Virus record (IMG/VR): IMGVR_UViG_3300009160_000035
Coordinates: 16,100 to 80,099 of that record
Strand: one strand, 5' to 3'
DNA from: a virus
Length of the DNA: 64,000 bases
The notes beneath the pieces are model-generated. The model was given only the letters and a program-made list of their open reading frames with translations. It had not been told where the DNA came from and did not search any database. Below, one piece after another: positions 1-64,000 of the stretch (its first letter is position 1; every line of letters starts with the position of its first letter). Made by a program: the position numbers and the translations under genes.

Positions 1-458
1 GTAAGATTGACAACAACAAGTTGAGCTACAACACGGCTTTTGTCCGCTAGTTCTCCGGCTCCATCACTTGAGTAAAGTTCAGCATGCTTATAGGCAACAG
101 CATAATTTGCAGCTGCTTCTGGAGATTGTTGAATCGGGGTAATCTTAATACCAGCAACACCTGAGCCATCGTAGTCAGCGCCAATGGCAGAGACAGAAGG
201 AGCAGTGCCAGGAAGACGATATAGGTAAATGTTTGTACCACCACCTTTCTTGACTTCGGAAGCACCACGAGTTAGCTCGGATGTCGCACCAAACTCACGA
301 ACGACAGAAGCAATATCAGTCACTTGATAGGGCTCACTTGTTAAACCTTTGCTAGCTGTACCAATTACTAGAACTGACTGACTAGTATTTGCCGAAATCT
401 GGCCGAGGTTTCCGTCCTGAAGCTCTACATAACTACCAGGTAAATTTACATATGGCAT
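1..458 (-). CDS. Tail sheath protein, N-terminal part (cut by window edge)
   Basis: The reading frame opens at ATG 458-456 after AAAGGAG and runs open to the window edge, giving about 152 residues. The N-terminus reads MPYVNLPGSYVELQDGNLGQ and is followed by a strand ending VLVIGTASKGLTSEPYQV. This is the usual start of contractile tail sheath proteins: a PG-Y-V-E motif, then a viGtAskG turn and a segment naming the neighbouring 'vts' position. Sheath subunits stack around the tail tube and contract on infection, which is why I call the virus a myovirus. The C-terminal domains lie outside the window. It is the last gene seen of the left-arm structural operon. Confidence 0.8.
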   Translation of the reverse strand, partial: MPYVNLPGSYVELQDGNLGQISANTSQSVLVIGTASKGLTSEPYQVTDIASVVREFGATSELTRGASEVKKGGGTNIYLYRLPGTAPSVSAIGADYDGSGVAGIKITPIQQSPEAAANYAVAYKHAELYSSDGAGELADKSRVVAQLVVVNL

Positions 459-478
459 ATTTTCTCCTTTGAATTAAA

Positions 479-1222
479 TTAACTTGAGGGTGTTATCTGT
501 AGAATAATTTGTTTGAGGACAAGAATACTGGTCCAAGTAAGTTTTTCAATTGAAACAGCATATTTTAAAGTTCTTTTGTGTCTAAGGGCTTCTGTGTCAT
601 CTCCTGTATCCTCAACAAACGTGAAGTCTAGGACTCCACTGTATTTAACATACCATAGATAAGTCTTTATAATATCTGCAATCCACTCCTTGATCTGGTC
701 CGCCTCATGCGCAGTTTTCCCGTATATACTAAGATTGATATTGTAATCTAATCTTTGACCATATATGTAAACCTCAGAGGTATCATCCTGCGGATCAATA
801 TACTTCCCAAGAAGTATGCTAGTCACCATTCTTCGAGAAGGTGAGTTGACTGGACCACTACCAGCAGCGCCAGGTTTTCCGTCTCTTACTAAAAAAACAA
901 TATTAGGAGTTTCACTTTCAACGTTAATAATTGGTCTTTGAATTATAAGACGATCATTATTTAACCAAGCTGGCTTCATAGTTGAAGTAGCCATATTGAT
1001 AATCTGCTGAAGAATCTCCATAACCTCGTAAATTGTATTTACCTTAAATCTTTCATTCTGAAGTCTAACTATAGCTTTGCCACCTGGCTCAAGAATTATA
1101 TTAGTAGGCATTGGCTCAAGTTGGACATTGCCTAAATTCTCCGACTCCATAATAGTAACAAGAGTAGTTTGCTGAGCTTCATTTAAATCTTTTAGAAGTT
1201 GAGGAGTTAAAGGATTTAACAT
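479..1222 (-). CDS. Putative neck/tail-completion structural protein
   Basis: A 247-residue protein that I do not recognise as a named family. It is mixed alpha/beta, with a long helical stretch near residues 62-80 (VMEILQQIINMAT) and a strand-rich middle. It lies between a probable head-closure protein and the tail sheath. That is where myophages usually encode tail terminator or neck proteins, so a neck role is inferred from position only. It starts one base after the stop of the upstream gene in the transcript, suggesting translational coupling. No catalytic motif or membrane segment is visible. Confidence 0.55.
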   Translation of the reverse strand: MLNPLTPQLLKDLNEAQQTTLVTIMESENLGNVQLEPMPTNIILEPGGKAIVRLQNERFKVNTIYEVMEILQQIINMATSTMKPAWLNNDRLIIQRPIINVESETPNIVFLVRDGKPGAAGSGPVNSPSRRMVTSILLGKYIDPQDDTSEVYIYGQRLDYNINLSIYGKTAHEADQIKEWIADIIKTYLWYVKYSGVLDFTFVEDTGDDTEALRHKRTLKYAVSIEKLTWTSILVLKQIILQITPSS

Positions 1223-1223
1223 A

Positions 1224-1772
1224 TTAATATTTCCTGCAGTATAAGATTATGTACTCTATTCGACCAGTATCTGATCTCTTCTCATTTAGTGTATTGATTG
1301 TCCATATAATATTGCGGCGCTCTGGTTTAACAAGGGCACCATCAGGTTCCAAAGCAAGTTCTATGATCTTATCTTCGTAGTCTATTCCAACTGTATTCTG
1401 TACATAAAACTTGCAGAATTGCTTTTTGCTTCTACCTATTTCAGTTAAAAGAGATGCGCCTGCTTTTTCTTGATCACTTCCAATATCTACTTTAAAAGTA
1501 TCTACATAGTGCTCATCCCAGAGATATCCCTCCCCTAAGCAGACACTGCATTTCTGATGACCTTGTCCTTCTTTTGCTACATTACAAGAACAGGGAATTC
1601 TATACTTGTTTTCGTTGCGCCTAAACTTCCTAAGCATAACCTTGAATGCCTTTGGGATTTCATAAACTGAACCTGTAAAAGTATCCTTGGTTTCTTTGCG
1701 CAAGTCTACTTCTTTTTGTGTAGTCTTTGGACCTGAACTGGACCGATAAAAACGACTTTTTCCTATTGGCAT
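1224..1772 (-). CDS. Cys-motif head-closure/neck protein candidate
   Basis: A 182-residue protein. Residues around 60-85 contain a zinc-knuckle-like cluster, PCSCNVAKEGQGHQKCSVCL followed by GEGY, so the Cys pattern is C-x-C-x11-C-x2-C. The CxxCxGxG half resembles the DnaJ zinc repeat. The N-terminus is basic and the C-terminal half is strand-rich. It is preceded in the transcript by a connector-like protein and followed by a probable neck protein, so head-to-tail joining is a reasonable inferred role, with metal holding a small fold together. The specific family is not recognised. Confidence 0.55.
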   Translation of the reverse strand: MPIGKSRFYRSSSGPKTTQKEVDLRKETKDTFTGSVYEIPKAFKVMLRKFRRNENKYRIPCSCNVAKEGQGHQKCSVCLGEGYLWDEHYVDTFKVDIGSDQEKAGASLLTEIGRSKKQFCKFYVQNTVGIDYEDKIIELALEPDGALVKPERRNIIWTINTLNEKRSDTGRIEYIILYCRKY

Positions 1773-1781
1773 TAGTCCTCC

Positions 1782-2870
1782 TTAGCTGCCATAATCTGGA
1801 TAGTTACCATTTATATTTCTATAGAGGTACCGGTAACGATAACGGTTTTGATAGGCATAGTCTGGGTAGTATCTGTAAGATCCAGGTAGCCTAGTCTTAA
1901 CGTTGACGCTAGGTGCAAACTTAGGCATATTATCAATTGATCTACCAAAAGCAGGATAGTCTGCTCCAAGATATCCTTTGATTGCCATACCCGCATTAAG
2001 ACTAGCACCATAAGATAGATTGCCATTGCTGTGAAGAATTCTATGTAAGTCTTCATCACGCTTTCTCATTTGTTCAATTTTTGCTTTTAGTGCAGTAGCA
2101 TTATCGGCCCACTCAACTTTAAGATCACCAAGTTGCTTAGCACGAGGAGCACCTAAAGCAAGTGAAATATTTTCAATAAGATCAACAGAACTATTGATGA
2201 TTACATATTCCATCTTGACATAATCAAGCCACTTCTGTGTTCCATTTTGACGAGGCATATTAAAGACCATTGCGTCAACAATCTTTGAATATCTATAGAT
2301 AAGATAGTTAACTGTATCAGCATCTACGTCGCCTACAATGCTACCTACGCTTGATATTACCTGATCATAAGTTGCATACATAGGAGTATATCTACTAGTA
2401 AACCAAGACTCGTCTTCTATACCGACAGAGTCAACGGCTGCGCCGACTTCCTTAATACCTCTAATCTCAATAACATATTGATTATTATTAAGTAAAGTAT
2501 CAAAACCCTCATCTTGTGAATAGGCATTGATGTCATCACCGCTAGAGCCAACAGTAAATGGAATAAGGCTTGTAAACATAACAGGAACAAGTGCTGTTCC
2601 AACATTCACTTCAAAGTAAGCCCACCATTCACCAACTTGTGCGTCATCAGCAGTCAAATAACTATAAGTGTACTGACCATATTTAGTTGCCGCGCCAGGA
2701 TCGTCCTGGTAGACAATTGCATCATCTTCCAGATTTACCCCAGGTAAACCAGGCTTTCTACCATAAGGATAAATAGACACAACAGGACTAAGCCCATTAG
2801 CTAAGTATCCATTACCATCTCTGACTTGGCAAACAATATCTACTGTGTCTCCTTGGCTTACGGTTAACAT
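1782..2870 (-). CDS. Structural protein with N-terminal Ig-like domain, connector candidate
   Basis: A 362-residue protein. Residues about 1-110 are strand-rich (LTVSQGDTVDIVCQVRDGNG, later a YGQYTYSYLTADDAQVGEWW segment) and look like an immunoglobulin-type beta sandwich. Residues about 165-285 are helical and end in a charged coil (KAKIEQMRKRDEDLHRIL). The tail is rich in Tyr and Arg (YRYRYLYR). A beta domain followed by a helical bundle fits a head-tail adaptor or a capsid/neck decoration protein, but I do not recognise a named family. It starts one base after the stop of the Ig-like gene upstream in the transcript. Confidence 0.55.
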   Translation of the reverse strand: MLTVSQGDTVDIVCQVRDGNGYLANGLSPVVSIYPYGRKPGLPGVNLEDDAIVYQDDPGAATKYGQYTYSYLTADDAQVGEWWAYFEVNVGTALVPVMFTSLIPFTVGSSGDDINAYSQDEGFDTLLNNNQYVIEIRGIKEVGAAVDSVGIEDESWFTSRYTPMYATYDQVISSVGSIVGDVDADTVNYLIYRYSKIVDAMVFNMPRQNGTQKWLDYVKMEYVIINSSVDLIENISLALGAPRAKQLGDLKVEWADNATALKAKIEQMRKRDEDLHRILHSNGNLSYGASLNAGMAIKGYLGADYPAFGRSIDNMPKFAPSVNVKTRLPGSYRYYPDYAYQNRYRYRYLYRNINGNYPDYGS

Positions 2871-2871
2871 A

Positions 2872-3978
2872 TTATTCCCTTATTATGTTAATGATAATTT
2901 TTTTGCCATTAACAATCCAAGAGTAGCCAACATCGACTGCGTCTTGATTGCCATCCATAATATTCCTAAACAACTTAACAGTATCTGCCGTTACAGTGGT
3001 GGGATCAACATTTTTATTAAAAGTAAGAATGATTTGCTTAGTTTTTAAAGATATATTACTAGAGCCGTACTCAGGCTCAATCTTTACTAGTTGGAATTCA
3101 GTGGCAGCTATGTTTATCTCTGCCTGCGTTGGAGCGTCTAGCCCAATGGGACTCTGTGAGACTGCAGTAGGTAATTCTTTAACTTGATTTACTGCCGTTG
3201 AGAAGTCAACTTTATAAGTATCCGCAAGATATTCTATTGGACGTAAATTGATAGTCCAGGCATCACCTATTTTAAATGCGTCAGATGCCCCACCAATTAA
3301 CTCTAAATAGATATCTTTATCCTTTGCAATCTTATTGCGCCCAGTCAAGGGTAGCAGATCATGGGTCACAAGTGAGGTGCTTTCAAAATACCAATTTAAC
3401 TTACAGGTTGAAGAACTTCCTGCTTTGGTAACTTCAACAACAAGAACATCATCTGCTTCACCGGTGTAATACCCACTAGTTCTAAGTATTCCTTCTCCAG
3501 TCGAAGTTAATAAATCTTTTTCTGCATCAAATACAGTTCGAGATCCAATATAACTCCATTCATTATCAGGGGTAGATGAACCACTGATTAATAAACGGTA
3601 GTCTGTCTTCTCTTGTAGGAATGACTTAGGTCTAACAATTAATTTGCTTTTGACATCCGCATCATATGCATAACTCATTTGATCTTCAAGAGTTGCACCG
3701 GAAGCGTCGCATCTAACAATCTCTAACTCGACTGGAACTTCACCTTTAAGATGTAGAGTCTCAAGTACTTTTGAATAGTTTGTGTCATTTGAGAACTTAT
3801 AAAGTCTCTCTTCAAATTCAATACCAGTAACAATATGATTATCAGGACCAACTAAACTAATACTATTCTCAGCAAGAAACTCAGAAACTTCTTGGTTAAA
3901 AAGAATTTCAATCTTTTCCCCTGTAGGAAAAACATTAAAGCCATCATCTGGCCAAACTGAAGCAATAGTAAAAGCCAT
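2872..3978 (-). CDS. SbsA/Big_5-like Ig-domain structural protein
   Basis: A 368-residue protein with two end domains of the bacterial Ig-like Big_5 (SbsA) type. The N-terminal copy reads SVWPDDGFNVFPTGEKIEIL followed by FNQEV. The C-terminal copy has KIEPEYGSSNISLKTKQIIL followed by TFNKNVDP and ends in a final IINGKKI-type strand. These match the family pattern 'P.dg...v.....i.l.FnkpVd..tv'. Such domains decorate cell surfaces and virions and can bind carbohydrate. Here a capsid or neck decoration role is inferred from its place just after the capsid genes. The middle region is strand-rich and not assigned. Confidence 0.65.
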   Translation of the reverse strand: MAFTIASVWPDDGFNVFPTGEKIEILFNQEVSEFLAENSISLVGPDNHIVTGIEFEERLYKFSNDTNYSKVLETLHLKGEVPVELEIVRCDASGATLEDQMSYAYDADVKSKLIVRPKSFLQEKTDYRLLISGSSTPDNEWSYIGSRTVFDAEKDLLTSTGEGILRTSGYYTGEADDVLVVEVTKAGSSSTCKLNWYFESTSLVTHDLLPLTGRNKIAKDKDIYLELIGGASDAFKIGDAWTINLRPIEYLADTYKVDFSTAVNQVKELPTAVSQSPIGLDAPTQAEINIAATEFQLVKIEPEYGSSNISLKTKQIILTFNKNVDPTTVTADTVKLFRNIMDGNQDAVDVGYSWIVNGKKIIINIIRE

Positions 3979-3980
3979 TG

Positions 3981-4199
3981 TTAAAACTCCTCAATGTAAG
4001 ATTCAAGAGTACATTCAACTTCGCAGCCAGTAACTAAAGTAATTTCTTGGGTCTCAAGACTCTCAACCTCAACAACAGCATCTTCATTCTCCATGATTGC
4101 TTGATATTCTTCAAAAGCCAACCTCTTAAATAAAGCATCCATTTCCTTCTGAGAAGTAATATTGGCTAAAGCTTTTGCAATTCTATCTTCTACACTCAT
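3981..4199 (-). CDS. Small acidic structural-region protein
   Basis: A 72-residue protein with a helical N-terminal half (VEDRIAKALANITSQKEMDA) and a very acidic C-terminal half rich in Glu and Val. It is the first gene after the capsid terminator and starts the connector block. It overlaps nothing and is followed two bases later by the Ig-domain gene. Function is unknown. Its small size and acidity would suit an assembly chaperone, but that is a guess. Confidence 0.5.
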   Translation of the reverse strand: MSVEDRIAKALANITSQKEMDALFKRLAFEEYQAIMENEDAVVEVESLETQEITLVTGCEVECTLESYIEEF

Positions 4200-4240
4200 G
4201 TCTACTCCTAGTAACTAATATCTAGATACCGACATTATAA

Positions 4241-4277
4241 CAAAAAGAAAGCCCCCAGGCCTTTCGACCTGAGGGCT
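4241..4277 (-). terminator. Intrinsic terminator after the major capsid gene
   Basis: On the minus strand AGCCCTCAGG pairs with CCTGGGGGCT around a short TCGAAAGG loop (10 bp with one mismatch) and is followed by TTTCTTTTTG. It lies 20 bases after the capsid stop codon. A terminator right after the capsid gene is a common way for phages to make capsid transcript more abundant than the connector genes downstream. Confidence 0.85.
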
Positions 4278-4297
4278 ATTTATTACTTACCTAGTTA

Positions 4298-5581
4298 TTA
4301 ACCAGGGAAGTTAGAGCCACCATCAACGTCAGTGCCAGCAGGATCAAAACTACCGTCAGTAACATTGTAGTAAGGACGTGCAATTTCAGGCGAGTAGAAG
4401 TTCTGGTCGCAGAAGATATTCTTAAGCGTAACTAGACCCTGGCCTTCGTTATACATAAAGATACCCCACTTCTCTGACCACTTCATCTTGAAGGTCTCAA
4501 AGTACTTGTCCTCCCACTCGTCAGCAACAATGCCTGAACCAACGATTAGAGCACCAAGTGACTTGCTATCGCAAAGAACAATATCGGTAAGCTTAGTAGC
4601 AGGATCGTAAGGCATGAAGCGTGAGGTCACGATGCGAAGGCCAAACGGAAGACCAAGAGGAAGGTTAGGAGCAGCTGTAATGGCATTAACGTTGAAGTCC
4701 TTAAGCGAGGCCTTGGAGCCATCGGCACCAGTACCAAGCTGACCGCGTGAGTAACCCTTTGAAAGAACACCCTTAACGGCGTCAGGAACACCGGTAACGT
4801 TAGCGGCTGAACCCGAATAGTTGCCAAAGAGATTGCCGCTGCCGCTCTGCATTGCAAATGCACGAAGGACGGGGTCGCGGACAAACATAAGGTACGTAAG
4901 AGGATGGCAGATAAGCGTATCAGGGGTAAAGCCTCTCTGAATGAGAAGATGATAAGCGTTGAAGAGGTCATCCATGGTAAGAGTACCATTGGTCTTCATC
5001 GTGATGTCACGACCAGTCGTGATACCAAGAGCTGACTGAGTAGGATTAAGATTGTCAAACGCAGGAACGCTGATATTCGTGATATGCTTAGCGATTTCGG
5101 TCTCCTTGCGGCGAGCGAAAGCACGACCAGCCTCACGGGCAAGATAACCAAGGAGATTCCAGTTGGAAGCCTTGATAGCCTCTTGCGTAAGGGAGATCAT
5201 AACACCCCACTTGTCGATGGCGGCCGTAGCCATACCACCGCCAGTTGTCACACGCTCTTCACGGTAACCTTCAAGCTCAGTGACCTTATGGACAGTGAAA
5301 GCTGAAAGGGCAGGAAGGCGGAACTCAGTAATACCATCCGGCGCAGGAATGGTATCAAGGAGTGGGGTAAGGTTCATCATGGGCTCCATTGGCTCCATCA
5401 TAATCTCAACAATTGAGTGCTTGACCCAGGGCCCAAGCTCAGCTGACGTAATCGCGTCTTCAATTGAAAGACGTGAGTCGCTGGAGTGGTCTGAGCCAGG
5501 AAGCCAACCGTTGTTCTTGATGAGCGCTGTAAGCTCACTCTGATCAGCAATTTCTAGGTTCTTGTGCTTTAGTCTTGACAT
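4298..5581 (-). CDS. Major capsid protein (HK97 fold)
   Basis: A 427-residue protein of the size and layout of HK97-fold major capsid proteins. A helical, charged N-terminal arm leads into a PWVKHSIVEIMMEP stretch. An E-loop-like region follows (FRLPALSAFTVHKVTELEGY), then a spine-helix region (LGYLAREAGRAFARRKETEI) and a P/A-domain half containing FTPDTLICHPLTYLMFVRDP. The minus-strand leader carries AAGGAGA nine bases before the ATG. An intrinsic terminator follows the gene. Upstream in the transcript lie a probable decoration protein, a Dps-like protein, the protease and the portal, which is the canonical head-gene order. The capsid call rests on context plus fold-like pattern, without a direct family match. 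Confidence 0.85.
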   Translation of the reverse strand: MSRLKHKNLEIADQSELTALIKNNGWLPGSDHSSDSRLSIEDAITSAELGPWVKHSIVEIMMEPMEPMMNLTPLLDTIPAPDGITEFRLPALSAFTVHKVTELEGYREERVTTGGGMATAAIDKWGVMISLTQEAIKASNWNLLGYLAREAGRAFARRKETEIAKHITNISVPAFDNLNPTQSALGITTGRDITMKTNGTLTMDDLFNAYHLLIQRGFTPDTLICHPLTYLMFVRDPVLRAFAMQSGSGNLFGNYSGSAANVTGVPDAVKGVLSKGYSRGQLGTGADGSKASLKDFNVNAITAAPNLPLGLPFGLRIVTSRFMPYDPATKLTDIVLCDSKSLGALIVGSGIVADEWEDKYFETFKMKWSEKWGIFMYNEGQGLVTLKNIFCDQNFYSPEIARPYYNVTDGSFDPAGTDVDGGSNFPG

Positions 5582-5615
5582 TTTTCGGTTCTCCTTATTG
5601 AGATTATGATTTTAA

Positions 5616-7148
5616 TTAGAGTAGGACGCGCACGATGGCAGCGAACTGACCACCAAGTGATTGATGAATTTCTGCAGGATGACCGTCATTAGCCGAACCA
5701 GGAGTACGATCAGCGAGTGACACGCCTTCATAATCATGGAAAGTCTTGACGGTAGCAAGATCAGCCTTAGGTGAACGATCAAGAGTATAGCACTTACCAA
5801 CAATGTCCTCTGGACGATGGAATGCCGTAGCAACAGTGTCTACTGACCCACCGTTATTATTATCGGTCTCGTCAGGACGAGCAATGTAAGGAACAAAGTT
5901 TGAAAATCTGTCATAAGCAAGATAGTCGCCAGGCTTGACAGCCTTACCAACAGCAGCAAAAACATTACCTGTATATGCTTCGGTATCAGCAGCAAGACGG
6001 AAACCAATAGCCGTATTACCAGTGGCTGGGAAACTAGCCTCTACAAAAAGAAGGCCAAGATCACGATCCACAAAATAATCGCCTACAGCTTTAACACCAG
6101 CAGGGCTTGTCTTCTCGGACTTTAGCCAAGTTGAAGTAATGCTTGTACCCTTGACTAGTGTGTCACCGCCTGAGTAAGTAGCAGTCCAAACTTCAATAGT
6201 ATTGTAAATATTAGACTCAACACCTTGATGACCAAGTGCAATGACAAGACCTGTTGCGCTTGTTGCAAGAGCAGCATAACGGCTGTCAAAGGCAGTTGTT
6301 AATTGAGCATAAGTAGCCTTTTTAGCAACATCTGTAGCATGGTAGAAATGAGCAATTGTTGTTGCCGATGCAGCACCAACAGTATTGCCTGCACCGCAAA
6401 CAACAAGCTTCTTAGTTGCATCCCATGAGGCGCTAGCATCATAAGGATCACCATCAATGGTAAGATTGACTATGTCATAGGACTTAGCTGGCGCAACTGG
6501 AAGACGAAGAGTGTGGTCCTGACCAGTCCAGAACGTTGACTTGTTCTCACGACGATAATTCATGAAACGAAGGCCCTTAGGCTGCGTACCATCACCACCG
6601 GCCCAAGCGTAAACCACGTTAGCAGCTACACCAATTGGACGAGAGATAAAGGCATCAAGTGTCTCTGATGGGGTAAGTAAACCACGCTCACGAAGCTTTT
6701 CAGCAAGGACTAGCTTGGTATAGGTCTTCGCGCCTTCAACTGGTAGACCAGTGCCAAGATCTTCAATGCGTTCAGCAACGTCAGCTGCAGTATACTCAAG
6801 GACAACATCCACAGTGTCAGCCGCAGCCTTCCAGGCAATACGAACACCAGCGGGGACTAGACGGCCAACACTACCCTTATTGATTTCAGCAAGGCCAGCG
6901 CCGCTATCTGTAAGTGACTCACGAGTAAGAGCAACAAGCTTGCCGGGCATAATAACAATCTTGTCGGTAAAGACGTGACGTTGGTAGTCATATGAATGGA
7001 ATCCCATTGCTGTGTTTGCATCGCTGCCATTGACAGGAAGCCAAGCCGCAGCGGCAAGGTCATTCTGAGGGGCAACTGTGTCGCCGTGCGTAGGGGCAAT
7101 AATCGGCTTACCGTAATCGATATCTCTAAACTTTCTGTATGTTGCCAT
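5616..7148 (-). CDS. Probable capsid decoration or abundant head structural protein
   Basis: A 510-residue, strand-rich protein rich in Ala, Thr, Gly and Asp, with few Lys and almost no Cys. Both ends suggest an ordered, soluble, extended beta protein (ATYRKFRDIDYGKPIIAPTH at the start). It lies directly before the major capsid gene in the transcript. Codon use here is even, as in its capsid neighbour, which suggests high expression. I do not recognise the family. A head decoration or capsid-stabilising role is inferred from position and composition. It has a good ribosome binding site (AGGAGAAAATTATG). Confidence 0.6.
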   Translation of the reverse strand: MATYRKFRDIDYGKPIIAPTHGDTVAPQNDLAAAAWLPVNGSDANTAMGFHSYDYQRHVFTDKIVIMPGKLVALTRESLTDSGAGLAEINKGSVGRLVPAGVRIAWKAAADTVDVVLEYTAADVAERIEDLGTGLPVEGAKTYTKLVLAEKLRERGLLTPSETLDAFISRPIGVAANVVYAWAGGDGTQPKGLRFMNYRRENKSTFWTGQDHTLRLPVAPAKSYDIVNLTIDGDPYDASASWDATKKLVVCGAGNTVGAASATTIAHFYHATDVAKKATYAQLTTAFDSRYAALATSATGLVIALGHQGVESNIYNTIEVWTATYSGGDTLVKGTSITSTWLKSEKTSPAGVKAVGDYFVDRDLGLLFVEASFPATGNTAIGFRLAADTEAYTGNVFAAVGKAVKPGDYLAYDRFSNFVPYIARPDETDNNNGGSVDTVATAFHRPEDIVGKCYTLDRSPKADLATVKTFHDYEGVSLADRTPGSANDGHPAEIHQSLGGQFAAIVRVLL

Positions 7149-7169
7149 AATTTTCTCCTATAATTTGGG

Positions 7170-7982
7170 TTAGACTTTCACATCTAGTGGGTTAAACTTT
7201 CCTGAAACAAAGCCAGAACGCACTTGTTGAACAAGATAGTTCTCAGCTTTATTTATATCATGATTTCGTAATTCTTTGTATTTACTAGCCACTCTGCGCT
7301 CTACAGATGTGTAGTATTCCTCTGTAGTATCTATTGCGTCTTCAATGGTATTCACATCAAGCTTCTTACCCAGCTCTTTAGGCTCAGCAGAATCCTCAAT
7401 AAGAATCTCTTCTGACTCTGAACTATCTGTAATCTCAGTTGTTGCTTCTTCTGCAGAATCCATAGGACCACTCATCTCTTCTGTAACTTCTTGCGCAGGA
7501 TCTTCAACTGGAATTTGCATACCAGCAGTCTGCAAAGAAGAACCAAGTTGCCATTGCCACTTCTGATGCATATCAATACGCTCAGCAACAAAATTAGCAA
7601 CGCCTTGTTCGTTTGCAGCATTACAAGCATCAAAAGCAGCCTTAAGCATTGCAATCATAGTAACATTCTTTTTATAAATGTCGAGAGCAAGTTCTTTTGC
7701 TTCGGTAGTCGTAGAATCATCTTTAAATGATGCCGTCTCTACTATATGACCAAGAGCAGGAGGAAACTCACCAAGCTTACGAATGTTCTCAGCAAGATCA
7801 TCTATTGACTCAAAAACGTCATCATAGATAGCTCCAAAAAGTTGATGATATTCAGTAAAGTCAGGACCAGCTACATTCCAGTGTGCACGATGAGCAGAGA
7901 AGTAGAAAACTACTACGTTACAAAGTAGATCTTCAAGGGCATCAGCTACTTGGCTAGCGCCAGGTGTCATTTCAGTTTCCAT
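7170..7982 (-). CDS. Dps-like ferritin, phage-encoded
   Basis: A 270-residue protein whose first 160 residues match the Dps family of mini-ferritins, which oxidise iron and store it while protecting DNA. The segment FSAHRAHWNVAGPDF is followed by H46 and IDDLAENIRKLG. The four ferroxidase ligands of E. coli Dps (H51, H63, D78, E82) correspond in spacing to H34, H46, D61 and E65 here. The C-terminal 110 residues are an added acidic linker and a Lys/Arg-containing tail ending KFNPLDVKV, which is not usual for Dps. It sits between the protease and decoration/capsid genes, so it may be a virion component or packaged with DNA. That location is inference. Confidence 0.85.
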   Translation of the reverse strand: METEMTPGASQVADALEDLLCNVVVFYFSAHRAHWNVAGPDFTEYHQLFGAIYDDVFESIDDLAENIRKLGEFPPALGHIVETASFKDDSTTTEAKELALDIYKKNVTMIAMLKAAFDACNAANEQGVANFVAERIDMHQKWQWQLGSSLQTAGMQIPVEDPAQEVTEEMSGPMDSAEEATTEITDSSESEEILIEDSAEPKELGKKLDVNTIEDAIDTTEEYYTSVERRVASKYKELRNHDINKAENYLVQQVRSGFVSGKFNPLDVKV

Positions 7983-8049
7983 ATTATTCCTCCAAAAGGA
8001 TTAAGTTAAATTAATAATTACATAGTGATTCTAGCATAATTTCTATACT

Positions 8050-10788
8050 TTAGCCACCTATACCAGGAGCAGGATAAGCGCCAAGCGGAGGAGTCTCTTT
8101 CTTACTCCACACAATAGGAGCCATAATCTTTCTTAGCTCAGACCTCTTCTTGACAGTTACTTCCTCAGTCTTGTCATACAAGCCATCTTCACCCATCTTA
8201 GCAATAGTAAGAATAGTAGCAGGATCTTCCTCTGATGCATCTACACTTAGACCAGGACCATGAGTAACAGTTCCTTTGCTATGCATAGCATCAATCACTC
8301 CATATCCTTCTTTCATTTCAACTGCGTCATCCTGTTCACCAAGTGAACCTGAACTAATACCAACTTCATTACCCTTGCTATCAAGACGATAGGCAACAAA
8401 ATCACCAACTGCAAATGTGGGAGTAGATGGAGTTGTATAAGTCTTTTCTGGAGTATACGCATCTTCAACTGCAGTTTCAATTGTAGACTCAGTAGCGGGC
8501 TCATTGTAAACAAAGTCGCCCATAACCCAAGGACCCTTTACGGAATCTTCAGCTCTCATACGTTCAACTTGAGCAGCTTTAGCATTTGCCCAGCTCTTGC
8601 CACCATCGCCTCCCCAAAGATCCCAAGCAATACGACCAGGAGAAGGAAAACCTTCTTCGCCTTGATTGAAGCCAGAAGCTTTCTTGTCAACTTCATGACG
8701 TGCAAAGAAACTCTTCATACGCATAACAGTAGAAGGAGAAAGCTCTTTCTTATTGATAATATCTCGTGCACGCGCTACGCCTACGCCAGTACCACCGCGC
8801 TTAAACTCTGCACGCCACTCAAGAGCACGTTTTGCAGCTGACGCCATACCAGGTGTAGGCACAAAACCCTGAGCCTCATCATCCATTTCTGGACCAAATA
8901 AATCTTGAATATCTTCACCAAATTCACTCTCATCCATCTTGGACTTGCCAGCATCTTGCATACGTGCAAGCATCTTCTGGGCACGAGACTGGATTGACTT
9001 AACCTTCTCAGGTGCAAGACCACTAACCTGAGGTGCTCTAGCAATTGCATTACGAAGATGAGGAAGATCAACCTTACCATCGTCTCCCTTGTATGGAAGA
9101 TGGCGAAGTGAACGAGGCTTAGTCTTGCCCTCTTCATCTTTCTCGCCACCTGGAGTGATATAGAAGAATGAACTATCTGGAAGATTGTTAACGTAAGCAG
9201 TTGTCCAGACGGCATCATCAATAGTGATTGTTTTGACCATCTCAGAAAACATCTCAGCTGACATATCATCGGCTAGTTCTACATTGAAGTTACTAGCAAG
9301 AAACTCTTTAACAGAGTCTAGTAGTGACTTAGTATCAAGTTCAACTTTAGCAAGCTTTTCATCTGCAATAGCTTTACCAGAGCGTAGCTCTTCAAGTTCT
9401 GAAATTACTTCTACAGGAACAACAGACTTTAACTTAATGTATTCGTCAACAATTGAAAGGATTTCCTTCTTATTGTCTTCTGATAGTACGCTGGGCATTT
9501 CTTGCTCCTCTTGATTAGTTAGGTTGGCTTGGTCTTCCATAGGTTCTATCTTGTTTGCTGTTACAAGTCCGTCTGGAATAACAGCAAATCTGCAGTAGCC
9601 ATTTGGCTCTATGGTTTGGGAAATAATTTTACAACGATTCTCGCTGGCATGAAGCGCACAGTTTCCGCACTTAACACCAATGCTAAGATTTTCATTCTCT
9701 GGGCCACTTTCATAGCCAACCCAAATACCAGGAGCTTTATCAAGAGGTCCGACTTTACTAGCAAGAGTCATCAAAGAATCAGCCAAAGCTTTTTCTTCTT
9801 CTGAAAGTTGAGTATAAAGATCAGCATGATCTTCTACAATTTCAACTGGTATTGTTGCAACTGGACCATTGTCAAAGCTTGCCATAATCTCTGAGTCACT
9901 AATATCAGTAACAGCATTCTTGAAACAATCAGTCATTACCATAGTAGTCTTGAAGTTATCTAGATATTGCTGAAGAGCATCGCCTCCAACCTCTTTATAA
10001 TTCATTACTCTGGCATGAACGTCGGCAGGATGTGTAACGTAAGCATAGCCACGGTAACGAAGACCACTTGGTACACCATAAGCTTTAACGCCATCAATGT
10101 CATCACCAATATCCCATTCCATTTCGTCAGTCTTGTATGATCTGCCGCTAATAGAATCATAAAGATCATTAGGAGTCATTTCAACGCTAACTGTAAGATA
10201 GCGCCCATCAAGAGTTTTCTCTACAGCCTCTGGATCCGTAACAAGTCCCTTGACGAGTACCCATCCAAGGCCTTCAAAATCCTCATCAGTCATCATTCCA
10301 GACTTAGCAAACTTCTTCATATAGGGAGCCATAGCAACGTCAGGAGCCTTAAGCATAAGGCCATCCTTGATCATTGTAGAGCTAACATTATAAGCAGCCT
10401 TAGGGTTGTCTACCCAAGTTCCACCAATTGCACGGCCAACTGCACCTACCTCTCTATTTTCAATTTTCTTACCATCAACAACTGCAACTTCCTTATGCAT
10501 AGGCTTAATAGGAATGTTGTATGGGTTAGTAAGTGTAGGGATTGCGTCTTTAAGATCAGACGGCATATAGATAAGATTATTTTGAGTGGGCCTCATCCCA
10601 TGAGTAACCTTTGTAAGAGTTACTAGACCAACCTTGTTCTCTGCTACGCCATCACTAATAAAGTATTTAAAATCAAGAAAGTGTGGGCTTTTCTTGTCCC
10701 AGACTTCATGAGTAAAATCACCCTTAACACTATTAACAAAATAGTCCTGAACAATACCTTCTTGTAATAGTCTCTTACTTATCTTCAT
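8050..10788 (-). CDS. Prohead protease with scaffold-like extension
   Basis: A 912-residue protein. The N-terminal ~230 residues have the layout of phage head-maturation proteases: PMHKE (His98), then GAVGRAIGGTWV, DGLMLKAPD and LTVSVEM (Ser201), the expected catalytic His and Ser positions. Residues about 370-405 hold four cysteines (C-x2-C-x8-C-x11-C), possibly binding iron-sulfur or zinc. A coiled, acidic middle follows and may be scaffold. After it come a WTTAYVNNLPDSSFFYITPG / LRHLPY module seen in phage capsid proteases and a helical RIAWDLWGGDGGKSWA module. A Tudor-like VGDFVAYRLDSKGNEVG domain lies near the end. The start overlaps the MuF stop by 14 bases, so the two are translationally coupled. 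Confidence 0.75.
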   Translation of the reverse strand: MKISKRLLQEGIVQDYFVNSVKGDFTHEVWDKKSPHFLDFKYFISDGVAENKVGLVTLTKVTHGMRPTQNNLIYMPSDLKDAIPTLTNPYNIPIKPMHKEVAVVDGKKIENREVGAVGRAIGGTWVDNPKAAYNVSSTMIKDGLMLKAPDVAMAPYMKKFAKSGMMTDEDFEGLGWVLVKGLVTDPEAVEKTLDGRYLTVSVEMTPNDLYDSISGRSYKTDEMEWDIGDDIDGVKAYGVPSGLRYRGYAYVTHPADVHARVMNYKEVGGDALQQYLDNFKTTMVMTDCFKNAVTDISDSEIMASFDNGPVATIPVEIVEDHADLYTQLSEEEKALADSLMTLASKVGPLDKAPGIWVGYESGPENENLSIGVKCGNCALHASENRCKIISQTIEPNGYCRFAVIPDGLVTANKIEPMEDQANLTNQEEQEMPSVLSEDNKKEILSIVDEYIKLKSVVPVEVISELEELRSGKAIADEKLAKVELDTKSLLDSVKEFLASNFNVELADDMSAEMFSEMVKTITIDDAVWTTAYVNNLPDSSFFYITPGGEKDEEGKTKPRSLRHLPYKGDDGKVDLPHLRNAIARAPQVSGLAPEKVKSIQSRAQKMLARMQDAGKSKMDESEFGEDIQDLFGPEMDDEAQGFVPTPGMASAAKRALEWRAEFKRGGTGVGVARARDIINKKELSPSTVMRMKSFFARHEVDKKASGFNQGEEGFPSPGRIAWDLWGGDGGKSWANAKAAQVERMRAEDSVKGPWVMGDFVYNEPATESTIETAVEDAYTPEKTYTTPSTPTFAVGDFVAYRLDSKGNEVGISSGSLGEQDDAVEMKEGYGVIDAMHSKGTVTHGPGLSVDASEEDPATILTIAKMGEDGLYDKTEEVTVKKRSELRKIMAPIVWSKKETPPLGAYPAPGIGG

Positions 10789-11287
10789 TAGCCTTCCTTA
10801 TAATGACTTTGCTATTAGGATGATCAGGCGGTAAATCATAATACTTACTATCTGAGATTTTTCTATTATCTATTATAGACTGACTACTTTGATTATATAC
10901 CTGGTATGATTCTTCGCCACTATCCTTCAACGCATTGAAAACACCCCAGTTATAACTTCTCATTCTTTCTGTCTCATAGATAGTCATCATTCTATGACCT
11001 ATAGTCTTTGCTGTGTCAGTTATAGTATTGCCTTGGCGATTGCGCATTTCAATATGCAACTTATCTATAAAAAACTTCTGGACCTTCAACTGGAACTCTA
11101 TGTTTCCGGTGTGAGTCTCAGAAGTTAAATTAGAAGAATCCGCATATTCAGAATAGCCCTTTATGTATGCCTTAATACTGTTATCTTTAAGCATAACAGA
11201 AAAACGCTCAAAAGCGGCATCAATGGTAAATTCAGGATGAACGTCGTAGTCAGCTTTTTCTTTAAGATGACTAACTAATCCATTCAC
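10775..11287 (-). CDS. MuF-like head morphogenesis protein, probably expressed by -1 frameshift from portal
   Basis: As an ORF this is 170 residues from a GTG at 11287-11285. Residues about 95-135 (ETERMRSYNWGVFNALKDSG) match the conserved core of MuF/SPP1 gp7-type proteins, which bind the portal and enter the capsid. There is no ATG, and the GTG has only AGAGG two bases upstream, which is too close. The frame stays open for 44 codons upstream without any ATG, GTG or TTG and reaches the A10 tract near the end of the portal gene in the -1 frame. That upstream part reads as protein (GPGSLVTNSILDFDEYRED). I infer that most product is a portal-MuF fusion. A homopolymer miscall would give the same picture. 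Confidence 0.7.
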   Translation of the reverse strand: MNGLVSHLKEKADYDVHPEFTIDAAFERFSVMLKDNSIKAYIKGYSEYADSSNLTSETHTGNIEFQLKVQKFFIDKLHIEMRNRQGNTITDTAKTIGHRMMTIYETERMRSYNWGVFNALKDSGEESYQVYNQSSQSIIDNRKISDSKYYDLPPDHPNSKVIIRKANEDK

Positions 11288-11409
11288 ATCCTCTCGATAC
11301 TCATCAAAGTCCAGAATACTATTCGTAACTAAACTTCCTGGGCCGCTTTTAGTACCATGCTGATTTGATGGTCTGACGGCATTCGCATTAGTTTTACCGC
11401 TAGGAGACG

Positions 11410-12939
11410 CTATCGAATTTTTTTTTTAACAGCAGGTTTCCCAGAAGATTTAGCAGCCGACTTGGCTTGTAGTTCTCTTGCCTTATTTAAATCAGACGAG
11501 GACATAGGTGTTTTGTCACTTCTAGCAGAGGTTTCTGCAATAGGTGACATTACGTTAGCTCCAAGTTTCAAGAGCTCTTGGGCTTCTGTAACCATCTTGT
11601 AATAAGAATGATCCCAGTCATCTTCCTGAGCAGCAGAAAGACCAATCCGATCTCTAAGCTCATCATGGCTGATGGCGCTGTTCAACCAAAGCTGAATTGC
11701 AGCATTCTCTTTCTTTATTTGGTTTTCAACATCTATCTCTTTAAATCTTAAAACAACTTTATTGTCTGGATCTAGCCAGTCAAAGCTATTATCTTTAGCA
11801 CTTTCTTGTAAAAGAGGAACAATCAAATGAGCATAGATTTGTTCTTCGAAAACCAGCTGGTCACTCTTTACTGCATTAATAAGACTACTAGACATAGTCG
11901 CAGCAGTTGATCTATTTGCAGTATCGCCTTCACCAATGTCAACCGTAGACAAACCAAGCGCAGCAAGAACACGCTTCTTGAAATAGTCAAGATAACCTTC
12001 GGCTCTAAGCGAACGACCCTCTGCGCCAATCATTTTAATTTCATGACGCTCAGGAGTAACAAAGAAACCTTCAGGTGGCTGATTATTAATAACCTCAGTA
12101 ACCATACTAATCTCATCTCTTCCATCTGGAAGAATAGTAGCAGGCATGGCATCAGTACCAATCTTGTACTGGACAATTGGAAAGATACTTTGATGAAGTA
12201 AAACTTCTACATCTGTTTCAATGCGACGCAAAGCTTTAATATCTTCAATTGCTGCGCTGCATCTTGGAGTACCAACAATAAAGCCTTCAAGCTTATTAAC
12301 ATGGAAATGAATAATTTCATTAGGCTCATATATAGCAGTAGGACGAGTATTCTCAGTCCAGTCTTCTTCACTGTATTGTCGATACTTTATGGGCTGCTTA
12401 AGGTCGTTCACCTTAACCTGGATCATACTGGTGGGAAGTACATGAAGTGAGCTAATTGGGGCTATTTTGCGGCCTTTAGAGTCTGTTCTAGTATAGCCGC
12501 CAGATGTCTTATCATCTCGTTTAACAAGAACAAAACAATTACTATATCTAATAATATTTTTGGCTATATCAGTTATAAACTGGCGAGGTGTAGTCCGGCT
12601 AACATAACAAACTTCCTTCAAGCGGCGCTCTACGTATTCTACAAGATCTCGATCTTTACCTACAACCTCATAACCTTCTTTCATAAATAAAGATAGTTTC
12701 TTGTCAAAGCTTATTTGTAAATAAGCTTCAATGGTAGCAACTTTATCTATCTCCTTAAAATCATGTTCTAATTTCTGCCAATCGTTCATAAAGTATGGAC
12801 GAGTTGTTCTATAGTTAAATACTGGATCTTTTGTTTTTTCTAAACTTGGCGCAGGTATCTTACTCTCCGCATCATCTATTATTTGAATAGAAGATGCAAG
12901 ATTTTTTAGATTAATAACTTGTGCTTTTAATTTAAACAT
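11410..12939 (-). CDS. Portal protein
   Basis: A 509-residue protein with the size and motifs of phage portals, the dodecameric ring through which DNA is packaged and ejected. After an N-terminal clip/wing region (FMKEGYEVVGKDRDLVEYVE) comes LHVLPTSMIQVKV, then EIIHFHVNKLEGFIVGTPRC and the region after it (ALRRIETDVEVLLHQSIFPI). Near residue 330 is LRAEGYLDYFKKRVLAALGL followed by VDIGEG and NRSTA, which is characteristic of portals. The C-terminus is basic (AVKKKIR) and is encoded by an A10 tract. The start overlaps the end of the upstream gene by 8 bases. Confidence 0.9.
   Translation of the reverse strand: MFKLKAQVINLKNLASSIQIIDDAESKIPAPSLEKTKDPVFNYRTTRPYFMNDWQKLEHDFKEIDKVATIEAYLQISFDKKLSLFMKEGYEVVGKDRDLVEYVERRLKEVCYVSRTTPRQFITDIAKNIIRYSNCFVLVKRDDKTSGGYTRTDSKGRKIAPISSLHVLPTSMIQVKVNDLKQPIKYRQYSEEDWTENTRPTAIYEPNEIIHFHVNKLEGFIVGTPRCSAAIEDIKALRRIETDVEVLLHQSIFPIVQYKIGTDAMPATILPDGRDEISMVTEVINNQPPEGFFVTPERHEIKMIGAEGRSLRAEGYLDYFKKRVLAALGLSTVDIGEGDTANRSTAATMSSSLINAVKSDQLVFEEQIYAHLIVPLLQESAKDNSFDWLDPDNKVVLRFKEIDVENQIKKENAAIQLWLNSAISHDELRDRIGLSAAQEDDWDHSYYKMVTEAQELLKLGANVMSPIAETSARSDKTPMSSSDLNKARELQAKSAAKSSGKPAVKKKIR
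11418..11427 (-). other. A10 slippery tract at the portal/MuF junction
   Basis: Ten consecutive A residues in the coding strand give three Lys codons (AAA AAA AAA) followed by ATT CGA TAG, the end of the portal. Re-reading one A (a -1 shift) or inserting one A during transcription moves ribosomes into the MuF frame, which is open from this point. A tract of this length is known to support both ribosomal frameshifting and polymerase slippage. I saw no clear stimulatory stem-loop directly downstream. Confidence 0.6.
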
Positions 12940-15190
12940 TGTCTACGTTTGCTCCTAATGCAACTCGTCTCCAGAAATCCAGACTTTCACCTTTGCTTAT
13001 TATAGACGATTTTGCTCTATCGCAATTGGTAAGATTAAATCTACTATCAGTTGCAGGATTTATTAGATATCTAATCGGCTTTGTCTTTTTGTTACTCTTG
13101 TTATTCCTTGCCTTTTCCTGGTAAACAGGTTGGCTATTGAAGTACTCCTTCATTGGAAAGTCACTATTAGGATCCGGATCCCAGGGATCCCATGGGCTTT
13201 CATTTGTTAGGTTACCATTATCATCTTTCATAGGAATGCAAGGTTCAATTCCCTTAGAGGTTGCTGCTTTGTAAACTCCTAGAGCAAAGGCTAGAGTCTG
13301 AGACAAAGCCATAATCTTTGTACAGAGAACAATATTGGTATCAGCTTGAGTACCCATCAAAGCCTTCAAGGCATCAAGGCCATACTTTACAATGTCTGAC
13401 TGAGAAGAAACCCAATCAATAAAGTCGTATATGACAGACTTGATCATTTCAATTGAGTCAAGAGCATCGCCTTTACCAAAAAGGGGATTTGTTATTGTTG
13501 ATAAAAACTTCATACCATTATTATTTAATGCCCCTTCTAAGGCTGTTCCTACGGCTTGCTGGTCTACGCCAACTTGACCATTGCTATTATTGAAGTATGT
13601 TTCACTAAATTTTGTAAGCGCACTTATTTTGCTTTCATCTTCTGCTGTCCCTGAATTCACCCAATTAGAAAGTTCTTCAGTTGTAAATCCATACTGCTTT
13701 CCAGCCTTATCAATGTCTTGAACACTAATAAGACTGTTAATAGTACATAAAGCATAGTTAGGCAAAGGACTAATATTTGCACGAATACTCATTTGCAAAA
13801 GATTTAAAAGGGGCTCAACAACTCCACGTAAAATGAGATCTCTTAGAAAATTTAATCCAAAGTTTGCATTTGCAGAGAATATCTCAGACCAAGTATAAAC
13901 TAGAAGTCCACCTAAGCTTGCAATAACAAACAATAATTCAAGAGGACACAAAGAGCCAAGTCGTAGAAGAGAGCAATAGTTAGCTTTTAACTGAAACTCA
14001 ATGTCACTAGCAAATCTTATTTTGTCAAGAAGAGCTTTTGTAATTGCTAACTGCTCTTTAAGTTTTACTTCAAGATCAACACCAAATACAAAGTCACTGC
14101 CTTTAAATATATCTCCTGGGCCTTTAATATCTCCTAACTTGTCTGCTAACTTAGCCCACTCCCCACCAAAGCACTCATAGCAACCTTCCCAGTTCGTTAC
14201 TAGATCTCCAAGACTCTTAGCAGGTTCTCCTATTGCTCTTGCCTTTACATTTGAAGGTTCTTTGCCTCTCATCAAGACGTCAATAGCACTATTTTGCTTG
14301 TCTATTCCATTAAGGGTACTCTCTATGCCATGAACAACTTCCCTAGTCTTCTCGGCCTCATTAAACAAAGGTATCAACCCAACTTTTGCACTAATATTGT
14401 CTTCACTCAGTTTTGTTTCATTTTGAGCTAAAGTTGTTTCAAGTCCAAACATATCTCTAAAAATATCAAATTCTTCGTAAACTTTGAATCTCTTATCTTC
14501 TTCTAGCTCATTAAGCCAATCAGACGCCATCTTTCCCAATGTCTTTTTAGGCTCAGGATCATAATCTTTTTTAGCAGTCTTTTCTGTCTGGTAAGCGTAA
14601 GCCAATTTAATTACTTGACCATACTTTGAATTAAGATCTTCATCTTCATCCATTCCAACCATTGGATCATTTTTTATATCTTTTGTAGCAGACCTTAATT
14701 GATTATCAGCTTTAAGTTCTCTATATAGCTTTGTATATTGTTTAAGTTGTTTGATTTCCTGATAAGTTAATTTTCCTTTTTGATGATTAGGAAATAAAAA
14801 GTTAGCAACTAGACATTGGTCATGGTCTTCTTTTGCATACTCAACACTATAGTTTATATCTTCTAATCTTTCTGCTGTAACTCTCAAAAAATTGTCTAGA
14901 ATAGCTGCTTGTCGTTTTGCTTCTTCTCTATTTTCCTTGCGCAAAGCTTCTACTCCAAGAAAGTCAAGATTCTTTGCCTTACCATTGTAAAGGTTACTAT
15001 CTAAGATTTGATTATATTCTTTGTTGGGTTCTATTGCAGAAAGAAGATCTTTAATAAGACCATCCAGTTCATTTTTAGATAGTTTGTTTACATCTTTATT
15101 GTCGCTAGAACCAACTTCTTCTAGTGTAATGTCTTGTTGCGTATTTGTTATCGAAAAGATTTGTCTTTTCTGTAAAGGGAGTCTTTCCAT
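12932..15190 (-). CDS. Large structural-region protein of unknown function
   Basis: A 752-residue protein between a small structural gene and the portal. The N-terminal 250 residues are highly charged and helical (coiled coil likely). Residues about 405-465 contain a hydrophobic stretch (ELLFVIASLGGLLVYTW) that could be a membrane segment or a buried helix, and the C-terminal part is basic. I do not recognise the family. Its overlap with the portal start suggests a fixed ratio to the portal. A portal-associated or internal virion protein that meets the membrane on ejection would fit, but this is inference. Confidence 0.5.
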   Translation of the reverse strand: MERLPLQKRQIFSITNTQQDITLEEVGSSDNKDVNKLSKNELDGLIKDLLSAIEPNKEYNQILDSNLYNGKAKNLDFLGVEALRKENREEAKRQAAILDNFLRVTAERLEDINYSVEYAKEDHDQCLVANFLFPNHQKGKLTYQEIKQLKQYTKLYRELKADNQLRSATKDIKNDPMVGMDEDEDLNSKYGQVIKLAYAYQTEKTAKKDYDPEPKKTLGKMASDWLNELEEDKRFKVYEEFDIFRDMFGLETTLAQNETKLSEDNISAKVGLIPLFNEAEKTREVVHGIESTLNGIDKQNSAIDVLMRGKEPSNVKARAIGEPAKSLGDLVTNWEGCYECFGGEWAKLADKLGDIKGPGDIFKGSDFVFGVDLEVKLKEQLAITKALLDKIRFASDIEFQLKANYCSLLRLGSLCPLELLFVIASLGGLLVYTWSEIFSANANFGLNFLRDLILRGVVEPLLNLLQMSIRANISPLPNYALCTINSLISVQDIDKAGKQYGFTTEELSNWVNSGTAEDESKISALTKFSETYFNNSNGQVGVDQQAVGTALEGALNNNGMKFLSTITNPLFGKGDALDSIEMIKSVIYDFIDWVSSQSDIVKYGLDALKALMGTQADTNIVLCTKIMALSQTLAFALGVYKAATSKGIEPCIPMKDDNGNLTNESPWDPWDPDPNSDFPMKEYFNSQPVYQEKARNNKSNKKTKPIRYLINPATDSRFNLTNCDRAKSSIISKGESLDFWRRVALGANVDNV

Positions 15191-15193
15191 TTT

Positions 15194-15643
15194 TTATCCT
15201 GCTAGGGTTGTCTCAGTCGCATTGATCTTGATTGTTGCCTCATTGAAAAAGTTTACACCATTTCCTTTTGGTACAAAAGTCTTTAACATAAGATACCTGT
15301 TTGCGATTGCTCCTGGCTCAATATCTGCTAATGTGAGCGTATTATTATATGGAAGATTTTCCCAGTTCTGATCACGTATGTCTGCCGTTGTTGATTCCAT
15401 TGGCATTAACTGGTAAATAATTCCATTATTTGAAATAGGACCATTCTCTACTCCATTGATAGCGATAGCTACTGATATGTTTGTATAACCAAGATTCTCA
15501 TCTGTGTTCTGCAGAGTTAAAGTCTGATAACGATAAGACCCATCAGTTGTATCGTGAAAAGCTATTATCTTTGTATTGGTGTTGTCCACCATCTGATCAG
15601 AAAGTGCAGTAACTGGATCATTAATGTATAGTGCAAGTGCCAT
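15194..15643 (-). CDS. Small beta-rich structural protein
   Basis: A 149-residue protein composed almost entirely of predicted strands. It is rich in Asn and Thr, without Cys or transmembrane segments (GVENGPISNNGIIYQLMPME, ANRYLMLKTFVPKG). The pattern suggests an Ig-like or jelly-roll domain, as in virion decoration proteins. It follows the large terminase and precedes the 752-residue protein by three bases. No specific function can be given. Confidence 0.5.
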   Translation of the reverse strand: MALALYINDPVTALSDQMVDNTNTKIIAFHDTTDGSYRYQTLTLQNTDENLGYTNISVAIAINGVENGPISNNGIIYQLMPMESTTADIRDQNWENLPYNNTLTLADIEPGAIANRYLMLKTFVPKGNGVNFFNEATIKINATETTLAG

Positions 15644-15652
15644 TAAAATTCC

Positions 15653-17791
15653 TTATTTAATTGTTCGACCACTTGGTCTTTGATAGTTGTGACGAGAATT
15701 AAATACTGGAGCTATTGCCTGTCCAATATTGCCTTTGCCGTCTCTAGTAACAATCATATCTCTTTCCCAAGCTCTTCTATCAAGGTCACTGTAGTGTTCT
15801 GTTGTTTTTTGGTAAGGACCAGAACCATTTTTTCTGCTATCTATAGCAGAATTCCTTTCACTTTGCAAGTGTCTTAGTAGTTCTCCTCCAGTCAACTTCT
15901 TGCTATGAGGATCTTGAGTTTGATCATTTAATATTGAATGTCCAAGTGTCTCCGTTATTCCCAAACTAGAAACCATATTCTTAGAAAGAGCCATTGGTCC
16001 TTCTTCTATTGTAAAGGCAACAAGACTTAACATAAATGCGTCAAGTGCATGGTCACCAATACTTGTATTATCTTGGCCAAACACTGGAGTTCCATTTGGC
16101 TGTCTAGACTTAATGATATAGTTAAGTAGTTGTTTTCTAAGAAGATCATCCTCAAAAGAAAACTTAATAATTCTGTCTTCGAAGCGTCTGACTGCATTCT
16201 CAACTAGAAACGGCTTAGCTGGATGTTCAATAAGCCGACCAGTTGAAGGTTCTCTTATAGAAATTTTACTACCAAAATCATATGCTTTAATTCTTCTTTG
16301 GACATTGAACTCGTACGTGCCTGCTTTCTGCTGTGATGACCACATCTTCAATGTTTCCCACTGAGTTGCTCCGTGACCTTTGTCCACATAAATATGTTGA
16401 GGCTGCCAGAAGCTAAGTAATTCTGTTATTTTCTGAAGACCTTGTAACTGTGTAAAGTTTTGCTTTGGAACATTAACTATCTCCATAACTTGTAATCCAA
16501 CTTGAGGATGGAATCCAGTAATACATATCCAAGTACCAAAGCTAGTGTTCCAGTCAACACCAAGGCTATATCTAAATCCTGCTAGTTCTCCTTGCATCTT
16601 TGCATCACGCATTTGAGCATATGAGTATCCTTCCATCGCAGTAGTAACAAGAGGTGCAGCAAATACGCCATCAGCATTGCTGATAAACATTGCCATAACT
16701 TCTTGTAACCAGCCGTCACTGGTATATTCTCTACGCATTTCATTTCTAAGAGACTTCCAGTTAATCTTTGTTTGAGCAAATGGTGTTTCATCAATAACTG
16801 CAGTTGGGAAATAAAACTCTTTCCAGTCTGGAGCTTCTTGGCACCACTCATAAAACTTACTACGGAGTCCACTAGGAGTAGAAGCTACACGAATAAGACA
16901 ATCACTATGAGATTGTGCAATAGGAAGGATTGTTGTAAAGTCCTTCTCAGTCATATAGTCAACCTCATCAAGTATTATTACGTGCGCGTCCTGACCGCGA
17001 ACAGCGCTAGCGCCGTTGCTACCAGTAGTAAATCCAGAAATAATTGCACCATTCTCTAATCTTATTTGATGGTAGGGAGATTGCTTGTATCTAAATTCTT
17101 TTTTCAAACTTGAGTTGCTATTAAGCAATTCAAGTATTCTATTAAAAATTGCAGTTACTTGAGAGTCAAAAGGGCAACAAATAAGAATCTTAATGCCATT
17201 GACATTCTCTCTTATCTCTTCGTCAAAGTATTCTCTGACTCTAGTAAAAGCATGAAACAAAATCTCAATAGCAAGAGCGTCTGACTTCCCAGATCGTCTT
17301 CCAAACCTGAATACTTTCTTTTTGCTTTGGCAGCGAAGAGCAATCTCTTGGTGTGCTCTAGGTTTCCATCCAAACATTTTACTTGCAAATGTAACTGGAT
17401 CAGTATTAATAATCAATGCATCCTTTTCTTCAGCAGACAACTCATTGGCAAATTCTGAATATTGCTCTAAGTAATTCTCAGGTATCAAAGGACAACTAAT
17501 CTGAAAAGGATGAGTAGCAAAAGCTTTAGGATCAGCCTTTACTTTTCTTTTACTTTCAATAGGATGAGTAGAATAGTCTTTCTTGTACTTCTCAATATGA
17601 GATACTTGGCAATTCTCACAACCAGAAATACATTTAGCTCCAGACTTTGTTTTAGTTCTTAGACCGTAGTTCTCAATGTAATCGGTAATTATATTTTTAG
17701 AAATTTTAGTCCAATAGTCCACATAAGATATGTCTGAACTTTCAGTTTCTACTTTCTTATATAATTCTTCTATTTTAAGTATTTGATTCAT
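15653..17791 (-). CDS. Terminase large subunit
   Basis: A 712-residue DNA-packaging motor. The ATPase part has Walker A FRFGRRSGKS (residues ~161-170), Walker B HVIILDEVDYM (~270-280) and the coupling segment ASTPSG (~303-308). The nuclease part begins FRYSLGVDWNTSFGTW (Asp413) and ends with GDHALDAFMLSLVA, the late acidic metal site of the RNase H-like fold. It is longer than usual: the first ~100 residues contain CISGCENC and another Cys at 100, a possible metal or Fe-S site. It cuts and translocates concatemeric DNA at the portal. The start lies one base from the stop of the preceding virion gene. Confidence 0.92.
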   Translation of the reverse strand: MNQILKIEELYKKVETESSDISYVDYWTKISKNIITDYIENYGLRTKTKSGAKCISGCENCQVSHIEKYKKDYSTHPIESKRKVKADPKAFATHPFQISCPLIPENYLEQYSEFANELSAEEKDALIINTDPVTFASKMFGWKPRAHQEIALRCQSKKKVFRFGRRSGKSDALAIEILFHAFTRVREYFDEEIRENVNGIKILICCPFDSQVTAIFNRILELLNSNSSLKKEFRYKQSPYHQIRLENGAIISGFTTGSNGASAVRGQDAHVIILDEVDYMTEKDFTTILPIAQSHSDCLIRVASTPSGLRSKFYEWCQEAPDWKEFYFPTAVIDETPFAQTKINWKSLRNEMRREYTSDGWLQEVMAMFISNADGVFAAPLVTTAMEGYSYAQMRDAKMQGELAGFRYSLGVDWNTSFGTWICITGFHPQVGLQVMEIVNVPKQNFTQLQGLQKITELLSFWQPQHIYVDKGHGATQWETLKMWSSQQKAGTYEFNVQRRIKAYDFGSKISIREPSTGRLIEHPAKPFLVENAVRRFEDRIIKFSFEDDLLRKQLLNYIIKSRQPNGTPVFGQDNTSIGDHALDAFMLSLVAFTIEEGPMALSKNMVSSLGITETLGHSILNDQTQDPHSKKLTGGELLRHLQSERNSAIDSRKNGSGPYQKTTEHYSDLDRRAWERDMIVTRDGKGNIGQAIAPVFNSRHNYQRPSGRTIK

Positions 17792-17792
17792 A

Positions 17793-20546
17793 CTAGTAAG
17801 ATAGCATTGAAGACGTTCCGTATATAGCAGTTGAGCTTGAGTATCTTGCCTTTGGAGCGCTCATCATATAACTTTCATTGCCTATAGCCTTCATTGCACT
17901 AAACCTTGAATTTTCCATTGCATTTATTGCTCTCTGCCTAACACTAGCTCCCATAGAACTTGACATACCAGGAGTTGGGCCACGATTCCAAGAAATACCA
18001 CCCATTCGACCTGATCTCATATATTGAGCGCCTTTGTTTCTAACATCAAAAACCTTGAAAGCAGTATAGCCAGCTGCAGCGGCAACCGCTCCGCCAGTCA
18101 AACCAATTGCAGGATTTAATAAAGCACCAGCAATGACTTTATTTTGGACTAGTCCAGTAGTTATTCCAAGTGCTGTATTTCCTATTCCACCTAAGACACC
18201 TCCAGTGCGGTATCCAGACTTAAAGTCACCTATTGCGCCATAACCCATTAGGGCAGGAGCAATCATCGTAGATAATCCGCCCATTTTGACTAGTTGCTTA
18301 TTCAGCCATCCATCGCCAACAGAGTCAAGTAGCTTAAATCCAGAGTAACGTGCACCATGAAAAAACTTAGCTATACCACTAGATCTACTAGCTGATGTGC
18401 TAATATAATTTTTCCATCCTTGGTAGGCATCATCTAAGTTATTAGCAACTTGCCAAAAAGCTTCTTCAGCACGGTATACAGGGTGGACATATCCGGTAGA
18501 CCCAAGAGCCTTACCAAAGAATGAGTCTAGGAAACCTGAAGCTTTGCCACTCTGGTCAAAGCCACTAATTCTGCGGTTAAGACCAAAGTCGTTAATGACT
18601 GACCCAATACCGGCAAAAAAACCTCTAGTAGTTAAATCTAGCTCACCTTGGATAAATCCACTGTTATAGATTCTTGAACCAGTATTCCTATTAATTGTGC
18701 CACCACCTGGTCCAGACATAATATTTCCTAGTACACTTGGAATTTTGGCTGCTTTCGCTCCCTTATACGCAGCAACACCTAATCCTGTTGCTACTCCTAT
18801 CCCTCCTATTATAGCAGCGCCTGTTATCAGGGTAGAGCCTAATCCACCGCCACCACCCACTGCACCGGTCGAGGCTGAAGCTACAGCAGGAACACCAATA
18901 CCTAAGGCTAATGCTAATCCTCCAACTTTTCCTATTTTAACTAATTTTTCTAAAACCTCTCGTCCAAACTTAGCTTCTAACCTTGCTGCACTTCCCTTTG
19001 GGCTAAGAAATTGTGCCCTTAAATGATTCGTTCGAACTGACCTAAATGTAGGACCAGCAGGGGCCGGAGGAAGTCCTCCTTCTTTATCTACAGCTTTTGC
19101 TATTTCTTTCGAATTCTCAATTATATTATTCAGCATCTCTTTTGGAGATAAATTATTTACAACAGCAGTTTTTACTGAGCCTATAGTCTCCTCCAGCCTT
19201 GCATCACCCGCTACATCAATTTGATATGGATTAGCAGGATAAATGGGCAAAATATGTTCATCTAACTCATTTCTTCTTAAGAATGAACGAAGTTCAGTAC
19301 TTTCTGGAGTATAGCCTAAAAGGCTACGTATCTCTTTGTCAAATGCCTCAGTTTCTGGATCAAAATCAAGACTTGACAACTGCTCTGCAAAAGGAGCACC
19401 AAAAACTGCATCAAGATCAAGATGTTGATTTTCTTGAATAAGACTTTTAATTTTTTCAATAGTTTCAGGCTTACCTAAAAAATATCCTTTATTTCCAAGT
19501 TCAAACTCTTCTTCAAATTCAACTAAAGCTCCAGAACCTTTCATTTGAACGGCAGTTTTTGCTGCTTTAAGAGGACTATTATCATCAGGCGTAGTACTGA
19601 GCAGGAAAGATTTTTTAAATTCTTCTTTGGTCCCAGCAAAAAATAATGCTGGCCTCCTACCATGAATAACATCCTCCATTTCGGTCAGAGGACTTACTAA
19701 ATCAAAACCCATCCTAGAAGCTTCTGTTACTTTTTCTCTTGTACTTGAAACTGGAAGAATTGAAGTATGTGAACTAATAGATGGATTAAATGTTGAGACC
19801 GGATCATCAATTACTTCCAGCTTACTACTACCAACAAAACTCGGAACTGTAGATTCAGGTGATCTGATTTTTAAAAAAGGATATTTACCTTGAACTTGAT
19901 TAGGATAACAACATGCTACATATGCATTTTTAAGGTCATCTACCCGTTCAAGAGGTAATTTACCGCCTGCGTCATATAAGTCTCCTTCTGATGAACCATG
20001 AATAGTAACAAATTGCTCCCTCGGGTTACCATGAATTGTTAAGTCTCTAGGAGATCCTTTTTCTATATATTCCCTTTCTAGCCGCTCTCTCTGGCTAGGT
20101 AATGCGATGTCTGCTTGCACTCCGTGGACTCTACCAAACGTTGTAAAATTGTCCATGAGTTGCCCATGCTCTGAAAGCATAGGATTCCCAGCAATTACCT
20201 GCTCAATTTGTTTAAATGCGACATCTTGTCGGAAAGCTGCTTCTTTGTAATAATCCACACCAAGAGAAAAAGCTTCAGTATTTGAAGCAAGAGGGCGTAC
20301 AGTTTCTGAAGGATCCCCAAACCAATGTTTAGTAAGTCGATCTCTTTCTTTTCTTAACTCTTCATTAAAATGAAAATCTTGGCGCTTACCTAAAAAATCT
20401 TTAACCTCAGGAGCATTTTTCCAAGCAGATATAAGCGCAGGATAACCTTGGCTAGTATCTACACCTTGACTTTTAAAGAAATCAAGAGCATCATTACTGC
20501 CTACAAACTCAGCAAAGGGAATAAGTTTTCCGTCTCTAAAAAACAT
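17793..20546 (-). CDS. Large virion-region protein, paralogue 2, with His-Gly/Cys motif
   Basis: A 917-residue protein. From about residue 620 to the end it is closely similar to the gene at 20633-23284 (shared DLTTRGFFAGIGSVINDFG, SVGDGWLNKQLVK, VQNKVIAG, FDVRNKGA, WNRGPTPGMS, GNESYMM). This half includes several hydrophobic Ala/Gly-rich stretches. The N-terminal half is divergent but keeps FVTIHGSSEG (H183) and YVACCYPNQV (C212/C213). A strand ending in His-Gly followed ~30 residues later by a strand ending in Cys is the pattern of clan CD (caspase/CHAT-type) cysteine peptidases. The fold is my inference. Likely an internal or ejected virion protein. The ribosome binding site overlaps the stop codon of a 22-codon ORF. 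Confidence 0.6.
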   Translation of the reverse strand: MFFRDGKLIPFAEFVGSNDALDFFKSQGVDTSQGYPALISAWKNAPEVKDFLGKRQDFHFNEELRKERDRLTKHWFGDPSETVRPLASNTEAFSLGVDYYKEAAFRQDVAFKQIEQVIAGNPMLSEHGQLMDNFTTFGRVHGVQADIALPSQRERLEREYIEKGSPRDLTIHGNPREQFVTIHGSSEGDLYDAGGKLPLERVDDLKNAYVACCYPNQVQGKYPFLKIRSPESTVPSFVGSSKLEVIDDPVSTFNPSISSHTSILPVSSTREKVTEASRMGFDLVSPLTEMEDVIHGRRPALFFAGTKEEFKKSFLLSTTPDDNSPLKAAKTAVQMKGSGALVEFEEEFELGNKGYFLGKPETIEKIKSLIQENQHLDLDAVFGAPFAEQLSSLDFDPETEAFDKEIRSLLGYTPESTELRSFLRRNELDEHILPIYPANPYQIDVAGDARLEETIGSVKTAVVNNLSPKEMLNNIIENSKEIAKAVDKEGGLPPAPAGPTFRSVRTNHLRAQFLSPKGSAARLEAKFGREVLEKLVKIGKVGGLALALGIGVPAVASASTGAVGGGGGLGSTLITGAAIIGGIGVATGLGVAAYKGAKAAKIPSVLGNIMSGPGGGTINRNTGSRIYNSGFIQGELDLTTRGFFAGIGSVINDFGLNRRISGFDQSGKASGFLDSFFGKALGSTGYVHPVYRAEEAFWQVANNLDDAYQGWKNYISTSASRSSGIAKFFHGARYSGFKLLDSVGDGWLNKQLVKMGGLSTMIAPALMGYGAIGDFKSGYRTGGVLGGIGNTALGITTGLVQNKVIAGALLNPAIGLTGGAVAAAAGYTAFKVFDVRNKGAQYMRSGRMGGISWNRGPTPGMSSSMGASVRQRAINAMENSRFSAMKAIGNESYMMSAPKARYSSSTAIYGTSSMLSY

Positions 20547-20550
20547 AATC

Positions 20551-20619
20551 TTATCCTCTTCTTAATGTGCTAAACGCCATCTGATTTATAACTTTTTTAA
20601 GATATTGATTCTCAGCCAT
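20551..20619 (-). CDS. 22-residue ORF between the two duplicated virion genes
   Basis: ATG at 20619-20617 after AAGAGGT, then 22 codons starting MAENQYLKKV and ending AFSTLRRG. The last codons plus stop (TTAAGAAGAGGATAA) also form the ribosome binding site of the next gene. The gene upstream of the other paralogue ends almost identically (LALSALRRG, CTAAGAAGAGGATAA). So this ORF looks like the shortened tail of that upstream gene, copied along with the paralogue during tandem duplication. It may now act as a translation-coupling leader. Whether the peptide has a job is unknown. Confidence 0.45.
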   Translation of the reverse strand: MAENQYLKKVINQMAFSTLRRG

Positions 20620-20632
20620 GTTAACCTCTTAT

Positions 20633-23284
20633 TTAATAGGATAGTACAGGAGTTATCCCATGTATTGCAGTTGAATTGGCATATCTGCTTTTGGGTGCAT
20701 TCATCATGTAACTTTCATTTCCCATTGCTTTCATTGCATTAAATCTTGAGTTATTCATAGCATTAAGTCCGCGCTGTCTTGCTGTTGCTGCCATTGAGCC
20801 AGACATACCTGGCGTAGGCCCACGGTTCCATGATAGTCCACCCATGCGGCCAGACCTTATATACTCAGCGCCTTTGTTTCTTACGTCAAAGATCTTAAAG
20901 GCAGTATATCCCGCCGCTGCTGTAATACCTGCACCAAGCAAACCAGTTGCTGGATTAAGAAGAATACCTGCAATAACTTTATTCTGAACTAACCCACTTA
21001 TAAGACCTGTCACAGTTTTGAATGCGCCACCAATTAAGCCACCTCTCCTATAACCCTCTTTAAAGTCACCTAAAGCACCATGTGCCATAAGTGCAGGTGC
21101 AATTATAGTAGAAAAACCGCCAGCCTTAACCAACTGCTTATTAAGCCATCCATCTCCAACAGAATCTAAAATCTTAAAACCACGATATCTAACTCCTTGA
21201 AAAAGTTTAGTAATTCCACTTGAGTTATCGTACGAAGTTTTTACAAAATCTTTCCATCCTTTGTATGCATCATCTAAGTTACTTGCAACTCTCCAAGTGG
21301 CTTCTTCTGCCCTGAAAACAGGGTGAACATATCCGTCTTGTTTTAATGCTTTACCAAAAAGCGAATCAATAAAACTATCAGGTTTACCACTGGTATCAAA
21401 GCTGCCAGTTCTTCTGTTAAAACCAAAGTCATTAATTACTGAACCAATACCAGCAAAAAATCCTCTAGTTGTAAGATCAAGTTCTTCTTGGACAAATCCG
21501 CTATTGTAAATCCAAGAACCCCTATTCCTATTTACTGCACCTGCTGCGGCTCCTGCCGCACCTGCCGCCCCACCACCTGCTGCTCCTCCAGCAACCCTTG
21601 GATTTAAACCTGCTTTTCTTATCTTCGAATAAGAATAAGCTCCAACTCCAGCAACAGTAGCAACCCCAACAGCCCCAGCTCCAATAGCTAAAGTACTACC
21701 AAGTCCGCCATCTACTGGACTAGTGCCTGTCGAGGCAGATGCTATAGAAGGAAAACCAATCCCTATACCTAGCGCAGCAGCAAGTCCAGCTATAGGAGCA
21801 ATTGTGCGGCCTATATTTATTTTCTTAGTTATTTTTTCAATTGCAGTTTCAACTGTGCGAAGACTTTTTCCGCCAGGAATTAAATCAGTAGGGAGATCTC
21901 CAATAAAAGTTTCTATATTTTTAGCTATATTTTCTTGTATATCTCTTGGCTTTAATCCGGATATAAGTGCTTGGTCAATTGTAGGACTGCTTTTTATTTC
22001 CTTTTCTACAAACTCAGTAATAGGATATTCGCCGTCCGCATGCGTACTACCTAATGCGTCTTTCACAGCAGGAGAGTTAGTAAATTCTAATAAATCAATT
22101 CCTTCGTCACTAAATCCTAAAGCTTTGGCTACTTCTCTACGATACTCTGTTGTGTTTTGTGTTTTGGCAGTTGCATGTTTTCTTATAATGTCAATAATAG
22201 GAACAATATCCTCTGCTTTCCCAAAAACATGCTCATAAAAATTTGTAGCATTTGGGACTAAATCTCCTACCCGGACACTTTTAAATCCACCAGCTTCAGT
22301 AAAAAGTCCGCCAGTTCTAGTAGCTTTTTTAAAATCTTCATGTACTTTTTCTAGATATTTGTCAGATTTATTCTCTGATCTTAACAAATCAAGTTTTTCT
22401 GCTGGATTTGGACCCATATATATAGGTCCTCTAGACTGCATTGTTAAATCTATTCTACTTGGAACATCCAAAACTGTTGGAGAATGTCTTGCTAGTGCCT
22501 CTTTTCTTTCATAAACAGCAGGAGAGAGTTCGTCATGTCCTGTTACAAGCCATTGGTACTCGGAGCCTGCATCTTCTCCAAAACCACCATGATATTTTGA
22601 ATAAAACTCCACCATGCTTTTCGTTTTTGATTCGGGATCAGCCATTCTAAGAAAACGATATCGTTGTCCAACTTGATTAGGATAACAAGTTGCTACATAT
22701 AAATCTTCTACAGAATTGCTAAGATCTGATACGTCTTTATCAGTTAATACCTTAAATGGGTTAAACACACTTGTGGCCATCTCTCCTGTAGGACTGCCAT
22801 GGATAGTCAAGAGATTTATTCTTTCGCCCGGAGAAGTACCTCTAATTTGCTCTCCAAAAATTTGCACACCACGAAAAAGAGATTCGCCTTTATTATCGAA
22901 ATCATTAGCCAGATCTCTTGCCGAACTTCCATCAAGAGGCTTAAATGCCATAAGCTTATTCGTAAATGCTTTACCAGACCTACGTGTATCAGGATTTAGA
23001 CTTCCTAATACACTAGTCATCATATAAGGAAAACGCCTTGCTTGCTGATGCATCTCTGCTATGTCTGCATAAAACTTTCTATTAGCTCTATAGTCAACTT
23101 TTGGTGATAGACTTTTTGGATTAAGCGACACACTACCATTCTGTCGTATTAAGGAACTTTCATTCCTGTCTGTCATTTGTGGAGGGTGGAGTTCTGATAT
23201 CTTATCGGGCCCAAAAAAATCTTTTACCTTATTGGTAATCTTTGTGCTAATATTGTTACGAAGAAAATTTAAAAGCTTATTCAT
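20633..23284 (-). CDS. Large virion-region protein, paralogue 1, with His-Gly/Cys motif
   Basis: An 883-residue paralogue of the following gene in the transcript. Residues ~600-883 align nearly end to end with its C-terminal half. Hydrophobic Ala/Gly-rich segments lie at about 490-520 and 530-590, and again near 770-810. The N-terminal half has LLTIHGSPTG (H162) and LYVATCYPNQV (C200), the same two blocks as in the paralogue, consistent with a caspase/CHAT-like cysteine peptidase core (inferred). The duplication and its place between nuclease-bearing and packaging genes suggest internal virion proteins that act on or in the membrane at ejection. Confidence 0.6.
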   Translation of the reverse strand: MNKLLNFLRNNISTKITNKVKDFFGPDKISELHPPQMTDRNESSLIRQNGSVSLNPKSLSPKVDYRANRKFYADIAEMHQQARRFPYMMTSVLGSLNPDTRRSGKAFTNKLMAFKPLDGSSARDLANDFDNKGESLFRGVQIFGEQIRGTSPGERINLLTIHGSPTGEMATSVFNPFKVLTDKDVSDLSNSVEDLYVATCYPNQVGQRYRFLRMADPESKTKSMVEFYSKYHGGFGEDAGSEYQWLVTGHDELSPAVYERKEALARHSPTVLDVPSRIDLTMQSRGPIYMGPNPAEKLDLLRSENKSDKYLEKVHEDFKKATRTGGLFTEAGGFKSVRVGDLVPNATNFYEHVFGKAEDIVPIIDIIRKHATAKTQNTTEYRREVAKALGFSDEGIDLLEFTNSPAVKDALGSTHADGEYPITEFVEKEIKSSPTIDQALISGLKPRDIQENIAKNIETFIGDLPTDLIPGGKSLRTVETAIEKITKKINIGRTIAPIAGLAAALGIGIGFPSIASASTGTSPVDGGLGSTLAIGAGAVGVATVAGVGAYSYSKIRKAGLNPRVAGGAAGGGAAGAAGAAAGAVNRNRGSWIYNSGFVQEELDLTTRGFFAGIGSVINDFGFNRRTGSFDTSGKPDSFIDSLFGKALKQDGYVHPVFRAEEATWRVASNLDDAYKGWKDFVKTSYDNSSGITKLFQGVRYRGFKILDSVGDGWLNKQLVKAGGFSTIIAPALMAHGALGDFKEGYRRGGLIGGAFKTVTGLISGLVQNKVIAGILLNPATGLLGAGITAAAGYTAFKIFDVRNKGAEYIRSGRMGGLSWNRGPTPGMSGSMAATARQRGLNAMNNSRFNAMKAMGNESYMMNAPKSRYANSTAIHGITPVLSY

Positions 23285-23289
23285 ACTTT

Positions 23290-25767
23290 TTATCCTCTTC
23301 TTAGTGCACTCAAGGCAAGGGTTAGATTACCATCATCATGATACTGGCCCGGTCTAGATCTACTTCTAGTAGGTTTAAGGCTTGGATTTTGGAAATACAA
23401 CTCATCCGCATCATTAAGTCCGATCATTGATGGGTTTGTCATCCTAACTCTATTAGAGTTATCTGCTTGCATTTGAGCTTCTGCGCTAATATTTTGTTTG
23501 GTCATGCCTCCTAATGCATTAATAGGATGATCCGCAGGTGCACCATAGGCAGAAGCTTTTGTTGCTGCACCTACAAATCCAGCTGCGGCCCCTGCGCCTC
23601 CTAATCCAAACAATAGACCATTAGTTATATCTTTTCCCATTGCAGGTTGAATAGGCACCCCAGCAGGCGCTGCCGGTGCCTTCGCAGGTTGTCCAGGCTT
23701 TGCAGCTTTAGCAGCAGGAGTAACAGTATGAATGCCAGGTTTCGCAGGATCAAATTCGTATGATCTATTTACTCGATCAAAAGCTCTACCAGGAAGTTTA
23801 CTTCCATCTCTGTATTGCTGTAAAACATTTAATTCATTTTTCTCAACTGCAGTAAGTTTACGACTATTTTTGCCTATATCGTCTAGTTGCAATTGTCTTT
23901 GTGCAACAGTAGGACTCTGTACATCCCTTTCACGATAAGGTTTAAGAACATCATTTTCATAAGTATGGGCAGCATATCTACCAAGATAAATAGGAGCACC
24001 AGCCGCCATACCAGCTGCACCTGCACCAATTCTTCCAATATCTTGCAATGCCGCACCTCCTAGGTCTACTGATCCAGGATCAACAATTGCATTCTTATCA
24101 GTCTTTTCAAATATTTTTGCTAATTTACTAGTTTCTGCATTCTCAGCAATAGGTGTATTCTTTTTTTGTTGGGCCAACATTTCTTTCTTCGAGTTCTGTG
24201 CTGCCTTTAATTGTTCTCTGGCTGCTGTTTCTTCGCTAGCCGCAACAGCATGTTCCTCATAATCTTGGCTAAATTCTTCTGCACCTTTGCCTGCAGGTCT
24301 CGGCCTTCTGTGACCAGGAAGAGTATGAGTAGGAGGCGCTGGAGGAGGAGGCGGCGGTGGCGCAGGAGGTTTAGGTGGCTTTGAAGGAAACCCACCACCA
24401 AAAGCAGGTCCAAGTTTATCCAGTCGGGCTGTCTCTGCTTGCCTCTGTGCATCTGTCATTGGAGATGGGTACGCAGAAGATGGACCCACAGGTGTGTTTG
24501 ACATAGGCAACGGTGGGGAGGTCGGCGCTGAAGCAGGTGTCGGAGCCTTTGCAGATCTTCCTCGCTTTGGAGCTTCATACTTAATTTCAGGAGGAGTATA
24601 TGCAGGACTAGCTGGCGTACCCTTTACTTGTCGATTCATTTCGTCTAGTTGTTGCCTTGCCCAATCCTGACTCTCACCTTTAAAAGGGTTAGCACTGTCA
24701 GCCCCTTCAAAATTTTCTGGATTTGTGGGATCAATCCTAGATTCTAAATTTGCCATTCTCTCTTTCCGAGCCTCTAACTCTTCTGGAGTTGCTACTTTTA
24801 CCCCATTCTTAGCTGCAGCTCTATTGCCCTCTAATTCCTCTGTAAGCTTTGCTTGCCTTGAATTTAATCCTTCAAGTCTTTCATTTAAATGAGCTTGGTT
24901 ATTATTCAATGATGAGGTAATTGTTCCAATCTCGGCTTTTTGATTTGGATCAGTTAAAAGTTTTTGAATATCGGCATCATGTGCATTATTATCTAACCCT
25001 ACACTTTTTGCCAATCGAGCTCTTCTCCTCATTAGGTTGCGAGCTTCAATCGCTTGTTTTTCCATTTCTTCTGGCGTAAGTTTAGGTGCACTTCCAAGAT
25101 GCTTATTAATTCCACCTATTTCACGATTAACTTGATTTAATTCACGATCAATCTGATCCGTTGGTCGACTTATAACAGTAGGCGCAGTAGCCGGAGTAGC
25201 AGGTCTTGGTTGCCATTTCTTTACTACTTCTTCTTGTTTGGCTTTTGCTGCTTGTGCCGCTTGACTAGCAGCGTGGATATCTCTATCAACTCCTGGCAAT
25301 TTACCTTTAACTTTCTCGACAGCGGCTGCTGCTTGCTTCTGTCTCTGTACTGCCATAGTTGGAGTACTTCCAACAGCTTCCATTACGGAGTCAGTGTATC
25401 CTTCAAAGTCTGTAACATCTCCACCAGCTACTCTTTGAAATCCTTGTCTAAGTGCTCCAAATAAAGTCTTTGGTCTATTAGGATTAACAGCATCGTAAGC
25501 CTTTAATCCTTCAGAGCTCATCATTGATCTACCTATGCCTCTTAATGCATAGTCTCCACCTTGTAACACTACACCGGCCGCTGCACCAACTGCAGCACCA
25601 GAAACTGCTGCTCCTAATCTTCCGGCAACAGGAGTTGCTCCTAAAACTTCATCCTCTTCTGGGTTATAGTTATAGGCAGATCTAGCAGCATTAGCAACAG
25701 CGCCAACTCCAGCTAAACCTAAGGTTCCACCTGCGTGCTTGAAAAAATTAACAATTGCATTTGCCAT
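23290..25767 (-). CDS. Pro/Ala-rich virion-region protein with coiled coils
   Basis: An 825-residue protein. The first ~90 residues contain Gly/Ala-rich hydrophobic segments (LGLAGVGAVANAARSAYNY, GAAVSGAAVGAAAGVVLQGG). The middle is long coiled coil (repeated Glu/Lys/Gln/Ala, 150-340). A proline stretch with seven consecutive Pro lies near 470, followed by another coil and a hydrophobic Gly/Ala region near 710-750. It ends LALSALRRG, and those last codons double as the ribosome binding site of the next gene. It overlaps the 1318-residue gene by one base. Low complexity prevents a family call. An internal virion or tape-like scaffolding role is possible. Confidence 0.5.
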   Translation of the reverse strand: MANAIVNFFKHAGGTLGLAGVGAVANAARSAYNYNPEEDEVLGATPVAGRLGAAVSGAAVGAAAGVVLQGGDYALRGIGRSMMSSEGLKAYDAVNPNRPKTLFGALRQGFQRVAGGDVTDFEGYTDSVMEAVGSTPTMAVQRQKQAAAAVEKVKGKLPGVDRDIHAASQAAQAAKAKQEEVVKKWQPRPATPATAPTVISRPTDQIDRELNQVNREIGGINKHLGSAPKLTPEEMEKQAIEARNLMRRRARLAKSVGLDNNAHDADIQKLLTDPNQKAEIGTITSSLNNNQAHLNERLEGLNSRQAKLTEELEGNRAAAKNGVKVATPEELEARKERMANLESRIDPTNPENFEGADSANPFKGESQDWARQQLDEMNRQVKGTPASPAYTPPEIKYEAPKRGRSAKAPTPASAPTSPPLPMSNTPVGPSSAYPSPMTDAQRQAETARLDKLGPAFGGGFPSKPPKPPAPPPPPPPAPPTHTLPGHRRPRPAGKGAEEFSQDYEEHAVAASEETAAREQLKAAQNSKKEMLAQQKKNTPIAENAETSKLAKIFEKTDKNAIVDPGSVDLGGAALQDIGRIGAGAAGMAAGAPIYLGRYAAHTYENDVLKPYRERDVQSPTVAQRQLQLDDIGKNSRKLTAVEKNELNVLQQYRDGSKLPGRAFDRVNRSYEFDPAKPGIHTVTPAAKAAKPGQPAKAPAAPAGVPIQPAMGKDITNGLLFGLGGAGAAAGFVGAATKASAYGAPADHPINALGGMTKQNISAEAQMQADNSNRVRMTNPSMIGLNDADELYFQNPSLKPTRSRSRPGQYHDDGNLTLALSALRRG

Positions 25768-28700
25768 TATCTCCGCTCCTTGCGTCTACCTCTGTTTCGC
25801 TCTAAGCCTCCAGCCATTGCTACAGTTTGCATATCAGCCATAACATTTTTTCTATTACTAGAAAGTGCATTTACAGAATGGAATATTTCATTGTAATCAT
25901 TATAAGACATATCCATTGCATAGCTCATTTCTTCATTTCTTGCCTGTGAAGCCTCTATTGCCTGTTGTTTTGACGTACCAGGACTTCTATCAAATTTGAA
26001 TTTATAAGCGTTTGACGGACTTAAAACGTTGTAACCTTTTCGTTCTTTTCCTCCTACGCCCACGTGTACGCCCGCGTAGAATGGATCGGCAAATAATCCC
26101 TTATTAGACGCTCTGGCAACTCTTTCAGCTGCATTAAATTGCTTCTGACTTACAAGATCTTCTTGTGCACTATTTCTATATAGTATAGTTGCTAAGCCTT
26201 GGTTTACCATTTCATAAGAGTAGTTAATCCCAGAATCGTCTGTGACGATACCAACTGAACGACCAAAAGTACTACCTTGACCTACGGCAACAGTAGCTCC
26301 ACTTCTTGCTGAAAGAACGTTAGACAAGTATTGTTTGCCAGGTTGAGAGAACGGCATTTCTCCTGGGCCACCAAAGCCTTCATGTGCAGTTTCAGGCGCA
26401 TCTATGCCAGAAAGACGCACACTTCCAAGTTTACGTTGGCCTATACCCATAAAACCTTTGCTAATAATTTCAACAGTATCTGCGTCACCAACTGCATAGT
26501 CAACTTTACTGGAATCAATAGCAGAAACAGCAAATCCTGCAGGATTCATTTTATCTATATTTGTGTTGGTAGCTACCATCACGTTCTTCATTCCTCCGCT
26601 TTGGCTACCTCTTACATCTTCAGGGTTATAAATTTTTCTTTCATCACCAGACATTTTTAATATATCTTTTGTCGTTGGCTTGTAGCTAGGCATATCAAGC
26701 ATATAATTACCTGAAACCCCAGCCGCTATAATGCCAGCACCTCCCATCATACGAATTCCTCTACCGGCATTCTTCATTATATATTCAGATATCTCAGGAC
26801 TTGCCCCTGACATCTTGCTTAACAGTCCACTTTCTAATCCTCTAGGGCTGAAAAGAACTGACCCTAGCGTATCAATTCCAAGTTTTAATTTATCTTTTGC
26901 GGAAGTAGCAAAATTGTAAACTTTTCCAACTGTTTCATAGTTTGGCGTTTGGACTTTAGGAGTTGAATACTCTCCTGTGGCTACAAGTTCTTTTTTTCTT
27001 TCTGAGATAGCTTCATACAGAAAATCAGCTGCAGAACTAGCTCTCTGTGCAACTGAAGTAGGTCCAAGCCTGTCCTTGATACCTTGCAAAACAGGCATTA
27101 AAGCGCTATCCATATCCTTTTTAAAACCATCAGCGCCAGACATCCTTAATGCTAGGGAGGCTCTAGAAACTTCATCTTCTGACATATTAGGAGTAACAGA
27201 TATACCTTGTTCACCTAGGGTTTTAATTTGCTCTTGTGAAAATAAAGTCCCGGCAGCATGTCTTGAGCTAAGACCACTTTTTAAAGTACCAAGCCGGGTC
27301 TCAAGATCTTCAGCATTTATTCCTTTTGCTTTGAGATTATCTCCTTCTGCATATCTTTTAATTAAAGTCTTTTTTACTTTGGACCTAGCTGAAGTTTGCA
27401 TTTCTTCAAGAGTTAAAACTGGACTCGATGGACCAGGCGTATTCAAGTAGTTACTAATAATGTCTTCGGTTGAGTGGCCTAGTCCTTGGAGATTCTCAAA
27501 AGTTCCTGGCCCAAACCTTAAGTCAACTTCACTACTAGTAGCACTAGAAAGTTCTCTTTGGTATTCGTCTCTTATAAAGTTCTGAATATTCCAATCTGAC
27601 TGAGTTTTTAAAACACTGACTTCTGTACCAGATCCAGTTAACATTGTGTGTTTTACTTTCCCAACGGCCATTGGCATAGAAAATGCTTCATGCATTGCTG
27701 GGTTTACATTGATAGTTTGCAAGGCACCTGCTTCATCGGTGTATGTATGCGTAATCATCTTAGCAGGATTAGGTGCGTATAATCCTCCACTTACCCCAGT
27801 ATAACTATCAACCGTCTCACTTAGTCGTAAAAGCTCTTTATCAAGATTGTAAGATCTTGTTAGCTCCGAGTGTGTACCTCTGGTGACTCCACGTAATTGA
27901 CTAGTTTTAACGCTTCCTTGCCGACTACCCAAAGGGTCATCTCCTAGCCAAGAACTATCAATCTCTAAATTTGTATCCTTAACCTTAGCAAGTTCTAACC
28001 ATCCTAATTTCTTAGAATCACCTAGTATTGACAGCGAAGAGATAACAGATCTGACCTGATCAAGTGCCGACCCAGACTCTTTTCCTCTATATATATTAGA
28101 AATATCGCTAACAACTTCTCCTAGCTTTCCTTCCTGTAATAGCCGACCCTGGACCATAACGTCAGACAAAGCTTTGTGAGCTTCATCAAACCCAAGTATT
28201 ATCTGCGAAGCTAAGTTAATGTTAGTTCCAGAGGCAACGTCGCCACTTGTCTCAATTAATCCAGTCTGCATTAGTCCGGAAAAAGCCATCTTTGTTAAAT
28301 CAAGCTGGTCTCTTGTATTCAATCCAGCTGACACATTCTTCACATAAGCAGGTAATAGAGAAATTAAATCTTCATTCTTGCCCTGTTCTTTTAAGACTCT
28401 AGCCTGTTCTGTAAAGAAGAAATTATTAGCATCAAGAATATTTCTTTTTCTCTCACTGCGCCAAGTTGCGGAAAGCATACTTCTCATATCTCTAAGGCTA
28501 GTAATTTTTCCACCAAAGGCTTTTACAACGTCTTTATCTTTGTTTAAATAGTTGCCATGATTTTCTAGTGAAGGCTCAAACGCGTCCTGAACACCACTAC
28601 CTTTCTGTGTTAAGAAATGCTCCCATAACTTGCCTACTCGAAAAGATTCATACGGCAAATTAGCAGCCATAAGGGTTCTGCCTTGCTTACTTCCTTCCTT

Positions 28701-29723
28701 CGCAAATAGCATAGAATACTTTGCGCCTTCTTTCTGGCTGTAAACTCTTTGTCCAGACTTTAACTCTACATAACCCTTATCTTGGAGTTGCTTTTGTAGT
28801 TCTTGAATTCTAGCTTCGCTTATAATCTTGTCCCCTGTGGGACCTTCTCCGTATTCTTCATAAAATTCACTAAGCCAAGGAAACTTGCCACTAGCCCAGG
28901 TACCAAATCTTTGCTTAAACTCAGCCTCGCTTCTTGGAATATAACTAAAGCTTCTAAACGTAGCTTTTCTACTTCCGTCTGGGGCATCTTCTACATCTCT
29001 AATAATTGCCTCAGGTACAAGATTCATTGAAAGAAAACCTTGTGCCATTTGCTCTTTAGGAGACATTCTCTCAATGGCGTCTGTTGCGCCAAGTGCAGCA
29101 GTATGATCACTTGCACCAACTGTTTTCTTTAACTCGTCAAGTCTAGCCATGTCACCCATAGCTATCTGAAGAATTGGAGCATCCTTAAAAAGACCACCAG
29201 TTTCAATGTCAATAATTAAAGCATTCTTGACAATATCATCTAACTTAAAATTAAATCCTGCCATTGCCATAGCTTCAAGTTTTAATTGCTTAATAGCTGT
29301 GCTTGTTAGTCCACCAATCATCTCAGAAGGCCTTGCCTTATCTTTGCCAACGGAGAAATTAGCCATTTGCTTGCCAACTTCTCTGTACATTCTTACTGCA
29401 TCTTTCTTTACCTCATCTGTGTAAGAAAAGAAATTATCAGTATTCTCTGTTCCTATCAAGGTTTCCATAGTTGTGACAATCTTTTTATTGGCACCACTTA
29501 TGTCATTGATAAACTTTGTAGCACCAAGAGTTGCCTTATAGGTACCCTTAAGTATTGACGTAGAAAGAGTAAAAGTTCCACGAACCGCAGCATCTACACC
29601 AGATATAAAGTTAGTATGGTCGTACTTGCCTTTAAGCGCAGTGATAGCTTTAATAGGATCAGCATCAGGATTAACAAAGTAATCCTTTAAGGTATATACC
29701 TTATCTCCTTTCCCATCTGCCAT
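25767..29723 (-). CDS. Giant virion-region protein with DEDD exonuclease-like and SNase-like domains
   Basis: A 1318-residue protein. Residues ~168-190 (NALIIDIETGGLFKDAPILQ) match motif I of DnaQ-type DEDD exonucleases. A later MAANLPYESFRVGKLWEHF resembles motif II (with Glu where Asp is usual), and motif III is not obvious. Residues ~1074-1220 match staphylococcal nuclease: GDADTVEI, VRLSGIDAPET, TFGRSVGIV, VNQGLATILYR, AERVARASNKGLF. They keep the three catalytic positions R1103, E1111 and R1155. Gly/Ala hydrophobic segments occur near 985-1010. Two nuclease-like domains in a gene ahead of the packaging genes suggest an injected protein that degrades host DNA or processes phage DNA. That role is inference. 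Confidence 0.7.
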   Translation of the reverse strand: MADGKGDKVYTLKDYFVNPDADPIKAITALKGKYDHTNFISGVDAAVRGTFTLSTSILKGTYKATLGATKFINDISGANKKIVTTMETLIGTENTDNFFSYTDEVKKDAVRMYREVGKQMANFSVGKDKARPSEMIGGLTSTAIKQLKLEAMAMAGFNFKLDDIVKNALIIDIETGGLFKDAPILQIAMGDMARLDELKKTVGASDHTAALGATDAIERMSPKEQMAQGFLSMNLVPEAIIRDVEDAPDGSRKATFRSFSYIPRSEAEFKQRFGTWASGKFPWLSEFYEEYGEGPTGDKIISEARIQELQKQLQDKGYVELKSGQRVYSQKEGAKYSMLFAKEGSKQGRTLMAANLPYESFRVGKLWEHFLTQKGSGVQDAFEPSLENHGNYLNKDKDVVKAFGGKITSLRDMRSMLSATWRSERKRNILDANNFFFTEQARVLKEQGKNEDLISLLPAYVKNVSAGLNTRDQLDLTKMAFSGLMQTGLIETSGDVASGTNINLASQIILGFDEAHKALSDVMVQGRLLQEGKLGEVVSDISNIYRGKESGSALDQVRSVISSLSILGDSKKLGWLELAKVKDTNLEIDSSWLGDDPLGSRQGSVKTSQLRGVTRGTHSELTRSYNLDKELLRLSETVDSYTGVSGGLYAPNPAKMITHTYTDEAGALQTINVNPAMHEAFSMPMAVGKVKHTMLTGSGTEVSVLKTQSDWNIQNFIRDEYQRELSSATSSEVDLRFGPGTFENLQGLGHSTEDIISNYLNTPGPSSPVLTLEEMQTSARSKVKKTLIKRYAEGDNLKAKGINAEDLETRLGTLKSGLSSRHAAGTLFSQEQIKTLGEQGISVTPNMSEDEVSRASLALRMSGADGFKKDMDSALMPVLQGIKDRLGPTSVAQRASSAADFLYEAISERKKELVATGEYSTPKVQTPNYETVGKVYNFATSAKDKLKLGIDTLGSVLFSPRGLESGLLSKMSGASPEISEYIMKNAGRGIRMMGGAGIIAAGVSGNYMLDMPSYKPTTKDILKMSGDERKIYNPEDVRGSQSGGMKNVMVATNTNIDKMNPAGFAVSAIDSSKVDYAVGDADTVEIISKGFMGIGQRKLGSVRLSGIDAPETAHEGFGGPGEMPFSQPGKQYLSNVLSARSGATVAVGQGSTFGRSVGIVTDDSGINYSYEMVNQGLATILYRNSAQEDLVSQKQFNAAERVARASNKGLFADPFYAGVHVGVGGKERKGYNVLSPSNAYKFKFDRSPGTSKQQAIEASQARNEEMSYAMDMSYNDYNEIFHSVNALSSNRKNVMADMQTVAMAGGLERNRGRRKERR

Positions 29724-29732
29724 AACTTAACC

Positions 29733-31058
29733 TTAGTCATCGTCAAAGTCCATTGGATCTACAGTATTATCCCTTATTAAACTATTAATCTTGCTTAATG
29801 CAGCAGACATTTTTGTCATAGTTGAACTAACGCTCTCAGCCTTAGTAGCTTCTATCTTTGCTCTGGCATTTAGCTTGGCTTCTGGGGTACTTAATAGCTC
29901 CTTCATTAGTTGACTACGCATTTTCTGAAAACGCTCTTTCAATGCAAAGGCAGGATGTTCCTTCATCGCAGTCTTAACAGGATTACCATGCATATCATTG
30001 CTTAGTACGGCTTCCTGCATTAGGTCTCGACCTTCACCAAGGCTATCACCTTGACTTAATAGCATATTAACTCGAATCTCATAGATATCTAACTCAGCCA
30101 ACTTAGTAGCTAAGCTAACAATAGTAGGAGTAATGTAATTTAAATTATGAAAGTTTTCACTACAGTATTGCTTAACCTTAACCTGAAGAATACTTGCTTC
30201 TACGGGGCAAGGTTGAAGCAAGGGGAATTTACTAGCAGCAAGATCAACACTACCGTTATCTCTCTTAACAGCAAACCAACAAGAACTACGGATTGGACAA
30301 CTCTCATAGCCTTTACAGATTAAGGGTACACTAGCATAAGTTCCATGCTTAACAGCGGCAAGATGCGACCTCATTCTAGCAGCACTCTGAGGTGTTATAT
30401 GTAAGTCTCTATATAAATCAGGGTCACTACCAAGAAACGCCCCTAAACTACTATTAGAAAAAAAGTTAGCAGCATCTACAGTGCCAAGATCACTACTATC
30501 TAAGGCACTTTGAAAAGCATCACGTAAGCTAATACTAGTAGAAGAAGTATTATCAAGGGGCTCAACTCTTTCCAATAGTGTTTCATCGTTATCTAAAAGC
30601 TCACCTACTCTGTCAAGTAGAACTTGGGTATTAGCCTCCACGCCGCCGAGACCATTAGCATTTCTATTACCTGAAATCATACTAGAGTCTTTCAGGAGGG
30701 GTGAGGTCTTATCAAAGGCTTTATCCTCAGATATTTCCATTTGCCTAGTAGGTAGTCCCTTAGCACTAGAACTAATGTCTACATTTTCCTCTAATGCATT
30801 TAAATCAAAAGGCATCCCTTCCTCCTTTGAGGAGAACTCCAATCTATTAGATAGCTTACTAGACAATGTATAAGGATCTATAACTTGTCCAGTCATAGTA
30901 CCAGTATAAGTAGGGTTCTCTAAACGCGGTGCATTCTTATAGGGATTATCGGCTCCACGCCCTGCACTGTTGTCGTGTGAGGATCTAGGTTTATTCCTAT
31001 TAGCCTTGTTTATATCATTGTAATGAGCCAAAACAGAATTCTTCTTACTAGTAATCAA
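29733..31058 (-). CDS. First left-arm gene: Cys-cluster protein, small-terminase candidate
   Basis: A 441-residue protein read from a TTG at 31058-31056. No ATG or clear ribosome binding site precedes it, and the next in-frame Met is about 55 codons later, so the start is uncertain. The N-terminal half is Ser/Asn-rich and looks disordered. Residues ~245-300 have VPLICKGYESCPIRSSCWF, then PCPVEASIL and KQYC, a five-Cys cluster that may bind Fe-S or zinc. The C-terminal 140 residues are helical and end in acidic MDFDDD. As the first gene of the structural operon it could be the small terminase or a regulator of late genes. Neither is shown by motif. Confidence 0.5.
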   Translation of the reverse strand: MITSKKNSVLAHYNDINKANRNKPRSSHDNSAGRGADNPYKNAPRLENPTYTGTMTGQVIDPYTLSSKLSNRLEFSSKEEGMPFDLNALEENVDISSSAKGLPTRQMEISEDKAFDKTSPLLKDSSMISGNRNANGLGGVEANTQVLLDRVGELLDNDETLLERVEPLDNTSSTSISLRDAFQSALDSSDLGTVDAANFFSNSSLGAFLGSDPDLYRDLHITPQSAARMRSHLAAVKHGTYASVPLICKGYESCPIRSSCWFAVKRDNGSVDLAASKFPLLQPCPVEASILQVKVKQYCSENFHNLNYITPTIVSLATKLAELDIYEIRVNMLLSQGDSLGEGRDLMQEAVLSNDMHGNPVKTAMKEHPAFALKERFQKMRSQLMKELLSTPEAKLNARAKIEATKAESVSSTMTKMSAALSKINSLIRDNTVDPMDFDDD

Positions 31059-31513
31059 ACTAAAGTTTAAACTTTACTAACTTGATACCATAAGAAACCA
31101 TAAGAAACGCTATACATGGGAAAAAGAACTACGTGAGGGGGAAAGGGTCATAGGCTTAGGGCAAAAGGCCTTTATATATATTTTTATATATTTATATATA
31201 TTTTTTATAGAAAAGAGTGAAAGGCCAAGTATTAAGGTATAGGTACAGCCTCTATTTATATATATATTTTTTTTTCGGAAAAGAGCGGGTACTTATACTC
31301 CTGGGCCCCTATACTTACCCATACCCTATTCGTTTTTAGCCCACCCCCTTTTAAGACTATGTACTAAGGGATGAGGGTCTTTCCAACTCTCACCAACTGC
31401 TAGCGATTCCGCTAGCTTTGGACATCGCCCCCACAAGGGCAGTAAGGAACGCCATGTGCACGCTCGCACAAACCCCTACCACCATCACCAACACCATCAT
31501 CAATAACAAGACT
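31059..31513. promoter_or_regulatory. AT-rich divergent control region between left and right arms
   Basis: No convincing gene lies here until the plus-strand operon starts. It contains a perfect 16-base palindrome TAAAGTTTAAACTTTA (31061-31076) touching the start of the minus-strand operon. A direct repeat of ACCATAAGAA occurs twice (about 31087-31106), followed by long TATATA runs (31167-31206, 31255-31275), each preceded by AAAGGCC. A perfect inverted repeat GCTAGC-GATTCC-GCTAGC lies at 31399-31416. Divergent promoters, and possibly an origin, are expected. I could not assign -35/-10 pairs with confidence. Confidence 0.55.
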
Positions 31514-31552
31514 ATGAATAATAACACTCATAGCAACAACAAGGTGACTGTC

Positions 31553-33613
31553 ATGACTAGCCTGATCAACGTTCTTTTCAATAGCAATAACCCCAGCTAC
31601 CAGGCTGATAACGAGGTGGACGCCATGTCGAATAAGATTCAGTATACGAATGAGTATGAGGTTGACCTCAATAATAATCACCCGGTGTACAGTGATGTTA
31701 CCGAAGATGCGCAGTTTGAGGCTGAGATTGAGGCCCTGTACGAGGATGACAGCGAGATGCCTGTGATGAGCACTGCTAGCATGGAGGCTATCATGGCCTT
31801 TGCTGCACAGCAGGCTTGGGTTAAGAAGGATGTCAATAACAACGTCAATTCCGACGTTAATGAAGAGGATGTCATGAAGAACGAGGAGAATAAGATGTTT
31901 AGTATTGTACCTGTGTTGGCCATTGCTAGTGCAAACATGACTCAGGATAGGATCATGATTGTTATCGCGTTGATTGCCATGGTTGTCGCAATGATTGCTG
32001 CAGTTGTTGCTATGTTCTGGTATGAGAACAAGCAGAAGACTGATAAGCTTGCTAAGCAAGTGCGCAAGATGGCTGCTGAGAGTGAGCAGCAGCGCATGCA
32101 TGACGCCTTCTACATGATGGAGCGTCGTGAGCGTAACATTGCATATGCGCGTCAGCAGGCGTTGGATCAGGCAGAGCGCATTGCTCGTCTTGAGCGTGAA
32201 GCTGCTGAGCATGAGGCGTGGTGCCGCCAGGAGGAAGAGCGCGAAGCTCAGCGAATTGCACGCAATGCCCGGCTTTCCCTTGAAATCGCAGAAAGACAGC
32301 GCAAAAATCTTGAGATGCAAGCAGAACTTGGCTGTAAGCAGAGCGCAGAGACGATGAAGTACCAGGACTTTATCAAATCGATCGAAAACGCTACCGATAT
32401 TAATGCCCTCTGGACTATGTTTGATACGCAACTCAAGGAAGAGATTACTTTTGAGTCCTTTATCAAGGCTGAAAAGAATCTTCAAGAGTCTGCGGACTAC
32501 AGTTTCTTCTACAAGAATGCTAGTATTCAAGGCATCCGTTCGTACTGGCTAATGCTGGCTAACGTTGACGAAAGCAATCGTAATGCTGCGGCCTATAACA
32601 ATTTGGCCATCAAGTTCTCAGAATTTGCTCGCGCTCTCGAAAAAGCCATGAGAAATAGCGAAAATGAATACTACCACTTTATCTGCCAAACAAATTGGCA
32701 GCATGGTTACAACTGGCAGGCCTATCGTATTCTCACGAAGGCTGAGTGGCAAGCGGCAAAGTTGCTCATTGAGAAGAAGACCATTCAATTCTTTAGCCGC
32801 TGGTGCTTGCCGCTTAATGACGCGGCAACAGGTGGTTTGCTCGTTGCTATGAGCAAAGACGCTGCTTTTGCTGACGAAATGCATGCAATGAAGACTGAGG
32901 AAAACTTCTGGTGCAGCAAAGAAATGAATGCTGAGAAAAACCTCTGGAAGGCTAATCAGTGGAAGACTTATGCTCAGCGCTATAACAAGGTCAAGCAGCT
33001 CAAGGAAGACTTGATGCCTATCTTTGCTCTTGAGGAAGTTGCAATCTGCAAGCTTACGACTGACGTTGTTGTTGGCTTCAAGTTTGGTAGCAAAGAATTC
33101 AAGAGCTGTGACGTAGCTGACACTGAGCAGGTTGAGAAGATTCTTGCTGCTGGCTACGATCAGGTTCTTCGTATTCGTCGTACGGATGCCGCTGGTATGT
33201 GGAATGAGTCTCAGCAGATCAACAGCAAGTACACGGGTAAGTTCTGCACCGGTCATGGCACTCAGCAGAGCCATGGTTACTACCAGGAGAAGTTCCTCAA
33301 TGGTACGAATATCCCCTGGATTGCAGACATCCAGATCAACGGCGAATGGGATAACTTTGGCGTTATCCTTACGAACAGTGCTGGTGTTGTTGACTTCGGT
33401 ATGGGCGATAACAACCGCAGTAGCAAGCACCGTCCTATTCTGATTGGTATGTTTGGTGACGGCGAAAGCTCGGAGACCAAGAAGACCCCGGGTCAGATTG
33501 AGGCCATGAAAATCTCTAACACCTGGTTTATCCAGCGTGAATTCAATATCAACCATGTTGTGGCGCAGATCAAGGCTAAGCTTGCTGCCGATAGCTACAA
33601 CGATGTCTGGTAA
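31553..33613 (+). CDS. Membrane/coiled-coil protein with shared C-terminal domain
   Basis: I choose ATG 31553 after AACAAGGTGACTGTC. In-frame alternatives are ATG 31514 (part of the repeated start module) and TTG 31418. From 31553 it is 686 residues. Asn-rich acidic N-terminus, then a strong membrane segment (IMIVIALIAMVVAMIAAVVA, near 135-155), a long Glu/Arg/Gln coiled coil (~165-265) and a helical middle with many Trp. The C-terminal ~150 residues include INSKYTGKFCTGHGTQQ and FGVILTNSAGVVDFGMGDNN, which align with the protein at 39479-41455. First gene of the GC-richer central operon. Function unknown. Confidence 0.65.
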   Translation: MTSLINVLFNSNNPSYQADNEVDAMSNKIQYTNEYEVDLNNNHPVYSDVTEDAQFEAEIEALYEDDSEMPVMSTASMEAIMAFAAQQAWVKKDVNNNVNSDVNEEDVMKNEENKMFSIVPVLAIASANMTQDRIMIVIALIAMVVAMIAAVVAMFWYENKQKTDKLAKQVRKMAAESEQQRMHDAFYMMERRERNIAYARQQALDQAERIARLEREAAEHEAWCRQEEEREAQRIARNARLSLEIAERQRKNLEMQAELGCKQSAETMKYQDFIKSIENATDINALWTMFDTQLKEEITFESFIKAEKNLQESADYSFFYKNASIQGIRSYWLMLANVDESNRNAAAYNNLAIKFSEFARALEKAMRNSENEYYHFICQTNWQHGYNWQAYRILTKAEWQAAKLLIEKKTIQFFSRWCLPLNDAATGGLLVAMSKDAAFADEMHAMKTEENFWCSKEMNAEKNLWKANQWKTYAQRYNKVKQLKEDLMPIFALEEVAICKLTTDVVVGFKFGSKEFKSCDVADTEQVEKILAAGYDQVLRIRRTDAAGMWNESQQINSKYTGKFCTGHGTQQSHGYYQEKFLNGTNIPWIADIQINGEWDNFGVILTNSAGVVDFGMGDNNRSSKHRPILIGMFGDGESSETKKTPGQIEAMKISNTWFIQREFNINHVVAQIKAKLAADSYNDVW

Positions 33614-33656
33614 TACAATGAAAATCAACACCCTCAACACCAACAAGGTGAACGTC

Positions 33657-34367
33657 ATGAATAAGATTACTGAAGAAATCGCCGTTTCGGCTAAGATGGA
33701 GGAAACCATGAAGACTATGCGTGTTATTCACTGGACTGCGCCTAACTTTGGCGACATCATTGCTAAGGATGGCGTTCCCGCAATGGAAGTCACCAATCAC
33801 CTTCACCCGGAAGGAAAGAAAGTGATGGGCACTTGGGCTGTTCCGGCAAATGCCAATCTGGATGCTTTCTGGGCTGCATACATTACCAAGAAGCACTCTT
33901 CGAGTGCTGTACAGGTAATCGCGGACGTTCCGATCTCCACTATCAAAGTCATGAAGGAAGGATTCCCGATTAAGTTCAATCTTGATCGTTGCAATGACCC
34001 TGTTATCTTTCGTGAGCTTGCTGAGCTTATGATGGACAACGACAACGGCCTGATCTGCTCTGAAGGTATCAAGCATGAGTGGATTGTTGAGGTCAACTAT
34101 GCAGTTGAAATCTACAAGCCTGAAATTATGCTTGCACGAGAAATCAGAAAGTCTCCTCCTTTTCGCGACTGGAAGCCGACTGGACTTGACTGGGAAGGCG
34201 GTTGTCCTGCTTGTTCTCGCGTCGGTGACTACCTGTTCGAAGGGTACGCTCAGCGCTTTGGTCTTTGCGACGACTATAGCCTCGCTCGCAACCGTTCCAT
34301 TGGCACAAAGGATGACAACTTTGACTTTATCGACCTTTTCGCCTGCGAAATCGTAAAGGTGTACTAA
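33657..34367 (+). CDS. Unknown protein with CxxC motif, central operon
   Basis: The start chosen is ATG 33657 with AACAAGGTGAACGTC. An upstream in-frame ATG at 33618 belongs to the same start module as the preceding gene. The product is 236 residues, mixed alpha/beta, without membrane segments. Near the C-terminus GLDWEGGCPACSRVGDYLFE and a further FGLCDDY give three Cys, possibly a metal site. A helical middle (VIFRELAELMMDNDNGLICS) precedes it. The stop TAA overlaps the ATG of the next gene (TAATG), so it is coupled to the first protease. I do not recognise the family. Confidence 0.55.
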   Translation: MNKITEEIAVSAKMEETMKTMRVIHWTAPNFGDIIAKDGVPAMEVTNHLHPEGKKVMGTWAVPANANLDAFWAAYITKKHSSSAVQVIADVPISTIKVMKEGFPIKFNLDRCNDPVIFRELAELMMDNDNGLICSEGIKHEWIVEVNYAVEIYKPEIMLAREIRKSPPFRDWKPTGLDWEGGCPACSRVGDYLFEGYAQRFGLCDDYSLARNRSIGTKDDNFDFIDLFACEIVKVY

Positions 34368-35710
34368 TGAACACCATCGACAATTCTGTCGTCAACAAGG
34401 AGTCTGCTATGTCAATTGCATTCGTCATTTTTGCCATCCTGGCTATCATCACCGCTGTCTGGAAGGGGTCTGTCATGAACAAGTTTGTTGCCAACAAGGA
34501 GTCCGTCATGCTTGTCGTTAGCAAGAGGTCCATTGGGCTTGCGTTCAGCATTGTCTGCACTGCAGCTCTCTTCATTCCCTACGCCCTTGTGGCTACGTTC
34601 CAGGATATGGTCGTGTGCACTCTCGCACTTGCCCCCTTGGCATTTACTGCCATTGATATCCTCATCCACGTTGAGTACCATGACGATGTGCGCAGCATTG
34701 CACTTGCAACCAACGCCTTCCATAATCTGAAGGTTAACGAGGCTCTTGTGAAAGCTAACTATGCGGAAATGATGGCAAAGATTGCAACCTTCCTTCTCCT
34801 CGTAATCACTACGGCTTGCGGTACCGATGCTAAGCCTGAGATTGAAAATGCGCAGTCGACCGCTAATGCTGTTACTAATTATGAGCAGGTTGATAATACT
34901 GCTAAGGCCTATGGCAAAATTGAGTCTCCTGTATACAAGGACGGTGAAGTTCTGTACGGCACCTGCAGCGCATGGAAATGGAACGGTAAGACCTACACCA
35001 TCCAGCACTGCAATGACTACCTGGAAAAGCACGGCAACACAGACCGCGTCCAGCAGTCAACAGCCGATAACACTATCTCTGGTGACTTCTACAAGGAAGG
35101 TACAGAGTGCAGCCCTGATATCCGCTGGTGGGGCACAACCACCAATAAGTGGGTAACTATTCCTATGGAGCAGATCTTCAAGAAGACAAGAAACTATCTT
35201 GGTGCTCCTTACGAAATGCAACAAGAGCTTATTGACTCTAAGTATAAGGCTATTGCCGCTCTTAACGATTACAAGTACACAATCGAAGAGAACAGCATGA
35301 AGACTAATAGCGATAATACGAAGAAAGCAAAAGAAAAAGCACATGCAGCGTTCAACAAATTCTACAACCAGTTGAAGTACATCAAAGAGCACTACACAAG
35401 CCAAGAGTATCTCTGTGCTTCTTCTGTGGCGGAAGATAGCATCAAGAAGGGTGACTCTGGTGGCCCCATCATGCTTGGTGACGAAGTCATTGGTAGTGTC
35501 TCGTTTTTCGTTCGGACCGACAACCAGATGTTTGATGACTTCTATCCGGAAGCTCATAGCAACTATCAGGTCTCTTGCTTTGCTATGGTTGACAATAAGC
35601 CGGTTGCATCGCCGTTCATTGATGAAATGGCGTCAAGCTACTCGGATATCTTTAGCGATTACACGAATGTCTTTGACATCATTGAAATGCTGGGGTGGAC
35701 TCATGAATAA
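34367..35710 (+). CDS. Membrane-tethered trypsin-like serine protease 1
   Basis: 447 residues from the TAATG start. The repeated start module gives further in-frame ATGs at 34409, 34475 and 34508. The first ~150 residues hold several membrane segments (AFVIFAILAIITAVW, GLAFSIVCTAALFIPYALVA, ALAPLAFTAIDILI) and then TFLLLVITTACGTDAK, which looks like a lipoprotein signal. The rest is a chymotrypsin-fold protease: KTYTIQHC (His214), ECSPDIRWWG (Asp251) and KKGDSGGPIMLGDEVIGSVS (Ser364), with paired Cys that suit an extracytoplasmic domain. It is followed by a paralogue overlapping by 8 bases. Trypsin-fold enzymes are rare in phages. The substrate is unknown. Confidence 0.85.
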   Translation: MNTIDNSVVNKESAMSIAFVIFAILAIITAVWKGSVMNKFVANKESVMLVVSKRSIGLAFSIVCTAALFIPYALVATFQDMVVCTLALAPLAFTAIDILIHVEYHDDVRSIALATNAFHNLKVNEALVKANYAEMMAKIATFLLLVITTACGTDAKPEIENAQSTANAVTNYEQVDNTAKAYGKIESPVYKDGEVLYGTCSAWKWNGKTYTIQHCNDYLEKHGNTDRVQQSTADNTISGDFYKEGTECSPDIRWWGTTTNKWVTIPMEQIFKKTRNYLGAPYEMQQELIDSKYKAIAALNDYKYTIEENSMKTNSDNTKKAKEKAHAAFNKFYNQLKYIKEHYTSQEYLCASSVAEDSIKKGDSGGPIMLGDEVIGSVSFFVRTDNQMFDDFYPEAHSNYQVSCFAMVDNKPVASPFIDEMASSYSDIFSDYTNVFDIIEMLGWTHE

Positions 35711-36854
35711 CGTTACTGTTCTAGACATTGCTGCTAACTCAACAAACAAGGAGAAGGTCATGGACAACTGGGAAGAAATGCAACAGGCCGAGCTTAAGGC
35801 GTACCGTGAGAGGGAGGACAAGATGAAGAAGGCAGACCGCCGCGAGAACATCCTCTTTGTGCTGGCAATGGTTGCAATCTTTGCAGCCTTTGCTGGTATC
35901 TTTGTGACCATGACGGGTAATAACACCCGCCTTCGCCAGGAAGAAGCTGCTGCGGCACGGAAGGAGGAAATCCGTCAGGCAGAGTGGGTTGCTAACAGCG
36001 ACTATTACGAGGTTGTTCAGGAAGTGGAAGAATTCCTGGAAGAGAAGTACCGGGCAGAGAACAACATCCACCCTGGAATTGGTCCTGTCAACACCAGGGA
36101 AAATGAAGGCCCCCTTGATGAGAGCGGGAACTGCACTGCATGGAAGTGGAAAGGTAAGATCTACACGGCAGAGCACTGCACACGTAACGGTTACCGTGAA
36201 AACGCTGGCGATATCGTTGTGCCGGCTGACCATTATCCTAACGAAATCAAGGAAGATCTCTATGAGATTGGTCTTGAGTGCAGCACTGACTTCCGTTGGT
36301 GGGGTAAGACCACAGACATGTGGGGTTATGTGCCTTTTGAGCAGGTCTTTGACCACATGAAGAAGGGTACGCCTAGCATGAAAGAGCAGAATGACATGAG
36401 ATGGGCATTCATTGATGCCAGAAAAGCACTTGAGGATGTAAGTCTGAAAAGCCCCGAGGTTATCTTCAAGAATCTTGTTGATACCTACAAGAGGTACATT
36501 GCAGGCGCTAGCAACCAACGCTTTATCTGTGCTGCCAGCCTCAGCCTTGAAGTTTCTCCTGACCATGGTGACTCTGGTGGGCCTTTGATGGCCGGCGATG
36601 AAGTGATTGGCTTCGTATCTTATGCGGAAAGCCCTCAGCGCCAAGCCCTTGGCACAGGTGATGCTGAAGACTTTCAAGTCAAGTACAATGATGCCTTGTA
36701 CATTGGCCAAACTGACTGCTGGGGTAGCTTGGACCGCAGCAAGGATACGGTAAACCTGGCTTACGCCAAGGAAAACATGGAATGGTACAAGGACCTTTAT
36801 CAACAGTTCCTGCTTAAATACGGGCAGGAGACTATCAGCAACTGGGAGAAGTAA
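35703..36854 (+). CDS. Membrane-tethered trypsin-like serine protease 2
   Basis: 383 residues from ATG 35703. The start module's second ATG at 35760 follows AACAAGGAGAAGGTC and may be the main start. A cytoplasmic charged N-terminus leads to one membrane helix (ILFVLAMVAIFAAFAGIFV, ~50-68), then a coiled linker and a protease domain outside: AWKWKGKIYTAEHC (His158), ECSTDFRWWGKTTDMW (Asp196) and HGDSGGPLMAGDEVIGFVSY (Ser291). It is clearly a paralogue of the preceding gene (shared AWKW-GK-YT--HC and DxRWWGxTT). About 95 residues, largely helical, lie between Asp and Ser. All triad residues are present, so it should be active. Confidence 0.88.
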   Translation: MNNVTVLDIAANSTNKEKVMDNWEEMQQAELKAYREREDKMKKADRRENILFVLAMVAIFAAFAGIFVTMTGNNTRLRQEEAAAARKEEIRQAEWVANSDYYEVVQEVEEFLEEKYRAENNIHPGIGPVNTRENEGPLDESGNCTAWKWKGKIYTAEHCTRNGYRENAGDIVVPADHYPNEIKEDLYEIGLECSTDFRWWGKTTDMWGYVPFEQVFDHMKKGTPSMKEQNDMRWAFIDARKALEDVSLKSPEVIFKNLVDTYKRYIAGASNQRFICAASLSLEVSPDHGDSGGPLMAGDEVIGFVSYAESPQRQALGTGDAEDFQVKYNDALYIGQTDCWGSLDRSKDTVNLAYAKENMEWYKDLYQQFLLKYGQETISNWEK

Positions 36855-36855
36855 C

Positions 36856-37026
36856 ATGATTGTCGTCCTGTTTGTCCTAATTTTCCTCCTTATTAAGGGG
36901 GAGATGACCGCCAAGGTTGCAGCTAACGCTGAGGCCAAGGCTATTGAAAAGGCTGCTGTCAAGAAGGCAGTGGCTCGCCGTTTCCGTCACTCCCGCATCG
37001 GCCGCATTGGCCGGCGTATCCACTAG
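36856..37026 (+). CDS. 56-residue membrane protein with basic tail
   Basis: ATG 36856 to TAG 37026. The N-terminus is a membrane helix (MIVVLFVLIFLLIKG), then an Ala/Lys helix and an Arg-rich tail (RRFRHSRIGRIGRRIH). It begins two bases after the protease 2 stop codon, within the same operon. The orientation should place the basic tail in the cytoplasm, where it could bind nucleic acid or lipid. An upstream AACTGGGAGAAGTAAC supplies a ribosome binding site. No family is recognised. Confidence 0.6.
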   Translation: MIVVLFVLIFLLIKGEMTAKVAANAEAKAIEKAAVKKAVARRFRHSRIGRIGRRIH

Positions 37027-37136
37027 TGCCTAGGGAGAACGTCATGGATAAGCAAATGAATGTATCTATTTGTACTATTACAAAGGTTGTTCCAATGAAT
37101 GATATGAAGATTGATAGGCCTACCAAGGAGATTAAA

Positions 37137-39482
37137 ATGGAAAAGGTTTTCGTTGGCGATATTCACGCACGTCCCTCTCTCGTCACTTCTGCCATTGAGA
37201 TGGCAAACGGCAGAGACATTATCTTCCTCGGAGATATCTTCGATGGGGAAGGTGGCGCACAGGGTGCCAAGGATTGCCTTGACATCATTCGTGCCTCTGG
37301 CTCGGAGCTCATCTTGGGCAACCATGAGCTGTATCCTCTCTTCTTTGGCAATAGCCAGGAAGAATTGACAAAGGCTTGGAGCCTGCACTATAACCTGGCA
37401 GACGAAGACTATGTACGCATCTGGAATGAGTGGTGCAAGCTTCGTGCTCTACTTACGGAGGACGATATGGTCTGGTTGCGCTCTCGGCCTCTATGGGTCA
37501 AGGACACAACCTGGACGGCTGTCCATGCCAAACTTCCAGCTGGTAAATTGCCTCCTAGGTTTGTCAAAGGTAAGCCGACTGCAGCCCAGATCGAGCTTGT
37601 TGATAACACTGACCCTGATAACTTCTGGGCCAAAGATTACAAGGGTAAGCACGGGCTTGCTATTGTTGGTCATACTCGTCGTTCAAAGATTCCTCAGGGG
37701 CAATGCTCTTGGGATCATGTGCGCCTTATTGACTGGGATGCCAAAAAAGGTGGTCCTGGTTGTGTCTATGTGCTAGAGGAGGACAAGATGAGTGAGATTG
37801 TGAACCAACCTGAACCAACACCCCCACCGCCACTGGAGACTACAATGGCAATGAAGATCGCGCTCGACGCACTCATCCGCATGCTTACCCACGATGTCAA
37901 GATTGCCGCAATGTGTGGCATCAGCGACACCGGAAACCCGCACTACACGGAGCGCCCCATGAAGAACAAGAAGTCCCGTCCACCCAAGGATATCGTCATG
38001 CGTAACAAGTCCAAATCCCCCCGTCCTCCAAAGGATCTCGTCATGCGTCAGTCTCGTATGTCCCGCCGGTCTCGCCGTCGCCTCCTTCACCTCTGGCGCA
38101 AGCGTGCCGGCATCCGCTTCCACGGCGTGTCGGTCCCCCGCCCCGAGGTCCAATACATCTACACCGAGAGCTACAAGGTTGGGGGTGGCCGCAAGAGCGG
38201 TCACGTCGGCGGCTGGTCGATTGGCCTCATTGGTCAGCGCCAGAAAGAGAAAGCAACGGGGCCGGCGAACAATCGACCTGGCACTGCCCTTCGGAAGCTG
38301 CTCGCCAAGAAGGCAAACCGCGCCAACCGCTACACTCGCCCCGAGACTGCGGTGAAGATCGAGGTTGCTCAGCGCAAGGCTAAGGCCAAGCGCAACGAGC
38401 TTCCCATCCTTCGTGCACAGGCCAAGCCGTTCGTGGCAAAGCCTGTGGTCAAGAGCGCCGCAAAGGTCAAGGTCGTCCGTAACAACGACTACTTGGATGC
38501 CACCCGCCTCGTCAAGGCAGCATTCGGGCCTCGTTCGGCGAACACGGGGGTCAAGACCCTCGACAAGACCGTTCGCACCGCTCGTCGTGCTGCTGCCGCA
38601 CGGCTCAGCTCCTTCTGCCGTTTTTGGAACGTCAATGAGGTCGGGGTGCGCTGGGCTGATCAGAACCCTGCCCAGATCGCCAACCAGAGTGCCACTGCCA
38701 AGGCTGCGCGTCTTGCTGTCGAAGCCGAGGTAAAGGCTGCACAGGCTGCAGTCCTCGCCAAGGTGGACGCCGAGAAGAAGGCCGTCAAGGCCAAGGTCAC
38801 GGCAATCCGCGCTGCAATCGCTGCACGCAAGGCACAGGAGCTCTCGGAGGCTCGCGCTGCCAAGAGCGCCAAGGCGGCAACTCGCAAGGCCAAGGCTGCG
38901 AAGGCAAAGGCAAAGGTCAAGGCCGTGATCAAGGCCAAGGCTGGCATCACGACGGTCACCACGGTTGCGCCGACTGCTAAGCCTGCTGCTGCCAAGGTTA
39001 TGGTCGTCATGACCAAGCCTGAGGCCGCTCCCAAGGCTGAGGTCAAGCCTGCCGTCAACGCACCCGCCAACGCACCCGCCAAGCCCCGTCTGGGCACCGG
39101 CTGTTCGTTCGTCTCGCTTCCTCACAACCTCCGGAAGGAGATCGCTGTGGTGAAGTTCGGTCGACCTGCTGCGCCTGCACGTGAGCATGCCCAGGTGACC
39201 ATGTCTGACCTCAAGGCTGTGGCCAAGTTCCGCAAGCCTGTGGTTGCAACTGTGCCTATGGCCGACGCAGAGCCGCGTCCTTCCTTGCTTCTGCGACTGT
39301 TCGAGTTGCTTCCTGCGGTCAATCCTGCGCCTACAGCGCTCACGATTGAACAGGCTGCTGACTTGTTCATTGACGTAGTGATCGGTAAGAAGACCGAACT
39401 GCGCAATGACATCCAAGTTAGCCGGAAGATTAATCATGGAATTGTTAACTGTGCCAAAGTGGCAAAGGGGGTAAATCAATGA
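37137..39482 (+). CDS. Metallophosphoesterase fused to histone-H1-like Lys/Ala tail
   Basis: I choose ATG 37137 after ACCAAGGAGATTAAA. The frame is open upstream to 37026 with weaker starts at 37044 and 37095. Of 781 residues, the first ~215 are a calcineurin-like phosphoesterase: VGDIH (D8, H10), FLGDIFDG (D33, D36), LILGNHE (61-64) and IVGHTRR. From ~217 on the sequence is basic and repetitive. It starts with PPKDIVMR and PPKDLVMR repeats, then runs of KAKAAKAKAK, EVKAAQAAV and PAKP, as in bacterial H1-like DNA-binding proteins. ATG 37788 follows AGAGGAGGACAAG, a strong internal start that would make the 564-residue basic part alone. The basic part is markedly GC-rich compared with its neighbours. 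Confidence 0.75.
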   Translation: MEKVFVGDIHARPSLVTSAIEMANGRDIIFLGDIFDGEGGAQGAKDCLDIIRASGSELILGNHELYPLFFGNSQEELTKAWSLHYNLADEDYVRIWNEWCKLRALLTEDDMVWLRSRPLWVKDTTWTAVHAKLPAGKLPPRFVKGKPTAAQIELVDNTDPDNFWAKDYKGKHGLAIVGHTRRSKIPQGQCSWDHVRLIDWDAKKGGPGCVYVLEEDKMSEIVNQPEPTPPPPLETTMAMKIALDALIRMLTHDVKIAAMCGISDTGNPHYTERPMKNKKSRPPKDIVMRNKSKSPRPPKDLVMRQSRMSRRSRRRLLHLWRKRAGIRFHGVSVPRPEVQYIYTESYKVGGGRKSGHVGGWSIGLIGQRQKEKATGPANNRPGTALRKLLAKKANRANRYTRPETAVKIEVAQRKAKAKRNELPILRAQAKPFVAKPVVKSAAKVKVVRNNDYLDATRLVKAAFGPRSANTGVKTLDKTVRTARRAAAARLSSFCRFWNVNEVGVRWADQNPAQIANQSATAKAARLAVEAEVKAAQAAVLAKVDAEKKAVKAKVTAIRAAIAARKAQELSEARAAKSAKAATRKAKAAKAKAKVKAVIKAKAGITTVTTVAPTAKPAAAKVMVVMTKPEAAPKAEVKPAVNAPANAPAKPRLGTGCSFVSLPHNLRKEIAVVKFGRPAAPAREHAQVTMSDLKAVAKFRKPVVATVPMADAEPRPSLLLRLFELLPAVNPAPTALTIEQAADLFIDVVIGKKTELRNDIQVSRKINHGIVNCAKVAKGVNQ

Positions 39483-41455
39483 GTAAGATGACCAAAAACA
39501 TGACCACCGAACAGAAGGAGGCCCTTATGAAGGCCAAGCAAATGCGTCTCGAACAGCGGCAATATATTGCCAATGAGATCCAGCCTGAAATGCCTGGGTT
39601 CTCGCTGTCAAACCTGATGAGTGTGCGTAAGCGCATCATTGCTCTAAAGGAGCAGGGAGTTGACATGTACCGCATTCGGTGCTTTGGCTCTGAGCGTCAG
39701 GTTAAGTGGTCGCCGCCGACGGGCCGGACCAAGGTGATCAAGGTAAAGGTCATGAATGTTGCGGCATTCAACAAGTTTGCCAGTATCCTCCTTGCCAATA
39801 AGGAAATGATGGCCTGGTTCAAGGAGGTTACTCATGAGCCTACCTGGGAGACCTTCTTCCAGGACATTGCCAAGCTGGCCAAGAAGAAGAATTGTATTGA
39901 AACATGGTCAGCTGCCGAATGGCACGTTGTTCGCAATCGGTACACTAGCACAGTTGAGCTTGTGAATAGCTTGTCTGTCAAGTTCCTGGGCGCGGTCATC
40001 GGCGAGGCATCCCTCAAGACCTGTGAAGTAACGGCTCTCTTCAACAAGGAGACGTATTACTTCCGCTGGGTTGATCCCCAGCAGGCGTGGGATGAATGCA
40101 AGAGCATCAATTCACGCTACAAGGGGCACTTCTGCGTTGGTGGTGGCACCTATCAACAGCAGATGAAGTCTGGACAATACCACGGCTATATTGTTGATAA
40201 AACAGTAGATGCCAAGACGGGCACCGATGGCAACGGGAATAAGTTCTCGTTTGGCTTTGTCCTGACTGCTGGCGGTGGTGTCTCTGACTGGGGCTTTGGC
40301 AATGAAAACCGCTGGGATGGCCAAGAAGAGCAACTTGCCAAGCAGGTGTTTGGAGAGGCCAAACTCAACCCCAATGGCCCTGAAGAGAAGTGGATCAGAA
40401 TGATCCTTACGTCCTGGTACAAGATGCGGAAGATGACCTATAACGAATGGGTATCGGAAATCGAACGCATTACAGAGTTTGCAAAAACCACTGACGTGTA
40501 CGAAAGTGGCGAGATTGCTCACTTTGGCAAAAGAGAGGAAGTTCTTACTTGGTCAAAAACTGGTAAGACTTGCATTCAAAACCTTGCCTGTGGAAGAGCA
40601 GTTCGGAATACATACCTGTGCGACAAGGGTGTATTTAGAGTCGAACTCGTTAATCGTGTTGTGGTAACCGCAACTGGCTTTGTAGAACAGGCTGTACCTC
40701 AGAACAAAAGGTACCAAAGGTTCTATCTGACCAATGTGGACAGCACGAGCCAAGCATATTATCATATGCTACGGTATCTGCAGCTTTTCAAAGCTAGTGA
40801 ATGTAATGGTATGTATGCTTATGACTTGCATAATCTTGCGAATGAGCAGAGTGGTACCCTTTGGACTGACTGCAACCGTCCGGACTTGGATTGGGGGTAC
40901 TTCGAAGACGAGTATCGTCAAAAGTGGGAAACAACAGAATATGGGATGCTTCCGCACCTTGCTGGTCTGTCTTTCCCGGAATTCAAGGCTCGGTACCATG
41001 CAGAGCTTCAAGAAAGCAAAGCCTCGCGTGCTGTCTACTCGCTGAAGACAAAACTACCAATGGCAAACTCTGAGTTGCGAGCTCAGGTTCACATGTTCGA
41101 TAAAATCGACATGAATCTTCGTTTGTCCATGGTGCAGACGGATGTATCGGACAACAAGAAGGGTTCGTCTAGGAAGCAATTAGCCGGACTAGATCTGGCG
41201 ATAAAGCTCTTTTTCGACTTCGGTTACGACTGGATGAAGACCAAGTGCGGCTTTATGTTGGTTCATCCTGAGATTGCAAAAGCTAATCCTCATCGGATGA
41301 TGACTGCCGAAGAACGTGCAATGCTTAACTACACAGACTGCAACTCAAAGCATACATCAACTCGTGAGGGTTGGGACTCTGGCTTCAAGATGGAGACAGT
41401 ATCAGTAGTTGCTCCGACTCTTCCTGTTGTTACAATGGATATGGGCGAATGGTAG
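39479..41455 (+). CDS. Unknown protein sharing a domain with the first gene of the operon
   Basis: 658 residues. The start overlaps the preceding stop (ATGA). The N-terminus is charged and helical. Residues ~200-300 contain AWDECKSINSRYKGHFCVGG and, later, FSFGFVLTAGGGVSDWGFGN followed by ENRW. These correspond block for block to INSKYTGKFCTGHG and FGVILTNSAGVVDFGMGDNN in the protein at 31553-33613. The conserved Cys, His/Gly turn and Trp/Asp positions suggest a small enzymatic or binding domain. I cannot name it. The C-terminal half is mixed and aromatic-rich. No membrane segments, so it should be cytoplasmic. Confidence 0.6.
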   Translation: MSKMTKNMTTEQKEALMKAKQMRLEQRQYIANEIQPEMPGFSLSNLMSVRKRIIALKEQGVDMYRIRCFGSERQVKWSPPTGRTKVIKVKVMNVAAFNKFASILLANKEMMAWFKEVTHEPTWETFFQDIAKLAKKKNCIETWSAAEWHVVRNRYTSTVELVNSLSVKFLGAVIGEASLKTCEVTALFNKETYYFRWVDPQQAWDECKSINSRYKGHFCVGGGTYQQQMKSGQYHGYIVDKTVDAKTGTDGNGNKFSFGFVLTAGGGVSDWGFGNENRWDGQEEQLAKQVFGEAKLNPNGPEEKWIRMILTSWYKMRKMTYNEWVSEIERITEFAKTTDVYESGEIAHFGKREEVLTWSKTGKTCIQNLACGRAVRNTYLCDKGVFRVELVNRVVVTATGFVEQAVPQNKRYQRFYLTNVDSTSQAYYHMLRYLQLFKASECNGMYAYDLHNLANEQSGTLWTDCNRPDLDWGYFEDEYRQKWETTEYGMLPHLAGLSFPEFKARYHAELQESKASRAVYSLKTKLPMANSELRAQVHMFDKIDMNLRLSMVQTDVSDNKKGSSRKQLAGLDLAIKLFFDFGYDWMKTKCGFMLVHPEIAKANPHRMMTAEERAMLNYTDCNSKHTSTREGWDSGFKMETVSVVAPTLPVVTMDMGEW

Positions 41456-41460
41456 AAAAC

Positions 41461-44400
41461 ATGAAACAGAACGTAACCATTTTGGTTACTGACAAGGAGG
41501 GTACTATGTACCGTAGCTATCGAGAGCATCTCGAGTATTCCGGGGTTAAGAGCCCCTATTCCGATCTTCCGGGCTTTGAAAGCCTCCTCGACCACCCTGT
41601 GGTTGAGAAAGGGCAGAAATGCCCGGACGGTCACGTTGCCCTCTTTGCTGTTAGCAGCATGGAGACGCTGATGGTGCCTAAGGCGCTGAAGGCAAAGCTT
41701 GTGGGTTCTGTTGGGTATACCAGCAAGACCGCTCAGAAGGGCCGCAAGTATGCGCGTTCCATGATGACGGCCACCTACAGCGCCATCGTATCTGCAACTG
41801 GCAAGGTTGTAGACATGGCTGACTTGGATCCTGCCTACAAGGCAATCCAGGACGGTGTCCACTACATGGGCACTGCAGAGCTCACCCCTGGCCCCATGAC
41901 GCAGGGCATGCAGGTTCGCCGTGTGGTTAAGCTCGAAGCGTACTATAAGGGCGCAATGGGTGCGGTCAAGCTTTGGCTTCCGCCCCATGTCTTCCTGCTG
42001 AGCTCCGAAGGCAAGCAGGATCTCAAGCCTGATCTCTCTCCCGATGTTGCGCTTATGGTGCAGCCGACCGTTGGTGAGATGAAGTCTGAGCCTGGTGTCC
42101 TTCTCGGCGTCCAGAACTTGAGCGCCCTGTTTGGTCAGGTGCTCAACGACCCGAAGTTCCATGCGATCCTCAACGAGATGATTGACTGGAACATCTCGCA
42201 CTGGGATGACTACGTCAAGAATGCCCTTAAGGGTCTCGATGGCGACGTCCTTGAGGCAACGGAAACGTCCTCAACATTCAAGGCAAAGATCACCAAGATG
42301 CTTCTTAGCCTTGGTGTTCACCCTGGCGCAATTCCTGCTACTGTGACTACTCTAGTCAACAGTGTCAGCGAAGACGTTACGCAGAGCAAGCTTCGCATCA
42401 ACGCGGTTACAAAGGACGGCCCTTGTGGCTTTACCTCGTATCCCCGCGCTCTTGTCTGGCGTATGTTCCGTGACCTGTGGCTCCATGAGGAGAAGCAGGG
42501 TGCCTTTGCAAACGAAACCGCTGGCCTGAAGAAGCGTCGTCTTCTCATCATGGCTGAGCTTGACCGCAAGGCAAAGATCGAGGAAGCGTTCAACGCCAAG
42601 TCGGAACAGATCCTTGCCAAGACGGGATTTGCGGCAATTGCTATCACGGCAGAAGCTGCGAAGAACCTCAACGTTCCTGCTCTTAACATCCATGATGTGA
42701 AGGGTGAGAACGAGAAGGAGCTTGCCGTCAACCATCGGGATAGCCTTGGCGCTGCGGCTCGTTGGCCTACTTCGGCTAAGGTCGATGTGCGGGTTATCTA
42801 TGTTGTCCTTAAGGACGACATGTTCCTGCACGCTACTGCATACTTCGGCAGCACGGAGATCATGCAGAAGGCTGTCCTTGTTAGCATGGACGGCGGTGAC
42901 GCTGACGACAAGGCGTTCTTCCTGTGCGGTAAGCTTGGCTTGCTTGCGCTGCGTTCTATGAACCTGCGTAACTACAAGCTGAGCCAGTTCACCGTTCAGC
43001 AGGTCCAGGATACTTACGAGAAGGCACACACCTTCCTTGCTAAGCTTCCTGAAAAGCTTGATCTTGTGAACACCATTCCGAATGGTCACAAGCTGCTGTC
43101 GTCGTACTTTGATGTCAAGACGGTCGAGACTGTCTCGCCTTCTGGCTTGATCAAGTACAACATTACGGCCCTTGCTGAGAAGGCTCAGCCTGCAGATCCT
43201 TCGGTTGCCGACAAGACTGCTGAAGAGAAGTGGGACATGATTCACCTTCCTGGTGATAACGAGTTCATGCCCATCGTTGGCGCAATGGCAAATGCTCAGA
43301 TGTTCGGCAGCTATCTGCTTGCTGACCTGATCATTCTGCCGTCGGTAGTCAAGACTCCATCCGCCCTTCTTGCAGCTTGCATGATGGAAGGTGAGATCTC
43401 GCTGGTGGTCGATGCTGCTCAGAGCGGCACTGACTTCCCCGGCGCTTGGCGTGCATGGCACAACATCGACGCTATCATGACGATGATTGCTGTCAGCTGG
43501 GTACTCAACGACCGCAATGCGATGCGTGAGAATCCCGATGCTAAGCCTAGCAAGATGACGGCCCTTAAGCCTGTGCGCAAGCGGCTTGGTGTCAGCCTTC
43601 TTTCGCTTGTAACTGCACCTGTTGCTGTGCGTTACACGGGAGAAATCTCCGAGATCACGGGCGAGAACATCATTGCTCCTGCCTTGTTCAAGGACGAAGA
43701 GGGCAAGATCCCGATGACCGCTAAGATCTGCCAGAGCCTTCGTCAGACGGTTGTCACGGCAGATGGTCGGTCTGTCAAGGTTGAGCATCCCATCATCCGC
43801 AGCTTCACACGCTACTGGAAGACGATGACCTCGAACCTCAAGTCGTTCATCGATGAGGGTCACAGCACTCAGACTGCTACTCTCCTGACCTCCAATCTTC
43901 AGGCGTTCCTTGAAGAGCACTCGCATGAGCTTGATGAGCTGATCAGCAAGCACTACCGGGATGAGCAGGAGCAATACGAGGGTGAGTTCAATCTCACGAC
44001 CTTCGGCTCCTTCATGTTCCGTAAGTATCATGCGGTCAATCGCTACAGCCAGGACAATGGTCACATGATGACTGTGCCTGAGGCAATGAAGCATCGTTAC
44101 GAGGAAATCGACAAGGTTCGCTACATGATGAACGCTGAAGAGCTCAAGACCCTTCGTCGGGTTTACGCTCAGAAGCCCATCCATGCAGCCTTCGCAGCAC
44201 GTCACGAGGATCTCTGGCCTCTCTTCGAAGAGGTCTACGAGGATAAGGCTGAGTACAAGTACGAAATGTTCGTGCTTTCTGAGCTGATGTCCGCTCTCGG
44301 TACGTCTGCGGAAAAGCCTATTACTCTGTCCATGGGCAAGGGTAAGGTCGAGTTCCTTGATGACGAAGAAGGCAACAAGACAAAGATCATCGACTCTGAC

Positions 44401-45864
44401 GCCATCGACGCGCAGGGTGAGCTTACCTCCAGCGGTGGTTACAGCCGCAAGATGTACTTTGCCTCGACCGGTAACTACAAGGGCTACGCAGAAGTTCTCT
44501 GCAAGTTCCTTGAGGATGCTGCCGTGAAGAAGACTCAGGATAAGCTTCTTGCTGCCGACGTTCGCGCCGCCTTCCTCATTCGTGAGAGCAAGGATGGCAA
44601 GACTGTTGATCCTCAGTCGCTTGTTGGCCTCAACATCCAGCAGCTCCTCAGCGACAACCGCATTCAGCTTGCATACGGTGGACAGCGCGGTAACCCTGAC
44701 CAGGACCATCGCGCCGCCGCAGTTGCTTACTTGGTCTTCCGCAAGACCAGCGAGACGCGCAAGGCATTCGAGAACAACGGTGCCTTCAAGGGCAAGACTC
44801 AGTGGCAGATTGCCGGCATGATGGGCTACCACGGTACTCTCAACAACTTCTTCAGCGGTGCTACCGTTGAGGCAAGCGAAGTGGAGAAGCGTGACGGTCA
44901 TGGTGCCAACGGCAAGACCTACACTCGTAACTTCGTCTGGCTGACCTTCAAGGGTCAAGAGCCGGTCAAGCCCGAGCCTCCTCCCGAGAAGGAGTTCTTC
45001 GATATCTCTGTCTCTGAGAATATCGACTACGACAAGATGCTGGAGAGCGCAGGCATGGCAGACTTCAACTTTGAAGATGCCTTTGGTTCTGAGAATCCAG
45101 TCAGCGCTGAAGAGCTGGAGCAGTATGCTAGCGAGTACGACAGTGACGAGGAAGAGTCTGAGACTCAAATCTTCAGTGAAGTACTTGAAGGCACGTACAC
45201 TGCGGCACAGCCTGTACAACTTGTAATGGTCAACGGCAAGTGGCAGCCTAAGAACATGGCAGATGTCAATTGGGTCCCGGTTGACGCTCCTGCTGTTGAA
45301 GCCAAGCCTGCTCCTGCTGTGCCTGTTGTTGCCGTGGAAGCAAAGCCCTACAGGATTGCATTCACTGGTCATCGCCCCGAAAAGATTGGCGGCTATGACG
45401 AGAATCATCCTCTGCGTGTTGCTGTAAAGAATGCAATCGCAGATGCATTAAAGCGTGCCATTGCCAAGTACAGTGCAACTCGTGAGATCATCGTCGTTAC
45501 TGGTGGTGCTCTTGGCGTTGACACTGATGCCGCACGTGAGGCTCACAAGCTTGGCCTCAAGTTCATCGTGGCTCGTCCTTGCAGCGACCATGGTGATTAC
45601 TTCAAGGGTGACGAAGCTAAGATGCGTTACAAGAAGATGCTTGCTCTTGCTCATCAAGTTGTGCTTGTCAATAAGAAAGGCTACGACCTTGCAGGCAAAG
45701 AGAAGTGTCTCCACGCACGGAACTACTGGATGGTTGATAACTGCGAGGCGGTTGTCGCAATCTGGGATGGTTCTCCGAGTGGCACATCCAACTGTGTCAA
45801 CTACGCCAAGAAGGTCAATCGTCCGATGATTATCATCAACCCGAACGACCTTGCAAAGAAGTAG
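41461..45864 (+). CDS. Giant protein with C-terminal SLOG (YpsA-like) domain
   Basis: 1467 residues from ATG 41461. The start module's second ATG at 41506 follows GACAAGGAGGGTACT and may be preferred. Residues 1-~1170 are mixed alpha/beta without recognised motifs or membrane segments. An acidic linker (YASEYDSDEEESETQIF) and a Pro/Ala/Val linker follow. Residues ~1297-1467 are a Rossmann-like SLOG domain of the YpsA/YspA kind: YRIAFTGHRPEKIGG, IIVVTGGALGVDTDAAREA, HARNYWMVD and VVAIWDGSPSGTSNCVNYA. SLOG domains bind nucleotide-derived ligands and occur in conflict systems and nucleotide hydrolases. The large N-terminal part may be the effector. Codon use is even and GC-richer than in either arm. 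Confidence 0.75.
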   Translation: MKQNVTILVTDKEGTMYRSYREHLEYSGVKSPYSDLPGFESLLDHPVVEKGQKCPDGHVALFAVSSMETLMVPKALKAKLVGSVGYTSKTAQKGRKYARSMMTATYSAIVSATGKVVDMADLDPAYKAIQDGVHYMGTAELTPGPMTQGMQVRRVVKLEAYYKGAMGAVKLWLPPHVFLLSSEGKQDLKPDLSPDVALMVQPTVGEMKSEPGVLLGVQNLSALFGQVLNDPKFHAILNEMIDWNISHWDDYVKNALKGLDGDVLEATETSSTFKAKITKMLLSLGVHPGAIPATVTTLVNSVSEDVTQSKLRINAVTKDGPCGFTSYPRALVWRMFRDLWLHEEKQGAFANETAGLKKRRLLIMAELDRKAKIEEAFNAKSEQILAKTGFAAIAITAEAAKNLNVPALNIHDVKGENEKELAVNHRDSLGAAARWPTSAKVDVRVIYVVLKDDMFLHATAYFGSTEIMQKAVLVSMDGGDADDKAFFLCGKLGLLALRSMNLRNYKLSQFTVQQVQDTYEKAHTFLAKLPEKLDLVNTIPNGHKLLSSYFDVKTVETVSPSGLIKYNITALAEKAQPADPSVADKTAEEKWDMIHLPGDNEFMPIVGAMANAQMFGSYLLADLIILPSVVKTPSALLAACMMEGEISLVVDAAQSGTDFPGAWRAWHNIDAIMTMIAVSWVLNDRNAMRENPDAKPSKMTALKPVRKRLGVSLLSLVTAPVAVRYTGEISEITGENIIAPALFKDEEGKIPMTAKICQSLRQTVVTADGRSVKVEHPIIRSFTRYWKTMTSNLKSFIDEGHSTQTATLLTSNLQAFLEEHSHELDELISKHYRDEQEQYEGEFNLTTFGSFMFRKYHAVNRYSQDNGHMMTVPEAMKHRYEEIDKVRYMMNAEELKTLRRVYAQKPIHAAFAARHEDLWPLFEEVYEDKAEYKYEMFVLSELMSALGTSAEKPITLSMGKGKVEFLDDEEGNKTKIIDSDAIDAQGELTSSGGYSRKMYFASTGNYKGYAEVLCKFLEDAAVKKTQDKLLAADVRAAFLIRESKDGKTVDPQSLVGLNIQQLLSDNRIQLAYGGQRGNPDQDHRAAAVAYLVFRKTSETRKAFENNGAFKGKTQWQIAGMMGYHGTLNNFFSGATVEASEVEKRDGHGANGKTYTRNFVWLTFKGQEPVKPEPPPEKEFFDISVSENIDYDKMLESAGMADFNFEDAFGSENPVSAEELEQYASEYDSDEEESETQIFSEVLEGTYTAAQPVQLVMVNGKWQPKNMADVNWVPVDAPAVEAKPAPAVPVVAVEAKPYRIAFTGHRPEKIGGYDENHPLRVAVKNAIADALKRAIAKYSATREIIVVTGGALGVDTDAAREAHKLGLKFIVARPCSDHGDYFKGDEAKMRYKKMLALAHQVVLVNKKGYDLAGKEKCLHARNYWMVDNCEAVVAIWDGSPSGTSNCVNYAKKVNRPMIIINPNDLAKK

Positions 45865-45899
45865 CAGAACATAACACTGCACGTAAGGAATAGGCAACA

Positions 45900-46193
45900 A
45901 TGAAAAAGTCATTTAATGGCCACATCATTGAAACAAACCGCAAACCAAAGCCAACCGGCACTATTAGGGCATGGGACGGGACGTTGGTTGGAGCAGGAGA
46001 AGTTGTGATCTGTGTTGATTTACGTATCAACAAAGGTTACTATGTACTTCGCCATGAAATTCAAATCTTCTTTGACATCAAAGATCCTCCTCCAAAATGG
46101 GTTACCCAAAAGGAGAATGAGCACAATGCAAAGATGGCTCGCGGTCTTCTGGAAATGCTAGAAGCAAACAGAAAGAAGAACGGCAATAACTAG
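45900..46193 (+). CDS. Small basic protein ending the central operon
   Basis: 97 residues after GTAAGGAATAGGCAACA. The N-terminal two thirds are strand-rich (GTLVGAGEVVICVDLRINKG, YYVLRHEIQIFFDIKD) and the C-terminal third is a charged helix (NAKMARGLLEMLEANRKKN). It is the last gene before a strong terminator, so it probably belongs to the central transcript. An OB- or SH3-like small barrel is possible. No family recognised. Confidence 0.6.
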   Translation: MKKSFNGHIIETNRKPKPTGTIRAWDGTLVGAGEVVICVDLRINKGYYVLRHEIQIFFDIKDPPPKWVTQKENEHNAKMARGLLEMLEANRKKNGNN

Positions 46194-46198
46194 AGAAT

Positions 46199-46230
46199 AG
46201 CCTGCCCATCATGGGTGGGCTATTTTTTTC
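46199..46230 (+). terminator. Intrinsic terminator of the central operon
   Basis: AGCCTGCCCA pairs with TGGGTGGGCT around a four-base loop and is followed by a run of seven T. It lies six bases after the last stop codon of the 31.5-46.2 kb operon. Confidence 0.9.
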
Positions 46231-46467
46231 TTTCATCCAAAAAAGGTCCAATTACTCCGCTGCCGCTCGCTTCGCTCGCGCCGTCCGTTTGTTCCTTAGT
46301 TCTTCGCTTGTAGAGCTCGCTTCGCTCGGGGGCTATCGCCCCTTCTTTCTGCGGAGTCCAGATGTCCTGGCTCCCGTTGATCCAACGAGATGGATCGCCA
46401 GAGGGCCTAACGGCCCTTGTTTGTGCGGAGAGAGGGATGGTCCTTCTCTCCACACTGGAGCGCACCC
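46231..46467 (+). promoter_or_regulatory. GC-rich leader of the first ssb gene
   Basis: No gene supported. It contains CTCGCTTCGCTCG twice (about 46266 and 46316) and hairpin element GGGGCTATCGCCCC at 46329. Then comes a bulged stem-loop GGAGTCCAG/CTGGCTCC with loop ATGTC, a GGGCC-TAAC-GGCCC hairpin near 46402 and a GGAGAGAG/CTCTCC pair just before the ribosome binding site. Such dense structure suggests transcriptional or translational control of the SSB downstream. Confidence 0.45.
46329..46348 (+). repeat. GGGGCTATCGCCCC hairpin element, copy 1
   Basis: GGGGCTATCGCCCCTTCTTT: a 5-bp GC stem, TATC loop and pyrimidine tail. It is one of four copies in this window (46329, 47016, 49985, 50537), each in the gap before a gene or gene group. 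It could be a short terminator or a processing/stability hairpin. Confidence 0.7.
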
Positions 46468-46890
46468 ATGAGCATGGGCTTTGAGCGTACTCAGGTCGTC
46501 GGCAACCTTGGAGCCGACCCTATTCTCCTGACGGGCCAGTCGGGAACTTCCATCTGCGCCATGCGCGTCGCTGTCAACCGCAAGGTCAAGGGCGTCGCTG
46601 TCGTGAAGTGGCGGGACGTCGTGTGCTTCGGCGCACTCGCGGAGAACATGGCGAAGATCCTCAAGAAGGGCGACACCGTGTTCGTGGACGGAACCCCCGA
46701 AGACGAAGAGTTCCTCCGCAAGGATGGCTCCAAGGGCTTCGCCGTCAAGATCCTCGCCAACGTCGTCGTCAAGACTGGCTCCCCCGCTGGCGCTTCGGCT
46801 CCCGCGGCCTCATCCGCTGGTGCAGATGCCGCTGCGGAGGCCCTTGCGGCGCTTCGCGAGACGGCCACTGCGGACGACGGCACCTTCTAG
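46468..46890 (+). CDS. ssb: Single-stranded DNA-binding protein, GC-rich copy
   Basis: 140 residues from ATG 46468 (GGAG seven bases upstream). I reject the longer in-frame GTG start because it runs through the hairpin leader. The OB fold is visible: QVVGNLGADPILL, ICAMRVAVNRKVKG, KWRDVVCFGALAENMAKILK, GDTVFVDGTPEDEEFLRKDG and VKILANVVV. A Ser/Ala linker ends in TADDGTF, an acidic tip unlike the usual DDIPF. It coats replication intermediates and recruits partners through that tip. The gene is strongly GC-biased compared with the rest of the phage and with the second ssb, suggesting separate acquisition. Confidence 0.88.
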   Translation: MSMGFERTQVVGNLGADPILLTGQSGTSICAMRVAVNRKVKGVAVVKWRDVVCFGALAENMAKILKKGDTVFVDGTPEDEEFLRKDGSKGFAVKILANVVVKTGSPAGASAPAASSAGADAAAEALAALRETATADDGTF

Positions 46891-46908
46891 GTCGCAGGTC
46901 CAGCTCAA

Positions 46909-46941
46909 CCCCCCTTCGCCCTAACGGGCGTCGGGGGGTTT
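46909..46941 (+). terminator. Strong hairpin after the first ssb gene
   Basis: CCCCCC-TT-CGCCC-TAAC-GGGCG-TC-GGGGGG forms an 11-bp stem with one internal mismatch and a four-base loop, followed by TTT. It starts 18 bases after the stop codon. The T run is short, so termination may be partial. Confidence 0.7.
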
Positions 46942-47015
46942 CGGCTCCTGGGCCAGCTGAGTGAAAATAGGCCCAAATAATTATGGGTCCCACTCCGCTA
47001 CAGTACAAATCCTGA

Positions 47016-47035
47016 GGGGCTATCGCCCCTTCTTT
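47016..47035 (+). repeat. GGGGCTATCGCCCC hairpin element, copy 2
   Basis: Identical to copy 1 including the TTCTTT tail. It lies 15 bases before the start of the gene at 47051 and is followed by a second hairpin whose loop holds that start codon. Confidence 0.7.
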
Positions 47036-47043
47036 CGGTGAGA

Positions 47044-47062
47044 ATTGGTAATGTCTACCAAT
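47044..47062 (+). promoter_or_regulatory. Hairpin presenting a start codon in its loop
   Basis: ATTGGTA-ATGTC-TACCAAT is a perfect 7-bp stem whose 5-base loop contains the ATG (47051-47053) of the following gene. The ribosome binding site is weak (GGTGAG). This could tune initiation. Confidence 0.5.
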
Positions 47063-47287
47063 GCAAAGAGGTATATCATGTTGTTTAGTGCTGCTACGAT
47101 CTTGACTGATAGTTTCGAAGAGGTTCAGAAGGAGACTCTGAGCCTGGATGACGTGAACCATGAGTCTTATGACCCGTGGGATGCCATCAATGAGCGTCTC
47201 GATGAGAAGAAGTACGAGAGCGACGCCAACACTGGCTCTGATTCTCTTATCGAGGCAGTGCATACGGCCCGTCGCTTCTTCGTATAA
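47051..47287 (+). CDS. Small acidic unknown protein
   Basis: 78 residues starting MSTNAKRYIMLFSAATIL, with an acidic C-terminal half (SLDDVNHESYDPWDAINERL). A TTG six bases upstream is in frame but ATG 47051 is preferred. It sits alone between the first ssb gene and the structured non-coding region, with a start codon inside a hairpin loop. Not recognised. Confidence 0.55.
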   Translation: MSTNAKRYIMLFSAATILTDSFEEVQKETLSLDDVNHESYDPWDAINERLDEKKYESDANTGSDSLIEAVHTARRFFV

Positions 47288-47292
47288 TCCTC

Positions 47293-47879
47293 AGACCTGA
47301 GTAGGTCTCTAAAATGCTCACAAGTTTACGGCGTCACGCAGGTTACATTGCGAATAATAGGGGATGTAAACCCTATTGTTCGTACTGCAAGACGTCATCC
47401 TTTGAGAGTTTACTAGTACAATCATAAGTGCGCCTGCCGCTTATGGGAACCTAGTGAGAGTTAGGGTTGTAACCCTGGCTATATAAAAAGGCTGGTTACT
47501 AGTTGGAGCCCTGCCGCTAGTAACGAGATAAACATGGGCTTCAAATCCTCTAGAAAAACCATAGGTGAGCCTGCCACTTATTGGGAACCTAGAGGTAGTC
47601 AGGGTTGCAAACCTGGTTATAGCGATGGGCTGGCTGTTAGTGGACCCCTGCCACTAATGGAGAAGATGAACATGAGGTGGTTACTAGTAGAGCCCTGCTA
47701 CTAGTGACGAGATAGACATGGGCTTTGTCGCTAGTGGAGCCCTGCCACTAGTGCCGAGGTAAAGACATGGGTGGTCTGCTGCAGCGGGCCTTTGATCAGT
47801 CTGGTGACGCTATGTATGCCGCAGTTGCGGTTCTAGTACATAGTTATAGGTTCGATTCCCATATGATTGAATTACCACC
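47293..47879 (+). ncRNA. Candidate large structured RNA with repeated stem-loops
   Basis: About 590 bases without a convincing gene but full of base-paired elements. In order there is an AGACCT-GAGT-AGGTCT hairpin (47293-47308). Next is a long stacked stem (47330-47396) built from GGCGTC/GACGTC, GCAG/CTGC and a 12-bp CGAATAATAGGG/CCCTATTGTTCG. A tandem array of six stem-loops (47424-47751) follows, and then a CTATGTA/TACATAG stem enclosing CCGCA/TGCGG (47810-47841) beside a T-loop-like GGTTCGATTCC. Size, phage context and nearby tRNA-like sequences recall the GOLLD and ROOL large phage RNAs. I cannot confirm membership, and strand is assumed from neighbouring genes. Confidence 0.5.
47424..47766 (+). 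repeat. Tandem array of covarying stem-loops
   Basis: Two ~116-137-base units (from 47424 and 47561), each with two hairpins, are followed by two half-units. Hairpins: 47424-47444, 47495-47524, 47561-47581, 47637-47657, 47683-47705 and 47731-47751. Five have 7-base loops (CGCCTGC, AGCCTGC, ACCCCTG, AGCCCTG, AGCCCTG). Stems differ but remain paired: TTAGTGG/CCACTAA, CTAGTGG/CCACTAG, ACTAGTAG/CTACTAGT, ATAAGTG/CGCTTAT, ATAGGTG/CACTTAT. The last four hairpins are each followed by a GA-rich ACGAGATAGACATGGG-like spacer. Confidence 0.75.
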
Positions 47880-47897
47880 GTCCTAAAGGAGGACAAG

Positions 47898-48113
47898 ATG
47901 TATCATGTAAGCCTTGACTTTCACGTCTATCTTCATACAACCCCTAACTTAGCTGCAGCGCGTCGGATCCAAAAGCGCATTCGGAAGTGCGGGTTCTGGT
48001 TCAGAAAAGAGCCAGGTTACATGGTGTGCTCCTACAAGAAGTTCCACGGAGCAAGACACTTTGCCGAGTTCTTCCAAGAGGACATTATCATCCAAAATTC
48101 GGAGAACTCATGA
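47898..48113 (+). CDS. Small basic unknown protein
   Basis: 71 residues with an excellent ribosome binding site (AAAGGAGGACAAG). Starts MYHVSLDFHVYLHT, followed by a basic helix (AARRIQKRIRKCGFWFRKEP) and FAEFFQEDII. The alternating strand-helix-strand layout is compact and cytoplasmic. Its stop overlaps the next start (ATGA). Not recognised. Confidence 0.6.
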   Translation: MYHVSLDFHVYLHTTPNLAAARRIQKRIRKCGFWFRKEPGYMVCSYKKFHGARHFAEFFQEDIIIQNSENS

Positions 48114-48271
48114 GGAACCAGTATCCCGGAACCTGCTATCGGTGTGGCAAAACCGTTCCTGCTAAAGAAGGACACTTTGAGCGTCACATCGGAACTTGGA
48201 GAGTTCAACACAAAGACTGTGCAATCAAGCACAGAGGCACTACCCACACCCACCAACAGGTGACAAGATGA
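48110..48271 (+). CDS. 53-residue zinc-finger-like protein
   Basis: ATG 48110 overlaps the previous stop as ATGA and follows GGAGAACTC. The motif GTCYRCGKTV (CxxC), then H-x-x-x-H, W-x-V-x-H and DC gives Cys/His ligands for one zinc ion. Phages encode many such tiny zinc-ribbon proteins, often as binders of host factors. The stop again overlaps the next start (ATGA). Confidence 0.6.
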   Translation: MRNQYPGTCYRCGKTVPAKEGHFERHIGTWRVQHKDCAIKHRGTTHTHQQVTR

Positions 48272-48849
48272 AAAAACAGATGATCTTTGACTTTGAAGCC
48301 GTTATCCTTTTCGCGACCGAGGTCGCCAAGAGGATGAACCATCTCGGGTACGACACCACCTACTCTGTGTCTCTCACGGAGTTCAGCGGCCCCACGATCA
48401 GCGCTGCCGTCAGGGGCAACAATGCTGAGGGGGAAGGGTACTACATTGTGGAGCACGGGATGTTCCATGATGCGCACAAGGGGTTCGAGGTCAATTTCAC
48501 GATTGGCCTCCCCAATCCCGAAAACGGATATGTCTCGGAGTGGGTCAGCGCGAAGATCAATAGGATCCGCCTCCGTGACTCTCTGGAGATCAACGAGACC
48601 CTGTACCACATCCCGACAATGGAAGTGTACTCGGAGCGGTTTGGAGGGACGTATGCTTTCTACGCCGCAATCCCCACCTTGACGAAGCACTTTGACTTCA
48701 CGGTCAAGAACGTCAAGGCTGACATGGACGGCCTCATCAATCTTTTCTGGGGACACAAGAGCCTCCTGACAAAGATTGAGGACGCCGACTGCCCCATCGA
48801 GGAGTTCAACAATCTCCTGGTGGAACTGGGCAACTCTGTCTCGTCCTAG
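48268..48849 (+). CDS. Unknown cytoplasmic protein
   Basis: 193 residues from ATG 48268 (ATGA overlap, AGGTGACAAG upstream). It begins with a hydrophobic-amphipathic helix (FDFEAVILFATEVAKRMNHL) and continues with strands (YYIVEHGMFHDAHKGFEVNF). The gene is GC-richer than its flanks, with many C- or G-ending codons. No motif is recognised. It closes a three-gene coupled cluster before a structured gap. Confidence 0.55.
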   Translation: MKKQMIFDFEAVILFATEVAKRMNHLGYDTTYSVSLTEFSGPTISAAVRGNNAEGEGYYIVEHGMFHDAHKGFEVNFTIGLPNPENGYVSEWVSAKINRIRLRDSLEINETLYHIPTMEVYSERFGGTYAFYAAIPTLTKHFDFTVKNVKADMDGLINLFWGHKSLLTKIEDADCPIEEFNNLLVELGNSVSS

Positions 48850-48936
48850 TAGTCCAATAGGTCAACAGTCTGCAACCTGCCTGTCGGTAGGCTAACCTAT
48901 CAGATGTCATGTCTGGTAGCCACAAAGGCTGCATCA

Positions 48937-48978
48937 CTTCCTTATGGTAATAGATGGGTTCGAATCCTGTCAGGAAGA
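48937..48978 (+). other. tRNA-like minihelix
   Basis: CTTCCT pairs with AGGAAG as a 6-bp acceptor-like stem, with a possible T-C mismatch at the seventh position. Inside, ATGGG-TTCGAAT-CCTGT has the exact TTCRANT loop of a tRNA T-arm followed directly by the 3' acceptor strand and a discriminator-like A. D and anticodon arms are absent, replaced by ATGGTAATAG. This may be a tRNA remnant, a decoy or part of a larger RNA. Upstream (48857-48935) lie further hairpins (GTAGCC-ACAAA-GGCTGC). Confidence 0.4.
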
Positions 48979-49006
48979 CTTTTACCCCCTTATATAGAGG
49001 TTTGTC

Positions 49007-49462
49007 ATGGAAAAGCAGTTTGCAATGGAAACGGTTCAGGACATGGATAAGGTGCTTGCTATCCTCAATCCCAAACTTGAGGAGAACAAGGTCAACTACG
49101 ACTTGCGAGAAGAGAAAGATACGGCTGGATGGCATTACAAAGACCAACAGGAGTATTGGAGAGTCTACAAAGTGGTCGTGGACAACTACTTCAACTGCAT
49201 GCAGATGTGGGAGTGGGCCACAGGTCACCGTAGATTCCTGGAAACAGGTCTTGGTGAATGGACCTCTAGGGACCTGTCAAAGGTCGGCAAAGAGATCCTG
49301 AACAGATACCTCAACAAAGTAGTTGAGGAAACCTGGTGGGATGCCAATGAGGATCGCCTTATGGGAGAATTCGAAAGTTCCCGCCAAGGACTCGGCGATG
49401 ATGACCGCAACTTTGAGTGGTACATCAATCAACAGTATGAGACTTACCTCCACAAACTGTAA
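49007..49462 (+). CDS. Helical Trp-rich unknown protein
   Basis: 151 residues after AGAGGTTTGTC. Almost wholly helical and charged, with many Trp and Tyr (YWRVYKVVVDNYFNCMQMWE, ETWWDANEDRLMGEF). No Cys cluster, membrane helix or known motif. It starts a run of small genes and sits just after the tRNA-like structure. Function unknown. Confidence 0.6.
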   Translation: MEKQFAMETVQDMDKVLAILNPKLEENKVNYDLREEKDTAGWHYKDQQEYWRVYKVVVDNYFNCMQMWEWATGHRRFLETGLGEWTSRDLSKVGKEILNRYLNKVVEETWWDANEDRLMGEFESSRQGLGDDDRNFEWYINQQYETYLHKL

Positions 49463-49473
49463 CGAGAAAACTA

Positions 49474-49620
49474 ATGAAGCATATCAATCTTAGAGTGTTT
49501 GTCGTAAACAAGGGTATTGTTATCAATGAGAAGTATAACAATATTGATACGGCAATGGACCGTGGAGTAGTTCTCGCAAACAACCTTGGTGGTCGTTGGA
49601 CCATCAGTATCGGTAAGTAG
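49474..49620 (+). CDS. 48-residue unknown protein
   Basis: ATG 49474, 11 bases after the previous stop (AACGAGAAAACTA as a weak binding site). Starts MKHINLRVFVVNKGIVINEK, with a helix (TAMDRGVVLANNLGG) and a final strand (RWTISIGK). The beta-beta-alpha-beta pattern is compact and resembles a small folded domain. Followed after six bases by another small gene. Confidence 0.5.
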   Translation: MKHINLRVFVVNKGIVINEKYNNIDTAMDRGVVLANNLGGRWTISIGK

Positions 49621-49626
49621 GATATA

Positions 49627-49791
49627 ATGAGCAAGAGCTTCAGATTCGACAAGAAAGAAGTCAAGAGTTATCAGCTCCAGAATATGCATAACGCCAACCA
49701 TGGCGATAAGCGTAAGCAGAACGAGATCGAGGAAACTCGGAAGTTCGACTGGAGAGAAGAAATTGGGAAAAACGCGTTAGACCCCCAATAA
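49627..49791 (+). CDS. 54-residue charged unknown protein
   Basis: ATG 49627 after GTAGGATATA. Highly charged (SFRFDKKEVKSYQLQ at the start, then HGDKRKQNEIEETRKFDWRE). No hydrophobic core, so probably helical or disordered. Compact spacing to its neighbour supports it as a gene. Not recognised. Confidence 0.5.
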   Translation: MSKSFRFDKKEVKSYQLQNMHNANHGDKRKQNEIEETRKFDWREEIGKNALDPQ

Positions 49792-50031
49792 GAGACCAGC
49801 CACTCTTCAAATAGGCTGGGGGTGGGCTCCCATAACAGTCCTGCCAGATCTGGTTCACTGGATCATGGGCAACTGTCCTAGTTCAAAAAATAACTAGGTG
49901 GTACGTCTAGGTTAACCTGGAACGCAAAGGCCCCTCTCCTCTAGAGATAGAACGGGAGGGGCCCCAACCTTTATAAAACCAGAGGGGGCTATCGCCCCTT
50001 CTTTGTTTGGAACCAATTCCAAGGAGGAAAA
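49792..50031 (+). other. Structured gap: pseudoknot candidate and terminator-like hairpin
   Basis: No gene supported. CCCAT (49829) and ACAGT (49835) pair in crossed order with ATGGG (49865) and ACTGT (49872), a pseudoknot arrangement enclosing CCAG-AT-CTGG. CCTAGTT-CAAAAAAT-AACTAGG is a perfect hairpin at 49877-49898. GGCCCCTC/GAGGGGCC (49929-49963) is terminator-like but lacks a good T run. The hairpin element copy 3 and a TTGGAA-CCAA-TTCCAA stem (50007-50022) precede the next start. Confidence 0.45.
49985..50004 (+). repeat. GGGGCTATCGCCCC hairpin element, copy 3
   Basis: Same 14-base hairpin with TTCTTT tail, 28 bases before the GTG start of the 36-residue membrane protein. Confidence 0.7.
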
Positions 50032-50142
50032 GTGGCCGACAAAAATACGTTTATCTTTGTGATGCTGCTTCTACTTACAACAAAACTTCTAATGCTTGAC
50101 TTTAGCAAGATGCTAACAGTATTAGATATGTTTCTGTGGTAG
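50032..50142 (+). CDS. 36-residue membrane peptide
   Basis: GTG 50032 preceded by an ideal CAAGGAGGAAAA. The peptide has one hydrophobic helix (FIFVMLLLLTTKLLML) and a short C-terminal amphipathic end (LTVLDMFLW). Good initiation signals and a clean membrane segment support a real gene. Such peptides in phages can be holin-like or act in superinfection exclusion. Nothing here decides between these. Confidence 0.5.
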   Translation: MADKNTFIFVMLLLLTTKLLMLDFSKMLTVLDMFLW

Positions 50143-50221
50143 AAGTACGATTCCTATTGTTCCTATTAGGTTTGATGTTTAAGTTAGTCTGGTTGATCAA
50201 ATTCCTCAATTAGGAGATCCT

Positions 50222-50398
50222 GTGTATAACCCTGACCCGAATCTGTTCAATGTTGACTATAGAGACGCAGACAACATCAGTTATCTAGTTGCAAGACTTG
50301 AACTGACATGGGGTTCTGAGCGTATCAATACACTTATGAAAGCAGCCAGAACTATTCTGGATAACCAAGAGAAGGAGAACCAATGCGAAACATTCTGA
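50222..50398 (+). CDS. 58-residue unknown protein
   Basis: GTG 50222 five bases after TTAGGAG. Starts MYNPDPNLFNVDYRD and continues as a helix (SYLVARLELTWGSERINTLM). It overlaps the next gene by 16 bases in another frame. A 12-codon ORF at 50173 precedes it. No family recognised. Confidence 0.45.
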   Translation: MYNPDPNLFNVDYRDADNISYLVARLELTWGSERINTLMKAARTILDNQEKENQCETF

Positions 50399-50535
50399 TG
50401 AGTAGTGTGTCTTTTAGTATGAGCCATGCCAATGGAACTGCAAGCATTGTAGTTCCTGTCTGGTATACAATCCTGTATTTCTGTGCCAGCATGTTTTGGC
50501 CAGTAGTTGCAGCATGGGCCCTGTGTAGCCGCTAG
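50383..50535 (+). CDS. 50-residue membrane protein
   Basis: ATG 50383 after AAGGAGAACCA. The N-terminal half is polar with many Ser. The C-terminal half is a membrane segment rich in Trp, Tyr and Phe (VVPVWYTILYFCASMFWPVV). The stop lies directly before hairpin element copy 4. Membrane role unknown. Confidence 0.5.
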   Translation: MRNILMSSVSFSMSHANGTASIVVPVWYTILYFCASMFWPVVAAWALCSR

Positions 50536-50536
50536 A

Positions 50537-50556
50537 GGGGCTATCGCCCCTTTCTT
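50537..50556 (+). repeat. GGGGCTATCGCCCC hairpin element, copy 4
   Basis: Same hairpin with a slightly shifted tail (TTTCTT). A perfect 16-base palindrome TTACTAATATTAGTAA (about 50567-50582) follows before the second ssb gene. Confidence 0.7.
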
Positions 50557-50616
50557 GTGTGAAATTTACTAATATTAGTAACCAATTGTCCGTAGAAAAA
50601 CGGAAAGGAGATAGAT

Positions 50617-51006
50617 ATGCAAGATCTTAATGAGTCTAGAGTCCGTGGTCGTCTTACCAAGAATCCCGAGCTTACGAGCTCCGAATCGTCGCAGTCGCGC
50701 GCGGTTCTCAACGTCTGTACCAACTATCGGTACACAAATGCCAAGGGTGAGAAGGTCTCCAAGCCTTCATACCATCGCGTCGTTGTCTTTGGCACCAATG
50801 CCGAGAATGCTGCAAAGTATCTCGGTAAAGGTCATCAGGTAGAAATCGATGGTCGCAGTGAAACTCGTGAGTACAAGACCGAAGCAGGTGAGCGTCGGTG
50901 GATCACGGAGATCATCGCTGATGTAGTTCGGTACGGTGAGGCCCCTAAGAAGGCAGAGTCGTCAGAGCCTGTCATCGAAACTGTAACGGACATTGATCCG
51001 TTCTAA
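50617..51006 (+). CDS. ssb: Single-stranded DNA-binding protein, second copy
   Basis: 129 residues after AAAGGAGATAGAT. OB-fold blocks: RVRGRLTKNPEL, AVLNVCTNYRY, KPSYHRVVVFGTNAENAAKY, GHQVEIDGRSETREYKTEAG and EIIADVVRYGE. The short linker ends in the canonical acidic tip DIDPF, which docks partner proteins. It differs clearly from the copy at 46468 in sequence, GC content and tip. It lies next to tRNA-Arg and is preceded by a hairpin element and a palindrome that may control it. Confidence 0.9.
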   Translation: MQDLNESRVRGRLTKNPELTSSESSQSRAVLNVCTNYRYTNAKGEKVSKPSYHRVVVFGTNAENAAKYLGKGHQVEIDGRSETREYKTEAGERRWITEIIADVVRYGEAPKKAESSEPVIETVTDIDPF

Positions 51007-51034
51007 CCAACTACTAGGGTAAAACCTAGGCTGC

Positions 51035-51109
51035 GTGCCCGTAGCACAGTTGGATAGTTGCAACGGCCTTCTAAGCCGTAGGTCACTGGTTCAAGTCCAG
51101 TCGGGCACA
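51035..51109 (+). tRNA. tRNA-Arg (anticodon TCT)
   Basis: A cloverleaf is readable: acceptor GTGCCCG/CGGGCAC, anticodon stem ACGGC/GCCGT with loop CTTCTAA (anticodon TCT), and T-arm ACTGG-TTCAAGT-CCAGT. The discriminator is A and no CCA is encoded. It reads AGA (and possibly AGG) codons, which are frequent in the AT-rich arms and less so in the GC-rich centre. Confidence 0.93.
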
Positions 51110-51161
51110 CTGTTAAAAACATTAACGCTCTATTTCAGAGCCAACAAAAAGAGGTGTGAGA

Positions 51162-51482
51162 ATGAAGATTCCGTTTACGTGTAGTGGGACAATCAAGATC
51201 GGCAACACCGCTGGACCTGTCACGGCTCGAGTTACTACTGAGCGTGGAAGTTTTGTGGTTACCCGATGCAAGATCATGAATGGATCCGAAGCAGGTGCAG
51301 ACGCAGAGGTCTGGGCCCCAGGAGAGATTGGTGCCGATGGCTTTAGCCTGAGCTTCCAGAATCTTCCTGTATTTCTCAAGCGCCACAACAAGGGTGCTGA
51401 CGGCAAGCCAATTCATCCTGGTTACCGCTCAATTCAGATTCACGCGCCCAATGCGGGTGCCTTTCGTCGTGTGGAGGGTTAA
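51162..51482 (+). CDS. Unknown beta-rich small protein
   Basis: 106 residues from ATG 51162 after AGAGGTGTGAGA (a GTG six bases earlier is in frame). Strand-rich: TCSGTIKIGNTAGPVTARVT and GSFVVTRCKIM, then a polar loop region and GYRSIQIHAPNAGAF. This pattern could form a small barrel. It is two bases from the next gene, a membrane protein. Not recognised. Confidence 0.55.
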   Translation: MKIPFTCSGTIKIGNTAGPVTARVTTERGSFVVTRCKIMNGSEAGADAEVWAPGEIGADGFSLSFQNLPVFLKRHNKGADGKPIHPGYRSIQIHAPNAGAFRRVEG

Positions 51483-51484
51483 TC

Positions 51485-51850
51485 ATGGCTGATCTTGGTG
51501 GAGAACAAGCAGTAACACTTGGTGCTAAGGCTGCAAGTGCAGGTATGGCTGGAGCCCTCTGGGGTCTCTTCGCTACTGCATTCCTTTTGATTCCTGCCCT
51601 TATCGGCGGCATCCTGTTCCCCTTCGCAAAGAAGGCACAGGCTTCGCTGAACAATAAGGTTGATCAGGTCAACTCAAAAGCAAAGCAAGAGCCAAACAAG
51701 ATGTCTAAGTCTCAGCGAGAGTACCAGCGCAAGTTGGATGCTATCAATGCAGAACGAGAAGAGATGGAGCTTCAGGCAAGGCTAGAGGCACTTAGCCAGA
51801 AGAAGCGCAAGGCAAAGGGCAATAGCTCCAGGACCAGCGCTACCGTCTAA
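51485..51850 (+). CDS. Membrane protein with coiled-coil tail
   Basis: 121 residues. An N-terminal Ala/Gly-rich region and a strong membrane helix (LWGLFATAFLLIPALIGGIL) are followed by a Lys/Glu/Gln coiled coil (QREYQRKLDAINAEREEMEL) and a basic end. One membrane span plus a cytoplasmic coil fits a holin-type or spanin-type accessory protein, or an anchor. None is specific. Last gene before the 52 kb control region. Confidence 0.55.
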   Translation: MADLGGEQAVTLGAKAASAGMAGALWGLFATAFLLIPALIGGILFPFAKKAQASLNNKVDQVNSKAKQEPNKMSKSQREYQRKLDAINAEREEMELQARLEALSQKKRKAKGNSSRTSATV

Positions 51851-52216
51851 TCTTCGTGGGGGCCAACACCTGAGAGACTTTAGGGTCTCAAGGGTGTTGA
51901 GCTCCTGCGGGATTCCTGCAACACGGATACTGACAAAAAAGAGGCCGGAGATTACTTTGGCAGGTTTTGCCCTATAGGGGTATATAACGAGTAAAAAGAG
52001 TTTAAACTTAAAAGGGTCAAAAGAGGCCGGAGTTACCCGCGAGCCTATATAGGGATATATAAAAGATATATACTTATTGGAGAAGCGGGGTAGGTATTAT
52101 GCAGTGTTTGCAGGGTATCATGCAGGTACGATGCAGAGTATGACATGCCTTTTGATTTTTTTAAGTCTTCTCTCTCCTATTAAGATCTTCTCTTTAATCA
52201 TGTAGAGGTTTACTAG
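51851..52216 (+). promoter_or_regulatory. Tandem promoter-like repeats and phased TGCAG repeats
   Basis: No gene of useful size. A long hairpin CAACACC...GGTGTTG (51865-51900) ends the previous unit. Two repeats follow: AAAAGAGGCCGGAG with TTAC at about 51936 and again at about 52019. Each leads into CCTATA(TA)GGG and a TATATAA box (about 51980 and 52056). AGTTTAAACTT lies between them. Downstream, TGCAG cores occur at about 52100, 52109, 52121 and 52132, spaced 9-12 bases. I read this as tandem promoters with an operator for the right arm. Confidence 0.5.
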
Positions 52217-53617
52217 ATGTATGACTTTAATGCGTTTGTTGAGGATAAGCACTACTTGTGGACTAATATGATTGAGCGTCTTGATATCAAGATAAGGAAT
52301 ATGCCGCGGCACTACAGTAGAAAAAGTAAGAGTGGGGCTTTTAAGACAAGTAGTAAGTGGCACTATATTAAGCCTATGATGTCTCGGCACAAGACTATTA
52401 TTAACTTGGTTGCCGGCCTTGCTTACTGGCATAAGGATATGCAAGATAAGCTTGATGCTGCTATCAGTACTATCTCTGCTTGTCATCAGACTACTGAGAT
52501 GATTGATGGTAACAGAACATGGTCTGGCCAGTCTAATGATCTTGTTGATCTTACTTGGGCTCTTAAGGATCTTTATAATGCCCGTACCCCTTGGGAAAAG
52601 TTTACTGTAAAGCAGGCTTTTAATGTTGGATACTCGTCTTTGAAGTATACTGATAGGCGGGCGGTTCTTAATAAGATTCCTCAGTCTATTAGAACTTTGA
52701 AGGCTTGGCATTCTCTTAAAGTCTGGCCTGTTGGGTCTGATAATTCTAAGGATATTTTGTCCTTGATTCAGAACCATCCTATTAATGCAGAATTTGTTCA
52801 AGCTTACAAGTACCGTACCTTTAGTAATCGGCGGCTTAGTTGGTTCCATTCTGGTCTTGCTGCAGAGTATATCCAGTTGATTCCTATTAATCGGACTGAG
52901 AGTATGAGTGGCGATACTATTCCTAAGTTGATTGCTGATATTGATAAGAATCAAGCTACTCTTTATACAAAGATGAGCAAAGTTAACGATGTTAAGATTC
53001 TTGATGGCTGGGTAAAGGCTATGAAGGATCTTCATCCTGTTAATGTTGGTACTGGTCTCCCAGAGGCTGTAGACAAGTTTATCAAGGATGGTTATCGTAT
53101 GGGCCTTCCTGGTCTTCGAGCTAGAGATGAGCGTCTTAGTGCTATTGATTACGAGAATATGAGTATTCTTGAAATGATCAATGCAAGTGTTAATAATCAT
53201 AGAATTGCGGCGGAACAGAATCGTCTTGCACTGCTTAAGTATGATGTTAATGTTCCTGACCGTGATATGCCTACTCTTACTTTGCCGGAACATCTTGAGA
53301 CGATCCGGATCAAGACCTCTAATGAGATGAGAATTGCGGGCCAAGAATGTGCACACTGTATTGGTAGCTACTATGATGATAGAAGCCATATGTTTTTCCG
53401 TAAGGGAAATCTCTGTGCTATGGTCAGCATGACTAATGGTCAAATTGTTCAGTGCTTTGACCGGAACAATAAGAAAACTCCAGCTAGTAAGAGCTTCTTT
53501 TCTTATCTCAACGCTGAGATTAAGAAGGCTAAGTTGGAATATCCTGCTCCTGCCCCAAAGAAAGTTAAATTTGCTATTCCTGCATATGGTTACGAAATGA
53601 TTGATGCACCCTACTAA
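52217..53617 (+). CDS. PcfJ-like protein
   Basis: 466 residues after TAGAGGTTTACTAG. The C-terminal third matches the PcfJ family: IKTSNEMRIAGQECAHCIGS followed by YYDD, FRKGNLCAMVSMTNGQIVQC and FDRNNKK. The Cys-x-Gly-x-Tyr turn, the central strand pair and the final Q-C-x-x-x-N-N segment are all present. PcfJ proteins were first found on conjugative plasmids and also occur in phages. Their biochemical role is not settled. The N-terminal 300 residues are helical and Trp-rich. The gene is AT-rich, beginning a block of different composition after the GC-richer centre. Confidence 0.7.
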   Translation: MYDFNAFVEDKHYLWTNMIERLDIKIRNMPRHYSRKSKSGAFKTSSKWHYIKPMMSRHKTIINLVAGLAYWHKDMQDKLDAAISTISACHQTTEMIDGNRTWSGQSNDLVDLTWALKDLYNARTPWEKFTVKQAFNVGYSSLKYTDRRAVLNKIPQSIRTLKAWHSLKVWPVGSDNSKDILSLIQNHPINAEFVQAYKYRTFSNRRLSWFHSGLAAEYIQLIPINRTESMSGDTIPKLIADIDKNQATLYTKMSKVNDVKILDGWVKAMKDLHPVNVGTGLPEAVDKFIKDGYRMGLPGLRARDERLSAIDYENMSILEMINASVNNHRIAAEQNRLALLKYDVNVPDRDMPTLTLPEHLETIRIKTSNEMRIAGQECAHCIGSYYDDRSHMFFRKGNLCAMVSMTNGQIVQCFDRNNKKTPASKSFFSYLNAEIKKAKLEYPAPAPKKVKFAIPAYGYEMIDAPY

Positions 53618-53630
53618 ATAGGAGAACTAA

Positions 53631-53852
53631 ATGTCCTACATTGGAGCTACTGTTACTGGTAATAAGAATATTCGTGAGTATCTTAAGAGTGAACGCGCCG
53701 AATTGAACTTTGATGAAATTGCACTTCAGAAAGCTGAAACATTTCATCTAGTTCATAGTTCTTTTAGTGATCCTGGAGATGATTGGAGCGCTTGGCGTCT
53801 TTATGATAAAGATCATTACGAAATTGCAAGCGTAACTCGTGCTGGATACTAA
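53631..53852 (+). CDS. Small unknown protein after PcfJ
   Basis: 73 residues after AGGAGAACTAA. Starts SYIGATVTGNKNIREYLKSE and continues with two strands (HLVHSSFSDPGDDWSAWRLY). I have the impression of similar short phage proteins beginning MSYIG but cannot name one. It lies 13 bases from the PcfJ stop and probably shares its transcript. Confidence 0.6.
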   Translation: MSYIGATVTGNKNIREYLKSERAELNFDEIALQKAETFHLVHSSFSDPGDDWSAWRLYDKDHYEIASVTRAGY

Positions 53853-53921
53853 ATGGAAATTGAAGCACCTTTCATCTTCTTTATAATCGTTGCTTTTATT
53901 TTAATTTGTTTGCCAATTTAG
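53853..53921 (+). CDS. 22-residue membrane peptide (tentative)
   Basis: ATG 53853 directly after the previous stop. The peptide is almost one hydrophobic helix (FIFFIIVAFILICLPI). No separate ribosome binding site, so expression would need reinitiation. Kept as tentative because the hydrophobic pattern is clean. Confidence 0.3.
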   Translation: MEIEAPFIFFIIVAFILICLPI

Positions 53922-54179
53922 GCTAAAAAGAAAGAAAACCTTAGGTTTTATGCTAATTTTAAGTATTTTTATTTTGCCCTTAAGTGGTGAAATAGAGATC
54001 TTAAAATACCGCGTAGAACCTAGGGTTTTTTAATTCTGAAAAATACATCAAAAGTATAAGATACTGTAAAGTCTAGTATAATTACACTATGATTTAGGGG
54101 TAGACATAACTATCTAGTTCCCTCTATACAGGTGGTGAAAATGTTCTAACAATACTATTTATTTATAGAGGATTCTCCG
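53922..54179 (+). promoter_or_regulatory. AT-rich gap with weak terminators, a promoter-like box and a leader stem
   Basis: AAAACC-TTA-GGTTTT (53935-53949) and CCTAGGGTTTTTTAATT (about 54022-54038) could terminate upstream transcription. TATAAT at 54077-54082 is a good -10 box, with no clear TTGACA at the right distance. CCTCTATA (54121-54128) pairs with TATAGAGG (54164-54171). The 3' strand contains the ribosome binding site of the next gene. Confidence 0.45.
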
Positions 54180-54755
54180 ATGTCAAACTCAACCGATTGC
54201 CCTAATTCTTTACTTGACTCCATCAACACTAAGCTTGATGATTTAAAGAAAAGTCATGAGAAACATGATAAAGCAATCGATGATCTAAAGACAATAGTCC
54301 TTGGATCTTATGACGGAAATCCTGGAATAAATATGCGTCTCAGGGACGTAGAAAAAGACTTAGATTCGCTTGCTGACCTTCAGCGTCAACAGATAGAAGC
54401 GATTAATAAGACTATAGAACTAAATAGAAGTGAGAATGAAAAATTACTTACTCGATTTACTATTGATCAGAATGACCGTATAGCTAAAGAGATCGAACGA
54501 GTAAAAGCGGATATTCGCACAGAGAAAGAGAAAAAAGACTCAGAAAATCGCGAATGGCTAAATAGAACTATAGTTAGAACAATAATTGGTTTACTTTTTG
54601 GTGGATTGATTCTTGGTTTTGCAAGTTTATTTAAAAATGAAGTAGCAAAAGCTGTTCAACAACAAATACAAGATAGAGACACAGGATCCTATTATAAAGA
54701 TCAAGAGTACATAGAAGACTCTCGAATTTATAAGAAGATCTTTTTATTAATTTAA
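54180..54755 (+). CDS. Coiled-coil protein with C-terminal membrane helix
   Basis: 191 residues. Heptad-like coil from residue 10 to 120 (LLDSINTKLDDLKKSHEKHD, LADLQRQQIEAINKTIELNR), then a membrane helix (TIIGLLFGGLILGFASLF) and a short Gln-rich and acidic tail. This architecture is seen in hemolysin/XhlA-type and other lysis-accessory proteins and in tail-anchored phage proteins. A lysis role is only a suggestion. The AGAGG ribosome binding site is in a stem with an upstream CCTCTATA. Confidence 0.55.
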   Translation: MSNSTDCPNSLLDSINTKLDDLKKSHEKHDKAIDDLKTIVLGSYDGNPGINMRLRDVEKDLDSLADLQRQQIEAINKTIELNRSENEKLLTRFTIDQNDRIAKEIERVKADIRTEKEKKDSENREWLNRTIVRTIIGLLFGGLILGFASLFKNEVAKAVQQQIQDRDTGSYYKDQEYIEDSRIYKKIFLLI

Positions 54756-54773
54756 GGTACTTTTTGATTATTT

Positions 54774-54808
54774 CTTATTATTAGTTATTATTTGTAATTA
54801 ATAATAAG
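54774..54808 (+). promoter_or_regulatory. Leader hairpin overlapping a ribosome binding site
   Basis: CTTATTATTA pairs perfectly (10 bp) with TAATAATAAG, which runs directly into GAG of the AAGGAG binding site for the gene at 54819. A similar stem TATTAAG/CTTAATA (55397-55415) sits against the AGAGGTG of the gene at 55428. Confidence 0.55.
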
Positions 54809-54818
54809 GAGATAATAT

Positions 54819-55079
54819 ATGTACGTGTATGCTAACACTAGGAACAAGACCTGTGAGGTTGTTGAGTCTAGCGATATTCTTGATGCTATTGCAATTTCAA
54901 AAGGCAATGGAATTATCTATCTAACTGATGACAGTGAAGAAGGTGAAGATACTTCTGATCTTTCAGAACAAGAAGTTAGAGAACGTATGGATAATTTAAT
55001 TGCTTGGAAAGATGGAGTTCTTACTAAGCTTGGGAAAACATTAATTATTGATTCTAATTTTAGAAATTATATTGATTAA
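54819..55079 (+). CDS. Small acidic unknown protein
   Basis: 86 residues after AAGGAGATAATAT. Starts with two strands (MYVYANTRNKTCEVVESSDI) and a helix, then an acidic loop (DDSEEGEDTSDLSEQEVRER) and a strand-rich end (GKTLIIDSNF). Probably a small folded domain. Leader hairpin overlaps its binding site. Not recognised. Confidence 0.55.
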   Translation: MYVYANTRNKTCEVVESSDILDAIAISKGNGIIYLTDDSEEGEDTSDLSEQEVRERMDNLIAWKDGVLTKLGKTLIIDSNFRNYID

Positions 55080-55087
55080 GGAAAACT

Positions 55088-55207
55088 ATGACTGGTCTTG
55101 ATAGAGTTAAACAAAAGATTCAAGAGATTATTCTTATTTCTAAGATGAATTCAACGAATTCTCTTGATAAGTTTAAAGAGGTAAAGCCTCAAGAACCTGA
55201 GAAGTAA
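55088..55207 (+). CDS. 39-residue charged protein
   Basis: ATG 55088 after TAAGGAAAACT. Amphipathic helix (GLDRVKQKIQEIILISKMNS) followed by a Lys/Pro/Glu tail. The stop TAA shares bases with the next ATG (TAATG), which is typical of coupled genes here. Function unknown. Confidence 0.45.
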   Translation: MTGLDRVKQKIQEIILISKMNSTNSLDKFKEVKPQEPEK

Positions 55208-55386
55208 TGTCTCAATGGCATAACGTAACAGAGATGAATCATTGTGTTGTCTATACTTTTATGAAAGATGGGATTAAACAGTATATACTTTTTGGTCCCG
55301 ATTTATCTAAGTTTAAACAGTTTAATGATGGTCAAGAACTTGCTGATTACGCAACAACTCATAATCTAATTTTGCAGTTTAAATAA
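55207..55386 (+). CDS. 59-residue unknown protein
   Basis: Starts at the TAATG overlap. MSQWHNVTEMNHCVVYTFMK opens two strands, followed by KQYILFGPDLSKFKQFNDG and a C-terminal helix-strand. Compact alpha/beta pattern with one Cys. Not recognised. Confidence 0.5.
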   Translation: MSQWHNVTEMNHCVVYTFMKDGIKQYILFGPDLSKFKQFNDGQELADYATTHNLILQFK

Positions 55387-55427
55387 TATTTTTACCTATT
55401 AAGTAACACTTAATAAGAGGTGACAAT

Positions 55428-55826
55428 ATGGGACTTGATATGTATCTTAGGATTGAAAATCTTGACAATCCTGAAGCAAACGATGATGAGATTGCAACTT
55501 GGCGCAAACATGGCGATCTTAATGCTTGGTTCGAAAGGCTATGGCTTACTAAGTATATGCCAGAAGAAACTACTCGTACAATTAAGTTTGGCGACGACTA
55601 TTTTGACATTAGTGCATTTAATGTTGAAAAAGTTTATTTAGATCTAGAGGATCTGCAAGAACTTTTTGATGATTTGATTGCCCAAAGTTTACCAGTTGCT
55701 ACTGGGCCTTTTCATACTGCTAATGCATCTAATCTAGATAGACTTGCATATGATCTTGAAGCCGTTTCTAAGGCTTGTGTAGAAGTTATTCTTGGAAAGA
55801 AAGTTTACTATATCTGTTGGTGGTAA
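55428..55826 (+). CDS. MGLDMYL-type phage protein
   Basis: 132 residues. The N-terminus MGLDMYLRIENLDNPEAN and the following ATWRKHGDLNAWFERLW match a widespread phage and bacterial family that begins MGLDMYL and has a WRK(A/H)N-x-x-x-W-F segment. Its function is not known to me. The remainder is alternating helix and strand and ends YYICWW. The AGAGGTG binding site follows a perfect 7-bp hairpin. Confidence 0.65.
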   Translation: MGLDMYLRIENLDNPEANDDEIATWRKHGDLNAWFERLWLTKYMPEETTRTIKFGDDYFDISAFNVEKVYLDLEDLQELFDDLIAQSLPVATGPFHTANASNLDRLAYDLEAVSKACVEVILGKKVYYICWW

Positions 55827-55827
55827 C

Positions 55828-55968
55828 ATGGGAAGAATGAAAGACCTTGCTATTGATGAGCTTAATAGACTGGCTGACGAGTCATCTCAGTCTTCTGCTG
55901 AATACTTGGAAGATGAAGAGTCTTGGTATGTTGAAGACGATTATCTTTTTACAGAACAGGATGACTAA
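55828..55968 (+). CDS. 46-residue acidic protein
   Basis: ATG 55828 one base after the previous stop. Mostly helical and very acidic (AEYLEDEESWYVEDDYLF). TAATG overlap with the next gene. Acidic small phage proteins can mimic DNA, but no evidence here goes beyond composition. Confidence 0.45.
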   Translation: MGRMKDLAIDELNRLADESSQSSAEYLEDEESWYVEDDYLFTEQDD

Positions 55969-56438
55969 TGAAACAAGAACTACAAGACGAACTTTATAAG
56001 AAATATCCTGATATCTTTTGCCAGCGGCATCTTCCAATGAGCCAGACATGTATGTGCTGGGGCATTGATACTGGTGATGGTTGGTATCAGTTGATTGATG
56101 ATCTTTGTGCAAAGATTAAGGCTCATGTTGATGAGACTAAGCTTACGTATCCTAAGTACACTATTGAGGCTGTTCAGGTTAAAGAAAAGTTTGGAAGTTT
56201 GTGCTTTTATCTAGACTATAGTCAACCTACTGTTGATAAGTTTATCTCAGAAGCAAGAGCTCTTAGCGCTAAGACTTGTGACGTCTGTGGTGAGCCTGGA
56301 CACTGCGGTTCCTACAAAGGATGGTGGATGACCATGTGCAAGACTCACAGTGATGAGCATATTGCACGTACTGGGAATAAGCTTGTAGAGCTTGACTATG
56401 AGGAAGATGAAGAGCAAGACGAGCCAGATGTTGAGTAA
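55968..56438 (+). CDS. Cys-rich phage protein with zinc-ribbon-like end
   Basis: 156 residues from a TAATG start. Pattern CMCWGIDTGDGWYQLIDDLC, then AVQVKEKFGSLCFYLDY, then CDVCGEPGHCGSYKGWWMTM followed by CKTHSDEH. Similar proteins with 'cWGfecgdGWy.li..l', 'QvKEKFG.Lrfy' and a final CxxCG...W..tlC..H occur widely in phages. Their role is unknown to me. The C-terminal Cys/His set should bind zinc. An acidic tail follows, and the next small ORF overlaps its end by 11 bases. Confidence 0.65.
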   Translation: MKQELQDELYKKYPDIFCQRHLPMSQTCMCWGIDTGDGWYQLIDDLCAKIKAHVDETKLTYPKYTIEAVQVKEKFGSLCFYLDYSQPTVDKFISEARALSAKTCDVCGEPGHCGSYKGWWMTMCKTHSDEHIARTGNKLVELDYEEDEEQDEPDVE

Positions 56439-56514
56439 TGTTTTACTCTGTTTATTTATGATTGGATTATTTACGTACACAGCAATACTACTTTATAGGA
56501 ATTTAGATGACTGA
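56428..56514 (+). CDS. 28-residue membrane peptide overlapping two genes
   Basis: ATG 56428 lies inside the end of the previous gene and the ORF ends 8 bases into the next. The peptide is one membrane helix (VLLCLFMIGLFTYTAILLY) with RNLDD at the end. It spans the gap between the two larger genes and couples them. The binding site is weak. Confidence 0.4.
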   Translation: MLSNVLLCLFMIGLFTYTAILLYRNLDD

Positions 56515-56797
56515 TTATGAAGATGATGTGGATTACAGCTTTACTTGGAACCATAGAGTTTTGAAGACTACCAGTGAGATCGAAGGGTCTGTTTATGAGG
56601 ACTTTCGCATCGTAGAAGTCCAATATAGAAATAGATTAGTTTCTACTTACTGTGAGCCTTTTACAAGCGCTGAATCTCTTGATGAACTTGAAAAAGTACT
56701 TAATCAAATGAGAGATGCTCTTAGCAAGCCTATTCTTGTTCTAGAAGATTTTGCCGATCTAGATCTAGATGCAGAAGAGGAAGATGACAATGCCTGA
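56507..56797 (+). CDS. Acidic unknown protein
   Basis: 96 residues. Strand-rich centre (YEDFRIVEVQYRNRLVSTYC), then a helix (ESLDELEKVLNQMRDALSKP) and a final acidic tail (LDLDAEEEDDN). TTATAGGAATTTAG supplies a binding site. The stop overlaps the next start by 8 bases. Function unknown. Confidence 0.55.
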   Translation: MTDYEDDVDYSFTWNHRVLKTTSEIEGSVYEDFRIVEVQYRNRLVSTYCEPFTSAESLDELEKVLNQMRDALSKPILVLEDFADLDLDAEEEDDNA

Positions 56798-56921
56798 TGA
56801 ATATGATCTAGAATTTAAGATTACTCAGCTTGAAAGACAAGTTGAAGATCTTATTACAAAGGTTGAAGACATCCGTGAAGATATTCAACATCTATTGAGT
56901 ATGCAAAGAGAGGATAACTAA
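56790..56921 (+). CDS. 43-residue coiled-coil protein
   Basis: ATG 56790 within the previous gene's end. The peptide is one heptad coil (FKITQLERQVEDLITKVEDI). TAATG overlap with the next gene. A dimerising helix of this size could be a regulator or assembly factor. Nothing more can be said. Confidence 0.5.
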   Translation: MPDEYDLEFKITQLERQVEDLITKVEDIREDIQHLLSMQREDN

Positions 56922-57166
56922 TGGATAGTTTTTATACAGACATTGATATTGGTTCTACAATGGGTCAATTTTCCTTGCTTATGAGCAGGGGTGCTGGTTT
57001 CTATCCTGATATTGAAACTGGTTGGTCTATTGCAAAAATGCTAGATTCTAGATTTTTAGCTAAGGGCTACAATCTAGATGATTGCGATGTTTACACTGTT
57101 TACGCTGAGATTATAACAATTCTAAACGAGGCAGCTCAGGCCTCAAATTTTGACAAAGGAGAATAA
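56921..57166 (+). CDS. Small helical unknown protein
   Basis: 81 residues from a TAATG start. MDSFYTDIDIGSTMGQFSLL, then AKMLDSRFLAKGYNLDDCDV and a final helix (EIITILNEAAQASNF). Compact, soluble, one Cys. Its end (AAAGGAG) provides the binding site of the next gene. Not recognised. Confidence 0.5.
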   Translation: MDSFYTDIDIGSTMGQFSLLMSRGAGFYPDIETGWSIAKMLDSRFLAKGYNLDDCDVYTVYAEIITILNEAAQASNFDKGE

Positions 57167-57168
57167 TT

Positions 57169-57567
57169 ATGAGTGATGTTGATGGTACTGATCTTTCAAA
57201 GATTTCTAGTGATAGTATGAAGGTTATCGCCGAGGCTGCGATTGCTGCCGCTGCTCCTAGAGCTGGCTGGTTCCTGTCTCGTGTAGCTGCTGCAGTTCTT
57301 GCATTGGTCCTTCCCCTTCTGGGTGGCGTTGTCGGTTTTATGACTGGCCGTGCTACTACTGCTCCTGCTGCCGTTGAGGCTCCAGCTGGTTCAGGTGTTG
57401 GCTCTGGATCGGGCAGTGCAGCTACCCCTGAGGTTCGGACTGTTCCTTACGATGCTAAGAGTGTGGCCGCAGAGGCTGTTGTTGGTCCTCTTAGTGGTAC
57501 CGGTGAGGTTTCTCATCCTGCTCATCCTGCTGATGCAGCTACTGCTGCTGAGGCTGACGCTAAGTAG
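57169..57567 (+). CDS. Ala/Gly-rich membrane protein
   Basis: 132 residues with GACAAAGGAGAATAATT upstream. A helical N-terminus leads into one or two close membrane segments (VAAAVLALVLPLLGGVVGFM). A long Ala/Pro/Gly/Ser-rich tail (VEAPAGSGVGSGSGSAATP) follows and should be exposed. The layout fits a small anchored surface or envelope protein, or a holin-like protein with one hairpin. It is GC-richer than its neighbours. Confidence 0.5.
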   Translation: MSDVDGTDLSKISSDSMKVIAEAAIAAAAPRAGWFLSRVAAAVLALVLPLLGGVVGFMTGRATTAPAAVEAPAGSGVGSGSGSAATPEVRTVPYDAKSVAAEAVVGPLSGTGEVSHPAHPADAATAAEADAK

Positions 57568-57618
57568 AACTTGGTATGATTCCTGTGTCTAAGTAGGAAT
57601 TATTACTAAGGAAGCATC

Positions 57619-58062
57619 ATGACTGAAGGTTACATTACATATACAGACGGTTGGAAATATCAATTGGCGGAAGATTACACTTGTAAAATAAATGTAATTC
57701 CTCCTTTGAATGTCAAGACTGAATATATAGAACTTCTTGGTGATGGCACATTGACGATTCGTCATGGCTATGCATGGGATGGACCTTCAGGTCCAACTAT
57801 TGATACTAAGAATTTTATGCGTGGATCTTTAGTTCATGATGTTCTCTATCAGCTTATCAGAGAAAAGCACCTTCCCCTTTCTTACAGAGAGAAAGCAGAC
57901 CGTCTTCTTCAAGAAATGTGCAAAGAAGATGGTATGTGGGCAATTAGAGCTTGGTATGTTTATCAAGGTGTTTCTAATTGGGGAGAAGAAGCTGGGATTA
58001 AACATGGCAAACATAAAGTTAGTTATGCACCAAAGAAAATAGCTAAGAAAACTTTAGAATAG
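57619..58062 (+). CDS. DUF1353-like protein
   Basis: 147 residues after ACTAAGGAAGCATC. WKYQLAEDYTCKINVIP, then GYAWDGPSGPTIDTKNFMRG and SLVHDVLYQLIR, followed by YREKADRLLQEMC and RAWYVYQGVSNWGE. These match the DUF1353 pattern of a domain with 'G...DgaS.P', a conserved HDxLY and a late acidic helix. It is common near phage lysis or tail genes and its role is not established. Ends just before a clear terminator. Confidence 0.7.
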   Translation: MTEGYITYTDGWKYQLAEDYTCKINVIPPLNVKTEYIELLGDGTLTIRHGYAWDGPSGPTIDTKNFMRGSLVHDVLYQLIREKHLPLSYREKADRLLQEMCKEDGMWAIRAWYVYQGVSNWGEEAGIKHGKHKVSYAPKKIAKKTLE

Positions 58063-58089
58063 CAATATTCAAATATAAGTAATAAAGAA

Positions 58090-58118
58090 GTTCCAAGTAG
58101 AAATGCTTGGGACTTTTT
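58090..58118 (+). terminator. Intrinsic terminator after the DUF1353-like gene
   Basis: GTTCCAAG-TAGAAATG-CTTGGGAC (8 bp, one G-T) followed by TTTTTG. It closes the run of small genes begun near 54.2 kb. Confidence 0.85.
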
Positions 58119-58188
58119 GTTTATCTGTATTTGTTTACAATGTATTCTTTGATATTTGATTTTTAATTATTCATATTAGGATATTTAT

Positions 58189-58893
58189 ATGAATTACGAT
58201 AATATTTTAGAATCACTAGAGTCATCTTCACAAGAAGCAGACTTCAACCTTATTTGGAATGCTCAGGCTGTTAATGTAAAGACTGGCAATGTTCCTACTC
58301 TATATATTGGCTATACTAAGCAAGAAGCATGGGAGAGTTGCAATGGATGTAAGCTCAGAGGTAACGGCTGTTATGCGTGGAGTGGTAGCGTCAATATTGG
58401 ATCTAGTTCAACTAGGCGTGCCTATGCAAGAGGCGCTGATAAGACCTTATCTTACGCTTTGCAGAATAGACACAAGACCGCTAGAATGGTTCGTGTATCC
58501 GCCATTGGAGACATTGGAAGATGCTCAGCAACGCAAGCATCTGAGATCAAAGAAACTATTGGCAAAACAAAGCTTGAACTAGTAGGGTATACCCATCACT
58601 GGAGAGAAGAAAAAGTAGCTAAGAATTGGCGCGGTTCTCTTATGGCAAGTTGCGAAAAGATTAATGACGCAGATCTTGCTGTTGCCCAGGGATGGAGAGC
58701 TACAACGATTGTAGGTGAAGATAGTCCTCATGCATTTACTAGTCCAGCTGGTAATAAAGTAGTTGTCTGTCCAGCGCAAACCAAAAGCAGTATTACTTGT
58801 AATCAGTGTAGGCTTTGTAATGGTAGCAAGAAAGCTGCACCTATTATTGCATTTATTGCACATGGTAATCAAATGGAAAAAGCTTTAGCTTAA
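58189..58893 (+). CDS. GP88-like Cys-rich protein
   Basis: 234 residues. The N-terminal part reads NAQAVNVKTGNVPTLYIGYT, then SCNGCKLRGNGCYAWSGSVN. The middle has VRVSAIGDIGRCSATQASEI and LELVGYTHHWRE, and the end has VVCPAQTKSSITCNQCRLCN. The order of Cys blocks and the 'NxKTGxxP...C..C.l...gCYA' start resemble the phage GP88-type family. Its clustered Cys suggest Fe-S or zinc binding. Function of that family is unknown. Similarity is recalled, not computed. Confidence 0.55.
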   Translation: MNYDNILESLESSSQEADFNLIWNAQAVNVKTGNVPTLYIGYTKQEAWESCNGCKLRGNGCYAWSGSVNIGSSSTRRAYARGADKTLSYALQNRHKTARMVRVSAIGDIGRCSATQASEIKETIGKTKLELVGYTHHWREEKVAKNWRGSLMASCEKINDADLAVAQGWRATTIVGEDSPHAFTSPAGNKVVVCPAQTKSSITCNQCRLCNGSKKAAPIIAFIAHGNQMEKALA

Positions 58894-58903
58894 GGAGTTA
58901 ATA

Positions 58904-59182
58904 ATGACTGGTCCTTCGATTAATTCAGATCTTATTTTTCAAGTCTACAGACTTCAACAAATTGATCAGATTAGCAAGAGCGAATTGTATGACATGATTC
59001 TTCATGACTTGAATGGCCAGCTTCCTGGGCATCTATTGTCAACAATGTGGTATTTGTCTAATCAAATGGCAGAAGCAGTCAATGATACTTCTTGTCTTTG
59101 CATTCTAAATGCGTTTGTCTCGCTACTTAAAGCTATTCATCAGTTTAAAGTTGAGTATGCTATTGATGGAACAGAAAATTAA
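58904..59182 (+). CDS. Helical unknown protein
   Basis: 92 residues after AAGGAGTTAATA. All-helical, moderately hydrophobic, with several Leu-rich turns (FQVYRLQQIDQISKSELYDM, AFVSLLKAIHQFKVEY). No motif. It lies between the GP88-like gene and a basic small gene. Confidence 0.5.
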   Translation: MTGPSINSDLIFQVYRLQQIDQISKSELYDMILHDLNGQLPGHLLSTMWYLSNQMAEAVNDTSCLCILNAFVSLLKAIHQFKVEYAIDGTEN

Positions 59183-59187
59183 GATTA

Positions 59188-59403
59188 ATGAAATGTTTAA
59201 TATTTTGTGCTCCAGGCAAATACACAATTAAATCTACAAAACCTTGGTCTAGACGTTTGTCTGAGATGGGGTTTATAGTAGATAGAAAATTGTATGTAAT
59301 AGCTAATAATAGTCTTGGTATTCGAATTCGTATTGATAATGCAGTATATCTAATTAATCGGATGACTGCAGTTTTAATTTACGTTGAACTAATAGAGGAA
59401 TAA
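59188..59403 (+). CDS. Small basic unknown protein
   Basis: 71 residues, start ATG 59188 with a poor binding site (GAAAATTAAGATTA). Strand-rich and basic (MKCLIFCAPGKYTIKSTKPW, LGIRIRIDNAVYLINRM). Its last base is shared with the next start (TAATG). Could be a small nucleic-acid-binding fold. Not recognised. Confidence 0.5.
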   Translation: MKCLIFCAPGKYTIKSTKPWSRRLSEMGFIVDRKLYVIANNSLGIRIRIDNAVYLINRMTAVLIYVELIEE

Positions 59404-59783
59404 TGGCACATTCGATGTATCTCTCAGGAGTGCTTGGCACTTATAATGTTGAGAATCCAGATTATATGTATATTAAGATTGTAAGTTCTGAGCCAAATAA
59501 AAGCTTTACAACGTTTATGGTTCGAATTCAAAAGGGTTCCCTTAGTGACAAACTTAAGGGTGTTCCTGCTGGAAGCGTTATTGGTCTTCACAATTGCAGG
59601 CTTGGGGAACCATATGTAACTAAGCCCTTTGTTCCAAAGGGACAAACAGAGGCAATTCGAGTTACATACAATCATATTGTGCATGTAGAAGACATTATTT
59701 GTCCGAATATGCAGGGAAAGACTACCAAACAGCAGTCTTTTACCAGTCAACAAATGGATGACCTTGTTGACTCTCTAGGATAG
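59403..59783 (+). CDS. Possible OB-fold protein
   Basis: 126 residues from a TAATG start after ATAGAGGAA. YLSGVLGTYNVENPDYMYIK, then TTFMVRIQKGSLSDKLKGVP, AGSVIGLHNCRL and EAIRVTYNHIVHVEDIIC form five or six strands in the order seen in OB folds. The C-terminal linker is Gln/Thr-rich and ends MDDLVDSLG, an acidic-hydrophobic tip. A third single-strand-binding-like protein is possible, but the match is weak. Confidence 0.45.
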   Translation: MAHSMYLSGVLGTYNVENPDYMYIKIVSSEPNKSFTTFMVRIQKGSLSDKLKGVPAGSVIGLHNCRLGEPYVTKPFVPKGQTEAIRVTYNHIVHVEDIICPNMQGKTTKQQSFTSQQMDDLVDSLG

Positions 59784-59840
59784 ACTTTTTGATTTTTTTA
59801 ATTTGTATTTTATAATTGGTTTTTAAACAAGGAGAATAAA

Positions 59841-60530
59841 ATGGAAGTAAATACTCGCCGTCCCCAGATTATCATTTATGATGCGCCCACTGTGGGCTGC
59901 TACACTGTGCATCTGCCCAATACTGATCGTTCCATGACAGTCAGTGGTAAGCATTTTGCTATTGTTCTCAGAGAGCTTTGTTCGCTATTCCCAGAATATC
60001 ACTTTGTTTATGAGAAAGATCCGTCTTTGATCTATGACGCAAAGGCTGATCGTCTTCTTGACTTTCGTGATGCTAGTAAACATGCGTTGATTAGCAATGG
60101 TATTGCATTGCTAGAGGCTGCTTGCTACGAAGCCCGTAGAGAGCTTACCTTGGCTGAAGATGAGAAGCGTACACCTCAGTACACTGAGCTTACAGGAAAG
60201 ATTATTTCTGCGTTTATGACAGCTGACAAGTATTTTTGGACCCTTGAAGGAGTTCGTCGAGATAAGCCTAAGATTGATCTTAATAAGCCTGCTGTGCGTC
60301 CGCCTGTGTGGACTAAGCAATCTTCAGATTATGACGGTGATAATACCAATGAAATGCGCAATAAGGATGTCTGTTGTAAGCAGCAGGATCCATGTTGCAA
60401 GGGAAAACCTAAGGGTTGGGTAAAAACTAACCTACCTTTTGGTGTAGGTTATGGGTTTGATGGCGATATTAATGATATTGAAAAGTTGACTAAGGAACTT
60501 GAGGCAATCTTTAAGGGATTTCGCCGATAA
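59841..60530 (+). CDS. Unknown protein with CCxxxxxCC motif
   Basis: 229 residues after AACAAGGAGAATAAA. Mixed N-terminal domain (IIIYDAPTVGCYTVHLPNTD), then a long helix (LLEAACYEARRELTLAEDEK) and a linker with VCCKQQDPCCKGK, four Cys that may bind metal. The end has a Gly-rich turn and a helix (LTKELEAIFKGFRR). It directly precedes the metallopeptidase/vWA gene and may be part of that unit. Not recognised. Confidence 0.5.
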   Translation: MEVNTRRPQIIIYDAPTVGCYTVHLPNTDRSMTVSGKHFAIVLRELCSLFPEYHFVYEKDPSLIYDAKADRLLDFRDASKHALISNGIALLEAACYEARRELTLAEDEKRTPQYTELTGKIISAFMTADKYFWTLEGVRRDKPKIDLNKPAVRPPVWTKQSSDYDGDNTNEMRNKDVCCKQQDPCCKGKPKGWVKTNLPFGVGYGFDGDINDIEKLTKELEAIFKGFRR

Positions 60531-60553
60531 GTTAAATATAAAATAAGGTAAAA

Positions 60554-61933
60554 ATGCAGCAATATACTAAGCCGTTTCGGCTATTGATGAACGACAATCC
60601 TTTCTTTGGATTGTATTTATTGGGTGTCAATAAGTATGAGGTCGATCATTCGATTCCTATCGCGGCAGTTGCGATGGAGGGATACAACTTTAAGTTGTTG
60701 CTTAGAAAGGGGAGATATCTTGATATGCCCCCTGAGCATCAGGTTGGCGTACTAAAGCATGAGATTCTTCATATCTCGCTTGGCCACTTGAGTCCTTACT
60801 ATCGTAACCGTTGTCCAGATCATAAGATCTTTAATATTGCTGCTGATCTTGAGATCAATCAGTACATTGAAAGATCAGAACTCCCAGAAGGCTGTATCCA
60901 GATGGATACCTTCCCAGATTACGACTTGCCTGAAAAGGCGGGTACTGTCTTCTACTATGATTTTCTAAAGCAGAAGATTGAAGATCTAAAGGGAGAGTAT
61001 CCTGATGAGTTCTACGGCGATCCTTGTCCTGGTAATGGGCCAGACCAAGGGCCTAAGAATCCTGGTGATAGTCCTGATGGCGGTCAGGATGAGCAAGAAG
61101 GATCTTCTCCTGCTCCATCAGGAGATAAAGATAGTGACTCCGAAAGTCAGCCTGGGAAAGGTCCTTCAAAGGCAGATCAGAATCTAATGGATATGTATGG
61201 CCAGGGCGATCCTAGTCATAGTCAGTGGGACAAGCCAGACCTTGAGCCTGGTGAAGATTCTACGGGCTACTGGGAAGCGGTTGATGAGATCCGTCGTCAG
61301 CAGGTTCGTAGAGCTTACCATGAGACTATTCGTCAGTCTGGATCTACTGCTCGCGGCTATATCCCTGGTAATCTACTTTCAGAGATTGATCGTCTTCTTG
61401 AAAAGAAGGATCCAGTTACTAACTGGAAAGCTTACTTCAGAAGATTCATTGCTGCGAGTACTAGTGTAATTGTAAAGAAGACTAAGCGTAAGGAATCGAT
61501 TCGCTTTGTCGGTCAGCCTGGTCTAAAGTTCAATCCTAAGCATAAGTTGCTTATTGCGATTGACACTAGCGGTAGCGTTAGCGATCAGGAGTTGGCAAAC
61601 TTTATGGCAGAGCTAGAGTTTATCTCTAAGAGTGGCGCAAAGATGACTCTTCTTCATTGCGATGCTGCAATTGCAAAGGTTGAAGAATACTCTAAGAAGA
61701 ACACTGTTACGGTTTATGGCCGTGGTGGCACTGACTTTGATCCTCCTGTTGAGTATATGAATAAGAATAAGAGCAAGTATACTTGTCTTGTTTATTTTAG
61801 TGATGGAGCATGTACTCCTCCGTCTATTAAGACAACTAAGCCCATTCTTTGGGTTATGACTCGCGGTGAACGTGAGCAATACAAAGAACAAAAATTTCCT
61901 GGCGATGTTGTTATTATGAAGGAAGTTCTTTAG
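60554..61933 (+). CDS. Putative metallopeptidase with vWA-like domain
   Basis: 459 residues after AAATAAGGTAAAA. The N-terminal part has VGVLKHEILHISLGHL (zinc motif HEILH at 69-73, His78) followed by NIAADLEINQ (Asp98), the layout of the DUF2201 metallopeptidase domain. A long Gly/Pro/Asp/Ser linker spans ~150-230. The C-terminal vWA-like domain has KLLIAIDTSGSVSDQELANF (MIDAS DTSGS at 337-341), RGGTDFDPP and FSDGACTPP. This pairing with a neighbouring MoxR-type ATPase is well known in bacteria, where it remodels or matures target proteins. It is unusual in a phage. Confidence 0.85.
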   Translation: MQQYTKPFRLLMNDNPFFGLYLLGVNKYEVDHSIPIAAVAMEGYNFKLLLRKGRYLDMPPEHQVGVLKHEILHISLGHLSPYYRNRCPDHKIFNIAADLEINQYIERSELPEGCIQMDTFPDYDLPEKAGTVFYYDFLKQKIEDLKGEYPDEFYGDPCPGNGPDQGPKNPGDSPDGGQDEQEGSSPAPSGDKDSDSESQPGKGPSKADQNLMDMYGQGDPSHSQWDKPDLEPGEDSTGYWEAVDEIRRQQVRRAYHETIRQSGSTARGYIPGNLLSEIDRLLEKKDPVTNWKAYFRRFIAASTSVIVKKTKRKESIRFVGQPGLKFNPKHKLLIAIDTSGSVSDQELANFMAELEFISKSGAKMTLLHCDAAIAKVEEYSKKNTVTVYGRGGTDFDPPVEYMNKNKSKYTCLVYFSDGACTPPSIKTTKPILWVMTRGEREQYKEQKFPGDVVIMKEVL

Positions 61934-61981
61934 AACTTTTTGATTATTAATTAAAGTAAAACAGATTAAAGTATTCTTTAC

Positions 61982-62016
61982 TATTTATCCTAATACCTTA
62001 TAACCAAGGATAAATA
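61982..62016 (+). promoter_or_regulatory. Leader stem enclosing the ribosome binding site of the MoxR gene
   Basis: TATTTATCC pairs with GGATAAATA (9 bp). The 3' strand covers the AAGGATAAATAA binding site just before ATG 62018. This resembles the other hairpin-masked sites in the right arm. Confidence 0.5.
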
Positions 62017-62017
62017 A

Positions 62018-63211
62018 ATGTCTCAAATTAAGATCGATGATAGTCTCATTCTCAACTCTCGTGAAATTGTTACGTTTCTCGAGCACGTAATTCGCACCAA
62101 TAGGGGTCTTCAGGACCGTGGCATGATGCCTACGGCTGTTAACATCGAGGGCCACGCTGGTCTCGGTAAGACTTCTACTGTTCTTCAGGTTGCTCAGCGC
62201 AATGATCTTCACATGGTCAAGATCAATCTTGCGCAGTGCGAGGAGCTTGGCGATATCGTAGGCTTTCCTGTGAAGGAATATAAGCTTGAAGATGGCACTT
62301 GGATTACTAGTGATCATCTAAATGTCGTTAGCACTGACCGTCTTGACGCCAATAACTTGACTGGTGAAGTCCGCATGGGCTATGCCGTTCCTGCTTGGAT
62401 TCAGGGTCGTACTGACAAGGGCGGCATCCTTCTCTTGGATGACTACACTCGCGCAGACCCCCGTTACATGCAGGCTGTTATGGAGCTGATTGACCGTCAG
62501 GAATACATTAGCTTCAAGCTTCCCAAGGGCTGGACGATTATCCTAACTAGCAATCCTGCTAATGATAATTACATGGTTCAGGAGATTGACAATGCCATGA
62601 AGACTCGTTTTATTACGATTCAGTATGGCTTTGATGCAGAGACTTGGGCTACCTGGGCAGAGCAGAATGCGCTAGACCAGCGTTGTATCAACTTTGTTCT
62701 TAAGCATCCTGAGATTATGTCTCCTGAGAAGATTAATCCGCGTTCAATCGTGCATTTCTTTAATCAGATTAGCGACTTCAAGGACTTCAAGAAGCAGCTT
62801 AAGTTCATTCGACTTGTCGGTGATGCCAGCTGTGGTCCTGAGACTACCAGCCTCTTTATCAACTTCATTAACGATGAGCTAGATAAGCTTCCTGATATTC
62901 GTGCAGCCTATGATCACAAGGACGTTGATTTCCTTGGCAATCAGATCCGCAGCGCTACGAATACTGACGGTACCTATAAGGCCGCTATCGCAAGCATTCT
63001 TGCAACTCGTCTTGTAATTTTCCTTAATCAGCTTCACTCTAAGAAGCCTGTTGATAAGGGAACCAAGGATCGACTTACGCATATTGTGAAGGAGAAGATC
63101 TTTATGGAAGATCTGACCCGTCATATTTGTCAGTCTCTTATTGCGAATAATGATAAGTTCGCAAGTCTTGCAATGCAGCAAGAGTTTTCTAGCTACGTCC
63201 TTGGGGCGTAA
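62018..63211 (+). CDS. MoxR-type AAA+ ATPase
   Basis: 397 residues. Walker A EGHAGLGKTSTV (45-52 core), Walker B KGGILLLDDYTRADPR (~134-149), sensor 1 IILTSNPANDNYMV (~175-188) and an arginine-finger region MKTRFITIQYG fit the AAA_5/MoxR class. The segment CEELGDIVGFPVKEYKLEDG resembles the MoxR region that follows Walker A. MoxR ATPases work as chaperones with vWA partners, and the vWA/metallopeptidase lies immediately upstream. The C-terminal 150 residues are helical. Together they form a two-gene remodelling unit. Confidence 0.88.
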   Translation: MSQIKIDDSLILNSREIVTFLEHVIRTNRGLQDRGMMPTAVNIEGHAGLGKTSTVLQVAQRNDLHMVKINLAQCEELGDIVGFPVKEYKLEDGTWITSDHLNVVSTDRLDANNLTGEVRMGYAVPAWIQGRTDKGGILLLDDYTRADPRYMQAVMELIDRQEYISFKLPKGWTIILTSNPANDNYMVQEIDNAMKTRFITIQYGFDAETWATWAEQNALDQRCINFVLKHPEIMSPEKINPRSIVHFFNQISDFKDFKKQLKFIRLVGDASCGPETTSLFINFINDELDKLPDIRAAYDHKDVDFLGNQIRSATNTDGTYKAAIASILATRLVIFLNQLHSKKPVDKGTKDRLTHIVKEKIFMEDLTRHICQSLIANNDKFASLAMQQEFSSYVLGA

Positions 63212-63225
63212 GGGTAAGGATAACA

Positions 63226-64000
63226 ATGATTGGGAGAAAGTCTAATTTAAAGTCTATTGTTCTCGATATTGTTGCAACTAAACCAAATGATTCTAGTACT
63301 TATTTTCTTAATAATATTAAGTATAATCTAGATAACATTTTGGTGTCCGAGTGGGATACAGCTTGTTGTATTCCCAACCAGGGCACCCGGCATCATTATA
63401 GTGGTCGTACCAGATTGCCTATTCCTTTTTACAACGAAGGCTCATCTTGTGATCTTGTTGTTACTCAGGAAGAAGCAGTGCGTCGTCTTGGAATGCAGTA
63501 TGTTGATATCTCAACCAAGCCAATTCCTAATGACTCTACAATTGCTTTTGGCTCTGGCTATTACTCCAATGACGAGCAAAAGGCTTTTGCCTTAAAGTAT
63601 GATTGTAGCGTTGCAAAGGCCCCTAGCAAGACACAGTATTATGTTTTGTCTAACGATGAAGAGCGTTCTCTTAATCATATTGTAAAGTACCCTCAGGGTA
63701 TGATGAAGGCTGCTCCTATTAAGGCAGTTATTGCAACACCACATGCTATTAAGAATGCTCTTGAGCGGCATTTTCTAGACAATCAATCAGCAATCAAGGA
63801 TAACATTGTTAAGCTACTTGTTGGTACTCGTTCAATGGATTCTAGCGGTGCTACTAGCCGCGGCAATTATCAACATAGTCCTTACGAAGCAATACTTGAA
63901 ACTATTAAGTATGGCTATCTTGGCCCTGTTTATAGCAGTCCTTACTCTGATTTGAAGATAGAGGAAATTCCAGGCAGAGGCCGTGTACTGAGCTCTCCTC
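63226..64000 (+). CDS. Unknown protein, cut by the right window edge
   Basis: ATG 63226 after GTAAGGATAAC, 14 bases downstream of the MoxR stop. The frame is open for 258 codons to the window end. It starts MIGRKSNLKSIVLDIVATKP and contains SEWDTACCIPNQGTRHHYSG, VTQEEAVRRLGMQYVDIS and a helical stretch (HAIKNALERHFLDNQSAIKD). No family is recognised. Its close spacing suggests it is co-transcribed with the MoxR/vWA pair. Confidence 0.6.
   Translation, partial: MIGRKSNLKSIVLDIVATKPNDSSTYFLNNIKYNLDNILVSEWDTACCIPNQGTRHHYSGRTRLPIPFYNEGSSCDLVVTQEEAVRRLGMQYVDISTKPIPNDSTIAFGSGYYSNDEQKAFALKYDCSVAKAPSKTQYYVLSNDEERSLNHIVKYPQGMMKAAPIKAVIATPHAIKNALERHFLDNQSAIKDNIVKLLVGTRSMDSSGATSRGNYQHSPYEAILETIKYGYLGPVYSSPYSDLKIEEIPGRGRVLSSP

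Follow-up and report, generated by a model that had tools for sequence, protein, structure and literature searches.

The stretch of DNA analysed here (64,000 nucleotides, hereafter the window) belongs to a tailed phage, as given by its terminase, portal and capsid genes, that is known only from environmental DNA. At positions 34367–36854 it carries two plus-strand genes for membrane-tethered trypsin-like proteases, hereafter designated P1 (34367..35710; 447 aa) and P2 (35703..36854; 383 aa counted from the ATG). An 8-nt overlap joins the two ORFs, which are homologous (81 of 248 residues identical, 33%; E = 2e-32), the putative catalytic triads being His214, Asp251 and Ser364 in P1 and His158, Asp196 and Ser291 in P2. 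Both genes are under purifying selection, with dN/dS values against two relatives of 0.17–0.19 for P1 and 0.29–0.33 for P2. In-frame ATGs of P1 at 34409 and 34508 are each preceded by a ribosome-site-like AGGAG, and one or both may be the true start(s) of this gene; an AGGAG-preceded in-frame ATG is also found in P2 at 35760. Hydrophobic stretches in P1 cover residues 13–31, 47–84 and 133–151, with four hydrophobic peaks in all (helices after residue 47 were placed by hand to about 103), and a lipobox-like TTAC closes the last peak, ending at Cys151. P2 has a single transmembrane helix (50–68), with seven Lys/Arg residues just before it and two just after. From these hydrophobic anchors and flanking charges, both protease domains are predicted to lie outside the cytoplasm.

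The Pfam Trypsin model (PF00089; curated cut-off, 20.6 bits) matched P1 with 27.1 bits and P2 with 31.6 bits, in each case through the Ser segment only (profile positions 157–202 and 155–203, respectively, of 220). The preliminary description of the locus as a duplicated, overlapping pair of trypsin-like proteases in a phage was confirmed, with every triad residue where it had been placed, and the proposed tethering with the protease side outside the cytoplasm is supported as a prediction. The same model exceeded its cut-off in 6 of 13 related records, giving 33.2 bits for the domain of G013 and 22.9 bits for the second domain of G009; the first G009 domain, scanned alone, gave no Pfam match. 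Nine protease domains from five distinguishable lineages were aligned, and all nine (9/9) keep the triad, GDSGG and a Cys pair unchanged; among the invariant columns are the Cys ahead of the His, His-Cys, ECSxDxRWWG, GDSGG and, 15 residues on, a Ser. Mean column identity was 39%, with fast divergence outside the motifs. When compared with the PDB, the nine-domain profile matched kallikrein 6 and a bacterial trypsin in the Ser region (E = 1.2e-4 to 1.2e-3), and the His box fell in register in one stretch far below threshold (−3.0 bits). Comparison of P1 and P2 with PADLOC gave nothing convincing. The AlphaFold model of P2 is of low confidence (mean pLDDT 53); with it, the top Foldseek match was a trypsin, but at E = 1.2, with none at E ≤ 0.001. 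In a second structural comparison, 41 of the 50 matches listed were chymotrypsin-fold proteases at Z 5.0–6.5, which is below the tool's own safe level, and unrelated structures outranked them. These matches fell within model residues 105–348, and NS3 and 3C structures made up most of the matches listed; two further ones, poxin and P26, share the chymotrypsin fold and stand outside the count of 41. We regard both phage proteins as probable active serine endoproteases of the S1 (chymotrypsin/trypsin) family in the PA clan.

P1 and P2 lie within a divergent operon spanning 31.4–45.9 kb of the window, all on the plus strand. Gene A (31451..33613, analysed from 31517) encodes a membrane protein with one strong transmembrane helix, and its C-terminal region has a domain in common with gene D (26% over 217 aa). 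Gene B (33618..34367) shares 1 nt of its stop codon with the start of P1. From the ATG at 33618 it would encode 249 aa, and the frame is also open from a GTG further upstream; scanned from 33615, it had no convincing family match. P2 is followed by a small ORF (36856..37026; 56 aa) with, as read by eye, one hydrophobic helix and then a basic tail. Gene C (37026..39482) encodes a calcineurin-like phosphoesterase domain (PF00149, 23.2 bits; cut-off, 21.5) and a long basic region. Gene D (39479..41455) is followed by gene E (41449..45864, analysed from 41371 or 41452), which has a C-terminal YspA SLOG domain and a core weakly similar to giant ORFs of related phages. Third-position GC content (GC3) is 0.55–0.63 in the operon, 0.50 in the capsid gene, 0.22–0.34 in 16 minus-strand genes and 0.24–0.49 in 11 downstream plus-strand genes, and the codon usage of the operon correlates with that of the capsid gene (r = 0.74) and not with that of the other minus-strand genes (r = 0.08). 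The operon products are probably made in quantity and, because the operon diverges from the virion genes, presumably early.

In a sister phage (G009), one ORF of 3,763 aa opens with two trypsin-like proteases (at about 85–330 and 580–770) lying between hydrophobic helices, followed by regions related to genes D and E in the same order. Gene D is 28.6% identical over 602 aa to residues 1509–2063 of this giant; the match of the gene E core is weak (24% over 256 aa, E = 6e-5), as is that of gene C to residues 1154–1402, in repetitive sequence (E = 5e-4). To the giant of G006, the gene E core is 23% identical over 753 aa (E = 2e-24). Proteases and partners occur in one continuous frame only in G009 and G008, which look identical (0 differences over 9,390 nt compared) and hence represent one phage, whereas in the window they are separate overlapping genes. 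In another lineage, a single protease gene lies just upstream of a 2,176-aa ORF of the giant family. Protease domains are held by 6 of 13 related records, and each of these six is also matched by a profile built from the core that the giants have in common with gene E; this profile matches 8 of 9 records, most of the matching rows being built into it and so matching by construction. Terminases 89–100% identical to that of the window are found in G001, G003, G006, G007, G009 and G013.

P2 is almost equally related to both G009 proteases (E = 1e-19 and 3e-17; about 30% identity). P1 resembles the second one, both in the helix module before the protease domain (44%, 39/88) and in the protease that follows (38%, 65/172). 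The two protease types stand in reverse order relative to the window. In a tree of the nine domains, the single G013 domain groups with P2 (91/94); the G009 domains sit on very long branches without a settled position, and the tool's star level was attained nowhere in the tree. An origin of the pair before the split is suggested by the helix module alone and not by the tree.

Viral contigs were searched with the terminase, the core of the giants, protease-only sequences and the first 844 aa of the G009 giant, a stretch that includes both its proteases; the protease queries reached only G001, G002, G003, G008, G009 and G013. The P1 and P2 cores had no relative among 50,697 phage records, one 25-residue match at E = 1 being discounted. 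Complete GDSGGP trypsin folds had been called rare in phages, which is supported for the P1/P2 subfamily only. GTDB genomes gave 0 relatives, the P2 core had no match in plasmids at E ≤ 10, and none of the titles and abstracts listed in literature searches dealt with proteases of the trypsin type in polyproteins of phages.

The core conserved between the giants and gene E contains a DG...R....KG stretch, RxPT and a G(G/M)DxDD motif, which are reminiscent of motifs of two-barrel RNA polymerases. This identity gained no support and was set aside: the core had no Pfam polymerase match, no PDB sequence match at E ≤ 1 and, with an AlphaFold pLDDT of 42, no structural match at Z 5. Alignment by hhalign to gp64 of Thermus phage P23-45 and to a Cellulophaga phage phi14:2 protein of 2,180 aa, which we take to be the RNA polymerase of that phage, gave nothing, a weak negative since the targets were single sequences and the comparison had no positive control. 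Internal ribosome sites were also considered by counting in-frame AGGAG-N(5–8)-ATG against 500 synonymous codon shuffles. The window operon has 8 (5.1 expected; 34/500 shuffles as high), P1 and P2 alone 3 (1.35 expected; 52/500) and the G009 giant 5 (2.7 expected; 16/500), compared with 1 in G013 (319/500), 1 in G006 (295/500) and 2 in minus-strand genes (211/500). As a sign of fused cistrons this shuffle excess is suggestive only, and it was set aside as proof.

We propose that P1 and P2 are anchored in the cytoplasmic membrane, catalytic domains facing outwards, and that they are made from an operon that also codes for several large, partly membrane-embedded proteins. Because their equivalents in the sister phage are fused, together with membrane helices and related partner regions, into one polypeptide of 3,763 aa, the proteases may be components of a phage complex at the membrane, where they would cleave extracytoplasmic loops of this complex and so release or activate parts of it; with the proteases predicted outside, cytoplasmic parts of the giant would be out of reach and cleavage would be confined to outer loops. 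For the window lineage, this would mean that the polyprotein has broken up into overlapping genes and that any of these cuts still required are made in trans. Such extracytoplasmic S1-type proteases serving a phage complex are our tentative preference, which we judge slightly more apt to be wrong than right. Among the functions suggested earlier, processing of an operon partner gains most from the sister-phage giant, in which two such proteases precede operon-related regions in a single ORF; no observation speaks specifically for receptor removal or for lysis timing. A bolder version, in which a tailed dsDNA phage lineage makes an RNA-virus-like polyprotein whose two embedded proteases cut a giant membrane-spanning precursor into an early membrane-bound replication or take-over complex, with sister lineages resolved into overlapping genes acting in trans, seems rather unlikely.

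Speaking against processing of the complex, the window lineage retains the proteases though the partners are already separate genes, and in G006 and G007, which look alike, the giant ORF is present and no protease was found, so that the giant does not need proteases; the fusion, moreover, is seen in one phage, with the protease types in reverse order. The first two observations, as well as the predicted extracytoplasmic location and the capsid-like codon usage, are in keeping with the main rival, namely, that the proteases act on the host, early and abundantly, degrading envelope or periplasmic proteins (receptors, transport, envelope stress or defence), and that they stand near the giant proteins as all are early take-over functions. 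This is a real possibility, though one we doubt on balance: the fusion in G009 and the tight linkage wherever the domains are found favour a phage partner, no host target can be named, and the early timing is deduced from the divergence from the virion genes. The tandem paralogous, membrane-tethered arrangement and the long Asp–Ser segment, mostly helical in the low-confidence P2 model and long in P1 too, would also suit DegS-type regulated sensors, in which a signal triggers the cut of one phage or host membrane protein and the pair forms a two-step cascade. We consider this improbable, as the HtrA-type trypsin model (PF13365), detected in 14/14 control genomes, matched 0/5 related records at E ≤ 1, three of which hold proteases, and Pfam, PHROGs and NCBIfam revealed no convincing sensor domain in P1 or P2. 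Pseudo-proteases serving as scaffolds or binding domains would accord with the fast divergence outside the motifs and the higher dN/dS of P2, but the triad and GDSGG are invariant in all nine domains, including the two distant fused ones, which makes loss of activity very unlikely. Finally, although the contigs are all metagenome-derived, it is scarcely credible that the giant fused ORF is an assembly artefact, uninformative on the window: the same unbroken frame occurs in two records from differently numbered datasets, another giant ORF, in G013, matches it in frame with 48% identity over 1,269 aa, and GC3 is 0.62 across its length.

If active, P1 and P2 would be a phage-encoded trypsin-type pair at work beyond the cytoplasm, probably at an early stage of infection. 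With the fused form, polyprotein synthesis and cleavage by a DNA phage can be tested directly, and the occurrence of split and fused forms in related phages makes the origin of polyproteins from operons experimentally approachable.

Among known systems, the polyvalent proteins of phages and conjugative elements (Iyer et al. 2017; PMC5512222) resemble the giants in their great size, multidomain make-up and possible peptidase content; the main text of that study names zincin-like, assemblin-like, DD and LonC peptidases, and 'trypsin' and 'transmembrane' occur there 0 times. Peptidases of these types were not found with Pfam in the window operon genes or the scanned parts of the giants, most of the N-terminal 2,877 aa of G009 having been scanned with PHROGs only. 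Another giant phage fusion, the 5,002-residue gp96 of Thermus phage P23-45, joins a tape-measure protein to an RNA polymerase and likewise has peptidase and transmembrane parts, but its peptidase is a metallopeptidase and it is a tail structural protein, whereas the window operon is divergent from the structural genes (PMC10770324). With the S1 family, including kallikrein 6 and Saccharopolyspora erythraea trypsin, the phage domains have in common the His-Asp-Ser order, GDSGG and the Ser shortly after, besides the Pfam and PDB profile matches, in which only the Ser region aligns significantly. We take the Ser after GDSGG to be Ser214-like and the Cys pair around His to be Cys42–Cys58-like. Unlike that family, the phage proteases carry an N-terminal membrane anchor and, by eye, lack an IVGG-type activation end and a Cys191-like residue beside GDSGG, with a long Asp–Ser insertion in P1, P2 and G009 domain 1. 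HtrA/DegS is a trypsin-like protease anchored in the membrane outside the cytoplasm, as is predicted here for P1 and P2, but the P1/P2 group has no PF13365 match and no PDZ domain in the Pfam scan. The chymotrypsin-fold proteases of RNA viruses (flavivirus NS3, picornavirus 3C and nidovirus main proteases) act in the cytoplasm, whereas those of G009, a tailed dsDNA phage, are predicted to lie outside it and their cleavage of the polypeptide is a prediction. As in those viral polyproteins, the chymotrypsin-type domains of G009 are set in a long polypeptide and flanked by membrane helices, a likeness of layout and not of membership, which was unexpected in a tailed DNA phage.

Two tandem genes for membrane-tethered trypsin-like serine proteases were confirmed where the preliminary description had placed them, P1 at 34367–35710 (447 aa) and P2 at 35703–36854 (383 aa), overlapping by 8 nt and situated within a plus-strand operon (31.4–45.9 kb) oriented divergently to the virion genes. 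The terminase (15653–17791), portal (11410–12939), and major capsid protein (4298–5581) genes, all on the minus strand, identify the source virus (a record of 80,099 bases that includes the window) as a tailed phage; its close relatives are the records G001 (174,117 bases), G002 (49,443 bases), and G003 (176,231 bases). The Pfam Trypsin model exceeded its cut-off in both proteins, but only around the Ser, and P1 and P2 are 33% identical over 248 aa. Nine domains were aligned: the P1/P2 pairs from the window, G002, and G003, two domains from the related record G009, and one from another, G013. Of the columns, 26 were invariant; among them are ECSxDxRWWG, GDSGG with a Ser 15 residues beyond it, and His-Cys together with the Cys that precedes the His. 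Searched against PDB, the nine-domain profile matched kallikrein 6 (E 1.2e-4) and bacterial trypsin (1.2e-3), both via the Ser region, and one negative-score stretch put the His box in register. The dN/dS values were 0.17–0.19 for P1 and 0.29–0.33 for P2. Motif and profile place the pair in the S1-like trypsin families; this membership is very probable, and both proteins are predicted, with only slightly less assurance, to be active proteases.

The AlphaFold model of P2, which was modelled alone from a nine-sequence input, had a low mean pLDDT of 53, and a Foldseek search of PDB with this model came back empty at E ≤ 0.001, its top hit being a bacterial trypsin (E 1.2). In a second structural look, chymotrypsin-fold proteases made up 41 of the 50 best rows over model residues 105–348, with Z values of 5.0–6.5 that are under the tool's safe level; these included flavivirus NS3, NS3-4A protease, picornavirus 3C, kallikreins, trypsinogen, and Rv3671c. 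The remaining rows were seven unrelated proteins, five of them heading the list, and two of poxin/P26. The modelled structure points, at this sub-threshold level, towards a chymotrypsin fold, which would bring the triad together.

A protease-domain profile was positive in 6 of 13 related records (G001, G002, G003, G008, G009, and G013), several of the seven negative ones being short fragments. In G009 (174,107 bases), two protease domains lie inside one giant ORF of 3,763 aa, which runs from two helices through a protease (~85–330), a helix run, a second protease (~580–770), and helices with a long basic region to a stretch resembling operon gene D (28.6% identity over 602 aa). The ORF continues with a core that G013 shares in its 2,176-aa giant (48% identity over 1,269 aa), and then with a HIRAN domain. 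P1 with its helices best matched the second G009 protease (39/88 identical in the helix module, 65/172 in the protease), and P2 showed a slight preference for the first over the second (E 1e-19 vs 3e-17; 74/239 identical to the first); the window therefore has the second-type protease first, and the order is not identical to that of G009. G008 has the same frame and is identical to G009 across the 9,390 nt compared, and so represents the G009 phage and no second lineage. G013 carries one protease gene, closest to P2, directly upstream of its giant, and G006 and G007 have a giant-family open frame of 2,266 codons at the locus, in which the profile search found no protease. A core profile built from the giants and gene E matched 8 of 9 records searched, mostly by construction; the remaining one, G010, probably ends before the locus, judging from its terminase position. 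Identity between gene E and the G013 giant is 78% in the C-terminal YspA/SLOG region (45280–45852) and ~20% in the cores, possibly reflecting recent domain exchange. Motifs conserved in the gene E core (41452–43770) and the G009, G013, and G006 giants (DG...R....KG, RxPT, and G(G/M)DxDD) resemble motifs of two-barrel RNA polymerases; none of the tests made confirmed this idea. Genes A (31517–33613) and D (39479–41455) have a domain in common (26% identity over 217 aa), for which no family match was convincing.

P2 has a single membrane helix (50–68) with seven Lys/Arg just before and two just after it. In P1, hydrophobicity peaks four times, and the final peak closes with a lipobox-like TTAC; the corresponding G009 stretch ends in VLGGC. 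Under manual helix placement, and taking the proteases as outside, Lys/Arg in inside and outside loops numbered 18 in 121 residues and 8 in 142 for the N-terminal 832 residues of G009, 7/55 and 3/47 for P1, and, with small differences, 10/49 and 5/30 for P2 and 5/57 and 2/30 for G013. The protease domains are predicted, with good probability, to lie outside the cytoplasm. The membrane-adjacent PLAFTAID..HVEYH stretch (P1 ~89–105; G009 giant ~520–541) is among the best conserved parts, its H-x-E-x-H being kept in all four sequences having it.

The pair is real and unusual, and is best understood as one component of a giant-protein operon, in which the proteases would serve the membrane-bound giant, or its parts where split into genes. 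The fusion seen in one phage, the overlapping gene arrangement of another, and the linkage found in every protease-bearing record suggest, tentatively, that the proteases process this phage partner; given their predicted position outside, it is the extracytoplasmic loops that would be cut. Against this stand chiefly the occurrence of giants without proteases and the persistence of proteases beside already separate partners, and for this reason action on host envelope targets, itself somewhat doubtful, is nearly as likely as partner processing.

GC3 was 0.55–0.63 in the operon genes and 0.50 in the capsid gene, compared with 0.22–0.34 in 16 other minus-strand genes and 0.24–0.49 in 11 downstream plus-strand genes. 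Operon codon usage correlated with that of the capsid gene (0.74) and scarcely with that of the other minus-strand genes (0.08). We read this bias as the outcome of selection for high expression; alternatively, the operon may be of foreign origin. AGGAG-type sites precede in-frame ATGs at 34409, 34508, 35760, 37137, 39527, and 41506, 15–48 codons into most operon genes, and the true starts may therefore be downstream; the G009 giant begins immediately past a stop codon, and its start site looks like the one at 34409. The intergenic 31060–31450, with TATATA-rich runs, is likely the control region of the divergent operons. On the minus strand, 25767–29723 encodes a 1,318-aa protein that carries a Staphylococcal-nuclease domain (PF00565) and has an exonuclease-like match in PHROGs at its N-terminal end.

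No account of such a protease/giant system appeared among the papers, mainly open ones, that the literature searches listed. Polyvalent proteins, as far as the main text of their description goes, carry peptidases other than the trypsin type, and neither "trypsin" nor "transmembrane" occurs in that main text (PMC5512222). P1 and P2 are unlike HtrA by the PF13365 model, which matched none of five related records. The G009 giant and the operon resemble RNA-virus polyproteins, in layout only.
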